Below, piece after piece: positions 1 through 64,000 of a DNA stretch of 64,000 bases (position 1 is its first letter; every line of letters begins with the position of its first letter). The position numbers were made by a program, and so were the translations under genes. This DNA is from Bryopsis sp. KO-2023 (taxonomy: Eukaryota > Chlorophyta > Ulvophyceae > Bryopsidales > Bryopsidaceae), in the NCBI GenBank assembly GCA_030272585.1, contig BSYQ01000001.1, positions 10,617,001 to 10,681,000 of the forward strand, given 5' to 3'. The notes under the pieces are model-generated. The model searched no databases and had not been told where the DNA came from. It worked only from the letters and a program-made list of their open reading frames with translations.

Positions 1-1
1 T

Positions 2-550
2 GCTGGAAATGGTCGATATGTGGTGACGACATGCCCGGAGGGACATGCCCTCTGCGCCGCTTCTTCACGTGGGGGATGGCGCCACTGTTTCCGCATGATG
101 TTGGCGATACTCATGATGTGTGCAGCGGGGATCGAGAAGAATGGACGTCGGCTTCAATTGAAGAAACCGTTTACGGCGGAGCAACTGGCTCGGATACCAG
201 CATTTCGGAGAGGCGCTACTGCTGAGGAAATACTGGGAACGGGGGCAGAGTGTCCGGGGTGTGTCTGGACGGCCGTCAAAGAGCGATTTGGAGCTCAGCC
301 TCAATGGAGGGTACCGGTGCGCGATCTCTTTCGCAATTATGACGCCTTGTACCGCCCATTTATCGACCCGGAGCTGCCTGAGATTGAACGTGTGGAGCTA
401 CTGATCCGTTACCTGGCGGAAGATGGCAAAATCTCCTACACTGTTTCGGATATGGCCAAGCGGTTCCAGAAGAAGGACGACGGGGATGACGGCGGCAAGG
501 GCGGTGGTCTCGGGGAAGGCAGTGGTGCATCGGGAATGGTCAGTACTTAG
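2..550 (+). CDS. C-terminal part of a retrotransposon third ORF with RING-like zinc pairs (partial, 5' end outside window)
   Basis: The frame is open from the window edge to TAG at 548-550, so the first ATG (20) is probably internal. The peptide has the pattern Y-x-V-x(2)-C-P-x-G-H-x-L-C followed about 55 residues later by C-P-G-C. This resembles the Cys/His pairs in the third ORF of element B (PCGYHLVC and CNMC), and hydrophobic residues are shared around them. I therefore read it as the 3' end of a homologous third ORF from another element, at the position where B carries its own just upstream of the 3' LTR. The tail is rich in Asp, Gly and Lys (DDGDDGGKGGG) and probably disordered. Its SDMAKRF stretch is similar to ADMSKRF in the A third ORF. 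A diverged host zinc protein is the alternative. Confidence 0.5.
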   Translation, partial: AGNGRYVVTTCPEGHALCAASSRGGWRHCFRMMLAILMMCAAGIEKNGRRLQLKKPFTAEQLARIPAFRRGATAEEILGTGAECPGCVWTAVKERFGAQPQWRVPVRDLFRNYDALYRPFIDPELPEIERVELLIRYLAEDGKISYTVSDMAKRFQKKDDGDDGGKGGGLGEGSGASGMVST

Positions 551-1008
551 GGGCAGTGTTTCTTTGCAGCGTTTCTGGGGTGTTGGGTGTTTTTTGTGTT
601 TTTCTTTGTTTTTGTTTGATAGTCTGTTTGGTGAAAGGGCGGTCCCGTTTCGGGTGATCCGTGAGGTTGGAAGTGGTTTGATTGGGGATGGGTTTTTCTT
701 TTTGTTTTCGCAATGAACTTTTTCCTGTGGGGTATTTGAACGAATGAACAAACAGTCAGAAATGGTCTTAAGATCACCCTTGTAAGGAAAGAGTATGAGC
801 AGTAGTGAAATAGTGTCGGGGAAATAGTACTCGGGGAAATGGTAGAAGAAAGAAAAAAAAAAAAAAAAAAAAAACTAACTCCTGAGAAATAGCACATGGA
901 AATAGTGAAAAAAAAAAAAAAAAAAAAAAAAAGACGAACCCCTTACGCGATAGCAGTGTGGTCGCCCTTGTGGGACACAAGGCTTTCCGGGGAGGGGAAG
1001 GTCACAGC
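551..1008. other. Non-coding stretch with two poly(A) tracts
   Basis: No gene is seen here. Two adenine runs of more than 20 bases lie at about 852-874 and 909-931, separated by a short imperfect repeat of the form GAAATAG. A purine-rich stretch (GGGGAGGGGAAG, 989-1000) just before a TGTAACC sequence could be a polypurine tract for the putative LTR that follows. Confidence 0.4.
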
Positions 1009-1594
1009 TGTAACCTTCATTTTGAGGGTCAAGAGCAGGCGAAGGGTCTTGTGGAAACAGCCCATGCCAGAAACAGCTCTAGGAAAAGGATAGAAAAGGC
1101 AGAACTGTAAGAGAAAGTGGGTAGGAGACACTGGGACAGTTTAGCCGAAACAGACGCTGGCAGGACTGCTGGTTTAGGAGAAACTGCTGTTTGAGCAGTA
1201 CTGCGGTAGTCAGTTATAACGGTTACGAGGGGGAATGGATTGATCTAGTGACAAAGGGCTTAGTCAAGGTTCCAAAGGGATCAGAGAAGACTAGGGTAGT
1301 GTTGGAATAGGTTGATCCATAGGGGTTGAGGTGACTGATGCCTAGGAAGAACCTAGGATATAAAGGGCAGTGCTGTGGGTTAGGGTTAGGTTCCCATTCT
1401 GGTTGAGATTGTTCTTGCTGGAAGCACAGCCGATTGGCTTTGTAAAAGCTTCGTTTTGGACGTATTCCACTTGTGTTTCGACTCCGTTTCCACCACTGCA
1501 ACAGTTACAACAACCACTACAGCCGCCAGACTGCAGACAGTCACAGTGCTGCAGAACTGTGAGGGCCCACCGCCTGCCAGGCGCACCCATTTGT
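1009..1594 (+). repeat. Putative 5' LTR of element A (no partner copy found)
   Basis: The stretch starts with TGTAACC after a purine-rich tract. It holds a TATA box (TATAAA, 1359-1364) about 235 bp before its end and stops at a TTTGT-TTGG junction, like the LTR/primer-site junction of element G near 57660. Gag follows 130 bp later. No second copy occurs in the window, so both borders are provisional. Confidence 0.35.
1359..1364 (+). promoter_or_regulatory. TATA box of putative LTR A
   Basis: TATAAA sits inside GGATATAAAGGGC, 365 bp upstream of the gag ATG. Its position fits a U3/R boundary. Confidence 0.45.
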
Positions 1595-1723
1595 TTGGTC
1601 ACAGATAGCGACTAGGATTGCAACCAGAACTGAAACGAGTTCGCATCCAAGTCACCAGAAAGTTTGGAAACTTTCCGGACACACTCCTATTACGTCAAAA
1701 TTCCAGGAAATTCAAACAAAAAC

Positions 1724-4561
1724 ATGTCCGGCCAGACGCCGCCACAGCTACCACCTATTCCACCTCCTGAGGAGGAAGAGGTGGTGGATAACCAACTAAT
1801 TCCCGTGGTTTATCCAGATGTGGTGCACCCACCAGCGCAGCAAATACATGATTTGCAGTGGGACAGACATGTACCCGACCAGGTTGAGGAACCGGACGAA
1901 GACTTAGACTCTGAACAAGAGTCGGAAGAGTCCGGGGACGAGGAGTATGATGAGGATATGGAGGACGTCCCGACAATAGAAGTCACCAACATCCTTCACC
2001 ATGAACATCAGCACATAAACGTCCACCAGCAGGAGGTGCACGTTCATGGTGTGGACGAGGGACAACTTAGGGACACAGCTGAGCATGTGTATGCCGCTGT
2101 CTCCTCGAATGTGCAAGAGGTTGCACAAAACCTGGAAGGACAAGTTCACGAGCAGGTTCAGCGTGCAGAGTCGACCTTAAAAGGCGACCTGAAAGAGGAA
2201 TATGAGCAGTTCGTGCTTTATGTCAGGAAGGAGGCCCAGAAGCTGGTCAATCAAAATACTGAGTCTATAGAAAGACAACAGAAATTGTTAGACCACCAGC
2301 ACAAATTGCTGGAACAGAATATAAAGTCCACAGAGCGGATCGACAGAAATCTGTTGGGTAAATACGATAACGAGGCTATTCTGCAAGAGCGACTTGATCG
2401 ACTGCAGGAATCAGCCCGTACCCAAGCTGAAGCTGTTGATCAAACCAATGCGCTCAGGGAGAAACAAATTCTGTCTCTGCAAGCCTCTCTGACAAAAGTT
2501 GCTGAAGGTATGCGCCTACAGCAGACAACGCTGGATAACCTAGCTCGGACTACTGATGAGTCTCGGTGCGAGCAAGTCGACCACCAAGGCCAGCTAGACA
2601 CACTCTCAGGCTTGGTAAGCCAGAGCCTAAAAGTGTTGCGGGACTTACACCAAGCCGAAGAACAACGCAAACAAAGAAGAGCGGAACGAGGCAGTGTGAG
2701 TTCTGATGACACTGCAGGAGGACACAGGTCGATGCAACTGATGGAGAAATTTCTATCAGACGCGACAGAGAAACAGCAGACTTTGGAAAGTAACCTATCC
2801 AAGTATGTTGATTCGAAGTTCAAAGAAACACTGAGTGCGTGGAAAAAACGGGAGAAAGTTCGAGTCCCGGCTCAGGACCCAGTTGTAGTGGGTATGATGG
2901 GAGCAGGAACTGGCACGGTCACTTTGCCGGCCACGACAGCTGCAGCCACAAGCGTTCCTTTTGTGTCATCCACTCCTCTTACCAGTATCCCATTTCCGGT
3001 ACCACCTGTTCCGGATCTGAGTACTTTTACTGGTCTAACCACGTTAGGAGGATTGGGTGGTCGCAGCCCATCGACAACTGTCGCAGACTCCGTGGGTGGA
3101 GGTTCTCCATCTTCCTGGGGTTTATTTACATCCCCAAGAACACGGACGGCATGGAGTCTTGCGCCGCCACAAACTATGGCAATGGGCGCACCATTCGGCC
3201 AAGCGGGTCAACTTGGCACAGCCAGACCCATACTTAGTGTCCCTGTAACGAGTGTGTTACCACCAACGACATCCATGTTAACACAACCACTGACGACAGT
3301 TCCGCTGTCTGTCTTCTATCCAATCCCGGCTCTAAACACCCAACCTGGTATCCAACCAGGAAACCAACCAGGCACCCAACCGAGTTTGGGACAATCCGTA
3401 AACCAATACGGAGCACCTTCCGCGAGTAACCCGTATTACGGGTGGGGTTCTTATCCCTCAACTCCATCAAGCCAGCCACAGGGTGGAAATCGATCTGGTG
3501 GTGGTGGAGGGGGACCCGGAGGTGGGCCTGGGGGTGGAGGCGGAGGCGGAGGAGGACCACCTGGAAGTGGAGGGGGATCTTTCCTTTCCGGACCAGGTGG
3601 AGGTGGGGGTGGTGGATGGCCGTACCACCCAGGTGGAGGTGGAGGTGGCGGAGGTGGAGGTGGGGGTCCTCCAGACCCTAACCAAGGCTTTGCTGCTCCG
3701 CAAGATCGCCACGGACGGATTCCGTCATCCGTTCGTATTCCTTTCCCAAAGGCCTTCTCAGGTGATGGTCAGCGGTGGATCAGAGATTGGCAACTAGAAA
3801 TGACGGTCTATTGCCAGACTTTGGACATCGATGAGAGCGTATGGTTCAGGCTCTTCCGCAGTAACCTGACCGGAGCTGCTGCTCAGTGGCGAAACGTCCA
3901 GGATCTGCGTACAAGGGAAGGAAAAAGACATCCAATCACAAATTGGATTGAGTTTGTTGAGGAACTGGTCCAAGCATTTGAACCCACCAGAATGTCTGAT
4001 GTAGCCAGGCGCTCCTTACGGAACCTGAAACAGACTGGGTCAGTGCATCAGTACATTGTTGCTTTCCGAGAACAAGTGCTGAGGATTCCCAACATGACAG
4101 ATGAAGAACAATACTTCTTCTTCGTGGACGGGTTAAAGTTCCATATTAAACAACAAACTGTGGCTCAAGTGCCGCACGGCATTGAGTTGGCGATCCAGAC
4201 GGCGGCTCGTCTTGATGCTATTGCCTCATCCGGAGGAGGAAACTTTCGTGGCCGCGGACGGTGGCGCGGAGGTAAAGGCCGAGGCCAAAATAAAAAGCAA
4301 AACCAACCCCAGACTGATAAGGCAAACCAGATGGGTGGCCAACAGCAACCCCAGCCAGACCAGGCACAAAACATTGGCCAAGGTCGAGGTCGGGGAAGGG
4401 GTGGTGGCCGAGGTCGCGGACGAGGTGGTGGCAGGAATCAAGGACGTGGAGGTGGAGGCGTAAATCCTAAATGCTATATGTGTGGAAAAACTGGACATAT
4501 TCAAAGTAAGTGTCCAGAGGGCGAAAAGTTCAAGAAATGGTTAAACGAAAAAGCCGGATGA
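1724..4561 (+). CDS. gag: Gag polyprotein of element A
   Basis: This structural protein packages element RNA into particles. I take ATG 1724 (AACATGTCC) as the start; the open frame upstream has no earlier ATG. The order is: an acidic, Pro-rich N-terminus; a long coiled coil (roughly residues 110-370); a Ser/Thr/Pro-rich stretch; a poly-Gly linker (about 590-660); and a retrotransposon Gag capsid domain beginning near IRIPFPKAFSGDG (nt about 3736) and running to about 4200. An Arg/Gly-rich RNA-binding stretch and one CCHC zinc knuckle (CYMCGKTGHIQSKC, 4473-4514) follow. About 945 residues is long for a plant gypsy Gag, mainly because of the coiled coil and linkers. Pol overlaps the end in the -1 frame, with a GTTAAAC slippery site at 4540. 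The frame is intact. Confidence 0.9.
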   Translation: MSGQTPPQLPPIPPPEEEEVVDNQLIPVVYPDVVHPPAQQIHDLQWDRHVPDQVEEPDEDLDSEQESEESGDEEYDEDMEDVPTIEVTNILHHEHQHINVHQQEVHVHGVDEGQLRDTAEHVYAAVSSNVQEVAQNLEGQVHEQVQRAESTLKGDLKEEYEQFVLYVRKEAQKLVNQNTESIERQQKLLDHQHKLLEQNIKSTERIDRNLLGKYDNEAILQERLDRLQESARTQAEAVDQTNALREKQILSLQASLTKVAEGMRLQQTTLDNLARTTDESRCEQVDHQGQLDTLSGLVSQSLKVLRDLHQAEEQRKQRRAERGSVSSDDTAGGHRSMQLMEKFLSDATEKQQTLESNLSKYVDSKFKETLSAWKKREKVRVPAQDPVVVGMMGAGTGTVTLPATTAAATSVPFVSSTPLTSIPFPVPPVPDLSTFTGLTTLGGLGGRSPSTTVADSVGGGSPSSWGLFTSPRTRTAWSLAPPQTMAMGAPFGQAGQLGTARPILSVPVTSVLPPTTSMLTQPLTTVPLSVFYPIPALNTQPGIQPGNQPGTQPSLGQSVNQYGAPSASNPYYGWGSYPSTPSSQPQGGNRSGGGGGGPGGGPGGGGGGGGGPPGSGGGSFLSGPGGGGGGGWPYHPGGGGGGGGGGGGPPDPNQGFAAPQDRHGRIPSSVRIPFPKAFSGDGQRWIRDWQLEMTVYCQTLDIDESVWFRLFRSNLTGAAAQWRNVQDLRTREGKRHPITNWIEFVEELVQAFEPTRMSDVARRSLRNLKQTGSVHQYIVAFREQVLRIPNMTDEEQYFFFVDGLKFHIKQQTVAQVPHGIELAIQTAARLDAIASSGGGNFRGRGRWRGGKGRGQNKKQNQPQTDKANQMGGQQQPQPDQAQNIGQGRGRGRGGGRGRGRGGGRNQGRGGGGVNPKCYMCGKTGHIQSKCPEGEKFKKWLNEKAG
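4540..4546 (+). promoter_or_regulatory. -1 ribosomal frameshift heptamer (GTTAAAC) of element A
   Basis: In the gag frame this reads G TTA AAC, five codons before the gag stop. The protease/RT frame is exactly -1 relative to gag. B and D carry the same heptamer at the equivalent place. No strong stem is obvious just downstream in A. Confidence 0.6.
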
Positions 4562-5006
4562 ACAGAGCCCAGACTCGTTCGGCGAAACGCAGAAGGGCAC
4601 GCCGTCACAGATATAAGCAGCGCCAGAAACTTCTTAGAAAAGAAAGGTTAGCTCGAAATGCAGAAGTGAATAAAAGAGCACAAGGGGAAATAGAAAAGAA
4701 TGCTACCCAAGGTGCAGAGGGATCGATTATGAGTGCTAAGTTGGAAACTCGATCCAGTAAGTGCAGCACGCTTACTAGGACAAGTTCAGAATCAAGTTCG
4801 GAACCTGTCGACTCTGTTCATGGAGACCTTGGTAGTCCTGAAGGAACTGAGAATTCGGTATCGTTCCCGCCTCAAGGAACGAAACGAAGTCCGGAAGGAA
4901 GGGAACCCGCAAGGGAATCAAATAAGCCTGCCACTCGTTCACCACCAACTGACGAGTCAGCAGCCCCTGTTCAGGGAACAGGTAGAGGACAAAAAGTGGA
5001 TGAAGG
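4546..5006 (+). pseudogene. pol: Element A pol, N-terminal part before the hAT-type insertion
   Basis: This is read in the -1 frame after the slippery site. It starts with a strongly basic region (many Arg and Lys over about 50 residues), then a Ser/Glu-rich linker leading to the protease. The frame is cut at 5006 by the 465-bp miniature transposon. Removing that element plus one 8-bp target duplication joins codon GG|T and continues at 5480 in frame. Downstream pol also carries a TGA, so the gene is non-functional as it stands. Confidence 0.75.
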
Positions 5007-5471
5007 CAGAGATAGGACTTGGGCCAAATTTTTGGTCCGACTCCGGTCCGGTCCGGTTACGGTCGGGTTACGGTCACCGTACTACGGCCGTAACTCCGTA
5101 CCGTAACCGGAGTAATATGTTGTTTTTACGGTACGGAACAGGTACGGTATAACTACGGTAGGCCCTAAATCACCGTGAAGTAGCGTGGTTCAGTGCTAAA
5201 GCGTTAGGCTGCAGTCAGTAGGGTCGCGGGTTCGAATCCCCCTGGGTTCCTTTGGAATCGCGGGACCCTGCGGGGGTCACTTTCTACGGTTTACGGTTGT
5301 TACGGCCGTTACGGTCGTTACGGTCCGGTACGGAGCGGTACGGAGTGGTACGGTGCTACGGTTACGGCCGTAAAAGTACGATTTTCTGACGAAAATTGTA
5401 CTCCGGTTACGGTCCGGTTACGGTGGTTACGGTCCGGTTACGGTGACCGTAACCGTAAAGTCCTATCTCTG
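5007..5471. mobile_element. hAT-type non-autonomous miniature transposon (MITE) carrying a tRNA-like sequence
   Basis: Perfect 14-bp terminal inverted repeats (CAGAGATAGGACTT at 5007-5020 and its reverse complement at 5458-5471) are flanked by a perfect 8-bp direct repeat, GATGAAGG (4999-5006 and 5472-5479). An 8-bp duplication and termini starting CAGAG are typical of the hAT superfamily. The 465-bp body encodes no protein. It is packed with TACGG/CCGTA motifs in both orientations, which could be subterminal transposase-binding sites. A degenerate tRNA-Cys-like sequence sits in the middle. The insertion disrupts pol of element A. Confidence 0.88.
5179..5250 (+). other. tRNA-Cys(GCA)-like sequence inside the MITE, probably a pseudogene or SINE-like module
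   Basis: A perfect B-box/T-arm sequence, GGTTCGAATCC (5229-5239), follows an A-box-like TGGTTCAGTGC (5187-5197) and an anticodon-loop-like CTGCAGT with GCA at 5211-5213. Spacing is close to a tRNA. The acceptor arms do not pair well and the T-stem has a mismatch, so I do not call a functional tRNA gene. The internal polymerase III promoter boxes may still be active. Confidence 0.55.
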
Positions 5472-5479
5472 GATGAAGG

Positions 5480-5879
5480 TCAGTATTCACCTTCTGAGCG
5501 TATGTTACCACTAGGAGGTCCTAACCATTTGCAATTTATGGGATATGAGATCCGAGCCAGATTAGGAGGAGTACCGATCTCCGCCTATGTTGATTGTGGT
5601 GCAACGGAGAACTACATTACCAAGAAACTAGTTACGAGACTGAAACTCGAAACAACCGAGTGCAAAAAGGGAGTCACTTTGGCGGACGGAACCCTATGTT
5701 CACTTGATCGGCGATGCGAAGACTTGCAGCTCAGGATGGGTACTTATACCACAACCCTTTCCGCAGACGTCTTCCCAAACCTTTCGTATGACATGATACT
5801 AGGGCTTCCTTGGTTGATGCAGACCAATCCCAAACTGGACTTTGCAACAGGCACGCTCAAAGTTCCAGTGGGTGCTGGA
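5480..5879 (+). pseudogene. pol: Element A pol, aspartic protease segment ending at an in-frame TGA
   Basis: This continues the pol frame after the MITE. It contains a retropepsin core with active site D-C-G-A (5592-5603) instead of the usual D-S/T-G, and the downstream flap/psi-loop motif ILGLPW. B and D also have D-C-G, so the change looks lineage-specific rather than decay. TGA at 5880-5882 stops the frame. The same frame reopens at once and encodes reverse transcriptase. B has no stop at this place, so a point nonsense mutation is the simplest reading. Confidence 0.8.
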
Positions 5880-5882
5880 TGA

Positions 5883-8800
5883 ACAACTGTTCCTATGAAG
5901 GAACGACCATCAGATTATTTACAGCACCTAGCACCGGCTATTGATACAGTCTCAGCGAAAAAGTTATTCTCGCTCGTGAGGAACAGTCCAGAAGTTGATC
6001 AGGCATACCTTGTGGTTGTGCGACCAACCACCCCGGAAGATATGGCACATCTCATGCAGTATCCATATCCGGGAATTCCAGAAGAGCGTTTGAACGCTAC
6101 TGGAACCACACCAGCTTATCTCCAGCCGGATGTGGAAAAGGTAATGCATTCGGGTCTCGACCCAAGGATCAAGGCTGTCCTCACAAGTTTCAAGGATGTG
6201 TTCCCGAAAGACTTACCACCCGGCGTTCCTCCAGTCAGAAAAGGCCACGAATTTAAGGTGGACCTGGAGGACGAACAAATGACCCCAATCCACCGTCCCT
6301 TGTACAAACTCTCTCCAGCCGAGCTGGACGAAGTTAGGACACAGGTGGATTACCTCCTTGAACAAAGGAAGATCCGACCCTCCGAGAGTCCCTGGGGCGC
6401 ACCCATACTCTTTGTTCCCAAGAAAGACGGAGGGTTGAGAATGTGTGTGGATTACCGTTGGATAAACAAATTCACGGTAAAGAATAGGTATCCACTCCCT
6501 CTTCCTGAGGAGTTAATGGACCGTCTCGCCAGAGCGAAGATCTATACGAAGATCGACCTCCGCTCAGGCTACTGGCAGTTTCCCGTTCGACCCAAGGATA
6601 CTCCCAAGACGGCATTCCGGACGAGATACGGACATTTCGAATTTCTCGTGTGTCCGTTCGGAATGACCAACTGCCCAGCCCAGTTCCAGACCATGGTTCA
6701 GGATTTGCTGGGGGAGTTCCTTGACGAATTTGTAGTGGTGTTTATCGACGACATCCTGGTCTTTTCCAACTCGGTGGAAGAGCACGTCGAGCACCTAAAA
6801 CTGGTCTTTGAACGGTTGCGGAAACATAAGTTGTACGCAAAAGCCAGTAAGTGCGAAGTAGGGGTAGCAGAGACGGACTACCTGGGGTATCATTTGTCGG
6901 AAAAAGGCCTTCAACCGATGCAGGATAAGGTTAAGGCTATTCAACAATGGAAGGAGTTAACTTCGGTCACTGATGTGCGAAGTTTCCTGGGAATGGTGTC
7001 TTACTATCGTAAGTTCATTCCTGAGTTCGCTAGGATTGCGAGTCCCTTGACAGATCTAACCAAGAAGGATACTGTCTGGGAATGGGGGCTGAACCAACGC
7101 AATGCCTACAACGAACTTAAGGATCGGATTAGCCGCGCACCGATCTTACTCCTTCCTGATCCGGCTAAGGAGTACACCGTAATAACGGATGCATCTGGAA
7201 CTGCATATGGAGCGGTTCTTACCCAGGATCATGGGAAAGGTTTGCAACCAATTGCATACCTTTCCAGACGATTAAAACCAGCTGAAACGCGATACTCCGC
7301 ATATGAGCGGGAGCTGGGGGCAATAGCATATGCTTTAGCCCAGTGGCGACACTACCTTGAGGGATGCGATGGGGGTGTGAAGGTGTTGACGGACCACAAA
7401 CCGATCACCCACTTCATGAACCAGAGCACGTTGTCGCGGACCCAAACCCGGTGGTTAAACTCAGGGTTTTTCCAATCCATAGGTCCAAAAATCGTCTATA
7501 TCCAGGGGAAAGCCAATGTCTTGGCTGATGCGTTATCCCGGAGCCTTCCTGGTCCGCCAGACCAGCTCAATAACCTCTCCACTTGGGAAGTGGCAGAGAA
7601 GGAGGCATGGAAAGAGGCTTTGAGAAGTGATGAACAACTCAAGCCTATCTTTGAAAGGATGGAACGAGGGGTTTCTCCGCAATACAAGCTGGACGACGGG
7701 TTCTTGTATTATACCAAGACAGACCCAGGTCCTAGTTTGCTTGTGGTCCCTGCTTCTTTCCAGAAACGGATTCTGGAAGAGCATCACGACGTTCCCAGTG
7801 CCGGTCATGTTGGAGCAGACCGCATGACCGAAGTACTTACCCGCAGTTACTGGTGGAAAGGCGTTGGGTTAGCCGTAAAGGCATACGTGAAAACGTGCCC
7901 AACTTGTCAACTAAACAAATCGGACTTGCAAAGACAGAAAGGTCTTTTGCAGCCGTTGCCTATCCCAGACCAGAAATGGGAACAGATCACGACGGACTTG
8001 GTTACCGACCTACCGTCTTCCCATGGCTTCACAGCAATCGCTGTCTTTGTAGACCGATTGACGAAGTATGCGAGGTTCGTACCCTGTAACAAAACTATCA
8101 CGGCGCCAGAATACGCAAAGCTGTTCGTGGAGAACATATACAAACACTACGGGCTGCCTAAAATCATAGTTTCGGATCGGGATCCAAGGTTCACAAGTTT
8201 GTTCTGGACCTCCCTTTTCAAACTTTTAGGTACTCAGCTCCGGATGAGCACTGCATACCATCCTCAAACGGATGGGCAGTCGGAAGTCACCATCCGGGTG
8301 CTGGAGGATTTCCTGCGTCCGTATGTGGAACGGTATCCAGACCGTTGGGTGGATTATTTGCCAACCGCGGAATTTGCCGCAAATAATTCACGGAATGTCT
8401 CCACAGGCTACGCGCCAGCCCATCTTCTGTATGGCCAGAACATGGGGCAGATAGTTGTTGCCAGGAAGGGAGTTCGGACGGGCGATGAATCGGAAATGGC
8501 GGCTGAGATGGTACGTCGAATGGACGACCAAATGCGAAACGCTAAGGCGAAATACGCAGAGGCACAGAACCGCATGTGCACCTCAGCAAACAAACGTCGA
8601 AGGAAAGTGGATTTTCAGGTTGGCGATGAAGTGCTGGTACAAAGCAAGTATATTCCCCTTGCTTCACTTCAGAAAATCCCACCGAAAATCCGCCGACGAT
8701 TTGTTGGACCTTTCCGGGTGGCTAGCCGAATTGGGGCTGTCGCCTACCGTCTTGACCTTCCCGACCACTGGAAAATCCACCCAACTTTCCATGTGTCGAA

Positions 8801-9101
8801 ACTGAAGGCTTACTCTCGGCTTGATGACGATCAGCGAGAGATAGACGCTCCAGAGGGGGAGTTAGTGGATGGAACCATCGAATTCGAGGTCGAGCGCATC
8901 CTCAGAGATCGGGGCACTACTCGCAAGGAGTACCTGATCCTTTGGAAGGGCTACGATTTGATGGAATCCACCTGGGAGCCAGAAAGCCACCTGGCCAATG
9001 CCCAGGACTTGCTTAAGGAGTACTTAGCCAACAAACCGGAGAATAAACAAGTGACCCAGTCTAAGAAAAAGACTAGGGCCCAACGCAGAACTCGAACCTA
9101 A
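5883..9101 (+). pseudogene. pol: Element A pol: RT, RNase H, integrase and chromodomain
   Basis: The first ATG is at 5895, and about 1,070 residues are intact downstream of the TGA. Reverse transcriptase (about 6230-7130) has the catalytic FIDD motif at 6741-6752. RNase H (about 7170-7540) has D in TDASG, E in YERELGAIAY and D in ADALS. Integrase (about 7780-8560) has the HHCC zinc motif (CPTC at its end) and the DDE triad in TTDLVTDL, SDRDPRF and TDGQSEVT. A GPF module is followed by a C-terminal chromodomain (about 8880-9030; EVERIL, YLILWKGY, STWEPE), which defines chromoviruses. The chromodomain is expected to steer integration to marked chromatin. Upstream damage makes production of a full Gag-Pol unlikely. 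Confidence 0.9.
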
Positions 9102-9726
9102 ACAGGGATCATTACCACTCTGTTCACGCTCGACTTAATACTATCCTTCCAGCTGGGGGAAAAATATTAAGCCGAGAAAGTCGATTTGGAACGCTATCCA
9201 GATGGGATACCAAAAAGACTTAGGAAAAGAGCACCAAGTAGAACTCCCGGAAAAGCCTAGGGAAAGTTTCCATCTTTTCCTAGGGAAAGTTTCCATCTTT
9301 TCCGGCGAACGGGTTGCTATCTTTTCCCGTGACAGAACTGTGAACGGTTCGCAGGACGGGCTAGGGGTCAGTTTTCTTTCCGGGGAGGTTTACCTAACGC
9401 ACAACTCACACGCTCATAGCGACTGACAACAGGTGATGGGGACATTGGATCAAGTGATGGGTTAATGTCCGACCTGGAGGTCACGTGATTGCGCCGCAGG
9501 TGGAACTGAGTTGACATAAGCAAGTTAGGGTAAAATCAAATAGGCACGAACCCGTGTGGTGACGGCGACCTCCATAGAGTGTCACGTTACCGAGGTACGT
9601 TAGCTAATACGCCTAGCGTATCTTAAGGCGGACTTGCGATCATTTTGGCCTGGTTATTCTCGGCGCGCATACAGAAAAGTCGGAGACTAGTCGGAGAACA
9701 AAGCGCAGCCAACACAAAAAAAGAGA
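9102..9726 (+). promoter_or_regulatory. Non-coding gap between pol and third ORF of element A
   Basis: No gene is seen. A direct repeat of the type CCTAGGGAAAGTTTCCATC occurs twice (about 9256-9302). The last 120 bp resemble the region upstream of the B third ORF (ATTTTGGCCTGGT here, ATTTTGCCCTAGT there). The gap may therefore hold a leader or promoter for a separate third-ORF mRNA. Confidence 0.35.
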
Positions 9727-9920
9727 ATGCCAAAGCACAGCCCGATCATGTGGCGCAGTGGTGATAAGGCGGTTGAGGGAAAGGAGTCGAGTGGAAAACA
9801 ACCGGGTGGCAGCGGAAAAACGAAAGGCAGTGGCGGCGAGAAAGGCGGAAAAGGAAAAAGTGGAACTCTCGCCGACGCTTGCCCACCCAGAGGGGAACCC
9901 AAACCACTTATCACACCACC
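9727..9920 (+). pseudogene. Third ORF of element A, piece 1 of 3
   Basis: It begins at ATG 9727 (MPKHSPIMWRS) and is rich in Gly, Lys and Ser. It is cut after CC of a proline codon by the non-coding LTR element at 9921. With that element and one CCACC removed, the frame continues without a stop at 18982. It lies downstream of pol, like the third ORF of B, so it is probably an accessory protein of element A. Function is unknown. Confidence 0.7.
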
Positions 9921-10059
9921 TGAAACGAGGCTACTTTTTTCAAGGTCCCCTCGCCCTCCTAGAGGAGGACGAGTGCCTTCCTCAAGCGTCTCGTTAGATA
10001 GAACTTCCTTACAAGAATAAAGTTATAAAGAAGATACAACGACCTTTTCCTTCCACACT

Positions 10060-10065
10060 CTTATA
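10060..10065 (-). promoter_or_regulatory. TATA-like box in LTR of the non-coding element
   Basis: TATAAG on the minus strand within GGGTATAAGAG, downstream of the minisatellite. The identical copy in the right LTR is at 18505-18510, which would be the active promoter for a minus-strand transcript. Confidence 0.5.
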
Positions 10066-10281
10066 CCCTAGCGCCACAGCGCATCAAACCCTTGTTCCTG
10101 TCGACGTGTCACTATTCACTAGGAATTCACACATCTCCTTGCCACCTCAACTGTGAACGTGCCCCTATTCCACGAGAACTCACACGTCCAATTGACAACT
10201 CGACTTTGATGGCTGCCACATCATCATCCATCAAACTCCATCGAGCTTGGTTGTAGTCGTGACTCCAAGGGTGTCGCACTA

Positions 10282-10440
10282 CTGCACCTCTGCACCTCTG
10301 CACCTCTGCACCTCTGCACCTCTGCACCGCTGCACCGCTGCACCTCTGCACTGCTGCACGCTGCATCCACCGCTGCACGCTGCACCGCTGCACGCTGCAC
10401 TCCTACACGCCGCACTCTCGCACGCTGCTCCTACACGTTG
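10282..10440. repeat. 9-bp minisatellite in the LTR (CTGCACCTC type)
   Basis: About 15 imperfect 9-bp units (CTGCACCTC, CTGCACCGC and variants) sit in U3. The same array is at 18727-18885. It generates long spurious open frames of repeating Gln-Arg-Cys-Arg-Gly-Ala-Glu on the minus strand. Confidence 0.9.
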
Positions 10441-10531
10441 CACTCTTGCAACCTTCCCTTTTTCAGCTGCAGGAAGCATGGCAACTACTCTTGTAGTTCC
10501 AGCTCGAGTGCTGCGATAACCAACCGTTACA

Positions 10532-11083
10532 TTCCTCCCCACCAGGTTGGCAGTAAGTTCCAACACTGCCGTGGAGAGCATGTCTCAAATAAAACCCGTT
10601 GCATAAAGTATCACAATCCATAAGGCATCTCACAATCCAAATCAGAATATCTTTCAGTGTCCAAACACGAAAAGAGTACGAGACTGGCATAATATTTTCT
10701 TTCGCTTTGTCCATAAAATCGAGAAAATCATCTCTCTATTTCAAACTGAAACTGAAAATGAAAAACATCTGGCTGAAAAGAAAATCCTTTAACATTCAGA
10801 AAATCATCTTGTATCACTCCAGAAATATACTTCTGTCCATCAAGTATTCCACCAATGTTTTCCTTTGCTCATATATATCTTTTCTCAAACCAGGTGAAAG
10901 GACAACTAATCATGCTCTTTCTTTGAACCATTCATTCACCTCCAAGTCACTGAATAATCTTTTGAAAAATCAGCATTCTTTTTTTATTTTATTTCTTTCA
11001 AATCTCTCTTCCGCACACTGAAATATCCTCTCTTTGCTCTTGAGTTTCCAGAGCTCCTCTTCTTGCAATATTTGGATTGCTGC

Positions 11084-11115
<32 letters not shown>

Positions 11116-14100
11116 TTGCTGCATCTAACGCAACCTCGTTTATCATCACTTGAGACTCCCATGGATTGCTGCTGCTGCACCATGCTGCAGCCTGATTTGT
11201 CTCCACTAGAGACTCTCCAGTTTGTCACATTCCAGCTTCACTTAATTCCTTGGCTTCTGATCTCTTGATTCGACAGCGCATAAGCTTTTATGGAGTCCCG
11301 CTGTTTGCTTTCCCGAACTGCAAGTTTCTTCACCTCGATTGCACTCCAGAATTTCTGCAATGCAGTCTCCATCATCAAGCTTTCTCCAGAATTTCTGCAA
11401 TGCAGTCTCCATCATCAAGCTTTCTCCAGAATTTCTGCACTTCCATTCTCCAGAATTTTTGCATTTCCAGAATCCAGAATTCTTGCACTTCAATACTCCA
11501 GAATTTCTGCACTTCCATCGCACTCCAGAATTTCTGCGATGTACTCTCCTTAATCCACGCTTATTGCAACATGTTCCACTGCTGTCGAATTTTGACAACC
11601 TCTTGATACTTCAAGAACATCAGAAGCAATGTTCAGAGAAGCATATTGTTCTCCACAATATGTTCTAACCTCCAACAAAGTTCGAGATATCCGAAACATT
11701 CATTTGAATCAGTTTCATGTCAACGAACTGATTCGATTCTCAGCACTTCAATAGAAACATCCAGTTGGTTCCATTGCCCTCAAGGGCTACCAGAAAATTA
11801 ACCAACTCTGTCCACTATTCTTCCCTCTCTGGAATTATGTGCTCCCACCAACGAGGCACCTGAAAATAAAATAAAATATCCAAGGGTTGCTCTCATGTTT
11901 TCTTTTTTTCTTTGTTTTTTTTTTTTTTTTACTTGTGCTCCCTTCATTGGGGCACCAAATGAATGCCTGAAAATTTCCATAGCATTTTTTCCCTTCAGAA
12001 ATTTTGCTGCCTTCTGTGGGTATCCACAAAATATTCACTCTCACTCTGTTCCTTCCCTTTTCTTTCATTCCATACTCTCTCGTTCCCCATTCATCAAGCC
12101 CCACTGTTCCAAGTGGAACTCAAAATCATATGTTCTTTTTTTCAGTCATCAAGCCTCACTGTCCCAAGTGAGACTCAACATCAGATGCTCAAAACAACAT
12201 CAGCCCCGAGACTGATGTCCCAAAAATAAACCATACACTTGCTGCACTAAACTCGTGTTGAAAAACCCGCTGAAAGCCCCCTCCCCACCAGCTTTAGGCA
12301 GTCCCTTGCCTAACAATAGGATTCAAAACTGAGTGAGGGGCAATCAATGTTGCCACGAGTGATCACAACGATATAAACAATCATCAATATCGAAGGGAAT
12401 GTTCAGAAACAAACCACACGCACGGCATTGCACCGCCGTCTTGTGCAACGGAGATAAGGAAGCAATATACTCAGGGAGATTGAGTAGAAGCTTTTTGTGA
12501 TTCTTCAGTGAGGAATCTTCACTTCAGTGGCAGTGGATCTCGCCATTCCTCTGAACCTCCAGGCACATGCAAGCCTTGCATGTTCGTCTTCCAAGGTAAT
12601 CCAATTCCGTTCTCCGTATCGATTGTAGCACAATCGTTGCATTCACAGTGTTGTATTCTTGAACATCTTCACTGAGCTTGGGAAAATCTGACATCACCAA
12701 TGGTGATCCACCATTCACTTTGCTGCTAATGGCCTGCAGCCAGTCAAAGCGATAACAAGGTGTACGTGCGCTCCTTCAGTCTTGAGCTCACGGGATGTAA
12801 GACAAATCCCATATATTTATAAATATAGTTCACGCCACCATATTGCCTTCAAGAGGAGCTCCACATAGCTCTACTCTCTTTGCAATCTTCCTACTCTGAA
12901 GTCATGGGGGAAACTCTCTCAACCCCTACGTGAAACACAGGTACGGTTGTAACACTACGGGAGCTACCCGTTTGACGCTAAAGTGTTTGTGTGGATTATA
13001 TCCAAGCGCCGTTGACGTCTTATGGGTGCTTCTCCAAGAGGCGGCGACAAACGTTCGACCGCTTATTGAAGGTATCCAATAATTCTTGAAATCTGGAGGG
13101 GCCCTCCGTCGAGTCGGCTCTCCTCAAACCTTCTACAGGTGGCTCAAGGTTCTAGTCGTGCACTGACCTTAGGTGGCCCATATAGCTCTTCCTAAGCTTC
13201 GCAATTGGTTCAGAATTGGGAGGGAACCCATCCCCACTTCCCTTTTCTTGGTGACAAATGGCCTATGGCTCTTTCTGCCCCCTCAATTGCGTTACAAGTG
13301 GCCCAAGGCTCGCTTGTTCTTTGTGCGTTCTTGCTTGTCTCAACTCCTTGAAACTTGGTACAGGCGGCCTAGCCTGAGCACTTTCTCATTCATCAAGGGG
13401 ATCTCTCGCTCAACCCCTTTTTTTCTCCGCGGCTGCACCACAAGTCCTGAGAGTGGCCAAAGGCACTTCTCTCCTTGTTATCATAGAAACTTTGTCCTCC
13501 GTCTCTTTCTTCAATCCCGCCACCAGTCCTGAGAGTGGCCAAAGGCACTTGTCTCTGAGCGGTCGGGTTGTTTCTCCATATGTATTTTACTGTTCATGCT
13601 TAATTGCTCTCGCGTCGCTCCATGTCCGCGATAGTATCATCTCTCTCGGCATGCAGTTGCATTCTTGCCACAAATAATAGTGGGTGTTCTCTTATAGAAC
13701 TCCATAGCCAATGCTTTTGGCTGCAACTCTTGATGCTCCTTTGTTGTGGGCTGTGGCATCAGCCCCTCTTTTCCAACTCCTTGTTGTCAGTTGCTGCATC
13801 AGCACCTCAGTCAAATCCTTGCTATAGGTTGCTGCATCAACACCTTGTCCAAATCCTTGCTTTGGTTGCTGCATCAGCACCTTGTCCAAATCCTCGCCTT
13901 GGTTGCTGCATCAGCACCTTGTTCAAATCCTTGCTGCAGCTTGCTGCAGCTCTTGTTTCCACATTCAAGATCTCTTCTTCACATAGTAATAGGTGCAAAT
14001 CCTGGCTGCGGCACACACACCGGACCAGTCCAGGCTGCACATCAGCCAAAGATGCCATGTGCTGATCTCTTAGCAACTCAAAACTGAGCTTTGAACTGAG

Positions 14101-17100
14101 TATGTCTTGGGATGCCTCCCACATAAAACTCACTCTAGCCATCTCCAGCGGCTGTTGCTTTCACTCTCTCGCACTCGCAATTTTCCTGAAATTCTCAGGT
14201 TGCAGCAATGATCCACACCACAGTGGACAACATCAGCTTACCAAGCATGATTCATCACCGGGCTGGACCATCCACAGTATGCCCTCTTCTTTCCACACAT
14301 CTGTGTTGGGGCCTTAAGTCTCGGCAAGGGTGAAAAGACAACTTCAGCAACCTTGAGCTTGCATCATAATGCACCAAAGCTCGCATCTTCTTCCGATGTC
14401 CTTCTGACTCAGAAGTTCTGAGGTGGACACCATAAACCTTTGGCTGCTTCACCACCAGAAATCTTTGATGCCACTGGTTGCTCTCACCACCGTGAATACA
14501 ATCATCTTTTTGTGTCGTTGGCAGAAACGGTATCGATATATTCTTGGGCTGCGATCCACTTGGGTCTCTTGCTCAAGCTGTTGGCCCTCATACATCAGCT
14601 CATATCAACATGAGCCGGCAGTTCACAAGTTCCTTGAACTGTCGATTTTTCTGGCCATTTTCCTTTAGCAACTGGGGTATTCTTGGCCTTGCTGTAGCCA
14701 CTCCTTTCACCTCCAGTTTATTTGCCACCAGAGGTGTTGCCTTTAGTATAAGCAACCCTCTACCACTGGTGCAAATACAAATTCGAATCAACTGATTCGC
14801 AAGCTTGATATCCTCTTGTATCTCCAGAAGTCTCACAACATTCTGTCATAAACAACAGCCGGATCGCAATCGTTTCTCCAATCCTCGTTCTCCACCTCAT
14901 AGACTTTTCTATCCCATCCAGATGTGGGGACATGTGCCCTTCTTTTTCTTGAAGAGACCTTCCTTTCTTAGGTCAACCTCAGCCCTCCTTGGCTGGTGCA
15001 CACAAACTTGATCCTCCTTAATATCATCCACCAAATCATGGTCCTTGACTGGATTTCAATGCACAGCCCATGTATTTTCCAGAGCTGTCATTCAACACAA
15101 GCTTTCAAAAATCCTTTACCATTTTCCACCACATCGGACTCCAATATAGTTCCATTATCAACAATATCAAACCAGAAAACTCCACAGAGAGATTTCTGCC
15201 TAAAACACCTTTCACATGACCCGAAACCTTCAAAAGAAAATCATTTTCCTCCTGAAATTTCCATCAGTAATCAGATCATTCCTCTTTTTTTTTTTTTTTC
15301 TCATATGAAATAAATGCATGAAAGAGATTAATCCCCTGATCACTTCTTTTCTTCTCAGTTCATCAACCATTCAGAAATTTGTATTTGCTATCCAAATTTT
15401 GCAGCAAGTGGCGAAAAGGTGTCTCTTTCTTCCCATTTCTGTGGGTATAATCAAATGCAAAAAGAGAAACAAATACTCTGCCTTGATTTCTAAAAATCTG
15501 TCCATTTCTGCATCGAATTTCGAAAAGACCAATGCATTCATTCAATCTGATGACAATACCACCAAACTCATCTCAAACTCTTGAAGAAGAGGTTCAGCAT
15601 CAGCAAGTCATGTCCTCTGACTCCTACTGCTGGATAAACATGAGTCACTTTGCATCCAATGGGTGCTCTCTTGCTGCAACTCTTGTATTGCAGCAATATC
15701 CCAGGGAAGATCATTCTTTGCTTTGTAGCACACTCAGAAATATTACTCAACAGCTCCTGTGGCATTTGTTGCATGTCCCCTTGAGTAATAATGATCTTCT
15801 TCCACTTGATGTGCATCCTCTTGTGCAAGTGTAGATGGTATTGACTCAGCATTTCGATGTGATCTTCTCCACATCAGTAACTCTGATATTTGCCTTGGCA
15901 TTCGTTGCAATATTTGCCATATCATACACTCCAATGTATGTTGCAGTCAATGTGATACACATTGGCTGTATTGTTTCATGTGTTCATGTAAACAACACGT
16001 CATGGCTGCGGCATGTTCAACTCAGTTCGAACTGCGAAATCTGCTGGCAGTAGATGCTGCAGTCAATATGAATTCGTTGTGGTATCCCCAGATGCACCCG
16101 AGGTAACATCCATTCTTGATCGCACGCTTGATCCCAGTGGGTATCACATATAGTGCTTCAACAGCATCCTCGTTCAAGAGGTTCTCTCGTGTGTGTCGGT
16201 GCGCTACCTCAACCACAGTCTCATCATTGACTTCATTATCATTCGCACTTGTTCCGTTCACTGTGTTGTCGTCGATGCCAACTTCGATGTATGTCTGCAA
16301 CATTAACAATCGAATTGATTGCAACATTCGTTGGGGCTCTCTTGTCTTTGCTGCCCTCATTTGTGCCAGTTGCGGCAATGCCTCCAACTGTAACACCTTG
16401 ACGACTGCATTCCTTGCAGTCACGCTTCTCACCCTCTCTGAGAATCGTCTCATCAAAACTCTCACGCTGCTGTTGCTTGGCTTATCAGCCCGGCATCACT
16501 TGCAGGTGATGCGGAGTGTTTTGCTTGGCGCCTGGTCACACTTCTCTCCTCAGAGGTCGAAATCCAAACTTGCATAGTCTTCTGGAGTTAGCCTTTGCGC
16601 TTGTGTAACTCCAAACTGGCGCACTTTGATGCAGTTCGCTTTTGCACATGGCTCACTTTCTTTGACGCCATCACTGGTGCGCGTCAGATTCATTTCTCCA
16701 CGCACAAGCTGCTCAAGTCTTTGCCAAAAGCGCTCACATAGCGTCAACACAGTCGACTGCACATTCCACCTTCAAGAGGTGTGGCTCAGTTCAGTGATCT
16801 TCGAAACATAGCACAATAGAAGACTTGTCGATGCCTCTGAGTAGTTGTCTAGTTCGACCAACTATTTTCGACAATCCTTTTGCTCCATCGCCATGCAATC
16901 AGCGCCTCAGGCTATCAGTAGCAACTGTGGCGTCGCGCTGTAACCGTTCGATCATCATTCGATCGAATTGCCTTTGTCGATTCGTCCTGCACATTGCGCA
17001 GCTACTGCAACATGCTGCTTTCATGTGCTGGAACCTTTCCCAATCATGCGGATGCTTCGCGTGCGTTCTCAGGGCGTTGCACTCTTGTCAGTGCCCAAAC

Positions 17101-18365
17101 GCCTTCTGTAACTTCGTCTTTTCGCGTCCGAGGCGAGGCTTGCGCCTGCCACTTTCTTCCGTCGTTGCGCTTCCATCGCAACATTTGCATTTGCTGTAAT
17201 CGCAATGTGCTGCATCATGCATCCTGCATGTAGCTTTCAATGCATCCCCTTCTTTGGGATTGCGTCTGTGTCTCCACAATCGCTTTGTGTTCCTGCAGGT
17301 TCGTCTGCATTCTCCACACCAACGATATCGAACTCACCTCCCAAGGAGGTTTGCCCTGTTGTGCGTAGTCTCCTGGACGTGGTAGAACAAAACGACCAGC
17401 CAGTGAGGTTGCTCTGGAGTGTTCGACTCCCTCTCTGGTACTCAAGCAAAACCTCATGGACCTGGCGCACGATAGCGACCAGCCAATAGGTGCTTCCAGA
17501 GGGTCCAACGATCACTCTAGTCCTTAAGCGAGGCCTGAACAGCCGCTTTTCCGTTTTGCCTTGTCGGGATCCTCAAGGAGGAAAACCCTTAGATCTTAGG
17601 TTACCCTAGCAGGGGTTAGATCTTTCGCTTGTCAGCCTTGCGCTGATCCCAGCGACTGGGTGGGCGCTCTCTAGCGACCCACGCGACTTAGACGAGCCAG
17701 TCTCTTGGAGTTGATTGCTGTCAGAAAAGGGGGGTCGTCGCTGACGACTAGTCATGGTACGACCTCTGCCCCCAAAACTTCGCAGGCTCCAGTTGTTCCT
17801 GCTGACACGAAAGCTAGCTCACACTGTGCAGTCGTTCCTCACGATCTGCGACTCTCTTGCTGGGTCACACTGCGCAGTCGTTCCCCACGACCTGCAACTC
17901 TCTTGGAAGGTCACACTGTTGGGCTTCCACGAACTTGCGCTGCCATGCTCATACGTCACTTTTACTTAGTGCAGCCTTGGTCAAGTCTCTTCGTCGTTCA
18001 ACGAACTCGAACACCAATAGTCGGAGACGACAGGTTCGGCCCTGGGCCGTCTTCTTTGTCGTCCTCGCTGGCGATCACCTTTTCAAGGCTTCTTCAAAGC
18101 ACGCTTTCGATGGCACCACCATCACCACTGCAGATCGCTTTCCCCACCCTAGTCCAAAGGGTCGACAGTGGTGGGTAACCTCTTTTCTTTGCAACGCTGC
18201 TCTTCTCCAGCGTCTCAGTAGTCCATACTTCCGTAGCTTCCATAGCTGCTCGCGTTCTGCTCTTGTGGTAGCTTCCATTAGCGCTGCTCTCAGACCCCTT
18301 ACTCCACTTTGCCACACAGGGTCGCACAATAAGTAACACTTATTGCGCCTTCGCTCCGAAACCAA
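10532..18365 (-). other. Interior of the non-coding LTR element: no genes, several short tandem repeats
   Basis: No conserved protein is visible in either strand. Local repeats are: a CTG/CAG run (about 11078-11121); a 40-bp unit present 2.5 times (11344-11440) followed by shorter spaced CCAGAATTTCTGCA-like units up to about 11540; and a roughly 38-bp unit with GTTGCTGCATCAGCACC repeated about four times (13790-13930). Composition shifts along its length (AT-rich to about 12500, more GC-rich after 16800), which suggests captured sequence of mixed origin. Confidence 0.7.
18353..18364 (-). other. Primer-binding site of the non-coding element
   Basis: On the minus strand TGGTTTCGGAGC lies one base inside the right LTR. 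It would pair with the 3' end of a tRNA ending GCTCCGAAACCA. The same 12-mer serves B, D, C1, F and G. Confidence 0.85.
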
Positions 18366-18976
18366 TGAAACGAGGCTACTTTTTTCAAGGTCCCCTCGCC
18401 CTCCTAGAGGAGGACGAGTGCCTTCCTCAAGCGTCTCGTTAGATAGAACTTCCTTACAAGAATAAAGTTATAAAGAAGATACAACGACCTTTTCCTTCCA
18501 CACTCTTATACCCTAGCGCCACAGCGCATCAAACCCTTGTTCCTGTCGACGTGTCACTATTCACTAGGAATTCACACATCTCCTTGCCACCTCAACTGTG
18601 AACGTGCCCCTATTCCACGAGAACTCACACGTCCAATTGACAACTCGACTTTGATGGCTGCCACATCATCATCCATCAAACTCCATCGAGCTTGGTTGTA
18701 GTCGTGACTCCAAGGGTGTCGCACTACTGCACCTCTGCACCTCTGCACCTCTGCACCTCTGCACCTCTGCACCGCTGCACCGCTGCACCTCTGCACTGCT
18801 GCACGCTGCATCCACCGCTGCACGCTGCACCGCTGCACGCTGCACTCCTACACGCCGCACTCTCGCACGCTGCTCCTACACGTTGCACTCTTGCAACCTT
18901 CCCTTTTTCAGCTGCAGGAAGCATGGCAACTACTCTTGTAGTTCCAGCTCGAGTGCTGCGATAACCAACCGTTACA
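18366..18976 (-). repeat. LTR (5' LTR in element sense) of the non-coding element
   Basis: A 611-bp direct copy of 9921-10531 with no difference seen by eye. The target duplication CCACC follows at 18977-18981. Confidence 0.92.
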
Positions 18977-18981
18977 CCACC

Positions 18982-19176
18982 TAAGGCGAAAATCATGAAA
19001 ACTCTCCCAGCTCCTTCGGTGCTTTCGAAACTTCGGAACTTCGAAACATCGTTGCTCAAAGGAACCTCCAAGATCGTAATTCGCCCACCGACAGAGTTGC
19101 CGGAAAAACTGCCGGAAAAACCTAGTTCCAGAACAGGAAAAACACTCGACCGGGACGCCGACCCAGCTACTCTCCA
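18982..19176 (+). pseudogene. Third ORF of element A, piece 2 of 3
   Basis: It continues the frame of 9727-9920 once the non-coding element is removed (CC|T, Lys-Ala-Lys-Ile). The peptide is Pro/Lys-rich with two LPEK repeats. It is cut after CA of a glutamine codon by element B at 19177 and resumes at 29285. There is no recognisable domain. Confidence 0.65.
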
Positions 19177-19599
19177 TGTTAGTCTTTTAGCGCTATACGA
19201 GGTAGTTTGGGATAGAGCCGAGGGTGGCTGACGCATGTGGGTTCACGAGTAAGACAGATTAGACCCAGAGTTTGGGGCATGCGTCAGCGTACTACACTTA
19301 GGGGTACTTAAGAGGCCCACTCGTTGTTTTGACACTCATAGTTACTTTGTAAGAACTCGGGATTCGTGGGATTGGTGTGTTCCCGCTTGTGTGTGTGTTT
19401 GTGTGTGTGTGTGTGTTAAGTGTTTGCCTGACGCAATCACTTCCCAACCCAAGTGCTCTAGTAGCGTTCACAACCGCGCTAGCTAGAGAGTTGTCTAAAG
19501 CAACAAACCCCACAAGTATACTTGCGTTAGCCAGCAAGTTATCACGAATCCAACCAACACAGCCGACCACTATTGCGTCACCCACAAGCTTCACTATCA
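19177..19599 (+). repeat. 5' LTR of element B
   Basis: It starts TGTTAG and ends ACTATCA. It contains an 11-bp inverted pair GCTGACGCATG/CATGCGTCAGC (19227-19237, 19278-19288) and a (GT)n tract near 19389-19416. There is no classical TATA box; GTACTTAAGAGG (about 19306-19317) may serve. Confidence 0.95.
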
Positions 19600-19601
19600 A
19601 T

Positions 19602-19613
19602 TGGTTTCGGAGC
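19602..19613 (+). other. Primer-binding site of element B
   Basis: TGGTTTCGGAGC starts two bases inside the 5' LTR. Confidence 0.85.
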
Positions 19614-19744
19614 GAGGCAAGAACTTTAAGTTCTTGAGATCGAAACTTGTGAACGTGGCGCAACAAACGTTTTTGTTTGTTTGTTTGGTAGAGAGAAACT
19701 CCAACCGTGGTTGTTGAGTACTCCCAAATAGTGGCTGAGAGACC

Positions 19745-22396
19745 ATGGCTGACCGTGAACACGCATTGGCAGTGCGCGAGCCTCAAGTTGAAGAGCCAGG
19801 GATTGAACCTGAGTTCGATGAGGAATTGCCTGACGCACCCAATGTTGTGTATCAACAAATAAACGTCCAGAACATCCACAATGTCCAGCAAGCAGCTGTC
19901 GACATAGACATGGGAGCTGATGCGGAAGCCTTAAGAGAGGATGTGGATGCGGTCCATGACCGTGTGGACGATTTAGCCCACGGGCTAAGGGGTCACCTGC
20001 AGCAAGTTGACCAGACACTGGGGCAGAGGCTAGCCCATACTGAGGCCTCTGTGTCGAACCAACTGGCTGGCGCATCAGAGGTGATCGGGCAGGCGCTGGA
20101 AACACAGCACCAGCATGCGCAACAGGTTGAGGCCACACAGCATGCGGTGGTGTCGCAACAGGAGAAGCTGGATTCAGTAGCGGCTCAACATAGTCGATAC
20201 GAGCAAAGGCTATTACGCCAAGATATCGACCATAGAAAAGAAAGAGCCGAGATCAAAGCTTCTGTGGACGCAATAACGAGGAGAATGGATGCCGCAGACA
20301 TTCTAGCGGACTCTCGTTTTGCTGACCTAAAAGAAGCAACTGAAGCATCAGCACTTCAGTTAAAACAACTTTCCGAGTTATCCCTTGTTCAAGGGCGGAG
20401 AATTGAAGGCTTATTAGGAACTGTTGCGGATTCCAACGAAAAAGTCGAACGGACTCTAGAATTGTTTCGGGAGTCCTTGCACAAACAAGGTGCTGAGGTG
20501 AAGCGTTTGCAGAGCTCAAGAGTAGCAATTCAAAAAGATTTGATTGCCTTGGAGAAAAAGGCATCCAAAACCTGGGATCAGCAGCAAGATGCAGCTGATG
20601 TGGTTGCCTTAAGATTATCTGGCCTGGAACAAAGCATGGAGGATGTGAGTGGCGGAAGTCAAAGTGCCCAAAGTGGAAGTGATGCTCGAGCAGTATCACC
20701 AGAGCGAGAAGAATCAACTTCTCCTGAGCCTGAGGACTCAGCCTTTGGGATGCCGCTGCCGAAGAAATCAGTAAAGCAGTTGGCTGCATCATGGCCGCCA
20801 CTAGACCAGAGCTTTGCGGTAGGAATGGTTGGGGCAGGAACCTCAACAATACCGGCTCCTCCAGCAGTACAGGCCGAGGAGGGTGAAATTGTTGCTGCAG
20901 AAGCACCACCATGCACTGCAGTGGACAGCGCACCAGACGCTGATTTCACATTCCCTCAATTGATACCTCCAAGTACAAGAGCTCAGCCTGGAGTACGCAT
21001 CTCAGAACCCGACTCTGCCGATGGATCACGTAGACCCACACGAACTAACCCAAGAGTTCTCTCCTCAGCAGAAGTGTTATATCAAATTGACCTTGAGCGT
21101 GCTAAGGCACAGGTCAGAGAAGAGAAAGGAAAAGAACCCATGCAGATCCCCACACGTACTGGAAGATTGGGACTTGGGTTAAGTGCTTTGGGAGCAAGGG
21201 TAAAAAATAATCCCTTTGCTGCACTTGGTTCATATGAGTCTACTGGTGGACCCAGTCGAGTTCCGCGTATGCGTGGAAACTTTGGAGACCCTGGTGATGA
21301 CGACCCAGATGATGATGGCGGTGATGATTACCGCGACAGACGAAACCGCCCACCTTCCCGCATTCCAGGTGCGCCTGATGGCGGAGGAGGTGGTGGCGGC
21401 GGTGGAGATGGTGGAGGCGGTGGACCTCCCGGTGGACCTCCTGGTGGAGGTGGAGGTGGAGGTGGCGCTGGACCAACAGGCCCAGGACCTCCTAGGCAAG
21501 GACAGTGGTTGCCTAGCACCGTCAAGTTGCAAATGCCTCGCGCATTTAACGGAAGTGGAGAACCAAAAGCCCGTAAATGGCAAGTGCTCATGACGCGGTA
21601 CTTGAGAACCTGCGGAGTGCATGAAGCACAGTGGCAATCGATTATGGCCACTAACCTTTATGGGGCTGCCTCGGATTGGTTAACGATGCAAGAGTTGAAA
21701 ATTCACCGAGGTGAAAGACCACCCTTCCGTGACTGGATGGACTTCATGGATGGCTTAGCTACAGCTTTCGAATTCTCTAGTGATCGAGATGAAGCGTGGC
21801 GTGACCTCCACAAACTCAAGCAGACTGGAACAGTGAAACAGTTTGTAAAAGAGTTTCAGCGTTTGGTCTTGAGGATTCCAGACCTCGAAGAGGATCACCA
21901 ATATTTACTCTTCGTTGACGGACTCAAGAGTGAAGTTCAAAAGCTGGTCGCTGCAACGGTACCTCGAGATGTCGAGGCTGCCATCATATCCGCCGAAAGA
22001 TTGGAAGCCCTTGGAGTTGGAACACAAGGCCAAGGAGGGCAGACCAATCAGAAAAAGAAAGGAGTCTGGCGTGGTGGAAGAAAGAAGAAAGGCCAGAATC
22101 AGGGTCAGCAGCAGCAGAACCCTACACCACCAGCCCAAGCACCACCACAAGCTGCCGCAGGAGTGCAACAGCAGCAGCAACAGCAACAAGGACGAGGAGG
22201 AGGACGTGGTGGTGGTGGACGTGGACGCGGTGGTGGTAACCGTGGAAGAGGACAAGCCAATCAGGGAAGACAGAACCCCCAGGGGGGCGGGGGATATCAT
22301 TGTTATCTTTGTGGAAAGAAGGGTCACCCTGTGAGGCAATGTCCTAAGTTAGAGGAGGTGAAAAACCTCCCTAATGTAAAACAAATGTTAAACTGA
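19745..22396 (+). CDS. gag: Gag polyprotein of element B
   Basis: It starts at ATG 19745 in a good context (ACCATGG), 146 bp after the LTR, and has 883 residues. The order is: acidic N-terminus; a long predicted coiled coil (roughly residues 60-320) with HQHAQQ-type Gln/His stretches; a Ser/Pro-rich linker; an acidic Asp-rich stretch; a poly-Gly/Pro linker (about 540-580); the capsid domain (from about nt 21510, LQMPRAFNGSGEPKARKW, to about 22010); Gln-rich and Arg/Gly-rich RNA-binding regions; and a CCHC knuckle CYLCGKKGHPVRQC (22301-22342). It ends MLN-stop, where the last two sense codons plus the preceding G form the frameshift heptamer. It is the structural protein of the particle. The layout matches A, but the sequences are clearly diverged. 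Confidence 0.95.
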   Translation: MADREHALAVREPQVEEPGIEPEFDEELPDAPNVVYQQINVQNIHNVQQAAVDIDMGADAEALREDVDAVHDRVDDLAHGLRGHLQQVDQTLGQRLAHTEASVSNQLAGASEVIGQALETQHQHAQQVEATQHAVVSQQEKLDSVAAQHSRYEQRLLRQDIDHRKERAEIKASVDAITRRMDAADILADSRFADLKEATEASALQLKQLSELSLVQGRRIEGLLGTVADSNEKVERTLELFRESLHKQGAEVKRLQSSRVAIQKDLIALEKKASKTWDQQQDAADVVALRLSGLEQSMEDVSGGSQSAQSGSDARAVSPEREESTSPEPEDSAFGMPLPKKSVKQLAASWPPLDQSFAVGMVGAGTSTIPAPPAVQAEEGEIVAAEAPPCTAVDSAPDADFTFPQLIPPSTRAQPGVRISEPDSADGSRRPTRTNPRVLSSAEVLYQIDLERAKAQVREEKGKEPMQIPTRTGRLGLGLSALGARVKNNPFAALGSYESTGGPSRVPRMRGNFGDPGDDDPDDDGGDDYRDRRNRPPSRIPGAPDGGGGGGGGGDGGGGGPPGGPPGGGGGGGGAGPTGPGPPRQGQWLPSTVKLQMPRAFNGSGEPKARKWQVLMTRYLRTCGVHEAQWQSIMATNLYGAASDWLTMQELKIHRGERPPFRDWMDFMDGLATAFEFSSDRDEAWRDLHKLKQTGTVKQFVKEFQRLVLRIPDLEEDHQYLLFVDGLKSEVQKLVAATVPRDVEAAIISAERLEALGVGTQGQGGQTNQKKKGVWRGGRKKKGQNQGQQQQNPTPPAQAPPQAAAGVQQQQQQQQGRGGGRGGGGRGRGGGNRGRGQANQGRQNPQGGGGYHCYLCGKKGHPVRQCPKLEEVKNLPNVKQMLN

Positions 22397-22431
22397 CCGC
22401 CAGGCAGGAAACTGCTTCGTCTGAGCCTGGC
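22387..22431 (+). promoter_or_regulatory. -1 frameshift signal of element B: GTTAAAC, stop codon, then a stem
   Basis: G TTA AAC (22387-22393) is in the gag frame, directly followed by TGA (22394-22396). A 7-bp GC-rich stem GCCAGGC (22399-22405)/GCCTGGC (22425-22431) begins 5 nt after the heptamer, with a 19-nt loop. Heptamer, spacer and stem match the classical layout. The pol frame is exactly -1. D conserves all of these parts. Confidence 0.75.
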
Positions 22432-25400
22432 CGACGCAAACGTCGTAAGCGAAACAGAGTTCGTAGGCGGCGTAGGAAGCATAGATCAAAAGTAGGTGCC
22501 TCGAAAAAGGTTAAAAGTACTCACAGCGGAAAACCTGAGGAGCGGACTAGTACACCGCGTGAAGAGAGAACAGAGACACTCTCCACATCTACCCAATCGG
22601 CACATGACAACTGCGATTGGAAAAATGAACAGAAGGAAAGCACACCGGATGAGATGGACGCGCCTCATGCGTCATCTACATCTCTTCCCTCTGTTAGTGA
22701 ATCTGTGGGCTCATTGGAGTCGCAGAGTAGTCTACAGGAGTCCCTGCCTGCAGACGTAGACGATAGTGGGTCAGAAACAACCCAGCGGTCTACCACAGAG
22801 CGAGTTAATGTGTCAGAAGTTCGATCAACTTCGTCAACCAAGGGTGACACATGCCCTCTGTTAAAAATTCAAGAAGTGCCTGTGAGAGGGTACGAAGTAA
22901 AAGCACGGATCAAGACCACGGACCTTTATGCATTCATTGATTGTGGAAGTACCGCAAACTATATCAATGACAAGGTAGCGCGTGATCTCGGGTTGTCGAT
23001 TACACCAAGCTCAAAGAGAGCAATGTTGGCAAACGGAGATATTAAAGAACTGGCTGGCAGCTGTAACAACCTCCGAGTAAAGATAGGAGGGCTGAAGTGC
23101 AAAATGAAAGCGGATCTGTTCCCAGACCTTGGTTATGACCTAATATTGGGCATGCCTTGGTTGCAGAAAGAAAACCCCCGCATAGACTTTCAGCAGAATG
23201 AGATTTCAGTTTGCAAAAACAGCCAAGTGTTTCATCTCCCGTTGCGTCATCCAACCCAAGAGAGTATTGAACCTGAACGAAAAGTACAGTCGATACTGCA
23301 AGAAGTGCCAGTGACTGAGTGTTCAGCTAAACGAATGATGCGTCATCTCAAAACAGAGACAGCATTCATGGTTGTAGTGCAAGAGTCTGAAGAGAAAGCT
23401 TTAGGCCAACATGAATTGCCTGACGCAATAGAGCGAACACAGCCATTCAACACTGAGGATGAGATTGGCAAACTTATTCGTTCAGACACCCCTGCCGAAA
23501 TTAAAAAGGTGGTAGAAACACACCGTGGTGTGTTCCCTCGTGATTTACCCCCAGGGATCCCTCCGAAGAGAAAAGGTCATGAGTTTAAGATAGACCTGGA
23601 GGATCCAACACCTATCCATCGTCCAATATACAAGCTTTCACCAGCAGAGCTGGATGAAGTGAAAGCACAAGTGGACTACCTTCTGGAACAGAAGAAAATC
23701 AAACCATCCGAGTCCCCTTGGGGCGCGCCAATCCTGTTTGTACCGAAAAAGGATGGAGGCTTAAGGATGTGTGTGGATTACAGGTGGATCAATAAGGTGA
23801 CGGTGAAAAACCGATATCCTTTACCCCTGCCAGAAGAATTGATGGATAGAGTGTTCAAAGCCAAAGTGTTCTCGAAGTTAGATCTGCGATCAGGCTACTG
23901 GCAATTTCCAGTAAGGCCATCTGATACAGATAAAACAGCGTTCCGCACGAGATACGGTCACTTTGAGTTTTTGGTAGCGCCTTTTGGGCTAACCAATTGC
24001 CCAGCGCAATTCCAAACTCTAGTGCAAGACCTACTCACAGAGTTTTTAGATGATTTTGTTGTTGTCTTTATTGATGACATACTCATCTTCTCTGAAAACA
24101 TGGAACAGCATGCTGAACACTTAGAGAAAGTCCTGGCGCGACTAGCAGAATATCAGCTTTTTGCTAAGGCAAGTAAAAGTGAGCTGGCTGTCGCAACAGT
24201 AGACTATCTTGGCTACCGCATTAGCGGAAGTGGGTTAGAACCACAGGAACAAAAAGTGAAGGCAGTGAAGGAGTGGAAGGAACTACAGAGTGTTAGCGAT
24301 GTACGTAGTTTCCTTGGAATGGTTTCATACTACAGGAAATTCATTCCCCAGTTTGCACATGTTGCTGGACCACTCCATGACTTAGTGAAAAAAGACCATC
24401 CCTGGAGATGGGGACAGGTGGAGCGTGGCGCATTCAATGAACTGAAAAAGCGTCTAAGTCAAGCTCCCGTCCTTATTTTTCCAGATGCGTCACTGCCTTA
24501 CACTGTGATCACTGATGCGTCGAATGAGGCCATCGGTGCCGTGTTAACACAGGATCACGGAGAGGGGCTACAGCCAATAGCTTACCTCTCACGTAGATTC
24601 AAGCCTGCCGAGCTTAACTATGCACCATACGACAAAGAGTTGTGTGCAATATGTTATGCGATGGTGCAGTGGAGACATTATCTAGAAGGTTGTGCGGGTG
24701 GAGTAACAGTGTTCACTGACCACCAACCTCTGACGCATATTCTGTCGCAGAGGAACCTTTCTAGAACCCAAGCAAGATGGCTTGAGGCGGGGTACCTGAC
24801 TTCGATCAACCCCAAGATCTCCTATATCAAAGGCAAGGCTAATGTGTTAGCAGATGCTCTCTCCCGCAGTGTTCCTAAGCCCGTGGAAACTGCGATGAAC
24901 ATTTCCACTTGGCAAGTGCATCAAGCAAGCCAAGACGAGTGGAAACAAGCCCTCCAAGCTGATAACTCCTTGGTGAAGATATTGCGGAAGCTTGAGAGTG
25001 GCGAGGAAGTTGAGGGATATTTCCTCAGAGAGGGAATACTCTGGACGGTCCCAAAGAGAGGATTAGTCGAGAAAGTGGTGGTTCCTAAAGGCCAGCGCAA
25101 TAAGATTATGAAGGAGTGCCATGAGACACCTTCAGCAGGCCATACAGGACCAGCGCGAACAGGAGAAATCCTAGCGCGGCGATATTGGTGGAAGGGGTGG
25201 ATGAATGAGTTGAAGGCATTTGTGCGCGAATGCCCTGTGTGCCAACAAATAAAGGCTGACACACAGAAGCCTATGGGCTTACTTCAACCCCTGCCAATAC
25301 CTGAGCGGAAGTGGGAGCAAATTACCACTGACTTGGTGACAGATCTACCAGCATCCAATGGGTTTACTGCTGTAGCTGTCTTTGTCGATAGACTTACCAA

Positions 25401-26394
25401 GTTTGTGCATTTCGCCCCATGTACTAAAGAGATTACCGCTGCAGGATACGCCCAACTTTTTATCGAACATGTTTACCGCAACCATGGCCTACCTAAAGTG
25501 ATTGTGTCTGATAGAGACCCTCGCTTTACCAGCAAGTTCTGGCAGACGCTTTTTAAAGCTCTGGGTACAGAGATTCGTATGAGTACAGCTTACCACCCTC
25601 AGACGGATGGGCAGAGTGAGGTTACCATACGTACTCTGGAAAATTTCCTGAGGCCATATGCTGAGAGGTATCCCCATAAGTGGGTTGAGTATTTACCTAC
25701 AGCAGAGTTTGCAGCAAACAATGCAGTGAATGCGAGTACAGGGTTCGCACCTGCATACTTGATGTATGGGTACCATCCAGAAACACCAAACATTGGTGGG
25801 ACGGCAACGCAATTTCAAGTGGAAGCAGTTAAGACAATGGTAGCACGGATGGCACAGGACTTAGATACCGCAAAAGCATATTACTCTAGAGCACAACACA
25901 GAATGTGTGTGAGTGCAAACAAGAAGAGGAAAGATATTGCTTTTGAGAAAGGGGATAAAGTCCTGATAAAAAGCCGTTTTATTCCGTTGGCTGCTTTGAA
26001 CAAAGTGAGTCCCAAACTGCGCCGTCGATTTGTGGGTCCCTTTGAAATTGTGGAGAAAATATCAAAGGTGGCTTACAGAGTTCAACTTCCGGAAACATGG
26101 CTCATTCACCCAGTGTTTCATGTTTCTAAGTTCAAGCGTTATCACGCCTCGAGTGATAACAGCAGGCAAATACAACCTCCAGAAGGAGAGTTGATTGGTA
26201 GCGAAGTAGAGTATGAGGTCGAAAATATCCTAAGGGCTAGAGGTAAACGCAATCGTGAATACCTAGTGCTGTGGAAAGGATACGATCTACTTGACGCTAC
26301 TTGGGAACCTGAAGCTAATCTGGTTAACGCACCAGATATACTTCGCGCATTTAAAGAGAAAGAAAGAAAAGAGTTGCAGAAAGGAAGAGAATAG
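22393..26394 (+). CDS. pol: Pol polyprotein of element B: protease, RT, RNase H, integrase, chromodomain
   Basis: The frame opens at the frameshift site; the first ATG is only at 22654, so synthesis as a Gag-Pol fusion is expected. A basic Arg/Lys-rich segment (22430-22520) comes first, then a Ser/Thr-rich linker. The protease active site is D-C-G (22939-22947), with ILGMPWL after it. RT spans about 23560-24450 with FIDD at 24067-24078. RNase H (about 24490-24870) has TDASNEAIGA and ADALSRS. Integrase has an HHCC finger (about 25110-25250; CPVCQQ) and DDE in TTDLVTDL, SDRDPRF and TDGQSEVT. A GPF motif follows, then a chromodomain (about 26200-26350; YEVENIL, YLVLWKGY, TWEPE). It has no stop or frameshift. 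Confidence 0.95.
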   Translation: MTARQETASSEPGRRKRRKRNRVRRRRRKHRSKVGASKKVKSTHSGKPEERTSTPREERTETLSTSTQSAHDNCDWKNEQKESTPDEMDAPHASSTSLPSVSESVGSLESQSSLQESLPADVDDSGSETTQRSTTERVNVSEVRSTSSTKGDTCPLLKIQEVPVRGYEVKARIKTTDLYAFIDCGSTANYINDKVARDLGLSITPSSKRAMLANGDIKELAGSCNNLRVKIGGLKCKMKADLFPDLGYDLILGMPWLQKENPRIDFQQNEISVCKNSQVFHLPLRHPTQESIEPERKVQSILQEVPVTECSAKRMMRHLKTETAFMVVVQESEEKALGQHELPDAIERTQPFNTEDEIGKLIRSDTPAEIKKVVETHRGVFPRDLPPGIPPKRKGHEFKIDLEDPTPIHRPIYKLSPAELDEVKAQVDYLLEQKKIKPSESPWGAPILFVPKKDGGLRMCVDYRWINKVTVKNRYPLPLPEELMDRVFKAKVFSKLDLRSGYWQFPVRPSDTDKTAFRTRYGHFEFLVAPFGLTNCPAQFQTLVQDLLTEFLDDFVVVFIDDILIFSENMEQHAEHLEKVLARLAEYQLFAKASKSELAVATVDYLGYRISGSGLEPQEQKVKAVKEWKELQSVSDVRSFLGMVSYYRKFIPQFAHVAGPLHDLVKKDHPWRWGQVERGAFNELKKRLSQAPVLIFPDASLPYTVITDASNEAIGAVLTQDHGEGLQPIAYLSRRFKPAELNYAPYDKELCAICYAMVQWRHYLEGCAGGVTVFTDHQPLTHILSQRNLSRTQARWLEAGYLTSINPKISYIKGKANVLADALSRSVPKPVETAMNISTWQVHQASQDEWKQALQADNSLVKILRKLESGEEVEGYFLREGILWTVPKRGLVEKVVVPKGQRNKIMKECHETPSAGHTGPARTGEILARRYWWKGWMNELKAFVRECPVCQQIKADTQKPMGLLQPLPIPERKWEQITTDLVTDLPASNGFTAVAVFVDRLTKFVHFAPCTKEITAAGYAQLFIEHVYRNHGLPKVIVSDRDPRFTSKFWQTLFKALGTEIRMSTAYHPQTDGQSEVTIRTLENFLRPYAERYPHKWVEYLPTAEFAANNAVNASTGFAPAYLMYGYHPETPNIGGTATQFQVEAVKTMVARMAQDLDTAKAYYSRAQHRMCVSANKKRKDIAFEKGDKVLIKSRFIPLAALNKVSPKLRRRFVGPFEIVEKISKVAYRVQLPETWLIHPVFHVSKFKRYHASSDNSRQIQPPEGELIGSEVEYEVENILRARGKRNREYLVLWKGYDLLDATWEPEANLVNAPDILRAFKEKERKELQKGRE

Positions 26395-26843
26395 GGAAAC
26401 AGAGTGTTTGATGGCTAAGGTGGAACTCCTTATAGCAAGGGGACGCGAAAAAGGATACCTTAGAAAAACTCTGTCGACTTCCAAACCAACTCTTTATCTT
26501 TAATGCGTTAGGTGCCTAAGTTATTTGGCTGGCGCAGTAAGTGTAGCTTCAGTAGTACTTTAGAAACCGGGCAAACGATGTCACATTCGAGATAGTGTGG
26601 TTGTTCCGAGAAAACCCCTATCAAGTGACGTGTTGAGGTGGTCTTGACGAGACTCCAACCGAGCAAAACGTTGGTGTCTCACCCCAATAACCCAACGAGG
26701 AAAGTGTACGAGTCACCCAGCCTTATAAGCGCAGCCCTCGAACCATTTTGCCCTAGTGTTTGTGTGAACGGAGCGAGCTCCTGAGTAAAAAAAAGTCTAA
26801 AGACGCACAAACCGTTGTTATATCTTTCTTTCCGACAAACATA
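26395..26843 (+). promoter_or_regulatory. Pol to third-ORF gap of element B with a TATA-like box
   Basis: No gene is seen. CTTATAAG (26722-26729) lies about 120 bp before the third-ORF ATG (26844), a plausible distance for an internal promoter plus short leader. D keeps the same box (39638-39645 on the plus strand) although the leader next to it has a small indel. Confidence 0.4.
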
Positions 26844-28658
26844 ATGGCTGCCGATACACCCGCCGCAATTATTGCGAGATTGGAAGCGGAGGTAGCTAAA
26901 AAAGAAGAGGAGCTGCAGCACTTTACGTCGACCGCGGAGGAGGTGCTGCAGAACAATGAGGCCTTAACCCGGCAGCTCTCAGAGTTGAGTGACTGGACGA
27001 AAGCAGCTGAGGCTGCGAAGGAGGCAGCGGAGAAAGCCAAGGATAAGGCGGAGGCGGAAAAGAAAGAAGCGGAGGACAAGACCAAGGTCTTGGAAGAAAA
27101 ATTGGAAGCCATGAAGCTGAAAAAGCAAAGGTTCCAATCTCACATGATGGCTAACCATCGTGAGAATGACCTCCGTAAACAAGCTCTCGGGGGAATGGTG
27201 GATCGATTTACCGCGGTAGAGGAAACGCTGCAGCGAGCTGTAGCAACCGCGTGGAGTGCAGCAGCCAACAACCTTAAGAAGGAATTGGCAGAACAAGAGC
27301 TGCAGATCGATTTGCTGGGAGAGTCCCTCAGAGACGGCTCTGAAAAACTTCAAGTGCAGAGCGAAACAACGGACAAGATGCTGCGTTTGAACCCGGCGGT
27401 ACCAGCACCACGGGTACGCGAAGAACTGGATCGCCAAGTCCAAGTTCTGTTGTCAAACGCAACACTTGATCTGGAACCGTCCAAGGACGATGATGCGGGA
27501 GGCTCAAGCAAGGGCAAGGGGAAAGGGAAAAACAAACGCCCAAGCTCGCCGTGTAGGGATGCAGATCCACACGGAAAGAGAAGGCGAGAGGACGGTGACG
27601 ATGAAGGTGGTGAGCCACCGAGGGATCGTATGCCTGGAGATGCAGCAAGAGCCAACTTGTTACTCAAGTTAAAGGCTGCCGCATTAAAGACTCCAGCACC
27701 CTCACAACCAGCACCAACAGTTCAGACTCCCGGAGATGAGGCTACCGCAATAGCACCGGGGGAGGACTTATTCGACATGAGAGAGGAGGAGCTTTTGGAC
27801 TTGGATTTTAACGAAGAAATTGACTTCGGCAGTCCACCTCCTAGGCTCGAAGGTCCTAGTTCTGAACTGGAGGACGGGGAAATCAGAAATGATGAAGGGC
27901 CAAGCCAGGTGACAGAGGTTCAGCGTGCGGTACATCCACCGTTGGAGTTAGCTCCAACAGAAGCAGCACTTCGGGCTTTCCGAGAAAAGGTTAAGCTCAG
28001 AAGACTAAGGGCGGCTGCTCAGGACAAAGTGGATGCTGCACCCGGCGAAGTGAACCTGTCACGGGAGGATATCGAGGAGGCTTGCAACCCCATCACTGCG
28101 TCAGAGAAATGGCCGAAGGTCCAATATACTAACCCCAGGGACCGAGCCTTGCAAAATTACCGCGGCAACCGGCACTTTCACGAGTTGCCCATGTGCATTT
28201 GGTGCGGGAGAAGCCCAATGCAGGCAAGTGCTCAGCGGCTGACGCAGAAGAAGTATTCCGTCCTTCCTTGTGGGTATCACCTCGTGTGTGATGCTCACTG
28301 GTTGGCATACTCGATGCTGGGGCGCATCGTCACAGCGGTCCAAAAAGTCGCGGAAGTGGACAACAAGTCCATCGCCACCGTCTCCCCATTCTCTCTACCT
28401 GCCCATATGTTGAAGCTGACACGCTCGACGTTCGAAGAAATCCCTCCGTTCCCGGCTGAGCACGAGAAGTTGCCACACTGCAACATGTGTGTGAAGCGGC
28501 AGCTCAAGGTGTCCGGCATCACAAGGGATCTGCCATTCCTAAAATCCAAGAGGGTGGCTGCCGCATTTGATCCCTGTGTCCGGTATCGTGCAGTGCAGCA
28601 GGCGCATGCGCAGGAGCAGCGTGCTATCCAGCAAGCGCAAGCCCAGGAACAGCGTTAA
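26844..28658 (+). CDS. Third ORF of element B: coiled-coil protein with RING-like Cys/His pairs
   Basis: This accessory protein of about 604 residues lies between pol and the 3' LTR in sense orientation. ATG 26844 (ATAATGGCTG) is chosen because the frame upstream of it differs from D by an indel while the protein from MAADT onward is conserved. The first 200 residues are an Ala/Glu/Lys-rich coiled coil. A basic Gly-Lys/Arg stretch (about 215-250, NLS-like) and an acidic region (about 290-370) follow. The C-terminal part holds CIWC (residue 451), CGYH and CDAH (476-485) and CNMC (546). The order C-C, C-H, C-H, C-C is that of a cross-brace RING-type domain, with a long last gap. There is no signal peptide or membrane segment, so it is not an envelope protein. 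Function is unknown; a ubiquitin-ligase-like or scaffold role is inference. Confidence 0.85.
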   Translation: MAADTPAAIIARLEAEVAKKEEELQHFTSTAEEVLQNNEALTRQLSELSDWTKAAEAAKEAAEKAKDKAEAEKKEAEDKTKVLEEKLEAMKLKKQRFQSHMMANHRENDLRKQALGGMVDRFTAVEETLQRAVATAWSAAANNLKKELAEQELQIDLLGESLRDGSEKLQVQSETTDKMLRLNPAVPAPRVREELDRQVQVLLSNATLDLEPSKDDDAGGSSKGKGKGKNKRPSSPCRDADPHGKRRREDGDDEGGEPPRDRMPGDAARANLLLKLKAAALKTPAPSQPAPTVQTPGDEATAIAPGEDLFDMREEELLDLDFNEEIDFGSPPPRLEGPSSELEDGEIRNDEGPSQVTEVQRAVHPPLELAPTEAALRAFREKVKLRRLRAAAQDKVDAAPGEVNLSREDIEEACNPITASEKWPKVQYTNPRDRALQNYRGNRHFHELPMCIWCGRSPMQASAQRLTQKKYSVLPCGYHLVCDAHWLAYSMLGRIVTAVQKVAEVDNKSIATVSPFSLPAHMLKLTRSTFEEIPPFPAEHEKLPHCNMCVKRQLKVSGITRDLPFLKSKRVAAAFDPCVRYRAVQQAHAQEQRAIQQAQAQEQR

Positions 28659-28856
28659 GGAGGAGGGAAAAGGAGTTACCGTCGACCAAGTGTGTGCGTG
28701 CAGCAGCTGTCAGAGACGTCAGAGCAAGAGACAGGTCCAAGACAGTTGGGTGTGGGTATGGGAGTGGGTGAGTTTTGTGTTTGTGTTTTTGTGTTTTTGT
28801 TTTTTTTCTTTGTGTTTTGGTGTGCGTGGGCGCCCACTTTTTGCGGGGGGGGCGTA
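28659..28856 (+). other. 3' untranslated region and polypurine tract of element B
   Basis: No gene is seen. A GT/T-rich stretch (28768-28815) is followed by GCGGGGGGGGCG just before the 3' LTR at 28857. The G run is the likely polypurine tract. Confidence 0.7.
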
Positions 28857-29279
28857 TGTTAGTCTTTTAGCGCTATACGAGGTAGTTTGGGATAGAGCCG
28901 AGGGTGGCTGACGCATGTGGGTTCACGAGTAAGACAGATTAGACCCAGAGTTTGGGGCATGCGTCAGCGTACTACACTTAGGGGTACTTAAGAGGCCCAC
29001 TCGTTGTTTTGACACTCATAGTTACTTTGTAAGAACTCGGGATTCGTGGGATTGGTGTGTTCCCGCTTGTGTGTGTGTTTGTGTGTGTGTGTGTGTTAAG
29101 TGTTTGCCTGACGCAATCACTTCCCAACCCAAGTGCTCTAGTAGCGTTCACAACCGCGCTAGCTAGAGAGTTGTCTAAAGCAACAAACCCCACAAGTATA
29201 CTTGCGTTAGCCAGCAAGTTATCACGAATCCAACCAACACAGCCGACCACTATTGCGTCACCCACAAGCTTCACTATCA
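28857..29279 (+). repeat. 3' LTR of element B
   Basis: 423 bp, same length as 19177-19599, with no difference seen by eye. The target duplication CTCCA follows at 29280-29284. Confidence 0.95.
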
Positions 29280-29284
29280 CTCCA

Positions 29285-30131
29285 AGCTAGGTGTCAACGG
29301 TTACAGGACGATGTGTTGGAACTCCGTGCAGAACGCGACGCACAACGCGCGCGGGCGGATCAGGCAGAGAAGCACCTGAAAAAGTTTGAGGGTGTAGCTC
29401 AAAGACTCTGCAATCAAGTAACCCAACTTGAACACGATCTGGAAATCGCCCGGCAGGCGAGAGGAACCGCTGAACAGGAGCTGAAACAGCTTCACAAGGA
29501 GCTCGATTCTGCGAACCAGACGCAGAAAAAGCTGAAAGCGCAGCTGACGAAACAGCAGCCGCACCTGACGTCCACAGACGAAAGGTCGGCCTGGCAAACG
29601 GCTGTGTACTCGTCTGAGGCACAGTCCGGGTTGATGAGCCGGTTGCTCCACAGCGTTCCCGCACGCCTTGGGGACTATGTGGAAAACCTTTGTCGGGCGA
29701 CGATGGACGACATCATCGAGCAGGGTGCTGGAGCTGCTGCTGCGATCAGAGACGGAGAGGAGCCTGTCTACTACGGCAAGGGAAACGTTCCGGTTAACCA
29801 CCGGCTTGCCGGGTATGACTATGCGCAGGTGGACAAAACGCTCGAGAGAATCAGAAATCGTGCACCGGGGCACTTTGACGTCCCCGACGTTGCAGACGAT
29901 ATGATCTCAGAGCCACAACCCAGGAGAATCCGCGACCTGACCGGGGGACAGACCGGGGGAAAGACCGACGAAAAGTCGGCGCCCAAGAAAAGGAAGGAGA
30001 GAGAGGAAGAGGAGGCGCTCGCCGACATGTCCAAGAGGTTCAAGGACAGGCGTGGGGAACCCTTTTTCTTTCTTTCTTTCCAGGGTTGTGACGGGTGTGG
30101 ACACCCTCTCGTGGGGGGGGGGACAAATTGA
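29285..30131 (+). pseudogene. Third ORF of element A, piece 3 of 3 (coiled-coil protein)
   Basis: It continues from 19176 (CA|A, then Ala-Arg-Cys-Gln) once element B is removed and ends at TGA 30129-30131. The three pieces give about 411 codons without a stop. The first 110 residues here form a strong coiled coil (Leu/Gln/Glu heptads), and a basic KKRKERE cluster lies near the end. Unlike the B protein it has no full set of RING-like pairs; only CDGCGH remains near the C-terminus. It could be a shorter accessory protein or one that lost its zinc domain. No function is recognised. Confidence 0.65.
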
Positions 30132-30232
30132 TAGTAGTAACTCGGGTTTAGGGTTATTGTGTAGTACAATGGGATGTACGACAGGGTTTATAGGGCAGGG
30201 GGCCCTCCTGTAAAAATTAATCTTCCCAGTGA

Positions 30233-30269
<37 letters not shown>

Positions 30270-30301
30270 CTTGTGTCTCGGGGTCCTAGACCCCCTTATC
30301 A
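30129..30301 (+). repeat. Candidate 3' LTR of element A
   Basis: A tract of ten Gs (about 30110-30122) is followed by TGATAGTAG. The stretch ends CCTTATCA, so TGATA/TATCA form inverted ends. It contains CT and GT microsatellites (30234-30269). There is no matching 5' copy in the window, so this is tentative. Confidence 0.3.
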
Positions 30302-30557
30302 CACACCAAACTGTTTTTTTAAATCTTCTTGACGTGTCACAGAGGCAATCTTTTTAACGAAAATGTGTTGTGTTTGTCGTGCGTTCCGTGATTAGTGCCA
30401 ACCCCGATTTAGTGTCGCCTTTTTCGGCTTGTCACGGGGCGGCACTAAATCGAGGGAGCACTGTATTTTTATACTTAAGTATTTTTTACGGCGCGTCGCA
30501 GTGTTCGCAGATTCTTGGTGAGTCTTGTTTTTCTTAAAAGCTGAGTTTCATTTGTGA
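30302..30557. other. Non-coding stretch with a 69-bp foldback sequence
   Basis: Arms AGTGC...CGATTTAGTG (from 30394) and CACTAAATCG...GCACT (to 30462) form a hairpin, AGTGC to GCACT, interrupted by few mismatches. It resembles a very short terminal-inverted-repeat element, possibly Tc1/mariner/pogo-like given a TA to the right (30464-30465). No gene is seen in the rest. Confidence 0.4.
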
Positions 30558-30764
30558 GCTGGCGTAGAACCAACAGTCAAGAAAGAACGTGCAAGAAAGA
30601 GGACCCGACGAACCGGCACCGCCGAAAAGACAGTAAAAAAACCTCGTTCAATGGCTTTAAACAAGAGCGCTGCTGAAAAGACAGTAAAAAAACCTCGTTC
30701 AATGGCTTTAAACAAGAGCGCTCAGACCCGGGCGCCGGCAACTTTTAAAGGACCGGACCAGACC
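30558..30764 (+). other. Open segment with two 51-bp tandem units, possible exon of an unknown gene
   Basis: There is an open frame without ATG at its start from 30558 until element F at 30765. Two perfect in-frame copies but for one base, 30621-30671 and 30672-30722, encode a 17-residue Lys-rich unit (core KKPRSMALNKSA). The first in-frame ATG is inside the first unit. It could be a host exon or a fragment of another transposon. Element F cuts it after GACC. Not recognised. Confidence 0.3.
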
Positions 30765-31037
30765 TGTTATAAGTGTACGCCGAGTATGTCTATGCACTAC
30801 TAGAGCTCAAGGGTTAGTCGTGGGCACTAACATGGCTCTAGTCATATGCTTAAGGTCCATGAGATCATTATAGCACGTGTGCTGAAAGGATGACTCATAG
30901 CAAGCCCAGGTGTCTCGCCCTGAGGTGATCCCTGTCATCTCAAGGGTCCCATCAAGGAGTGGGGGTTTGATGGGTTAAAGGGACTTTAAGGAAGGGCGCT
31001 GGGAGGTTATTTTCCTAGGAGAGAGAGGTTTATAACA
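30765..31037 (+). repeat. 5' LTR of element F
   Basis: It starts TGTTATAA and ends TTATAACA, a perfect 8-bp inverted pair, and is followed by the primer site. 273 bp. The partner LTR lies outside the window. Confidence 0.75.
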
Positions 31038-31040
31038 GTT

Positions 31041-31052
31041 TGGTTTCGGAGC
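31041..31052 (+). other. Primer-binding site of element F
   Basis: TGGTTTCGGAGC starts four bases inside the LTR end. Confidence 0.8.
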
Positions 31053-31590
31053 AGGTGAAGAGTCCGTCACGGAAACGACGATAACTTCGGCGTCTAAGAT
31101 CCGAATTGGACAAATAAGGTGTCGAAAAGTAAGCTAAGAAAAATCCGCTTCGTTTGAGTTCAGTTGGGGTTTATTCCGAGCTGTGTGCGGAAAGTTATGC
31201 TCTGTTAAAGTTAGGGTATTGCTTCAGACTTTCTGCAGAGTGGTTTTTCGAGTTGCGAAGGAGACCCAAGAGGTCCTTCGTCTATTTTAAGGAGACCCAA
31301 GAGGTCCTTAATATTTTTCGTCAGGATTGGACGATATTTTGAGATTTTTGGAGATTTTTCAAGCACACCCTAGAGGTGCTTGTTGTGTCCAAAGAAAAAT
31401 TAAATTAAAGCAGTTTACAAGGAAACACCACGAAAAGAAGAGTTTTCCACACAAAGAGGTGGTTACAGATTTGTCTAAAGGACAAAGGGAATATCCACAG
31501 AGGTTTCCCCCAACACAGGTGTTGGTCTAAAAATAACTCTCATACTCACTTCTTCGCCGCGGGCTTGAAGTAGAGGGATACTGCAAGAAA
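31053..31590 (+). other. Leader of element F, no gene seen
   Basis: It contains two copies of GGAGACCCAAGAGGTCCTT (about 31260 and 31291), each able to form a small hairpin (AGGA/TCCT). Only frames under 70 codons occur. No capsid-coding sequence is recognised. Confidence 0.6.
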
Positions 31591-31952
31591 ATGCAGAAAT
31601 CCACCCAAAAGAACACGGGGCAAAGTGATTCTTTTGATGAGAGGAAAAATGCTACTGAGCATTCCTCTAAACCTCAAGTTTCTAAGAGAAAATCAGTCAG
31701 CCAACTGACCAAAGCAGAGTTGAAAGCTCGCAAACAGTTGGGATTGTGCTGGTTTTGTGGAGAGACTTGGACACGAGGACATAAATGTGGAAAACCCAAA
31801 GAGGTTGTTACACATGTTTCTCAGAGGTCCAAGCCCCATGACTGGAAATTTCTGAGGCAAGATTTGAATTCTCATCCTAATTGTGACCCAATGGAAGTGG
31901 ATAGTGCACATGTAGCGCCTATCGTGACTCGCGGTCAAAAGAGAAAGGAGAA
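31591..31952 (+). CDS. Element F polyprotein, N-terminal piece with zinc knuckle (split by C1)
   Basis: It begins at ATG 31591 (AAAATGC). The Ser/Lys-rich start is followed by LTKAELKARKQLGLCWFC and a knuckle CWFCGETWTRGHKC (31747-31788; C-x2-C-x7-H-x-C), a form common in plant gypsy elements just before protease. It is cut by C1 after the codon at 31950-31952. With C1 plus one GAGAA removed (18,247 bp), the frame continues at 50200. Usually about 300 residues of capsid precede such a knuckle; here only about 50 do. Confidence 0.75.
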
Positions 31953-32180
31953 TGTAGCGCATGTGTGGTACAGACAGCTGCATGTCTGACTTGGTAGTAC
32001 GGGATAGTACAGGGGTCACCTCAGAGTACGATTGTACTACAGAGGTTACAAGGAGGGCTCTGTGCTAGGTTCGAACGTTAGTTTTATTTCTGTAAAGTTA
32101 TTTCCCTTCAAGTGTGCTCGTGTGTGACTATCGCCCCACCCTCAGTTCGTTACACAGCTCAAACCCACAGAGCTGTAACA
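31953..32180 (+). repeat. 5' LTR of element C1
   Basis: TGTAGCGC...GCTGTAACA, 228 bp. It contains a hairpin CACAGCTC/GAGCTGTAAC near its 3' end. No TATA box is seen. Confidence 0.92.
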
Positions 32181-32181
32181 T

Positions 32182-32193
32182 TGGTTTCGGAGC
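32182..32193 (+). other. Primer-binding site of element C1
   Basis: TGGTTTCGGAGC (then CCGG) starts two bases inside the LTR. Confidence 0.85.
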
Positions 32194-32785
32194 CCGGCGA
32201 AGAGCCTAGGCGAAATAGAGAGCGAAGGTCGACCTGAGAGGCGAATTCGCGCGCACCCAACCCTAACACGGTCCAAGAACTACAACCTACAACGCCTGGA
32301 AGCTATACTACGAAGTGCTACTACGTTTGGAGGTCCTACTATCCCAAGGCGGACTCCAGGGGCCGACTGTTGTGGAAATAGTCGTCCAGAGCGTGATTAA
32401 GTACTACTTCCAGGGCCTACAAAGTTTAGTCGGACTTAAGGCCGACTAAAGTAGGTGGACGGCCGACTAAAGTAGTTGGAAGGCCGACAAAAGTAGTGGG
32501 AAGGCCGACAAAAGTTGGTGGAAGGCCGACAAAGGATTGGGTAGCGGACAAAAGTGTTGGAGCAACACTGAAGAATCAGCAGTGTGGCCAGCGGACTGTG
32601 AATAGGCGGACTATCACGTGACCACACATAGCGGAAAACTAACTATTCGTTGACAAGGCGGATTGGTCGACACAAGTGTGGGAAGAACGGACTTCAACAC
32701 TGTGTAGGAAATTGCTAGTCGCCAACTTCTGGTGTGAGAAAGGTTCGGCCTGTAAACATCCCTGCGAAGTTTTGGCGGACTAACA
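32194..32785 (+). other. Leader of element C1 with five 21-bp tandem repeats
   Basis: Units of the type GGCCGACAAAAGTAGTGGGAA run from 32440 to 32543, at a 21-bp period for the first four. GCGGAC-type motifs are scattered through the rest of the leader. No gene is seen. A packaging or dimerisation role is possible but unproven. Confidence 0.8.
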
Positions 32786-34684
32786 ATGTCACGGGAAAGC
32801 GTAGCACAATCGCCACATCGCCATGATGATGGTGGTGATGGTGAGCCGATGGAAGCCGACGTTGTCGGACATGTGTCCGTCATAGGAGGAACTACACCGC
32901 GAGTTGTATCTCCGGGAACAGTTCCCGCTAGCTCTAGCGGAGTTTATGCCCGCTATGCCGACCACATGCGGTTGCATACGCGGCACCGAGAGCTACAGCG
33001 GGCTATTGATTCGCGGATAGCACATGTGGATCAACAGCTTGAAAATATCCACGGATTAATCGAGCAGACCCGCAATGACGGACAAGGCAATGTGCGACGT
33101 TTAACCGAGGCAACCCGGCGTTTGGATGGTTTGTATGCAGCACTCGACCGACAAGTTCAAGAGGTTCGTGAAACTCTCACTCCACTTCGAGCGGAAGTGG
33201 CGACATCCTCAAATGAACTGCGGACGTTACGAGAGAGCAACAATCAGGCTAACCAGCGCATTGATCAATTGACTGCCCAAGTGGGAGAACTCCGACAAGC
33301 ATTGCAGCATGCAGCGGAGAGTCGACGAAGGGATCGCACCGCAAATCAGCAATTCCGCGAGACCGCAAACGGACAAATGCAACAGCTATTGCGCCGTTTG
33401 GCGGCGGTGGAGCAGCGGGTGGACCAAATTCCTACAGACGCACCACCAGCGGTAAACCCAGCGGAAATTGCACGTATGGGAAATGCGGTCCGAGAAATTG
33501 GAGAACGTGTAACCCAAGTAACAAACACCTTGGCGGACACGCAACGAACGCAGAGAAATGCGTTCGACGCGCGACTGGATGATCTGAGAAGGTCCGCGCG
33601 CGGAAGAACGGATGTAGTGGAACAGCAGTTAAATGCACGAGTGGATGAGGTGGTGGCAAAATTGGAGGAACTCGGCGGCGATGAAGTGGAAGAAGAAGTG
33701 GAAGGCGGACAAGCCATTCCGAACTTCTTTGACCCTGACCAACAAGGTCAGCCGCAAGTTGTTCCCCAACAACCACCTCAGGTGGTGGCACCCGTGGTAG
33801 CGGCAGCGGCACGGCCGTTTGCGGTCGCCCCACTAAGGTTGCCCGCACCGGAACGGTTCTATCCAGAAAATAAGAACCGGGAGTTACCCTCGGAATGGAT
33901 AGAGGGACTCACCACTCACTTTGATGCATTGAACGTCCACGATCCGGAGCGTGTCCCAATAGCATTGACCCTACTCGGTGGCGCAGCGGCGGCTTGGGTA
34001 ACTTCAACGCCCATGCAAAGAAGATATTTATCGGCGCTGTCGTGGGACGAATTTGTGGAACAATTCGTTTCGCGTTTTGAGCCTATTAACCGGGAGCGGC
34101 ACAATCGGGACGAGCTCGGACGTCTAAAGCTTGCTGGCAGCATGAACATTGTGGACTACTGTCAGAAATTCCGACTATACCGTTCGCGGTGTCGGGAGTT
34201 GAGCGACCAGGAGGCCTACAGAATATTTGAAGCCTCGTTGCCAACTCAATTGCAGTATGATCTTCGATTGCGGGCAGAGCTAGACGGAGATTACGAGGGC
34301 GCCCTCCAAATGATTCAGAACATTGGGGGAACGCTGTCCCAGATGACGGGCCGTTATAACCCGTTCCAGCAACAAACCCAAAGGGGCGGACGACGAGGCG
34401 GACAAAGAGGAGGTCGTTCCGGAAGAGGTGGCAGACAAACACAATCCGCGCCGCAAGGATCAACAACCGGCGGCGGAAGCGGATATGGATACACCTCAGT
34501 TGCTGGAGGTACTGGCGCTGGATCACAAGCAAGTGTTCAGGGCGGAAGAGGTCAGTCAAGAGGGAACCGAAGAGGAGGTGGCCGACAAAGCCAACAGGGA
34601 ACACAAATGTCCCTTGGCACCTGTACCGTTTGCAATAAGACTGGTCATACAGCGGCCAATTGCAGACAGAAACAGGGAAACTAG
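32786..34684 (+). CDS. gag: Gag polyprotein of element C1
   Basis: It starts at ATG 32786 and has 632 residues. A coiled-coil N-terminal half (about residues 60-290) is followed by a Pro/Gln-rich linker. The Gag capsid domain (nt about 33835-34340) includes PERFYPENKNRELPSEWIEG, a hydrophobic AAAWV segment and FVEQFVSRFEP. An Arg/Gly/Ser-rich RNA-binding tail and a CCHC knuckle CTVCNKTGHTAANC (34622-34663) close the protein. The stop TAG (34682-34684) directly follows the frameshift heptamer GGGAAAC. Intact. Confidence 0.93.
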   Translation: MSRESVAQSPHRHDDGGDGEPMEADVVGHVSVIGGTTPRVVSPGTVPASSSGVYARYADHMRLHTRHRELQRAIDSRIAHVDQQLENIHGLIEQTRNDGQGNVRRLTEATRRLDGLYAALDRQVQEVRETLTPLRAEVATSSNELRTLRESNNQANQRIDQLTAQVGELRQALQHAAESRRRDRTANQQFRETANGQMQQLLRRLAAVEQRVDQIPTDAPPAVNPAEIARMGNAVREIGERVTQVTNTLADTQRTQRNAFDARLDDLRRSARGRTDVVEQQLNARVDEVVAKLEELGGDEVEEEVEGGQAIPNFFDPDQQGQPQVVPQQPPQVVAPVVAAAARPFAVAPLRLPAPERFYPENKNRELPSEWIEGLTTHFDALNVHDPERVPIALTLLGGAAAAWVTSTPMQRRYLSALSWDEFVEQFVSRFEPINRERHNRDELGRLKLAGSMNIVDYCQKFRLYRSRCRELSDQEAYRIFEASLPTQLQYDLRLRAELDGDYEGALQMIQNIGGTLSQMTGRYNPFQQQTQRGGRRGGQRGGRSGRGGRQTQSAPQGSTTGGGSGYGYTSVAGGTGAGSQASVQGGRGQSRGNRRGGGRQSQQGTQMSLGTCTVCNKTGHTAANCRQKQGN

Positions 34685-34711
34685 CCTCCTCCGATCGGGC
34701 TGCCGGAGAGG
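34675..34711 (+). promoter_or_regulatory. -1 frameshift signal of element C1: GGGAAAC, stop, stem
   Basis: G GGA AAC (34675-34681) is in the gag frame, directly before TAG. CCTCCTCCG (34685-34693) can pair with CGGAGAGG (34704-34711), eight pairs with one bulged C, starting 3 nt after the heptamer. Pol is in the -1 frame. Confidence 0.72.
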
Positions 34712-37123
34712 TAAAACGACCTGGCAGGCGGAAAAATCGCCGACTGAAGCAAGCCCACAAGCGGGGATCGGCGGCGAGACTGAACCATGCAGTACCACAA
34801 GGGGATAAAAGGAAGAAGCGGGTTAGAAGGGGTGTCCGGGGTGGACAAGGAAGAAAACGTGCAAGTGTGATAAACAAGTTATTAGCGGCTATGGAAGGAT
34901 TCTCTAGAGGACGTCAAGCGGATTGTTCCAACGTGCATGATACCCCGGGGGTATCGCTCAGTAGGCACATTGGCAACCTGAACATGACCGAATCTGGATG
35001 TTTTGGCGGAAACCGGCAGGACCAAAGTCCGGTAAGGGGAGGTGGACAACATCCTACAGTTTGGCAAGAGTGGAGAGGGAAGACGCAGGCCCCCACGAGA
35101 GAGAGCGCGAACCCTCCGGCCAACAAAGCAAACCGCTCTGGGATTAAACCTTGGCGGCGGAGTTTGGCTATTGAGAGCCGAAGTTGTGACACAAAACAAC
35201 CACTGCGGATGTCGTCAAGTAGCACTGGCTGCCAGACACTTCCTCTGGAACAGTCGGCGCTCTCCGCAGTTGCCCGTCCTACAGGCCAAGTTCGTTCCAC
35301 CAAACAAACTTCTAGTACTTCTGAACCTGGAAGGAGGACATTGGTTACCTCTATTAGCGAAGCTGACGCTATTGGTACCTTGTTCCGGGTCGAAGTGAAA
35401 ATCGCCAATCACCCGGTGACGGCGCTTATCGACAGTGGCGCATCGGGCGATTTCATTGCGGAAGATGTGGTCAAGTTGTTGGACCGCAAGTTGGAGAAGG
35501 TGGAATCCCCCACCGAAGTCTCACTAGCGGATGGAACAAAAGTGGAGGTTAAGCATCAAGTCCGAACAGTAGTGCGGATTGGCCCCACAACGTCCACCAC
35601 AACTTTGTACGTGTTACCGAAGACAAGTCATTCAATCATCTTGGGGAAACCATGGCTAGCAAGAGTCAACCCACAGATAGATTGGAGGGAACACGAAATG
35701 CACATCTCTAGGCGGAACCAACCAGATGCTCTTGTAAAGGGTATCCCGCCAGGAGTGGTGCCGACTATATCTGAGGAGAAACCGTTAAAAGGAGAGTTCA
35801 TGACCGCTAAAGCAGCAGCTAAAGCGCTCAGACAAAGGAGAAAGCGTTCGTGTCTTGTTCTCGTGAGACAAGCGCGAAGGAATCCGACAGAAACAGATGG
35901 AAAGAGGAAGTTGGAGTTACTGTTAATACATCCTACAACGGGCAAAGTATCAGCATTTCCAGAGGCCGACAAACCTTTGGAGGAACCAACCGAACTACCG
36001 AAGGAAGTGGATCCACGGTTTGGGGACGCTCTCAAGAAGATACCTGAGAAGGTTATCAGAGACGCGTTTAAGAGGAATGCTGACATGTTTCCGGCAGATT
36101 TACCTGGAATAGCGCCTTTGCGGCCCAAATACGATATGAGGATCGATTTGGAACCAGGGACAAAGCCTGCTTGGCGGCCGTTGTACAAGTACAGTCCCGC
36201 AGAGTTGGACGAGATGAAGACCCAAATCGATTTCCTACTCGAGAAGGGGTTTATCCGGCCATCGCATTCCCCATACGGAGCACCGATATTGTTCGTGCCC
36301 AAGAAGGAGGGAACAATGCGAATGTGCATTGATTACCGCGTTTTGAACCGCCACACGGTCAAAACCAGGTATCCTCTGCCGCGGACTGAGGAATTGTTCG
36401 ACCGACTTGGGGGAAGTCGTTACTTCACCAAGATCGACTTGCGAACAGGATATTGGCAGCAGCGTCTAGACCCGGCGGACGTGCACAAGAGCGCGTTCAG
36501 AAGCAGATACGGCCACTATGAGTTTTTAGTGGTACCGTTCGGGCTAACGGGAGCCCCAGGATACTTCATGTCGATGCTCAACGACATCCTGCGGGAGCAC
36601 CTGGACGACTTCGTCGTTGTTTTCCTCGATGACATCTTGGTATTTTCGCGGACAGCTAAAGACCATGCCCGTCATGTGGAGGCGGTTCTGGCGAAACTTC
36701 GGGAGCAGAAGCTATACTGCAAACTGCCGAAGTGCGAGCTGGCGCGGACAGGAGTAGAATATCTCGGACATTGGATATCAGCGGCCGGCGTTATGCCTAT
36801 GGACGACAAGGTGGCGAAGCTTACGAAGTGGCCACGTCCTACAAACATCACTGAAGTACGTTCCTTCTTAGGAATGGCGAGCTATTACCGCAAGTTTATC
36901 TTCCGGTTTAGTGAAATAGCCGCCCCACTTCATGAATTGACCAAGGCAAACGTGGTATTCCGCTGGACTGAGGCGTGCCAGAAGGCATTCAAGACATTGC
37001 GGACATGTCTCAGTGAGAGTCCGGTCCTACTATTTCCTGACTTACGGAAACCGTTCACGGTTTTCACGGATTCCAGCAACCATGCTGTAGGAGGTGTGTT
37101 ATGCCAAGAGGGAACTGGCGGAC
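34681..37123 (+). CDS. pol: Pol of element C1, part 1: protease, RT and start of RNase H
   Basis: It is read by -1 frameshift from gag. A basic Arg/Lys-rich region (34700-34860) comes first, then a linker. The protease has D-S-G-A (near 35431) and ILGKPWL. RT (about 36130-37030) has FLDD at 36622-36633 and TKIDLRTGYWQ. RNase H starts at FTDSSNHAVGGVL and is cut after GGC GGA C by element D (37124). Excising D and one CGGAC (10,068 bp, a multiple of three) continues the frame at 47192. Part of a longer ORF that continues into the D LTR (to 37386) is spurious. Confidence 0.9.
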
Positions 37124-37545
37124 TGATAGTGAAGCTTGTGGGTGACGCAATAGTGGTCGGCTGTGTTGGTTGGATTCGTGATAACTTGCTGGCTAACGCA
37201 AGTATACTTGTGGGGTTTGTTGCTTTAGACAACTCTCTAGCTAGCGCGGTTGTGAACGCTACTAGAGCACTTGGGTTGGGAAGTGATTGCGTCAGGCAAA
37301 CACTTAACACACACACACACACAAACACACACACAAGCGGGAACACACCAATCCCACGAATCCCGAGTTCTTACAAAGTAAAGTGAACGTCAAAACAACG
37401 AGTGGGCCTCTTAAGTACCCCTAAGTGTAGTACGCTGACGCATGCCCCAAACTCTGGGTCTAATCTGTCTTACTCGCGAACCCACATGCGTCAGCCACCC
37501 TCGGCTCTATCCCAAACTACCTCGTATAGCGCTAAAAGACTAACA
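37124..37545 (-). repeat. 3' LTR of element D
   Basis: Reverse complement of the B-type LTR, 422 bp, TGATAGTG...CTAACA on the plus strand. The G-run polypurine tract lies at about 37549-37558 (as Cs). Confidence 0.95.
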
Positions 37546-37740
37546 TACGCCCCCCCCGCAAAAAGTGGGCGCCCACGCACACCAAAACACAAAGAAAAAC
37601 AAAAACACAAAAACACAAACACAAAACTCACCCACTCCCATACCCATACCCAACTGTCTTGGACCTGTCTCTTGCTCTGACGTCTCTGACAGCTGCTGCA
37701 CGCACACACTTGGTCGACGATAACTCCTTTTCCCTCCTCC
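37546..37740 (-). other. 3' untranslated region and polypurine tract of element D
   Basis: Counterpart of 28659-28856 in B. No gene is seen; it is CA/A-rich on the plus strand. Confidence 0.7.
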
Positions 37741-39522
37741 TTAACGCTGTTCCTGCGCTTGCGCTTGCTGGATAGCACGATACCGGACACAGGGATCAAA
37801 TGCGGCAGCCACCCTCTTGGACTTAAGGAATGGCAGATCCCTTGTGATGCCGGACACCTTGAGCTGCCGCTTCACACACATGTTGCAATGTGGCAACTTC
37901 TCGTGCTCAGCCGGGAACGGAGGGATTTCTTCGAACGTCGAGCGTGTCAGCTTCAACATATGGGCAGGTAGAGAGAATGGGGAGACGGTGGCGATGGACT
38001 TGTTGTCCACTTCTGCGACTTTTTGGACCGCCGTGACGATGCGCCCCAGCATCGAGTATGCCAACCAATGAGCATCACACACAAGGTGATACCCACAAGG
38101 AAGGACGGAATACTTCTTCTGCGTCAGCCGCTGAGCACTTGCCTGCATTGGGCTTCTCCCGCACCAAATGCACATGGGCAACTCGTGAAAGTGCCGGTTG
38201 CCGCGGTAATCTTGCAAGGCTCGGTCCCTGGGGTTAGTATATTGGACCTTCGGCCATTTCTCTGACGCAGTGATGGGGTTGCAAGCCTCCTCGATATCCT
38301 CCCGTGACAGGTTCACTTCGCTAGGTGCAGCATCCACTTTGTCCTGAGCAGCCGCCCTTAATCTCCTGAGCTTAACCTTTTCTCGGAAAGCCCGAAGTGC
38401 TGCTTCTGTTGGAGCTAACTCCAACGGTGGATGGACCGCACGCTGAACCTCTGTCACCTGGCTTGGCCCTTCATCATTCCTGATTTCCCCGTCCTCCAGT
38501 TCAGAACTAGGACCTTCGAGCCTAGGAGGTGGACTGCCGAAGTCAATTTCTTCGTTAAAATCCAAGTCCAAAAGCTCCTCCTCTCTCATGTCGAATAAGT
38601 CCTCCCCCGGTGCTATTGCGGTAGCCTCATCTCCGGGAGTCTGAACTGTTGGTGCTGGTTGTGAGGGTGCTGGAGTCTTTAATGCGGCAGCCTTTAACTT
38701 GAGTAACAAGTTGGCTCTTGCTGCATCTCCAGGCATACGATCCCTCGGTGGCTCACCACCTTCATCGTCACCGTCCTCTCGCCTTCTCTTTCCGTGTGGA
38801 TCTTCATCCCTACACGGCGAGCTTGGACGTTTGTTTTTCCCTTTCCCCTTGCCCTTGCTTGAGCCTCCCGCATCATCGTCCTTGGACGGTTCCAGATCAA
38901 GTGTTGCGTTTGACAACAGAACTTGGACTTGGCGATCCAGTTCTTCGCGTACCCGTGGTGCTGGTACCGCCGGGTTCAAACGCAGCATCTTGTCCGTTGT
39001 TTCGCTCTGCACTTGAAGTTTTTCAGAGCCGTCTCTGAGGGACTCTCCCAGCAAATCGATCTGCAGCTCTTGTTCTGCCAATTCCTTCGTAAGGTTGTTG
39101 GCTGCTGCACTCCACGCGGTTGCTACAGCTCGCTGCAGCGTTTCCTCTACCGCGGTAAATCGATCCACCATTCCCCCGAGAGCTTGTTTGCGGAGGTCAT
39201 TCTCACGATGGTTAGCCATCATGTGAGATTGGAACCGCTGCTTCTTCAGCTTCATGGCTTCCAATTTTTCTTCCAAGACCTTGGTCTTGTCCTCCGCTTC
39301 TTTCTTTTCCGCCTCCGCCTTTTCCTTGGCTTTCTCCGCTGCCTCCTTCGCAGCCTCAGCTGCTTTCGTCCGGTCACTCAACTCTGAGAGCTGCCGGGTT
39401 AAGGCCTCATTGTTCTGCAGCACTTCCTCTGCGGTCGACGTAAAGTGCTGCAGCTCCTCTTCTTTTTTAGCTACCTCCGCTTCCAATCTCGCAATAATTG
39501 CGGCGGGTGTGTCGGCAGCCAT
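37741..39522 (-). CDS. Third ORF of element D: coiled-coil protein with RING-like pairs
   Basis: Same protein as the B third ORF with a few substitutions (for example Trp to Arg in LSDWTK, Lys to Arg near KLKKQ) and a slightly shorter Gln-rich end (IQQAQAQEQR). The start is taken at MAADT (39522) because upstream sequence differs in frame from B. CIWC, CGYH, CDAH and CNMC are all kept. Conservation of the full ORF in two independent copies argues that the protein is functional for the family. The internal CTTATAAG box lies at 39638-39645. Confidence 0.85.
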   Translation of the reverse strand: MAADTPAAIIARLEAEVAKKEEELQHFTSTAEEVLQNNEALTRQLSELSDRTKAAEAAKEAAEKAKEKAEAEKKEAEDKTKVLEEKLEAMKLKKQRFQSHMMANHRENDLRKQALGGMVDRFTAVEETLQRAVATAWSAAANNLTKELAEQELQIDLLGESLRDGSEKLQVQSETTDKMLRLNPAVPAPRVREELDRQVQVLLSNATLDLEPSKDDDAGGSSKGKGKGKNKRPSSPCRDEDPHGKRRREDGDDEGGEPPRDRMPGDAARANLLLKLKAAALKTPAPSQPAPTVQTPGDEATAIAPGEDLFDMREEELLDLDFNEEIDFGSPPPRLEGPSSELEDGEIRNDEGPSQVTEVQRAVHPPLELAPTEAALRAFREKVKLRRLRAAAQDKVDAAPSEVNLSREDIEEACNPITASEKWPKVQYTNPRDRALQDYRGNRHFHELPMCIWCGRSPMQASAQRLTQKKYSVLPCGYHLVCDAHWLAYSMLGRIVTAVQKVAEVDNKSIATVSPFSLPAHMLKLTRSTFEEIPPFPAEHEKLPHCNMCVKRQLKVSGITRDLPFLKSKRVAAAFDPCVRYRAIQQAQAQEQR

Positions 39523-39972
39523 TATGTTTGTCGGAAAGAAAGATATAAACAACGGTTTGTGCGTCTTTAGACTCTTTTTTACTCAGGAGCTCGCTCCGTT
39601 CACACAAACACTAGGGCAAAATGGTTCGAGGGCTGCGCTTATAAGGCTGGGTGACTCGTACACTTTCCTCGTTGGGTTATTGGGGTGAGACACCAACGTT
39701 TCGCTCGGTTGGAGTCTCGTCAAGACCACCTCAACACGTCACTTGATAGGGGTTTTCTCGGAACAACCACACTATCTCGAATGTGACATCGTTTGCCCGG
39801 TTTCTAAAGTACTACTGAAGCTACACTTACTGCGCCAACCAAATAACTTAGGCACCTAACGCATTAAAGTTAAAGAGTTGGTTTGGAAGTCGACAGAGTT
39901 TTTCTAAGGTATCCTTTTTCGCGCCCCCTTGCTATAAGGAGTTCCACCTTAGCCATCAAACACTCTGCTTCC
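39523..39972 (-). promoter_or_regulatory. Pol to third-ORF gap of element D with TATA-like box
   Basis: No gene is seen. CTTATAAG (39638-39645) sits about 120 bp before the third-ORF start, as in B. Confidence 0.4.
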
Positions 39973-42900
39973 CTATTCTCTTCCTTTCTGCAACTCTTTT
40001 CTTTCTTTCTCTTTAAATGCGCGAAGTATATCTGGTGCGTTAACCAGATTAGCTTCAGGTTCCCAAGTAGCGTCAAGTAGATCGTATCCTTTCCACAGCA
40101 CTAGGTATTCGCGATTGCGTTTACCTCTAGCCCTTAGGATATTTTCGACCTCATACTCTACTTCGCTACCAATCAACTCTCCTTCTGGAGGTTGTATTTG
40201 CCTGCTGTTATCACTCGAGGCGTGATAACGCTTGAACTTAGAAACATGAAACACTGGGTGAATGAGCCATGTTTCCGGAAGTTGAACTCTGTAAGCCACC
40301 TTTGATATTTTCTCCACAATTTCAAAGGGACCCACAAATCGACGGCGCAGTTTGGGACTCACTTTGTTCAAAGCAGCCAACGGAATAAAACGGCTTTTTA
40401 TCAGGACTTTATCCCCTTTCTCAAAAGCAATATCTTTCCTCTTCTTGTTTGCACTCACACACATTCTGTGTTGTGCTCTAGAGTAATATGCTTTTGCGGT
40501 ATCTAAGTCCTGTGCCATCCGTGCTACCATTGTCTTAACTGCTTCCACTTGAAATTGCGTTGCCGTCCCACCAATGTTTGGTGTTTCTGGATGGTACCCA
40601 TACATCAAGTATGCAGGTGCGAACCCTGTACTCGCATTCACTGCATTGTTTGCTGCAAACTCTGCTGTAGGTAAATACTCAACCCACTTATGGGGATACC
40701 TCTCAGCATATGGCCTTAAGAAATTTTCCAGAGTACGTATGGTAACCTCACTCTGCCCATCCGTCTGAGGGTGGTAAGCTGTACTCATACGAATCTCTGT
40801 ACCCAGAGCTTTAAAAAGCGTCTGCCAGAACTTGCTGGTAAAGCGAGGGTCTCTATCAGACACAATCACTTTAGGTAGGCCATGGTTGCGGTAAACATGT
40901 TCGATAAAAAGTTGGGCGTAACCTGCAGCGGTAAGCTCTTTAGTACATGGGGCGAAATGCACAAACTTGGTAAGTCTATCGACAAAGACAGCTACAGCAG
41001 TAAACCCATTGGATGCTGGTAGATCTGTCACCAAGTCAGTGGTAATTTGCTCCCACTTCCGCTCAGGTATTGGTAGGGGTTGAAGTAAGCCCATAGGCTT
41101 CTGTGTGTCAGCCTTTATTTGTTGGCACACAGGGCATTCGCGCACAAATGCCTTCAACTCATTCATCCACCCCTTCCACCAATATCGCCGCGCTAGGATT
41201 TCTCCTGTTCGCGCTGGTCCTGTATGGCCTGCTGAAGGTGTCTCATGGCACTCCTTCATAATCTTATTGCGCTGGCCTTTAGGAACCACCACTTTCTCGA
41301 CTAATCCTCTCTTTGGGACCGTCCAGAGTATTCCCTCTCTGAGGAAATATCCTTCAACTTCCTCGCCACTCTCAAGCTTCCGCAATATCTTCACCAAGGA
41401 GTTATCAGCTTGGAGGGCTTGTTTCCACTCGTCTTGGCTTGCTTGATGCACTTGCCAAGTGGAAATGTTCATCGCAGTTTCCACGGGCTTAGGAACACTG
41501 CGGGAGAGAGCATCTGCCAACACATTAGCCTTGCCTTTGATATAGGAGATCTTGGGGTTGATCGAAGTCAGGTACCCCGCCTCAAGCCATCTTGCTTGGG
41601 TTCTAGAAAGGTTCCTCTGCGACAGAATATGCGTCAGAGGTTGGTGGTCAGTGAATACTGTTACTCCACCCGCACAACCTTCTAGATAATGTCTCCACTG
41701 CACCATCGCATAACATATTGCACACAACTCTTTGTCGTATGGTGCATAGTTAAGCTCGGCAGGCTTGAATCTACGTGAGAGGTAAGCTATTGGCTGTAGC
41801 CCCTCTCCGTGATCCTGTGTTAACACGGCACCGATGGCCTCATTCGACGCATCAGTGATCACAGTGTAAGGCAGTGACGCATCTGGAAAAATAAGGACGG
41901 GAGCTTGACTTAAACGCTTTTTCAGTTCATTGAATGCGCCACGCTCAACCTGTCCCCATCTCCAGGGATGGTCTTTTTTCACTAAGTCATGGAGTGGTCC
42001 AGCAACATGTGCAAACTGGGGAATGAATTTCCTGTAGTATGAAACCATTCCAAGGAAACTACGTACATCGCTAACACTCTGTAGTTCCTTCCACTCCTTC
42101 ACTGCCTTCACTTTTTGTTCCTGTGGTTCTAACCCACTTCCGCTAATGCGGTAGCCAAGATAGTCTACTGTTGCGACAGCCAGCTCACTTTTACTTGCCT
42201 TAGCAAAAAGCTGATATTCTGCTAGTCGCGACAGGACTTTCTCTAAGTGTTCGGCATGCTGTTCCATGTTTTCAGAGAAGATGAGTATGTCATCAATAAA
42301 GACAACAACAAAATCATCTAAAAACTCTGCGAGTAGGTCTTGCACTAGAGTTTGGAATTGCGCTGGGCAATTGGTTAGCCCAAAAGGCGCTACCAAAAAC
42401 TCAAAGTGACCGTATCTCGTGCGGAACGCTGTTTTATCTGTATCAGATGGCCTTACTGGAAATTGCCAATAGCCTGATCGCAGATCTAACTTCGAGAACA
42501 CTTTGGCTTTGAACACTCTATCCATCAATTCCTCTGGCAGGGGTAAAGGATACCGGTTTTTCACCGTCACCTTATTGATCCACCTGTAATCCACACACAT
42601 CCTTAAGCCTCCATCCTTTTTCGGTACAAATAGGATTGGCGCGCCCCAAGGGGACTCGGATGGTTTGATTTTCTTCTGTTCCAGAAGGTAGTCCACTTGT
42701 GCTTTCACTTCATCCAGCTCTGCTGGTGAAAGCTTGTATATTGGACGATGGATAGGTGTTGGATCCTCCAGGTCTATCTTAAACTCATGACCTTTTCTCT
42801 TCGGAGGGATCCCTGGGGGTAGATCACGAGGGAACACACCACGGTGTGTTTCTACCACCTTTTTAATTTCGGCAGGGGTGTCTGAACGAATAAGTTTGCC

Positions 42901-43971
42901 AATCTCATCCTCAGTGTTGAATGGCTGTGTTCGCTCTATTGCGTCAGGCAATTCATGTTGGCCTAAAGCTTTCTCTTCAGACTCTTGCACTACAACCATG
43001 AATGCTGTCTCTGTTTTGAGATGACGCATCATTCGTTTAGCTGAACACTCAGTCACTGGCACTTCTTGCAGTATCGACTGTACTTTTCGTTCAGGTTCAA
43101 TACTCTCTTGGGTTGGATGACGCAACGGGAGATGAAACACTTGGCTGTTTTTGCAAACTGAAATCTCATTCTGCTGAAAGTCTATGCGGGGGTTTTCTTT
43201 CTGCAACCAAGGCATGCCCAATATTAGGTCATAACCAAGGTCTGGGAACAGATCCGCTTTCATTTTGCACTTCAGCCCTCCTATCTTTACTCGGAGGTTG
43301 TTACAGCTGCCAGCCAATTCTTTAATATCTCCGTTTGCCAACATTGCTCTCTTTGAGCTTGGTGTAATCGACAACCCAAGATCACGCGCTACCTTGTCAT
43401 TGATATAGTTTGCGGTACTTCCACAATCAATGAATGCATAAAGGTCCGTGGTCTTGATCCGTGCTTTTACTTCGTACCCTCTCACAGGCACTTCTTGAAT
43501 TTTTAACAGAGGGCATGTGTCACCCTTGGTTGACGAAGTTGATCGAACTTCTGACACATTAACTCGCTCTGTGGTAGACCGCTGGGTTGTTTCTGACCCA
43601 CTATCGTCTACGTCTGCAGGCAGGGACTCCTGTAGACTACTCTGCGACTCCAATGAGCCCACAGATTCACTAACAGAGGGAAGAGATGTAGATGACGCAT
43701 GAGGCGCGTCCATCTCATCCGGTGTGCTTTCCTTCTGTTCATTTTTCCAATCGCAGTTGTCATGTGCCGATTGGGTAGATGTGGGGAGTGTCTCTGTTCT
43801 CTCTTCACGCGGGGTACTAGTCCGCGCCCCAGGTTTTCCGCTGTGAGTACAAACCTTTTTCGAGGCACCTACTTTTGATCTATGCTTCCTACGCCGCCTA
43901 CGAACTCTGTTTCGCTTACGACGTTTGCGTCGGCCAGGCTCAGACGAAGCAGTTTCCTGCCTGGCGGTCAG
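39973..43971 (-). CDS. pol: Pol polyprotein of element D
   Basis: Near-identical to B pol: protease D-C-G (plus 43420-43428), RT FIDD, RNase H, HHCC and DDE integrase, GPF motif and chromodomain at the C-terminus. Differences are single residues (for example DLLAEFLDDF versus DLLTEFLDDF, KELTAAG versus KEITAAG). There is no stop or frameshift. It is entered by -1 slippage at GTTAAAC (plus 43971-43977), and the basic region follows directly. Confidence 0.95.
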   Translation of the reverse strand: MTARQETASSEPGRRKRRKRNRVRRRRRKHRSKVGASKKVCTHSGKPGARTSTPREERTETLPTSTQSAHDNCDWKNEQKESTPDEMDAPHASSTSLPSVSESVGSLESQSSLQESLPADVDDSGSETTQRSTTERVNVSEVRSTSSTKGDTCPLLKIQEVPVRGYEVKARIKTTDLYAFIDCGSTANYINDKVARDLGLSITPSSKRAMLANGDIKELAGSCNNLRVKIGGLKCKMKADLFPDLGYDLILGMPWLQKENPRIDFQQNEISVCKNSQVFHLPLRHPTQESIEPERKVQSILQEVPVTECSAKRMMRHLKTETAFMVVVQESEEKALGQHELPDAIERTQPFNTEDEIGKLIRSDTPAEIKKVVETHRGVFPRDLPPGIPPKRKGHEFKIDLEDPTPIHRPIYKLSPAELDEVKAQVDYLLEQKKIKPSESPWGAPILFVPKKDGGLRMCVDYRWINKVTVKNRYPLPLPEELMDRVFKAKVFSKLDLRSGYWQFPVRPSDTDKTAFRTRYGHFEFLVAPFGLTNCPAQFQTLVQDLLAEFLDDFVVVFIDDILIFSENMEQHAEHLEKVLSRLAEYQLFAKASKSELAVATVDYLGYRISGSGLEPQEQKVKAVKEWKELQSVSDVRSFLGMVSYYRKFIPQFAHVAGPLHDLVKKDHPWRWGQVERGAFNELKKRLSQAPVLIFPDASLPYTVITDASNEAIGAVLTQDHGEGLQPIAYLSRRFKPAELNYAPYDKELCAICYAMVQWRHYLEGCAGGVTVFTDHQPLTHILSQRNLSRTQARWLEAGYLTSINPKISYIKGKANVLADALSRSVPKPVETAMNISTWQVHQASQDEWKQALQADNSLVKILRKLESGEEVEGYFLREGILWTVPKRGLVEKVVVPKGQRNKIMKECHETPSAGHTGPARTGEILARRYWWKGWMNELKAFVRECPVCQQIKADTQKPMGLLQPLPIPERKWEQITTDLVTDLPASNGFTAVAVFVDRLTKFVHFAPCTKELTAAGYAQLFIEHVYRNHGLPKVIVSDRDPRFTSKFWQTLFKALGTEIRMSTAYHPQTDGQSEVTIRTLENFLRPYAERYPHKWVEYLPTAEFAANNAVNASTGFAPAYLMYGYHPETPNIGGTATQFQVEAVKTMVARMAQDLDTAKAYYSRAQHRMCVSANKKRKDIAFEKGDKVLIKSRFIPLAALNKVSPKLRRRFVGPFEIVEKISKVAYRVQLPETWLIHPVFHVSKFKRYHASSDNSRQIQPPEGELIGSEVEYEVENILRARGKRNREYLVLWKGYDLLDATWEPEANLVNAPDILRAFKEKERKELQKGRE

Positions 43972-46619
43972 TTTAACATTTTTTTTACATCGGGGAGGTT
44001 TTTCACCTCCTCCAATCTAGGACATTGCCTCACAGGGTGACCCTTTTTTCCACAAAGATAACAATTATATCCCCCTCCCCCCTGGGGGTTCTGTCTTCCC
44101 TGATTGGCTTGTCCTCTTCCACGGTTACCACCACCGCGTCCACGTCCACCACCACCACGTCCTCCTCCTCTACCTTGTTGCTGTTGCTGCTGCTGTTGTA
44201 CTCCTGCGGCAGCTTGTGGTGGTGCTTGGGCTGGTGGTGTAGGGTTCTGCTGCTGCTGACTCTGATTCTGGCCTTTCTTCTTTCTTCCACCACGCCAGAC
44301 TCCTTTCTTTTTCTGATTGGTCTGCCCTCCTTGGCCTTGTGTTCCAACTCCAAGGGCTTCCAATCGTTCGGCGGATATGATGGCAGCCTCGACATCTCGA
44401 GGTACCGTTGCAGCGACTAACTTCTGAACTTCACTCTTAAGTCCATCCACGAAGAGCAAATACTGGTGATCCTCTTCGAGGTCTGGAATCCTCAAGACTA
44501 ACCGCTGAAACTCTTTAACGAACTGTTTCACGGTTCCAGTCTGCTTGAGTTTGTGGAGGTCACGCCACGCTTCATCTCGATCACTAGAGAATTCGAAAGC
44601 TGTAGCTAAGCCATCCATGAAGTCCATCCAGTCACGGAAGGGTGGTCTTTCACCTCGGTGAATTTTCAACTCTTGCATCGTTAACCAATCCGAGGCAGCC
44701 CCATAAAGGTTAGTGGCCATAATCGATTGCCACTGTGCTTCATGCACTCCGCAGGTTCTCAAGTACCGCGTCATGAGCACTTGCCATTTACGGGCTTTTG
44801 GTTCTCCACTTCCGTTAAATGCGCGAGGCATTTGCAACTTGACGGTGCTAGGCAACCACTGTCCTTGCCTAGGAGGTCCTGGGCCTGCTGGTCCAGCGCC
44901 ACCTCCACCTCCACCTCCACCAGGAGGTCCACCGGGAGGTCCACCGCCTCCACCATCTCCACCGCCGCCACCACCTCCTCCGCCATCAGGCGCACCTGGA
45001 ATGCGGGAAGGTGGGCGGTTTCGTCTGTCGCGGTAATCATCACCGCCATCATCATCTGGGTCGTCATCACCAGGGTCTCCAAAGTTACCTCGCATGCGAG
45101 GAACTCGACTGGGTCCACCAGTAGACTCATATGAACCAAGTGCAGCAAAGGGATTATTTTCTACCCTTGCTCCCAAAGCACTTAACCCAAGTCCCAATCT
45201 TCCCGTACGTGTGGGGATCTGCATGGGTTCTTTTCCTTTCTCTTCTCTGACCTGTGCCTTAGCACGCTCAAGGTCAATTTGATATAACACTTCTGCTGAG
45301 GAGAGAACTCTTGGGTTAGTTCGTGTGGGTCTACGTGATCCATCGGCAGAGTCGGGTTCTGAGATGCGTATACCAGGCTGAGCTCTTGTACTTGGAGGTA
45401 TCAACTGAGGGAATGTGAAATCAGCGTCTGGTGCGCTGTCCACTGCAGTGCATGGTGGTGCTTCTGCAGCAACAATTTCACCCTCCTCGACCTGTACTGC
45501 TGGAGGAGCCGGTATTGTTGAGGTTCCTGCCCCAACCATTCCTACCGCGAAGCTCTGGTCTAGTGGCGGCCATGATGCAGCCAACTGCTTTACTGATTTC
45601 TTTGGCAGCGGCATCCCAAAGGCTGAGTCCTCAGGCTCAGGAGAAGTTGATTCTTCTCGCTCTGGTGATACTGCACGAGCATCACTTCCACTTTGGGCAC
45701 TCTGACTTCCGCCACTCACATCCTCCATGCTTCGTTCCAGGCCAGATAATCTTAAGGCAACCACATCAGCTGCATCTTGCTGCTGATCCCAGGTTTTGGA
45801 TGCCTTTTTCTCCAAGGCAATCAAATCTTTTTGAATTGCTACCCTTGAGCTCTGCAAACGCTTCACCTCAGCACCTTGTTTGTGCAAGGACTCCCGAAAC
45901 AATTCTAGAGTCCGTTCGACTTTTTCGTTGGAATCCGCAACAGTTCCTAATAAGCCTTCAATTCTCCGCCCTTGAACAAGGGATAACTCGGAGAGTTGTT
46001 TTAACTGAAGTGCTGATGCTTCAGTTGCTTCTTTTAGGTCAGCAAAACGAGAGTCCGCTAGAATGTCTGCGGCATCCATTCTCCTCGTTATTGCGTCCAC
46101 AGAAGCTTTGATCTCGGCTCTTTCTTTTCTATGGTCGATATCTTGGCGTAATAGCCTCTGCTCGTATCGACTATGTTGAGCCGCTACTGACTCCAGCTTC
46201 TCCTGTTGCGACACCACCGCATGCTGTGTGGCCTCAACCTGTTGCGCATGCTGGTGCTGTGTTTCCAGCGCCTGCCCGATCACCTCTGATGCGCCAGCCA
46301 GTTGGTTCGACACAGAGGCCTCAGTATGGGCTAGCCTCTGCCCCAGTGTCTGGTCAACTTGCTGCAGGTGACCCCTTAGCCCGTGGGCTAAATCGTCCAC
46401 ACGGTCATGGACCGCATCCACATCCTCTCTTAAGGCTTCCGCATCAGCTCCCATGTCTATGTCGACAGCTGCTTGCTGGACATTGTGGATGTTCTGGACG
46501 TTTATTTGTTGGTACACCACATTGGGTGCGTCAGGCAATTCCTCATCGAACTCAGGTTCAATCCCTGGCTCTTCAACTTGAGGCTCGCGCACTGCCAATG
46601 CGTGTTCACGGTCAGCCAT
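43968..46619 (-). CDS. gag: Gag polyprotein of element D
   Basis: 883 residues, same length and layout as B Gag: coiled coil, poly-Gly linker, capsid, RGG region and CCHC knuckle (CYLCGKKGHPVRQC). It ends MLN-stop with GTTAAAC before the TGA. The few substitutions are scattered (for example NLPDVKKMLN versus NLPNVKQMLN). The start ATG has the same ACCATGG context. Confidence 0.95.
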   Translation of the reverse strand: MADREHALAVREPQVEEPGIEPEFDEELPDAPNVVYQQINVQNIHNVQQAAVDIDMGADAEALREDVDAVHDRVDDLAHGLRGHLQQVDQTLGQRLAHTEASVSNQLAGASEVIGQALETQHQHAQQVEATQHAVVSQQEKLESVAAQHSRYEQRLLRQDIDHRKERAEIKASVDAITRRMDAADILADSRFADLKEATEASALQLKQLSELSLVQGRRIEGLLGTVADSNEKVERTLELFRESLHKQGAEVKRLQSSRVAIQKDLIALEKKASKTWDQQQDAADVVALRLSGLERSMEDVSGGSQSAQSGSDARAVSPEREESTSPEPEDSAFGMPLPKKSVKQLAASWPPLDQSFAVGMVGAGTSTIPAPPAVQVEEGEIVAAEAPPCTAVDSAPDADFTFPQLIPPSTRAQPGIRISEPDSADGSRRPTRTNPRVLSSAEVLYQIDLERAKAQVREEKGKEPMQIPTRTGRLGLGLSALGARVENNPFAALGSYESTGGPSRVPRMRGNFGDPGDDDPDDDGGDDYRDRRNRPPSRIPGAPDGGGGGGGGGDGGGGGPPGGPPGGGGGGGGAGPAGPGPPRQGQWLPSTVKLQMPRAFNGSGEPKARKWQVLMTRYLRTCGVHEAQWQSIMATNLYGAASDWLTMQELKIHRGERPPFRDWMDFMDGLATAFEFSSDRDEAWRDLHKLKQTGTVKQFVKEFQRLVLRIPDLEEDHQYLLFVDGLKSEVQKLVAATVPRDVEAAIISAERLEALGVGTQGQGGQTNQKKKGVWRGGRKKKGQNQSQQQQNPTPPAQAPPQAAAGVQQQQQQQQGRGGGRGGGGRGRGGGNRGRGQANQGRQNPQGGGGYNCYLCGKKGHPVRQCPRLEEVKNLPDVKKMLN
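43971..43977 (-). promoter_or_regulatory. -1 frameshift heptamer of element D
   Basis: GTTAAAC on the minus strand, directly before the gag TGA. The downstream GCCAGGC/GCCTGGC stem of B is also conserved (plus about 43933-43965). Confidence 0.72.
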
Positions 46620-46750
46620 GGTCTCTCAGCCACTATTTGGGAGTACTCAACAACCACGGTTGGAGTTTCTCTCTACCAAACAAACAAACAAAAACGTTTG
46701 TTGCGCCACGTTCACAAGTTTCGATCTCAAGAACTTAAAGTTCTTGCCTT

Positions 46751-46762
46751 GCTCCGAAACCA
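46751..46762 (-). other. Primer-binding site of element D
   Basis: TGGTTTCGGAGC on the minus strand, two bases inside the 5' LTR (46765-47186). Confidence 0.85.
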
Positions 46763-46764
46763 AT

Positions 46765-47186
46765 TGATAGTGAAGCTTGTGGGTGACGCAATAGTGGTCG
46801 GCTGTGTTGGTTGGATTCGTGATAACTTGCTGGCTAACGCAAGTATACTTGTGGGGTTTGTTGCTTTAGACAACTCTCTAGCTAGCGCGGTTGTGAACGC
46901 TACTAGAGCACTTGGGTTGGGAAGTGATTGCGTCAGGCAAACACTTAACACACACACACACACAAACACACACACAAGCGGGAACACACCAATCCCACGA
47001 ATCCCGAGTTCTTACAAAGTAAAGTGAACGTCAAAACAACGAGTGGGCCTCTTAAGTACCCCTAAGTGTAGTACGCTGACGCATGCCCCAAACTCTGGGT
47101 CTAATCTGTCTTACTCGCGAACCCACATGCGTCAGCCACCCTCGGCTCTATCCCAAACTACCTCGTATAGCGCTAAAAGACTAACA
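46765..47186 (-). repeat. 5' LTR of element D
   Basis: 422 bp, identical by eye to 37124-37545. It is followed by the CGGAC target duplication. Confidence 0.95.
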
Positions 47187-47191
47187 CGGAC

Positions 47192-49386
47192 AACTGCAAC
47201 CAATCGCATATGAGAGTCACAAACTCATACCCGCTGAGCGGAACTACCCTGTACACGAACAGGAGTTGTTGGCGGTGGTGCATTGTCTCCGCACCTGGCG
47301 ACACTACCTTGAGGGACGGAAATTTGAGCTCCGGACGGATAATGCGAGCCTTTTGTATCTCCGGACACAACCCACGTTAACACGGCGACAAGCACGTTGG
47401 GTGGAGCTACTAAGTGCCTTTGATTTTGACATTGTGCATATTAAAGGGACCGCCAACATTGTGGCGGACGCATTATCCCGAAGACCTTTACGTGAGGACA
47501 CGGAAGTGCCTTGCGGCGGCGGACAAAAACACCCCCCAGGACGACAAAAGCCTGGGGTGGGATCCCGCAAGACAGATGAAGACTTAAGCGGACAGGCCAC
47601 TAGACCTGACCGCCCGGGGAAAGGACAATTGGGGGACTGGGCATCGGACCAGTCGGAGGTAGCTTTTGATGAGCCCCCATTGAAATTTTGGGATCCGTCA
47701 GCTGAAGAAGTGGAAGCACTTGCTCGACGTGCCCCGGAGTCCAACACGGACGACAAAATTAGTAGGCTGGACGACAAAGTTAGTCGGACACAGGCCGACA
47801 AAGTTGATCCGTTGAGGGAGGAGTCTGGCGATAGGGGAAACAAGACTCAACCGCCACTAGAGCTTTCCGCTCTGGTTGACGCGCGCACCGGTCCCACTGA
47901 TGACCTCATTGATGCTATAAGAAACGCACAGAGGTTGGATCCATTGGTGGCGGACATTGTATTGCGGTTAGAAGCGCGAGAAGCGGAAGTGGAAGCTATG
48001 TACGTGATGGAGGAAGACGGTTTACTCAAGAGACGACTATCGGATGAAGAGGAGCTACGCTTGGTGGTACCGCGGGGGAACATCCGCAACAAAATACTGC
48101 GGCTCTGTCATGATAGCCCTGCGAGCGGCCACAAGGGCCAAGAAAGAACAAGAGAATTAGTGGGAAGATACTTCTACTGGAAATTCTGGAAGAAGGAGGT
48201 CAACCACTACGTCCGCACGTGTCCCACTTGTCAACGAACTAAGGTGGAGTCACGACGGCCGGCTGGTTTGTTAACACCATTGCCAGTGCCAGGGCGGAAG
48301 TGGGAATCCATCGCGACTGATTTGGTGGTTGCTTTACCTCAAACAGAGCGGGGATTCGATGCCATTGCGGTATTCCTTGACCGCCTAACCAAAATGATTC
48401 ATCTTGTTCCCACTACCACACGTGTTACCGCTGAAGGATACGCGCGACTGTTCTTTGAGGGCGTTTGGAAGTACCACGGACTTCCACGTTCCATAATCAG
48501 TGATCGCGACGTAAGGTTCACGAGTGAGTTTTGGCGAGCACTCTGGGCGATGCTGGGCGGAGAGCTCCGCATGTCGACCGCCTTTCACCCGCAAACAGAT
48601 GGAATTACGGAGCGGGATATCCGAACTGTACAAGAAACGCTGAGGGCGTACGTTTCTGAGAGACAAAACGACTGGGATCTTCGGTTGGCGCAAGTGGAGT
48701 ATGTCTATAATAATGGCGTTCACTCTGCTACCCGCTATACACCATTTTATCTCAACTATGGGATACATCCGGAGCATCCCGCTGCACTTGTGTCTGGCGC
48801 ACTACAGGCGCGAGCGGAAGGGGTAAGACAGTTCACCCAGCGGATTCAAAGAGACTTAAGAACCGCACAAAACTATCTGGGGGCAGCAAGAGTAAGAATG
48901 AAGCGATTGGCGGACCAGAGCCGACGCGATCAAAACTTTGCTGTGGGAGAACGTGTCCTACTGCGGACGAAGAACATTGAGCTGATGCACAGCGGGCCAA
49001 GCAAGAAACTACAGGCACGCTATGTAGGTCCGTTCCGCATCCTGGCGAAAGTCGGGGATGTTGCATATCGTCTTGAACTTCCTCGAGGGTGGCGAATCCA
49101 CAACGTCTTCCACGTATCATTACTGCGTGAGTTCCATTCCACTCAGCAGTATGGCCGCCGTGAATTGGAAGCTCCACCGGCGGATTTGGTGGAAGGAGAA
49201 GAAGAATATGAAGTAGAGCGAGTTGTGGACCACCGGGAAAGGAGAAGGGGTCGGCGAACGATCCTGGAGTACTTGGTTAAGTGGCGAGGATATGGCATGG
49301 AGGAGGCACTGTGGTTACCGGACGATGAACTGCAGAACGCACCACTTGCTGTAGCTGACTACCGCGCTGCCGCACGCTTGGGGTAG
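47192..49386 (+). CDS. pol: Pol of element C1, part 2: rest of RNase H, integrase, chromodomain
   Basis: It continues the frame broken at 37123. RNase H resumes at LQPIAYESHKL and ends near VADALSRRPL. A linker of about 180 residues, rich in Asp, Lys and Arg with repeated D-D-K-x-S-R units, precedes integrase; it is longer than in B. Integrase has HHCC (about 48105-48240, CPTCQRTK) and DDE in ATDLVVAL, SDRDVRF and TDGITERD, then a GPF motif and a chromodomain (about 49200-49360; YEVERVV, YLVKWRGYG). The usual chromodomain E in WEPE is replaced (ALWLPDDE). It ends at TAG 49384-49386 without internal stops. Confidence 0.9.
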
Positions 49387-49966
49387 ATGTTGGGGAGGAC
49401 ATCTATCGTCGTCGAGAACAAGTGGCGGACAGAGGCGAGGGGAGCTTAAACCAGTTCTGGAAGAAGTGGAACTCAACGAGGAGCCGACAAACTCTCAGTA
49501 TATCCGCTGATTTCAGTCGGCCGGTGGCAGCACCGCCGCTGAGGCTGGTATGGGACAGTTTTGGTGGAAGTTTACCTAGCGCTAAAGGGAAGGACTGAGC
49601 AGACACCGGTTATCCCGCTAGCGTGAACAGCCGACTGTGGGGACTGCTGCGAGGGAGTTTGGAGGTACTGGATCAGAGACACCACCGTCGATATGGTGGA
49701 CTGTTGGAGCGCGCAAGGAGCTAGAGTATGCTGTGGACGCAGTGGTAGCCGCGCAAGACCGTCAGAGACAGTGATGGGTGTTCGGGGTCGTTGAGTGGAA
49801 CTGGGGTGGGTTTTCTGGGGGAATCAAAAGGTTGGGGGATTTTTAGTTTGATTACAGTTTTATGATTTGGAAATGATTGAATTGTTTATTGAATTTATTT
49901 GACCATTCCAAGCAGACAATCTTCTTATTTAGAGTCGGGACGATTTACTAGATAAGAGGCGGCGTT
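49387..49966 (+). other. 3' untranslated region of element C1
   Basis: 580 bp between pol and the 3' LTR without a convincing gene. GATAAGAGGCGGCG just before 49967 may be the polypurine tract. An identical copy in reverse lies at 54342-54921. Confidence 0.7.
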
Positions 49967-50194
49967 TGTAGCGCATGTGTGGTACAGACAGCTGCATGTC
50001 TGACTTGGTAGTACGGGATAGTACAGGGGTCACCTCAGAGTACGATTGTACTACAGAGGTTACAAGGAGGGCTCTGTGCTAGGTTCGAACGTTAGTTTTA
50101 TTTCTGTAAAGTTATTTCCCTTCAAGTGTGCTCGTGTGTGACTATCGCCCCACCCTCAGTTCGTTACACAGCTCAAACCCACAGAGCTGTAACA
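49967..50194 (+). repeat. 3' LTR of element C1
   Basis: 228 bp, identical by eye to 31953-32180. It is followed by the GAGAA duplication. Confidence 0.93.
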
Positions 50195-50199
50195 GAGAA

Positions 50200-51330
50200 A
50201 CAGGAAGAAGCACAAACTTCTGTCCCTCCAGAGGATGTGAATGAAAGATCTAATATCCAATCAGACAAAACAATACTCAAGGCAGAGTTTCAGCGTCTCG
50301 AGTCACTCACGGGACAAGCGTTTAGCTTGGACGGGTGTGCTAACTCAGACCAAACCAATGCCTTGTGTGCAAAGTTTTGTATTGGTGAGGGGTTTTTTGA
50401 GACTACTCTTTCGGGTGAGCATGTATGGCTGAATCCTCCATTCAAGGAGCTTCACAAATACATTGATCACTATGTGAGAGAAAAGAATAAGTCTCCACAC
50501 AATACTTCTTGTTGCATTCTGGTTCCACAGTGGAATAAAGAGCCGCATCCGGCCTTGGCCTCTATGAGACTAATTGCACAATACAAGAAGGGCATGGTTT
50601 TGTTCACCGCTATGAAAGGAAAGCGCCGGAAAAGACTTCCAGGTCTTCCTTGGCCAGTGAATGTATACTATGACCCACCTGTCCCCTTGGTACCAAAGGA
50701 TACTCAAGATTTACTTACCCAAGACAGGATGTCAATGCACTTTGAGGGAACTCTTAGTGGCATTCCTGCCCATTGTCTTTTGGACTCAGGAGCTAAGGGA
50801 TTAGCATTCCTTTCCAAGAGATTTTGTGAACAAAATGGGATTTCCTTCAAGGTAACCACAAGTTCGCAAGCCGAATTGGCCAATGGGAGTTATATTGATA
50901 TCTTAGGTGAAACAAAGATCTCTCTGAAAATTCAAGGCTTCCGCGAGAAGTTGAATTGTTTGGTGATTGATCTGATGGAGAAATTTGATATCATTTTGGG
51001 TGATACGTGGTTGCGAAATCGCAAGGCAGTCTTGGACTTCTTTGAGAAGAAGTGTGCCGTGACGAATTCCGCAAATCAACGGATCTTGATACGCCAGGGT
51101 CTTTTGCCCAAGGCCACTGGTGGAGAACAAAGCATTCCCCACAAAAATGTTGGTTCCTTACTCACTATTCCACAGGTGAAGAGAAAACTCAAGGATTCCT
51201 CTCTTCAACCATTTCTGGTGGTAATTCGTGAAGTACAGGACGTACCCGCACATGTAAGTGTAGCGGAGGAAACCGGTGAATCAGATCAAGTCCCTGAGAA
51301 GGAGATGGAATCTCTCTTGGAGGAATTTGA
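50200..51330 (+). CDS. Element F polyprotein, second piece: N6-adenine-methyltransferase-like domain and aspartic protease (partial)
   Basis: It continues in frame from 31952 after C1 is removed. The first domain (about 50260-50690) has the layout of phage-type Dam adenine methyltransferases: FSLDGCAN with conserved Asp and Asn, a spaced NALC..FC stretch, then GEHVWLNPPF, where N-P-P-F (50432-50443) fits the catalytic [DNS]-P-P-[YFW] motif. CCILVPQW and a KGMVLF strand follow. A retropepsin domain comes next, with D-S-G (50783-50791) and IILGDTWL. The frame is cut at 51330 by the LTR of element H; the reading through to 51373 is LTR sequence. RT and integrase of F are not in the window. The methyltransferase role is inferred from motif layout only. 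Confidence 0.8.
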
Positions 51331-51597
51331 TGTTAGACTTGGGGGTGCAAGTCTAAGAAGAGCTAAAAACTAAAACTTATGAGTCCATGACCTTGAAGCC
51401 CATTAATACCATGACCCCCAAGGATCCTAGCGTCCCCGCATGGTACCTAGGACAACCATCCTAGGTGGGCACCCGACATAGGTCTAGTCATCATGACTAG
51501 ACCTGACTCACATGTCCACGTCAGCATGACTATGCATGACTGTACATGATTATACATGACTGGACCTGACTGGATGTAGCTCTTAACATCCCTAACA
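51331..51597 (-). repeat. 3' LTR of element H
   Basis: The plus strand reads TGTTAG...CTAACA, a perfect 6-bp inverted pair, 267 bp, with a purine-rich tract adjoining (minus TAGGGGGGAGGTA, plus 51598-51610). It contains an 11-bp-arm palindrome (51480-51504) and five 10-bp ATGACT-type units (51524-51573). No partner copy is in the window. Confidence 0.72.
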
Positions 51598-51612
51598 TAC
51601 CTCCCCCCCTAA

Positions 51613-52101
51613 TCAGTCTCCTCCTGGAGACTCCTTTCCTCACTTCTATATAGCCCATAGAATGATACAGAGTCCCACAACGAACCCCAACTCTTATCAT
51701 TCAACTATATAAAGTGTTTCGATAACTTGGAGATGTTATCATAAGTGTATTCGTCAGAATAAGCCCCTACTCTGATATAGGTCATCCGAGTCCTTCTCAT
51801 ACACGGAGTGCTTCTCGGATCTACCAAGACCATACACTTCTCTACACTGGTGGCGAACCAATGTACATCAACTGAAGTCTCGCAACTTCATCTACTTCCA
51901 TTTATATTCTCATTTTGAATGGATCCCATCTAGAGTTCAAAATAGAATATAGCGAGAAATTCAATTTAGTTCACTAGTTCATTGAAAATGAGATATGTTC
52001 TTAAACATGTCCTCACTTAACAAGAACTTGATCTCGTTCACAAGATCTGGAACTCTTTTCATATCGACACTCGATTATGAAGAAACATTACCCCACACAA
52101 G
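51613..52101 (-). other. 3' untranslated region of element H
   Basis: Between LTR/polypurine tract and the pol stop. AT-rich with TATATAG and TATAAAG sequences but no gene in either strand. Confidence 0.6.
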
Positions 52102-54113
52102 TCACGAACGAAGTCGCCTACTTCGACGTACCGGAATAGGGGGAATCAACGTTGATTTCTTTCTCTTCTGGTACTGCTCTACCAGCTCCCGAGCGTTCTC
52201 CAAATTCGCTTCAGGCTCCCAAGAGTTGTGCTCATGTGAGTATCCCGTCCACTTTACCAAGTACTGCGGAACTACTCGTCGACCGACCTTTACTTCACGG
52301 TAGTCGAGGAGGTCTTCTACCTCATACTCTAGTTCTTCCTGTATATCCACAGGTGGCGGAGGAGGTTGTGTCTTTCCATGCGACCAATACCTCTTAAGTA
52401 AAGAAGCATGAAAGACTGGATGAATAGGAAGCGAATTAGGCAATTCCAATCGGAACGCGACCTGTTCTGCCATCGGTTTTCGTTTTTGGACACCTTCCAA
52501 AACACGAAAAGGACCCAACCAACGTGGCAATAACTTCCTTGATCCAGGGTGTTTCAATTTGATATGTCGTGCATCCAGCAAGACCATATCGCCTACTTGA
52601 ACATCAACTGAACACCTACGCACATCAGCATAAGTTTTCATCCGTTGCTGAGCACTTTCTAAACACCGCTTTGCTTTGACAATCGCCTCACGAATGTCCT
52701 CGGTCATCTTCTTCACCGCCGGTACTCCAATCTGTGTCCTTTGTCTACTCAGACCTCCAGGACCCATGACATTCGATGTCTTGGATGGAAGTTGTACCGT
52801 TAATGGTGTCCACGGATCTCTACCGTAGTTCAAGAAGAACGGTGTTTCACCAGTAGCCATCGACTTAGAGTTGTTCAATGCAAACTCTACCACTGGTAAC
52901 AAGTCACTCCAATCTCTTTGACGAGGTCCTACGAAATGCCGTAAGGTATCTTCGAGGATCCTATTCATTGCTTCAGTCTGTCCATCACTTTGTGGATGAA
53001 AAGCTGTCGACAATGCTTGAGTGACCCCTAAGGTCTTACAAAGCTCTCTAAAGAACTTTGAAGTCCACCTAGGATCTCTATCGCTTACGAGGTGCTTAGG
53101 AAGACCGTGCAAACGGAAGACCTCAGTAACGAAGAGTTTCGCCGTTTGTACCGCATCACACGTAGTGTGCGTTGGTACGCATCGCACCATCTTTGTGAGT
53201 CGATCCACAAAAACTAAGATGGCATCAAATGCTTCTGCTCCTGATTTAGGCAAATCAGTAATCAAATCCATTGAAACTGATTCCCATCGACCATCAGGTA
53301 TACGTAAAGGTTGCAAAGGACCAGGCACCTTGCCGCGTCGGTGTTTGTTCCTTTGACATGCATCGCATCCTTTTACAAAGTTTGCGATATCTCCCTCTAC
53401 GCCAGGCCACCAAAAGTATTTCAAGACTGTTCTTTGGGTCTTGCGGATCCCAAAATGTCCTGCATATACACTTGCATGGCTATCATGTAGGATGTCTTCT
53501 CTAAGACTATCCCAGTTTGGTACTACTACTCGTGCACCATTCCACCACAGGCCTGAGTGCTTTTGACAACCTGAAGCGGCGACATCTTCGGTTTCAAACC
53601 ACTCATCCCTAGTGATCCCCTCAGTCAATCTCTCCTTTAGCATCGACGTACCGGGCCGGGGCGAGGACGGATCCCCTTTCCAAGTTGGTCGTTTCTGGCC
53701 ACCTCCCAGCTCCGAGAGTATTCCGATCTGCTGAGAATACGACGGATATCGTGACAAGGGGTCTGCCACGTTCGTCCGTCCCGGCCTGTATTCCCACTCG
53801 AACCGGAACCCCTGGAGGACTTCGAGCCAACGTGCCGACCTTCGAGAGAGAGTTTCCTGGGAATGGAAATATGTGTTAGGCTGGTGATCACACACCACCT
53901 TAAACACACGCACATCCAGGTAGCATCGCCACAACTTAAGAGCATGCACTACGGCGAACATTTCCTTGTCACCTATGCTCCAGTTAAGTTGGGCTCCTGA
54001 TAACTTTCGACTTTCAAAAGCTATAGGATGTTCCTCTTGCAACAAGATTGCACCGATCGCGTAATCCGAAGCATCTGCGATAACTTCAAAATCCTTTTCG
54101 AAGTTAGGCATTG
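52102..54113 (-). CDS. pol: Pol of element H, C-terminal part: RNase H, integrase, chromodomain (split by C2)
   Basis: It reads leftwards from 54113. RNase H begins at FEVIADASDYAIGAIL (first catalytic Asp present) and ends near NVADPLSRYP. Integrase has an HHCC finger (CDACQRNKHRRG) and DDE in SMDLITDLP, SDRDPRW and SDGQTEAMN. A GPF module and chromodomain (about 52330-52170; YEVEDLL, YLVKWTGYS, SWEPE) follow, with a basic tail. The open frame running into the C2 LTR up to 54180 is spurious; coding sequence stops at 54113. Sequence differs clearly from A, B and C, so this is a separate chromovirus lineage. RT and upstream parts lie outside the window. Confidence 0.88.
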
Positions 54114-54341
54114 TGTTACAGCTCTGTGGGTTTGAGCTGTGTAACGAACTGAGGGTGGGGCGATAGTCACACACGAGCACACTTGAAGGGAAATAACTTT
54201 ACAGAAATAAAACTAACGTTCGAACCTAGCACAGAGCCCTCCTTGTAACCTCTGTAGTACAATCGTACTCTGAGGTGACCCCTGTACTATCCCGTACTAC
54301 CAAGTCAGACATGCAGCTGTCTGTACCACACATGCGCTACA
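54114..54341 (-). repeat. 3' LTR of element C2
   Basis: 228 bp, the reverse complement of the C1 LTRs, TGTTACAG...GCGCTACA on the plus strand. The flanking CATTG (54109-54113) is the expected left target site; its partner is outside the window. Confidence 0.92.
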
Positions 54342-54921
54342 AACGCCGCCTCTTATCTAGTAAATCGTCCCGACTCTAAATAAGAAGATTGTCTGCTTGG
54401 AATGGTCAAATAAATTCAATAAACAATTCAATCATTTCCAAATCATAAAACTGTAATCAAACTAAAAATCCCCCAACCTTTTGATTCCCCCAGAAAACCC
54501 ACCCCAGTTCCACTCAACGACCCCGAACACCCATCACTGTCTCTGACGGTCTTGCGCGGCTACCACTGCGTCCACAGCATACTCTAGCTCCTTGCGCGCT
54601 CCAACAGTCCACCATATCGACGGTGGTGTCTCTGATCCAGTACCTCCAAACTCCCTCGCAGCAGTCCCCACAGTCGGCTGTTCACGCTAGCGGGATAACC
54701 GGTGTCTGCTCAGTCCTTCCCTTTAGCGCTAGGTAAACTTCCACCAAAACTGTCCCATACCAGCCTCAGCGGCGGTGCTGCCACCGGCCGACTGAAATCA
54801 GCGGATATACTGAGAGTTTGTCGGCTCCTCGTTGAGTTCCACTTCTTCCAGAACTGGTTTAAGCTCCCCTCGCCTCTGTCCGCCACTTGTTCTCGACGAC
54901 GATAGATGTCCTCCCCAACAT
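54342..54921 (-). other. 3' untranslated region of element C2
   Basis: Reverse copy of 49387-49966. No gene. Confidence 0.7.
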
Positions 54922-57061
54922 CTACCCCAAGCGTGCGGCAGCGCGGTAGTCAGCTACAGCAAGTGGTGCGTTCTGCAGTTCATCGTCCGGTAACCACAGT
55001 GCCTCCTCCATGCCATATCCTCGCCACTTAACCAAGTACTCCAGGATCGTTCGCCGACCCCTTCTCCTTTCCCGGTGGTCCACAACTCGCTCTACTTCAT
55101 ATTCTTCTTCTCCTTCCACCAAATCCGCCGGTGGAGCTTCCAATTCACGGCGGCCATACTGCTGAGTGGAATGGAACTCACGCAGTAATGATACGTGGAA
55201 GACGTTGTGGATTCGCCACCCTCGAGGAAGTTCAAGACGATATGCAACATCCCCGACTTTCGCCAGGATGCGGAACGGACCTACATAGCGTGCCTGTAGT
55301 TTCTTGCTTGGCCCGCTGTGCATCAGCTCAATGTTCTTCGTCCGCAGTAGGACACGTTCTCCCACAGCAAAGTTTTGATCGCGTCGGCTCTGGTCCGCCA
55401 ATCGCTTCATTCTTACTCTTGCTGCCCCCAGATAGTTTTGTGCGGTTCTTAAGTCTCTTTGAATCCGCTGGGTGAACTGTCTTACCCCTTCCGCTCGCGC
55501 CTGTAGTGCGCCAGACACAAGTGCAGCGGGATGCTCCGGATGTATCCCATAGTTGAGATAAAATGGTGTATAGCGGGTAGCAGAGTGAACGCCATTATTA
55601 TAGACATACTCCACTTGCGCCAACCGAAGATCCCAGTCGTTTTGTCTCTCAGAAACGTACGCCCTCAGCGTTTCTTGTACAGTTCGGATATCCCGCTCCG
55701 TAATTCCATCTGTTTGCGGGTGAAAGGCGGTCGACATGCGGAGCTCTCCGCCCAGCATCGCCCAGAGTGCTCGCCAAAACTCACTCGTGAACCTTACGTC
55801 GCGATCACTGATTATGGAACGTGGAAGTCCGTGGTACTTCCAAACGCCCTCAAAGAACAGTCGCGCGTATCCTTCAGCGGTAACACGTGTGGTAGTGGGA
55901 ACAAGATGAATCATTTTGGTTAGGCGGTCAAGGAATACCGCAATGGCATCGAATCCCCGCTCTGTTTGAGGTAAAGCAACCACCAAATCAGTCGCGATGG
56001 ATTCCCACTTCCGCCCTGGCACTGGCAATGGTGTTAACAAACCAGCCGGCCGTCGTGACTCCACCTTAGTTCGTTGACAAGTGGGACACGTGCGGACGTA
56101 GTGGTTGACCTCCTTCTTCCAGAATTTCCAGTAGAAGTATCTTCCCACTAATTCTCTTGTTCTTTCTTGGCCCTTGTGGCCGCTCGCAGGGCTATCATGA
56201 CAGAGCCGCAGTATTTTGTTGCGGATGTTCCCCCGCGGTACCACCAAGCGTAGCTCCTCTTCATCCGATAGTCGTCTCTTGAGTAAACCGTCTTCCTCCA
56301 TCACGTACATAGCTTCCACTTCCGCTTCTCGCGCTTCTAACCGCAATACAATGTCCGCCACCAATGGATCCAACCTCTGTGCGTTTCTTATAGCATCAAT
56401 GAGGTCATCAGTGGGACCGGTGCGCGCGTCAACCAGAGCGGAAAGCTCTAGTGGCGGTTGAGTCTTGTTTCCCCTATCGCCAGACTCCTCCCTCAACGGA
56501 TCAACTTTGTCGGCCTGTGTCCGACTAACTTTGTCGTCCAGCCTACTAATTTTGTCGTCCGTGTTGGACTCCGGGGCACGTCGAGCAAGTGCTTCCACTT
56601 CTTCAGCTGACGGATCCCAAAATTTCAATGGGGGCTCATCAAAAGCTACCTCCGACTGGTCCGATGCCCAGTCCCCCAATTGTCCTTTCCCCGGGCGGTC
56701 AGGTCTAGTGGCCTGTCCGCTTAAGTCTTCATCTGTCTTGCGGGATCCCACCCCAGGCTTTTGTCGTCCTGGGGGGTGTTTTTGTCCGCCGCCGCAAGGC
56801 ACTTCCGTGTCCTCACGTAAAGGTCTTCGGGATAATGCGTCCGCCACAATGTTGGCGGTCCCTTTAATATGCACAATGTCAAAATCAAAGGCACTTAGTA
56901 GCTCCACCCAACGTGCTTGTCGCCGTGTTAACGTGGGTTGTGTCCGGAGATACAAAAGGCTCGCATTATCCGTCCGGAGCTCAAATTTCCGTCCCTCAAG
57001 GTAGTGTCGCCAGGTGCGGAGACAATGCACCACCGCCAACAACTCCTGTTCGTGTACAGGG
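54922..57061 (-). CDS. pol: Pol of element C2, C-terminal part (split by G)
   Basis: It encodes the same RNase H end, Asp/Lys-rich linker, HHCC and DDE integrase and divergent chromodomain as C1. No stop or frameshift is seen. The coding part from C begins at VHEQELLAVVHCLRTW; residues before this (MGLHP) come from the G LTR and are spurious. RT and gag of C2 would lie to the right of G. Confidence 0.88.
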
Positions 57062-57661
57062 TGTAACCCCAAACCACGTCGCCTCGACCAATTTTGTCAC
57101 CTCCAGGGCTAGAGTGATATCAGGGGAGGGAATGCTGCTTGAGGCAGTCCCAGACGGATTACGTAGGGCTAGCAGTCACCCCGGGACAGTTCTGCCATAG
57201 CAGTTCCGCCATAGTTTAGAAGTAGCAGTTCAGCTACAGAAATGCCTAGGTTGGACGTTCCTAGGGGTTGGTGCTGAGGGAAGGGATTGAGAGTGGTTAG
57301 GAAGATCAACTAGGCTTGATGGGTTAGGAAGTCTCCATCAGTAGGTGGGATCCTAGGTGATCAGTGGGACCAAGGTGAGTCAGGCTGCAGCCTATTTAAA
57401 CGGCTGATCTTAGGGTATTGTACTTCTTCTTGGTGCGGATCTTCTGGGTTAGGTTCTTGTGTTTTGTTCGAGTTTGGACCTTTGGACTGTTGTAAGGAAG
57501 CTTTTGAGAAGAGACCTGAGTGAAAAGTGCCTTGCAAGGCCGTGTGATCAAGTTAAAGAGGGGCTGTCCCCACTTCTGCCGTTCCAGTTCTGCAGAAACG
57601 CTACCACAACCGTTAAGTACGGCTGCAGGGGTGACCCCAGCGGTCAGGACGACGCAATTTG
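57062..57661 (+). repeat. 5' LTR of element G (3' border approximate)
   Basis: It starts TGTAACCCC at the break in C2 and runs to the primer site. TATA-like TATTTAAA (57393-57400). The end is placed just before TTGG; there is no partner LTR to fix it. Confidence 0.65.
57393..57400 (+). promoter_or_regulatory. TATA-like box in LTR G
   Basis: TATTTAAA in CAGCCTATTTAAACGG, about 270 bp before the primer site. Confidence 0.5.
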
Positions 57662-57662
57662 T

Positions 57663-57674
57663 TGGTTTCGGAGC
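57663..57674 (+). other. Primer-binding site of element G
   Basis: TGGTTTCGGAGC followed by CCAGG, adjoining the LTR. Confidence 0.82.
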
Positions 57675-58360
57675 CCAGGCGCGCACACTTTTCAGCTGTG
57701 CTGCAGCGGACGTGCACTACGGCTCTGGCAGTCGTTCTACGTGGGCAGTCTGGACGAGCAAGACCTGAGAGTAGAAAAAGAAGCGGAGTAAGCTCTTGCA
57801 AGAGTGAAGAGAAGGACCCACAGGGGTGGATACGTTTCAAAAGGGTACAAGGTCGAGCTTGGGTCGCTCACAAGGGTAAAGAGAAGGCGAAAAAGCTTTG
57901 TGGGTTTCGGGATCTTGTGGGATCTTAACCTAAGGTTAGGTCAGAACTGCTGTTGGGTCGCTTTTGTCTTGTTTGGGCTGCAGCAAGGTCGAGAACAAAT
58001 ATAAGAAAGAGTGACGAACTGCATAAGGTGGAAAAAGAAGCGAGGGCAGCACTTGTCCAAGGTTTGGAGGAGAACAAAGGGTAAAAGAGAAGGATCACGA
58101 CCAGAAGGGAGACTTGCCACTCAGATCTGTGGCGGCGCTGAAGGAAAAAGAAGATCTTGACGGAAAAAGTGAACGAGGAAGAAGAACCAAACGAGGAAGG
58201 AAGCCTTGGTGGTGCAGAAGGAGTGGACGTTGAGGTTTCTGAGGCTGTTGGTGCTTTTTCTGAGGCTGGTCTTGTTGACGACGAAGGGGTGTTGAGGGAA
58301 GACTTTCTTGGCGGCTGGGACAACGAGGAAGTGAACGAGGTTGACGAGAAAGAGGTTGTG
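57675..58360 (+). other. Leader of element G
   Basis: No separate gene is seen. The Gag frame is already open from 58142, and its Glu/Val-rich composition continues smoothly into the coding part, but the first in-frame ATG is at 58361. Confidence 0.5.
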
Positions 58361-61300
58361 ATGGTCGAGAGTGTTCCTGAAGAACGTGAAGCAAGACAAG
58401 AAGACAGAGCTGCTGGAGACGAGGTTACGAGGGCAGAGGTAGACGACGAAGTGGTTGCTGTCGTTAAAGAAGAAGAAGAGCAAGCAAGTGTTGACCCCAC
58501 TGGAAGGGAGGTACAAGAAGGAAACCTCGTTGGCGTTACTGACCAAGGAGAAGCCGAGGTTGTCCAAGAGGAGGAAGAAGTGCTTGCGGAAGAAGTAAAA
58601 GAAGAAGACGAAGCAAGACGAGTGACCAAAGAAGAGGAGGAAGCCTTTGTTGAGCCAGAAGTTGTGGTTAAGGAAGAAGTCAAACAAGAAGAGGAAGAAG
58701 AGAGCAGTGTTGCTGCAGGGAACGGAGGAAATGGAGGCGCTACCAACGGTGCAGGCTCCGGAGGAACTGGTTATCCTAATGCAGTCAGCCGGCCTGAAGG
58801 GAGTGTTGTGCGTATTGAGCCAGGTTTTCTTGTTTACCCATCAGAGCCCTCGAGTTCCAGTTCCGACGAAGACAAACCTGAAGGGGAAAGAGACAAGAGG
58901 GAGACATCCTCTAGTTTCGAGGAAGAGCCTGTGCCCCCAGTACATCCACCACTGAACCCATTTGCCTTTGCTGCCAGTCTCCCCCAGATTCCTCCAATTG
59001 TGCCACCTGGTCCAGTTGTTCCACCCGTTCCACCAAGACCTCCTGTTCCACCACCAGTTTGTCCACCGACTCCAGGCAGTGGCGGCGCCATGATACATCC
59101 AGCAGAAGGACTTCCTAATCGGTTGACTAACAGTCATTTACCCGCATTTACGGGTGCAGAGGCAGAAGATGTGGCCACCTGGTTACGTTCCTATGGGATC
59201 CTCGCTGAAGGCTCTGGCTCGAACGTACCCCCAGCAGTGCAGCCACACGAAGACGAGAGAATAGAGAGACTGGTCCGCTATACAACCAGGGAGGCTCGGT
59301 CATGGGTTGACAATTGGATATCCAGACATCCAGCCCTTGTGGAAGGAGTGCCAAACCCATTGAGGACGTGGCAGAAGTTGCAAACGGACATGCTGGCCTG
59401 GTTTGGAGTTGCCCCAGCAACACCAGTAGCCCATACCTTGGAGCAAAGCCGGAAGGGTGATGAAACAGTGGACGAGTATACATCTGTGCCATCCCAAGGG
59501 CAACAGCAAGTGGAAGCGAACAGAGTACCAGGCAATCCAGCCGTGGCAGATGGGTCCTTACTTCGATCGAACAAGGATGGAGCTCAGGGGGAGTTGACAC
59601 CTATACTTCATGCACCCACGGAGGATACTTTGGAAGGAGTCAGTGCCAGAGCCGGACAAGTTGAGAAGAGACAAGTGGACCCCAGTTCCACCCAGAAGGA
59701 AGTGACGGTCCCAGCAACCGAACTGATGGGAGAACTGCAGGAGCATGCAGCATTGGAGCCTGTTTTGGCAGAAGTGGGCGTTATGGATCGGAGAGTAAAT
59801 GGGCAAATTGACAGCCTAAGGAAGGAAATGCGTGATCACAAAATTGTGACGGATTCAAGACTTCGAGGAGTGGAGCAGCAAGTGAGAATATCTGGGCGGC
59901 AGTATAGCGAACTCAGGAGGATGATCTCCGCCTTGACAGAAAGGGTAGCAGATATGCGACAATCGGAAGAACCCGAGCTGGCAGGGGTGAGCCATGGCAT
60001 TACTGAAGACGCTGGAGCGAATGGAATACTTACCAATGGAGAAAGAGGCCGGGGAAGGAACAGAGGAAATGAATGGAGGAGAAGGAGTGGAAGGATAGAC
60101 ATGAGCAAAGTCACGTGTTGGCATTGCTTAGACCTTGGACATTACAGAAGAAATTGTCCCAACCGAATGCAGAGTTTCCAAGCAGAACTGGAAGATCAGT
60201 TGATTATGGATTTCGAGCAGACCGACCCAGTGACAGCAGCCATGAAGGAACCAGAGGAAGTCATGGCATCAATCTTGTACTCTGCTATGGATGTCGACAA
60301 TGGAGCAATGGACAGTGCCCAAGGAAGCAATGGAGGGACTCCTGTGGATACGAGCCCAATACCCTCAGAACCGCAAGCAACTACTGCAGAAGATGTTGTA
60401 ATGGAGGAACTGAAAGAGCAGCCAAACCTTGAATCAAAGAAAGAGCCAGAAGAGATTCCAAAGCGATTGCCGAAGCCAGAAGATGTGCCACAAGGATCCA
60501 AGCCAGTTGTGATGCCGCCATTGATGCATAGACCGATGCAAGTACCATCGCCCAGAAATACCATGGCAAAGAAGAAGAAGATGGTCAAGAAATCAACAGT
60601 GAAGCCACAGGAGAAGCGCATGTTTACTACAGCGGAAGCCAAGAAGCTTGTGGAAGGACTGACTGCAGAAGTATCGGTAGCAAACCTTTGTCAGCACCAC
60701 CCGGAGTTGATCGACGCTTGGCTGAAGGCATTAAGGGTGCCCATGGCGAAAGTCCCAGCAGTTACCACCATGGCAGAAGTGGACAAGACAAGCTCATATG
60801 CAGTCACTACAGCCACAGCCAAAGTGATGGAAACCAAAGTGCCAGGAGCGATCATTGACACCGGAGCGAGTGCCTGTGTGATATCCAAAAAACTCCTAAC
60901 ACAAACGGGATTAACACATCTAATGGAGGCACCAAGAGGGCGTTACCGGGACTGCAATGGACAGACTCGGCAGGCAGTAGGGTACATCCCCGCTCTACCT
61001 ATTGCCCTTGGACAATGCAAACAAATGGTACCGTGCCATGTAGTGGAGAACAAGCATTTGTCCCTAATCATTGGGACTCCATGGTTGGCTAAAACCGGCA
61101 CCGAGATTGACTACGGGCTCAAAAGGCTCACTCCATACGTGGCGGGACAGCGCATGGGTGGCGTGCCGATCGAGTTCATCCAATCTGTAACGCCTGCAAC
61201 TGCTGCAGTCGTCTCTGTCTATCAGACCCTCCGCCACATCGAAGAATCCAGTCCTGCACCAGCCCAACCACCCTCTTCTACCGGGGAACTTTTGCAGCCA

Positions 61301-61783
61301 AACTCAAGGACGACTCATGATGGTCTGAACCAGCCCAACGCCGCCAGTCGACATCCACCGACCCTCCGGCTTACATACTACCAAGCAAGGGTGCTGCAAG
61401 AGTGCTACACCATGCGTCGGGAGAACGGGATGAGTGAGGCAGCAGCCTCACACCTCCACCAGCAAGAGATGGAGTTACTGGATGCAAGAAGAGGGCACCA
61501 TTTGAAAATACAAAAAGAGAACGAAGGGAGTTGGGAGGAAACACTGCAAAGGGAAGGAAAACAGGGGAGAAGGAATGGTGTAACAGAGGAATACATGCGG
61601 AGGCGGGAGGCACTGAAACAACAAGAAAAGGAGGAGCTCAAAAAGCTTTTGGATTACTTCCGGGAGAGTGCACAAGCATGGAGACCGAAAGGAGTGCCTG
61701 CAGCAGGAGTGCCAGCAGCAACGGCCGCAACCGGAGGGAAAGGAGGGAGTGAGGTGATAAGCTATACCACTTCGGATTTTTGA
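58361..61783 (+). CDS. gag: Gag-protease polyprotein of element G
   Basis: It has about 1,140 residues from ATG 58361; the open frame extends 219 bp upstream without ATG. The N-terminal 130 residues are very acidic (Glu/Val-rich), then Gly-rich and Pro-rich linkers. The capsid-like domain starts near LPAFTGAEAEDVATWLRSYG (nt about 59137) and ends near DETVDEYT. A short coiled coil follows. The CCHC knuckle is CWHCLDLGHYRRNC (60116-60157). The aspartic protease, with D-T-G-A (nt about 60860) and LIIGTPWL, is in the gag frame, unlike A, B and C where it is in pol. A Glu/Lys/Arg-rich coiled tail ends at TGA 61781-61783, directly after the frameshift heptamer. Intact. Confidence 0.85.
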   Translation: MVESVPEEREARQEDRAAGDEVTRAEVDDEVVAVVKEEEEQASVDPTGREVQEGNLVGVTDQGEAEVVQEEEEVLAEEVKEEDEARRVTKEEEEAFVEPEVVVKEEVKQEEEEESSVAAGNGGNGGATNGAGSGGTGYPNAVSRPEGSVVRIEPGFLVYPSEPSSSSSDEDKPEGERDKRETSSSFEEEPVPPVHPPLNPFAFAASLPQIPPIVPPGPVVPPVPPRPPVPPPVCPPTPGSGGAMIHPAEGLPNRLTNSHLPAFTGAEAEDVATWLRSYGILAEGSGSNVPPAVQPHEDERIERLVRYTTREARSWVDNWISRHPALVEGVPNPLRTWQKLQTDMLAWFGVAPATPVAHTLEQSRKGDETVDEYTSVPSQGQQQVEANRVPGNPAVADGSLLRSNKDGAQGELTPILHAPTEDTLEGVSARAGQVEKRQVDPSSTQKEVTVPATELMGELQEHAALEPVLAEVGVMDRRVNGQIDSLRKEMRDHKIVTDSRLRGVEQQVRISGRQYSELRRMISALTERVADMRQSEEPELAGVSHGITEDAGANGILTNGERGRGRNRGNEWRRRSGRIDMSKVTCWHCLDLGHYRRNCPNRMQSFQAELEDQLIMDFEQTDPVTAAMKEPEEVMASILYSAMDVDNGAMDSAQGSNGGTPVDTSPIPSEPQATTAEDVVMEELKEQPNLESKKEPEEIPKRLPKPEDVPQGSKPVVMPPLMHRPMQVPSPRNTMAKKKKMVKKSTVKPQEKRMFTTAEAKKLVEGLTAEVSVANLCQHHPELIDAWLKALRVPMAKVPAVTTMAEVDKTSSYAVTTATAKVMETKVPGAIIDTGASACVISKKLLTQTGLTHLMEAPRGRYRDCNGQTRQAVGYIPALPIALGQCKQMVPCHVVENKHLSLIIGTPWLAKTGTEIDYGLKRLTPYVAGQRMGGVPIEFIQSVTPATAAVVSVYQTLRHIEESSPAPAQPPSSTGELLQPNSRTTHDGLNQPNAASRHPPTLRLTYYQARVLQECYTMRRENGMSEAAASHLHQQEMELLDARRGHHLKIQKENEGSWEETLQREGKQGRRNGVTEEYMRRREALKQQEKEELKKLLDYFRESAQAWRPKGVPAAGVPAATAATGGKGGSEVISYTTSDF

Positions 61784-61831
61784 GTGGGCCGGCCACCGAC
61801 GTCCTCCTTCGGCGACACCTGAAGGGGTGGC
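61774..61831 (+). promoter_or_regulatory. -1 frameshift signal of element G: GGATTTT, stop, possible stem
   Basis: G GAT TTT (61774-61780) is in the gag frame, directly before TGA. This heptamer is a known -1 site in a plant RNA virus. GCCACC (61792-61797) can pair with GGTGGC (61826-61831), 11 nt downstream. Pol lies in the -1 frame from 61780. Confidence 0.65.
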
Positions 61832-63795
61832 GGGAGTGGGTCGGTCCAGAAAAACGAAATAAAAGGAAAAGGAAAAGGAGGAGACGTGGCAAACGTGGGG
61901 GACGGAAAGAGCAATGGCGTCGATCAGGGAGGAGGATCAAGGAGCAGGAAGAGAGAATGCAACGCCAAACACAAGAGGTAGAAAGGGCCAGAAGTCTGTG
62001 GCCAGACTCATGGGCCATGCAGTGTTTGAACCATAGCAAAACAGTGGAGGCCGAAATTCTGATGAGGGAGGAAATGGGGGAAGAAAAAGAAAAAAAAGGA
62101 ATGGAAAATTCAGGGGAAGGGAAAGCCAAAGAAACAGAAAAAGGAGGAGAAAAGAAAGAAAGAGGAGAAGGAAAAGAAAAGTTTGGGTTGAAGGAAATGG
62201 GACAGGCAGCAGTTCAGCTGCAGGAAAACCAAATTTGGGCAGGGGTGGTTCCCCTTGGGACTTCTGATGTAGAAAATAAAACGTTTGCCACAGAAAAGGA
62301 AAGAAAGGAGGAAAAGGTGTCACTTAGAGAAAAATTGGAAGAACTGAAAATTAGTCCCCATCTAACCCCCCACCAAAGAAAGGAACTGCTGGATCTTCTG
62401 CAGCAGTACCCCGATGCCTGTGCTTGGTCCTCGGATCAGGTCGGGCAAACCAACCTCTTATACCACGAGATTCCCACCGGAGATCATCCCCCCATCAGGC
62501 AGAACCCCTACAGGTTCAGTTACGCGGAGAACCGGGTGGTAAAATCGGAGGTGGCGAGGATGCTCCTGGACGGAGTGGTGCGGAAGTCAAAGTCCCCGTG
62601 GGCCTCACCGATCGTTCTAGTCCCAAAGCCAGATGGGTCGGTGCGGTTCTGCGTTGATTACCGCAAGCTTAACAAGGTGACCACCCGAGATAGCTTTCCC
62701 CTCCCGAGGATTGAGGACGCGATCAACCAATTTTCGGAGGCCAAATTCTTTACCGCTCTGGATTTGAGGTCAGGGTATTGGCAGGTCAGGATGAGCACCG
62801 CCTCCGCGGAGAAAACGGCTTTCATTACCCAGGAGGGGCTGTATGAGTTCGTAGTGATGCCCTTCGGGCTCAGTAACGCCCCAGCGACCTTCCAAAGGAT
62901 GATGAACGAGGTACTGGGACCCATGCTGTGGAAGGGGGTGATCGTGTACCTGGATGACATTATCATCTATGCGGAGACCTGGGAAAAGCATCAGGAGATC
63001 CTGGCAGAAGTGCTGCAGCGGTTGAAGGAGGCCAACCTGAGGATCAGCCCGAGGAAATCGGACTTCGGGTTTGAGGAGCTGCTGTACTTGGGCCACATCG
63101 TGGGGAAAGGGGAAATCAAAATGAACCCGAAGAAGGTAGCCACAGTGGAGATGCAGGAGCCACCGGTGGATGTGTCTACTTTGCGGTCCTTCCTGGGCCT
63201 TACTTCTTACTACAGGAGATTTGTGCGCGACTATGCAAGGATCGCTGCACCTCTGACGGAGTTGTTGAAGAAGGATGTGCCATTTGAATGGAGGGAACGC
63301 CACCAACAAGCATTTGAGAGGCTGAAGAAAAGCATTACCGATCAACCAGTCCTGGCTCCACCACAGCCACACCTACCATACATTCTGCAAACAGACTGGA
63401 GCAGCCAGGCTGTGGGGGCAGTACTCTGTCAAAAGGATGAGCAAGGGAGAGAGCATGTGGTGGCTTATGCCAGCAAAAGACTCAATCCTGCTGAGAGGAA
63501 TTATTCTGCAGTGGAAGGGGAGTGCCTAGCAGTGGTGTGGGCTTGCACCTTATTTCGGCCATACATCTACGGAACGGAATTTGTGCTGCAGACTGATCAA
63601 AGAGCCTTACAATGGTTGATGACGGGTACCAAACTGACGGGGAAACTGATGAGGTGGGCACTCCGCCTACAAGAGTTTGATTTCACGATTGAGTTCCGCG
63701 CTGGGAAGAGTAACGCAAATGCGGATGCACTGACAAGGCTTCCAGTTCCGCTGGACCATCCAATAGTCAGTGGTTCCACAGCGCTTCGTCCATGA
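61780..63795 (+). CDS. pol: Pol of element G: basic region, RT and RNase H
   Basis: It is read by -1 frameshift (codon TTG at 61780); no ATG start is expected. An Arg/Lys-rich stretch (61845-61935), then a Glu/Lys-rich linker, then RT (about 62440-63290) with FCVDYRKLNK, LDLRSGYWQ and YLDD (62947-62958). RNase H (about 63350-63740) has D in QTDWSS, E in YSAVEGECLAV, D in LQTDQRAL and ADALTR. The frame stops at TGA 63793-63795, right after RNase H, where integrase would be expected to follow. Integrase-type sequence seems to resume in another frame at 63882, so this copy is probably frameshifted. Confidence 0.85.
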   Translation: MSGPATDVLLRRHLKGWREWVGPEKRNKRKRKRRRRGKRGGRKEQWRRSGRRIKEQEERMQRQTQEVERARSLWPDSWAMQCLNHSKTVEAEILMREEMGEEKEKKGMENSGEGKAKETEKGGEKKERGEGKEKFGLKEMGQAAVQLQENQIWAGVVPLGTSDVENKTFATEKERKEEKVSLREKLEELKISPHLTPHQRKELLDLLQQYPDACAWSSDQVGQTNLLYHEIPTGDHPPIRQNPYRFSYAENRVVKSEVARMLLDGVVRKSKSPWASPIVLVPKPDGSVRFCVDYRKLNKVTTRDSFPLPRIEDAINQFSEAKFFTALDLRSGYWQVRMSTASAEKTAFITQEGLYEFVVMPFGLSNAPATFQRMMNEVLGPMLWKGVIVYLDDIIIYAETWEKHQEILAEVLQRLKEANLRISPRKSDFGFEELLYLGHIVGKGEIKMNPKKVATVEMQEPPVDVSTLRSFLGLTSYYRRFVRDYARIAAPLTELLKKDVPFEWRERHQQAFERLKKSITDQPVLAPPQPHLPYILQTDWSSQAVGAVLCQKDEQGREHVVAYASKRLNPAERNYSAVEGECLAVVWACTLFRPYIYGTEFVLQTDQRALQWLMTGTKLTGKLMRWALRLQEFDFTIEFRAGKSNANADALTRLPVPLDHPIVSGSTALRP

Positions 63796-63881
63796 TTTAC
63801 TATGGAACCCCAGATCAGAGCTGACAAGGTGCAACCATTGTTGTCCCAATGGAAGTACTCAACAGTGGTAGGGGACACTTG

Positions 63882-64000
63882 AATTTTGTGAGGTTTTTGC
63901 ATATTTCTTGCCTACTATTGTTGTTGCAAGAGATCAAGGGGGAAAAAGTGGATCCATGGATGGATAAGGATCAAATGAAATATTTGGAAAGAAAGGATTT
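63882..64000 (+). pseudogene. pol: Possible continuation of G pol toward integrase in a shifted frame
   Basis: An open frame to the window edge contains KVDPWMDKDQMKYLE, which resembles the short linker (W-x-x-D-x-x-x-Y-L) commonly found between RNase H and integrase. It is in a different frame from the RT. Too short to be certain. Confidence 0.35.

Follow-up and report, generated by a model that had tools for sequence, protein, structure and literature searches.

Two kinds of DNA methyltransferase are known from retrotransposons. DIRS-type elements carry a Dam-like domain in their polyprotein (PMC3783388, PMC5890265), whose function is given as still not known in the relevant passage of PMC3266345. 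According to the corresponding sections of PMC3783388 and PMC3266345, the pol frame of these elements has the order reverse transcriptase (RT), RNase H and methyltransferase, and they possess a tyrosine recombinase and neither a protease nor a DDE integrase. Cytosine methyltransferases occur in LINE, DIRS and gypsy elements in the accounts of PMC5890265 and PMC6338049, and cytosine-5 DNMTs are described as structurally unrelated to Dam (PMC5890265, in its section on these enzymes). In the open-licence PMC literature, we found no account of a Dam-type domain placed ahead of the protease in a gypsy element; PMC6338049, in the passage concerned, mentions gypsy and DAM together in a single sentence but presents no such element. 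Here we describe what appears to be a group of this kind, namely Ty3/gypsy chromodomain elements with a phage-type methyltransferase-like domain (MT) lying between the Gag zinc knuckle and the protease, in the ulvophycean alga Bryopsis sp. KO-2023.

An interrupted copy in the window

The window, i.e. the whole stretch of 64,000 nucleotides that was analyzed (positions 10,617,001 to 10,681,000 of contig BSYQ01000001.1), contains a copy of the element family F in two pieces. The 5' piece (30765-31952, forward strand) includes the LTR (30765-31037) and is 98.9% identical to positions 1-1188 of F in the uninterrupted copy L009. When translated, it shows a CCHC zinc knuckle, CWFCGETWTRGHKC, at 31747-31788 on the same strand. 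The 3' piece (50195-51332, forward strand) encodes MT and the protease, ends before the RT and is 99.8% identical to positions 1184-2321 of F in L009. Other elements, with other gypsy frames inside, are inserted between the two pieces (31953-50194, ~18.2 kb), and the sequence GAGAA at both edges of the insertion (31948-31952 and 50195-50199) is a 5-bp target duplication.

MT spans about 50264-50713 on the forward strand as judged from Pfam, PHROGs, NCBIfam and our own profile, together with an AlphaFold model and a fold search, which is close to the span of 50260-50690 proposed in the earlier note. As that note had also claimed, the LDGCAN motif (50327-50344), the catalytic-type motif NPPF (50432-50443) and the LDSGA of a retropepsin (50780-50794, with DSGA at 50783-50794) are found together in one frame, 50096-51373. 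The retropepsin (50744-51073, forward strand) matches PF08284 with E 1.2e-8 at residues 221-326 of this frame and PF13650 from residue 217. The further claim that the CCHC knuckle shares a frame with MT and the protease holds in uninterrupted copies such as L009, but in the window copy the piece with the knuckle is separated from that with MT by ~18.2 kb of other elements. A search of the six frames of the window with the MT profile gave no second match at E <1.

The 3' half of an element of another family, F4 (51474-54113, reverse strand), is 98.4% identical to L046 and encodes RNase H, integrase, SH3 and chromodomain according to Pfam (frame 52102-54198). The interval 51332-51474 joins two related elements that run in opposite directions, F, which ends before its RT, and the 3' half of F4. 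Other gypsy elements of the window contribute five more RT stretches at 6273-6890, 23596-24216, 36142-36768, 42151-42771 and 62491-63102.

Uninterrupted copies elsewhere in the genome

We searched the genome (91 Mb in 28 contigs) for further copies. That the host is a green alga is borne out by 107 matches to light-harvesting proteins in this genome; for one of the best-scoring exons, the nearest solved chains are green algal LHC proteins, with siphonaxanthin LHCII of Bryopsis near the top. A fungal host was rejected on these grounds; a search for the Zn-cluster family of fungi came out empty in this genome and equally in the controls. In L009 the CCHC knuckle, MT, protease (PR) and RT are continuous in a 1483-aa frame, and the sister family F2, represented by L013, has a 1701-aa frame with the order Gag-CCHC-MT-PR-RT-RNase H-integrase-chromodomain. 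The order CCHC-MT-PR is common to L009, L013 and L046-L048, and Pfam places PR, RT, RNase H, DDE integrase and chromodomain in this order in L013, L037, L046 and L048. That MT is part of the Gag-Pol frame of a Ty3/gypsy element, as suggested in the earlier note, was confirmed in L009, L013 and L037. LTR pairs were found in three of the four stretches searched, with 99% identity in L009 and 100% in both L010 and L013; the search in L014 yielded none. Target duplications of 5 bp flank two of the three copies examined (GCCGC at L010 and TCACA at L013), and none was seen at L009.

The ~500 bp from the LTR of F (L009:33-5678) to its 1483-aa frame contain no frame longer than 72 aa, and F2 (L013:2443-8508) has ~200 aa more Gag at that end than F. 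The F element may lack a capsid domain and rely on the Gag of another family.

Among the 150 matches listed in a genome search with the F2 MT protein, grouped by identity, 37 belong to F2 (two of these rows are pieces of one copy), 30 to F and 83 to a group with 42-48% identity. Frames of at least 1700 aa are present in 12 of these 37 F2 rows and in 36 of the 83 rows of the last group, and the 1483-aa frame is found in 16 of the 30 F rows. Reading of the motif in F and F2 gave 38 frames with the motif, or 32 distinct places after six duplicates were dropped. It is NPPF at 31 of them and NPHF at one, L037. The latter had been considered as a separate family; this was rejected, as L037 is an F2 copy with NPHF. 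The motif has decayed at two further F/F2 places, L014 with a stop replacing Trp and L059 with NPLF and a stop. In total, NPPF is present at 31 of the 34 F/F2 places read, the window copy excluded, and some of these copies (e.g. L041) are disrupted outside the motif. The earlier note had made its reading depend on conservation of NPPF in intact F copies, and the reading survived this comparison because NPPF stays at these 31 of 34 places.

Identity of the domain

The Pfam profile Dam (PF05869) matches the F domain with E 1.4e-4, but the score of 22.0 bits is under the curated cut-off of 28.1. The F2 copy L013 scores 22.6 bits, also below the cut-off, which is reached by 31 of 49 matches within this genome and by two of the three public relatives scanned (P0036, 32.7; P0039, 29.3; not P0038, 18.8). 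The PHROGs family phrog_111, 'DNA methyltransferase', matches F with E 6.3e-9 and F2 with E 4.7e-9. NCBIfam phage_N6A_met (TIGR01712) matches F with E 2.5e-4 and 20.6 bits; its curated cut-off of 97 is missed by F, F2, P0006 and P0008 and reached by the phage-type protein P0032, and this profile gave no match at all in F4.

We also built a five-row profile of the gypsy MT (A1) and searched 5.8 billion proteins with it, which yielded 31 matches at E <=0.01. The weakest of these include P0030-P0034, which are of the phage N6A type (E 1.5e-4 to 4.4e-3), P0032 being named a phage N6A enzyme by its source. A profile comparison of the gypsy MT with P0032 by hhalign resulted in a probability of 97.0% and E 1.1e-10. 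In IMG/VR, relatives with 26-35% identity are encoded by 42 of the 151 stretches that have the peptide patterns. The Asp of LDGCAN is present in all 22 selected motif-bearing gypsy rows, in 3/3 rows of the families F4-F6 and in 3/3 phage rows, and it is accompanied by NPP in the same 22/22 and in the 3/3 phage rows (P0010, P0018-P0029 and P0035 were left out of the selection). Kinship with the Dam-type N6-adenine methyltransferases, the central claim of the earlier note, is borne out by Pfam, PHROGs, the A1 profile and hhalign.

The AlphaFold model of MT, calculated from a 32-row alignment with five phage-type rows among them, has a pLDDT of 93.7 and a pTM of 0.87. In a Foldseek search of the PDB, six matches reached E <=0.001, and every one of them is to the methyltransferase PCIF1 (E 4.3e-5 to 2.1e-4). 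The non-significant ranks past E 0.001 are mostly annotated as SAM-methyltransferases of many classes, protein methyltransferases included. The predicted structure thus has a fold of the SAM-methyltransferase type. PCIF1 is a cellular gene with further domains, and its adenine N6 active site is of the NPPF type. Its sequence matches to the F domain are weak (Pfam PF12237, E 0.013-0.04, 15.5 bits vs a curated score of 31.1; PDB chain, E 0.023). For P0032, the Dam-family phage enzyme, no relative was found in the PDB by sequence, and for this reason the lead of PCIF1 is compatible with either DNA or RNA as the substrate. Judged by the profiles and the model, the assignment of the F domain as a phage-type adenine-methyltransferase-like domain holds.

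The host has a PCIF1-like gene of its own (L045:538-2130; PF12237, E 7e-47) with AGPPYD at the motif position, where PCIF1 has NPPF, and ten MT-A70 matches. The host PCIF1-like gene was considered as the source of MT and found no support (hhalign probability of 0.3% vs 97% for P0032).

A sister clade that lost the motif and kept the domain

The families F4 (L046), F5 (L047) and F6 (L048) have full-length frames with the same CCHC-MT-PR order as F and F2. All 19 copies that were read, 18 of them from the 83 listed rows with 42-48% identity and one from a separate search, have DPGR, DSGR or NPGK in place of NPPF, and FDSS or LDSS in place of LDGC. We compared positions that are at least 85% conserved in the 22 motif-bearing rows with three F4-F6 rows. 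Cys25, Asn32, Asn57 (in two of three), Pro59, Phe60 and Trp90 are changed, as are columns 30, 40, 43, 122 and 129, and smaller changes affect columns 9, 34, 56, 85, 127 and 130. All three rows retain Phe20, Asp23, Cys39, Phe44, Leu45, Val54, Trp55, Pro58, Tyr70, Lys74, Pro78, Pro88, Gly110, Leu113, Phe114, Tyr136, Asp137 and Pro139. Hence, F4-F6 have lost the active-site motif and retained much of the core.

In the RT tree, built from 17 rows and rooted at the midpoint, F4-F6 are joined at 100/100 beside F and F2, and a single loss of the motif is for this reason the simplest history. With a single loss, the divergence of F4 and F5 came after the motif had gone. Since these families retain MT after losing its catalytic motif, methylation is not its sole selected role there. 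Catalysis is probably not the only selected role of MT, and in F4-F6 it is thus dispensable. The retention of the domain suggests that MT is useful besides, or instead of, methylation.

Four elements of this genome are DIRS-like, as judged by the order RT-RNase H-MT alone (L035:2330-4399, L036:1964-4321, L039:2762-3880 and L040:3204-4064). Their Dam-like domains have HPPW, FPPP or CPPL at the NPPY position, which suggests that catalysis was lost in the DIRS-like elements of this genome too.

Selection on the domain

Between F and F2, MT has a dN/dS of 0.14 and a pN/pS of 0.28, the latter being lower than in the adjacent linker in 1999 of 2000 bootstrap replicates. The corresponding values between F4 and F5 are 0.19 and 0.28, with pN/pS under that of the linker in 1983 of 2000 bootstraps. 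Values of dN/dS of 0.00 in the same comparison reflect saturated dS and are not results. These ratios show MT under purifying selection in F/F2 and under equal constraint in F4-F6.

Within families, pN/pS is 0.49 in F, 0.46 in F2, 2.65 in F4, 0.27 in F5 and 0.82 in F6, but the counts are small, some loci enter twice and the F4-F6 copies were chosen for differing protein scores, so these values are not evidence. That of F4 runs against constraint, in a small and biased sample. Among the palindromic tetranucleotides, none is conspicuous in F and F2 alike; for GATC, 29 occurrences compare with 24 expected in F and 37 with 34 expected in F2, and such tetramer counts are unusable as evidence.

Public relatives and history

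Eight public gypsy polyproteins have MT upstream of RT (P0002-P0004 and P0036-P0040). The motif is NPPF/Y in all eight, three of which are only 30-46% identical to F2. In P0002, P0003, P0037, P0038 and P0040 the predicted protein begins near MT, so that Pol may start with MT in these five. When the phage-type proteins P0030-P0034 and P0041 from Cymbomonas are set aside, the public set comprises 34 proteins, 33 of which cover the motif; it is NPP[FY] in 31 of the 33, the exceptions being P0010 (DPLF) and P0020 (NPVY), in a set where most members are short fragments known without element context and where word seeding favours motif-bearing relatives.

In the RT tree, three MT-less elements of the window join the MT-bearing P0002 at 86/88. 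The MT-bearing elements are consequently not shown as one clade, and repeated capture or loss is possible. The MT tree has mostly low resolution, with very long DIRS-like and phage branches, and as a result both direct capture from phage and transfer between elements are possible. In P0041, from Cymbomonas tetramitiformis, RT precedes MT, the motif reads NLPF and the C-terminal pattern is the one seen in the gypsy domains. It is possible, going by these features, that P0041 is a link between the DIRS-like and gypsy MT domains.

Function of the domain

The explanation that we favour, and consider moderately likely, is that a captured adenine methyltransferase acts on the nucleic acid of the element, most likely on cDNA, and that it is active in F/F2 and has a second role in binding or assembly. 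MT would be packaged together with the Gag-Pol polyprotein and, beside the zinc knuckle, would bind the element's own nucleic acid. In F/F2 it would methylate adenine N6 in this nucleic acid, newly made double-stranded cDNA being the likeliest substrate; we give cDNA the preference since the enzymes related to MT by sequence act on DNA. The benefit would be nuclease protection or escape from silencing. Nucleic-acid binding or assembly would be the second role and would explain why F4-F6 retain the domain without NPPF. On this reading F/F2 probably have an active enzyme and F4-F6 a pseudoenzyme. The functional story told in the earlier note is plausible for F/F2 but incomplete, given the motif-less F4-F6.

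The same domain could instead modify RNA. By N6-methylation of adenosines, either within the genomic RNA of the element or close to the cap, it would influence how this RNA is translated, packaged or recognized by the host. All six fold matches at E <=0.001 are to PCIF1, a cap-specific adenosine methyltransferase, to which the sequence is weakly matched as well (PF12237, E 0.013; PDB chain, E 0.023), and the zinc knuckle ahead of MT is of the RNA-binding type. However, PCIF1 may lead merely because the true sister fold is unsolved, as P0032 has no PDB relative by sequence, and the sequence profiles side with the phage DNA methyltransferases. We regard an RNA substrate as unlikely, if a serious contender. 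It is also conceivable, and in our view less probable still, that in every family MT serves for nucleic-acid binding or assembly without catalysis, the NPPF of F/F2 being inherited and unused. The F4-F6 domain is equally constrained after the change of NPPF to D[PS]GR or NPGK and retains many core residues with altered active-site positions, and the DIRS-like elements here likewise have altered motifs. However, NPPF/Y in 8/8 public gypsy polyproteins, three of them at 30-46% identity, is hard to explain if the site is unused, an argument that loses some force, as relatives with the motif were favoured by the way in which the protein search was seeded.

NPPY-type motifs are also found in glutamine and other N-methyltransferases. 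That MT belongs to another substrate class and might modify protein would agree with the mixture of SAM-methyltransferase classes, protein ones included, in the non-significant fold ranks, but the specific sequence relatives are phage N6-adenine enzymes, which makes such an activity very improbable. Finally, the F domain is under the curated Pfam and NCBIfam cut-offs, as would be expected of a coincidental motif in a domain that is no methyltransferase, but the phrog_111 match (E 6e-9), the high confidence of the model, a significant fold match to PCIF1 alone and the conservation seen across several families leave next to no room for chance similarity.

Beyond the adenine methyltransferase acting on element nucleic acid that we prefer for F/F2, we tentatively suggest, at slightly short of even chances, that the MT domains of retroelements (gypsy and perhaps DIRS) are kept foremost for nucleic-acid handling, F/F2 having the catalytic form that makes N6-methyladenine and F4-F6 having lost the site once and stayed successful. 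If so, live and dead forms of MT in one genome would constitute a natural experiment on the role of the domain. Both forms are carried by LTR retrotransposons with many long open copies and, in the three that were measured, LTRs with 99-100% identity. With F/F2 and F4-F6 in one organism, the question of why retroelements carry adenine methyltransferases becomes testable. An active MT would mean that a selfish element writes an adenine mark on nucleic acid of its own.

Comparison with known systems

MT shares with the phage N-6-adenine-methyltransferases (PF05869, phrog_111, TIGR01712) the series LD-[AG]-[AC]-[AS], then N-x-x-C and V-W-L-N-P-P-[YF]. Unlike them, it is a piece of a retrotransposon polyprotein, and F scores below the curated cut-offs. 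The C-terminal stretch Y..G..LF....PGIPWPV..YYDPP is common to the gypsy domains and unaligned to the phage enzymes. PCIF1 has the nearest solved fold but is only a weak match in sequence. Retrotransposons with cytosine DNMTs resemble F/F2 in having acquired a DNA methyltransferase domain, whereas the domain of F/F2 is of the adenine type; in L013 and L037, no C5 DNA methyltransferase family of Pfam is among the matches at E <=0.1. In contrast to DIRS elements, F2 has a protease and an rve integrase, MT is ahead of the protease and NPPF is intact in F/F2. The remainder of the element is that of the Ty3/gypsy chromoviruses, with the order PR-RT-RNase H-integrase-chromodomain, LTRs and 5-bp target duplications (two of three copies), but F/F2 have an extra methyltransferase domain between the zinc knuckle and the protease.
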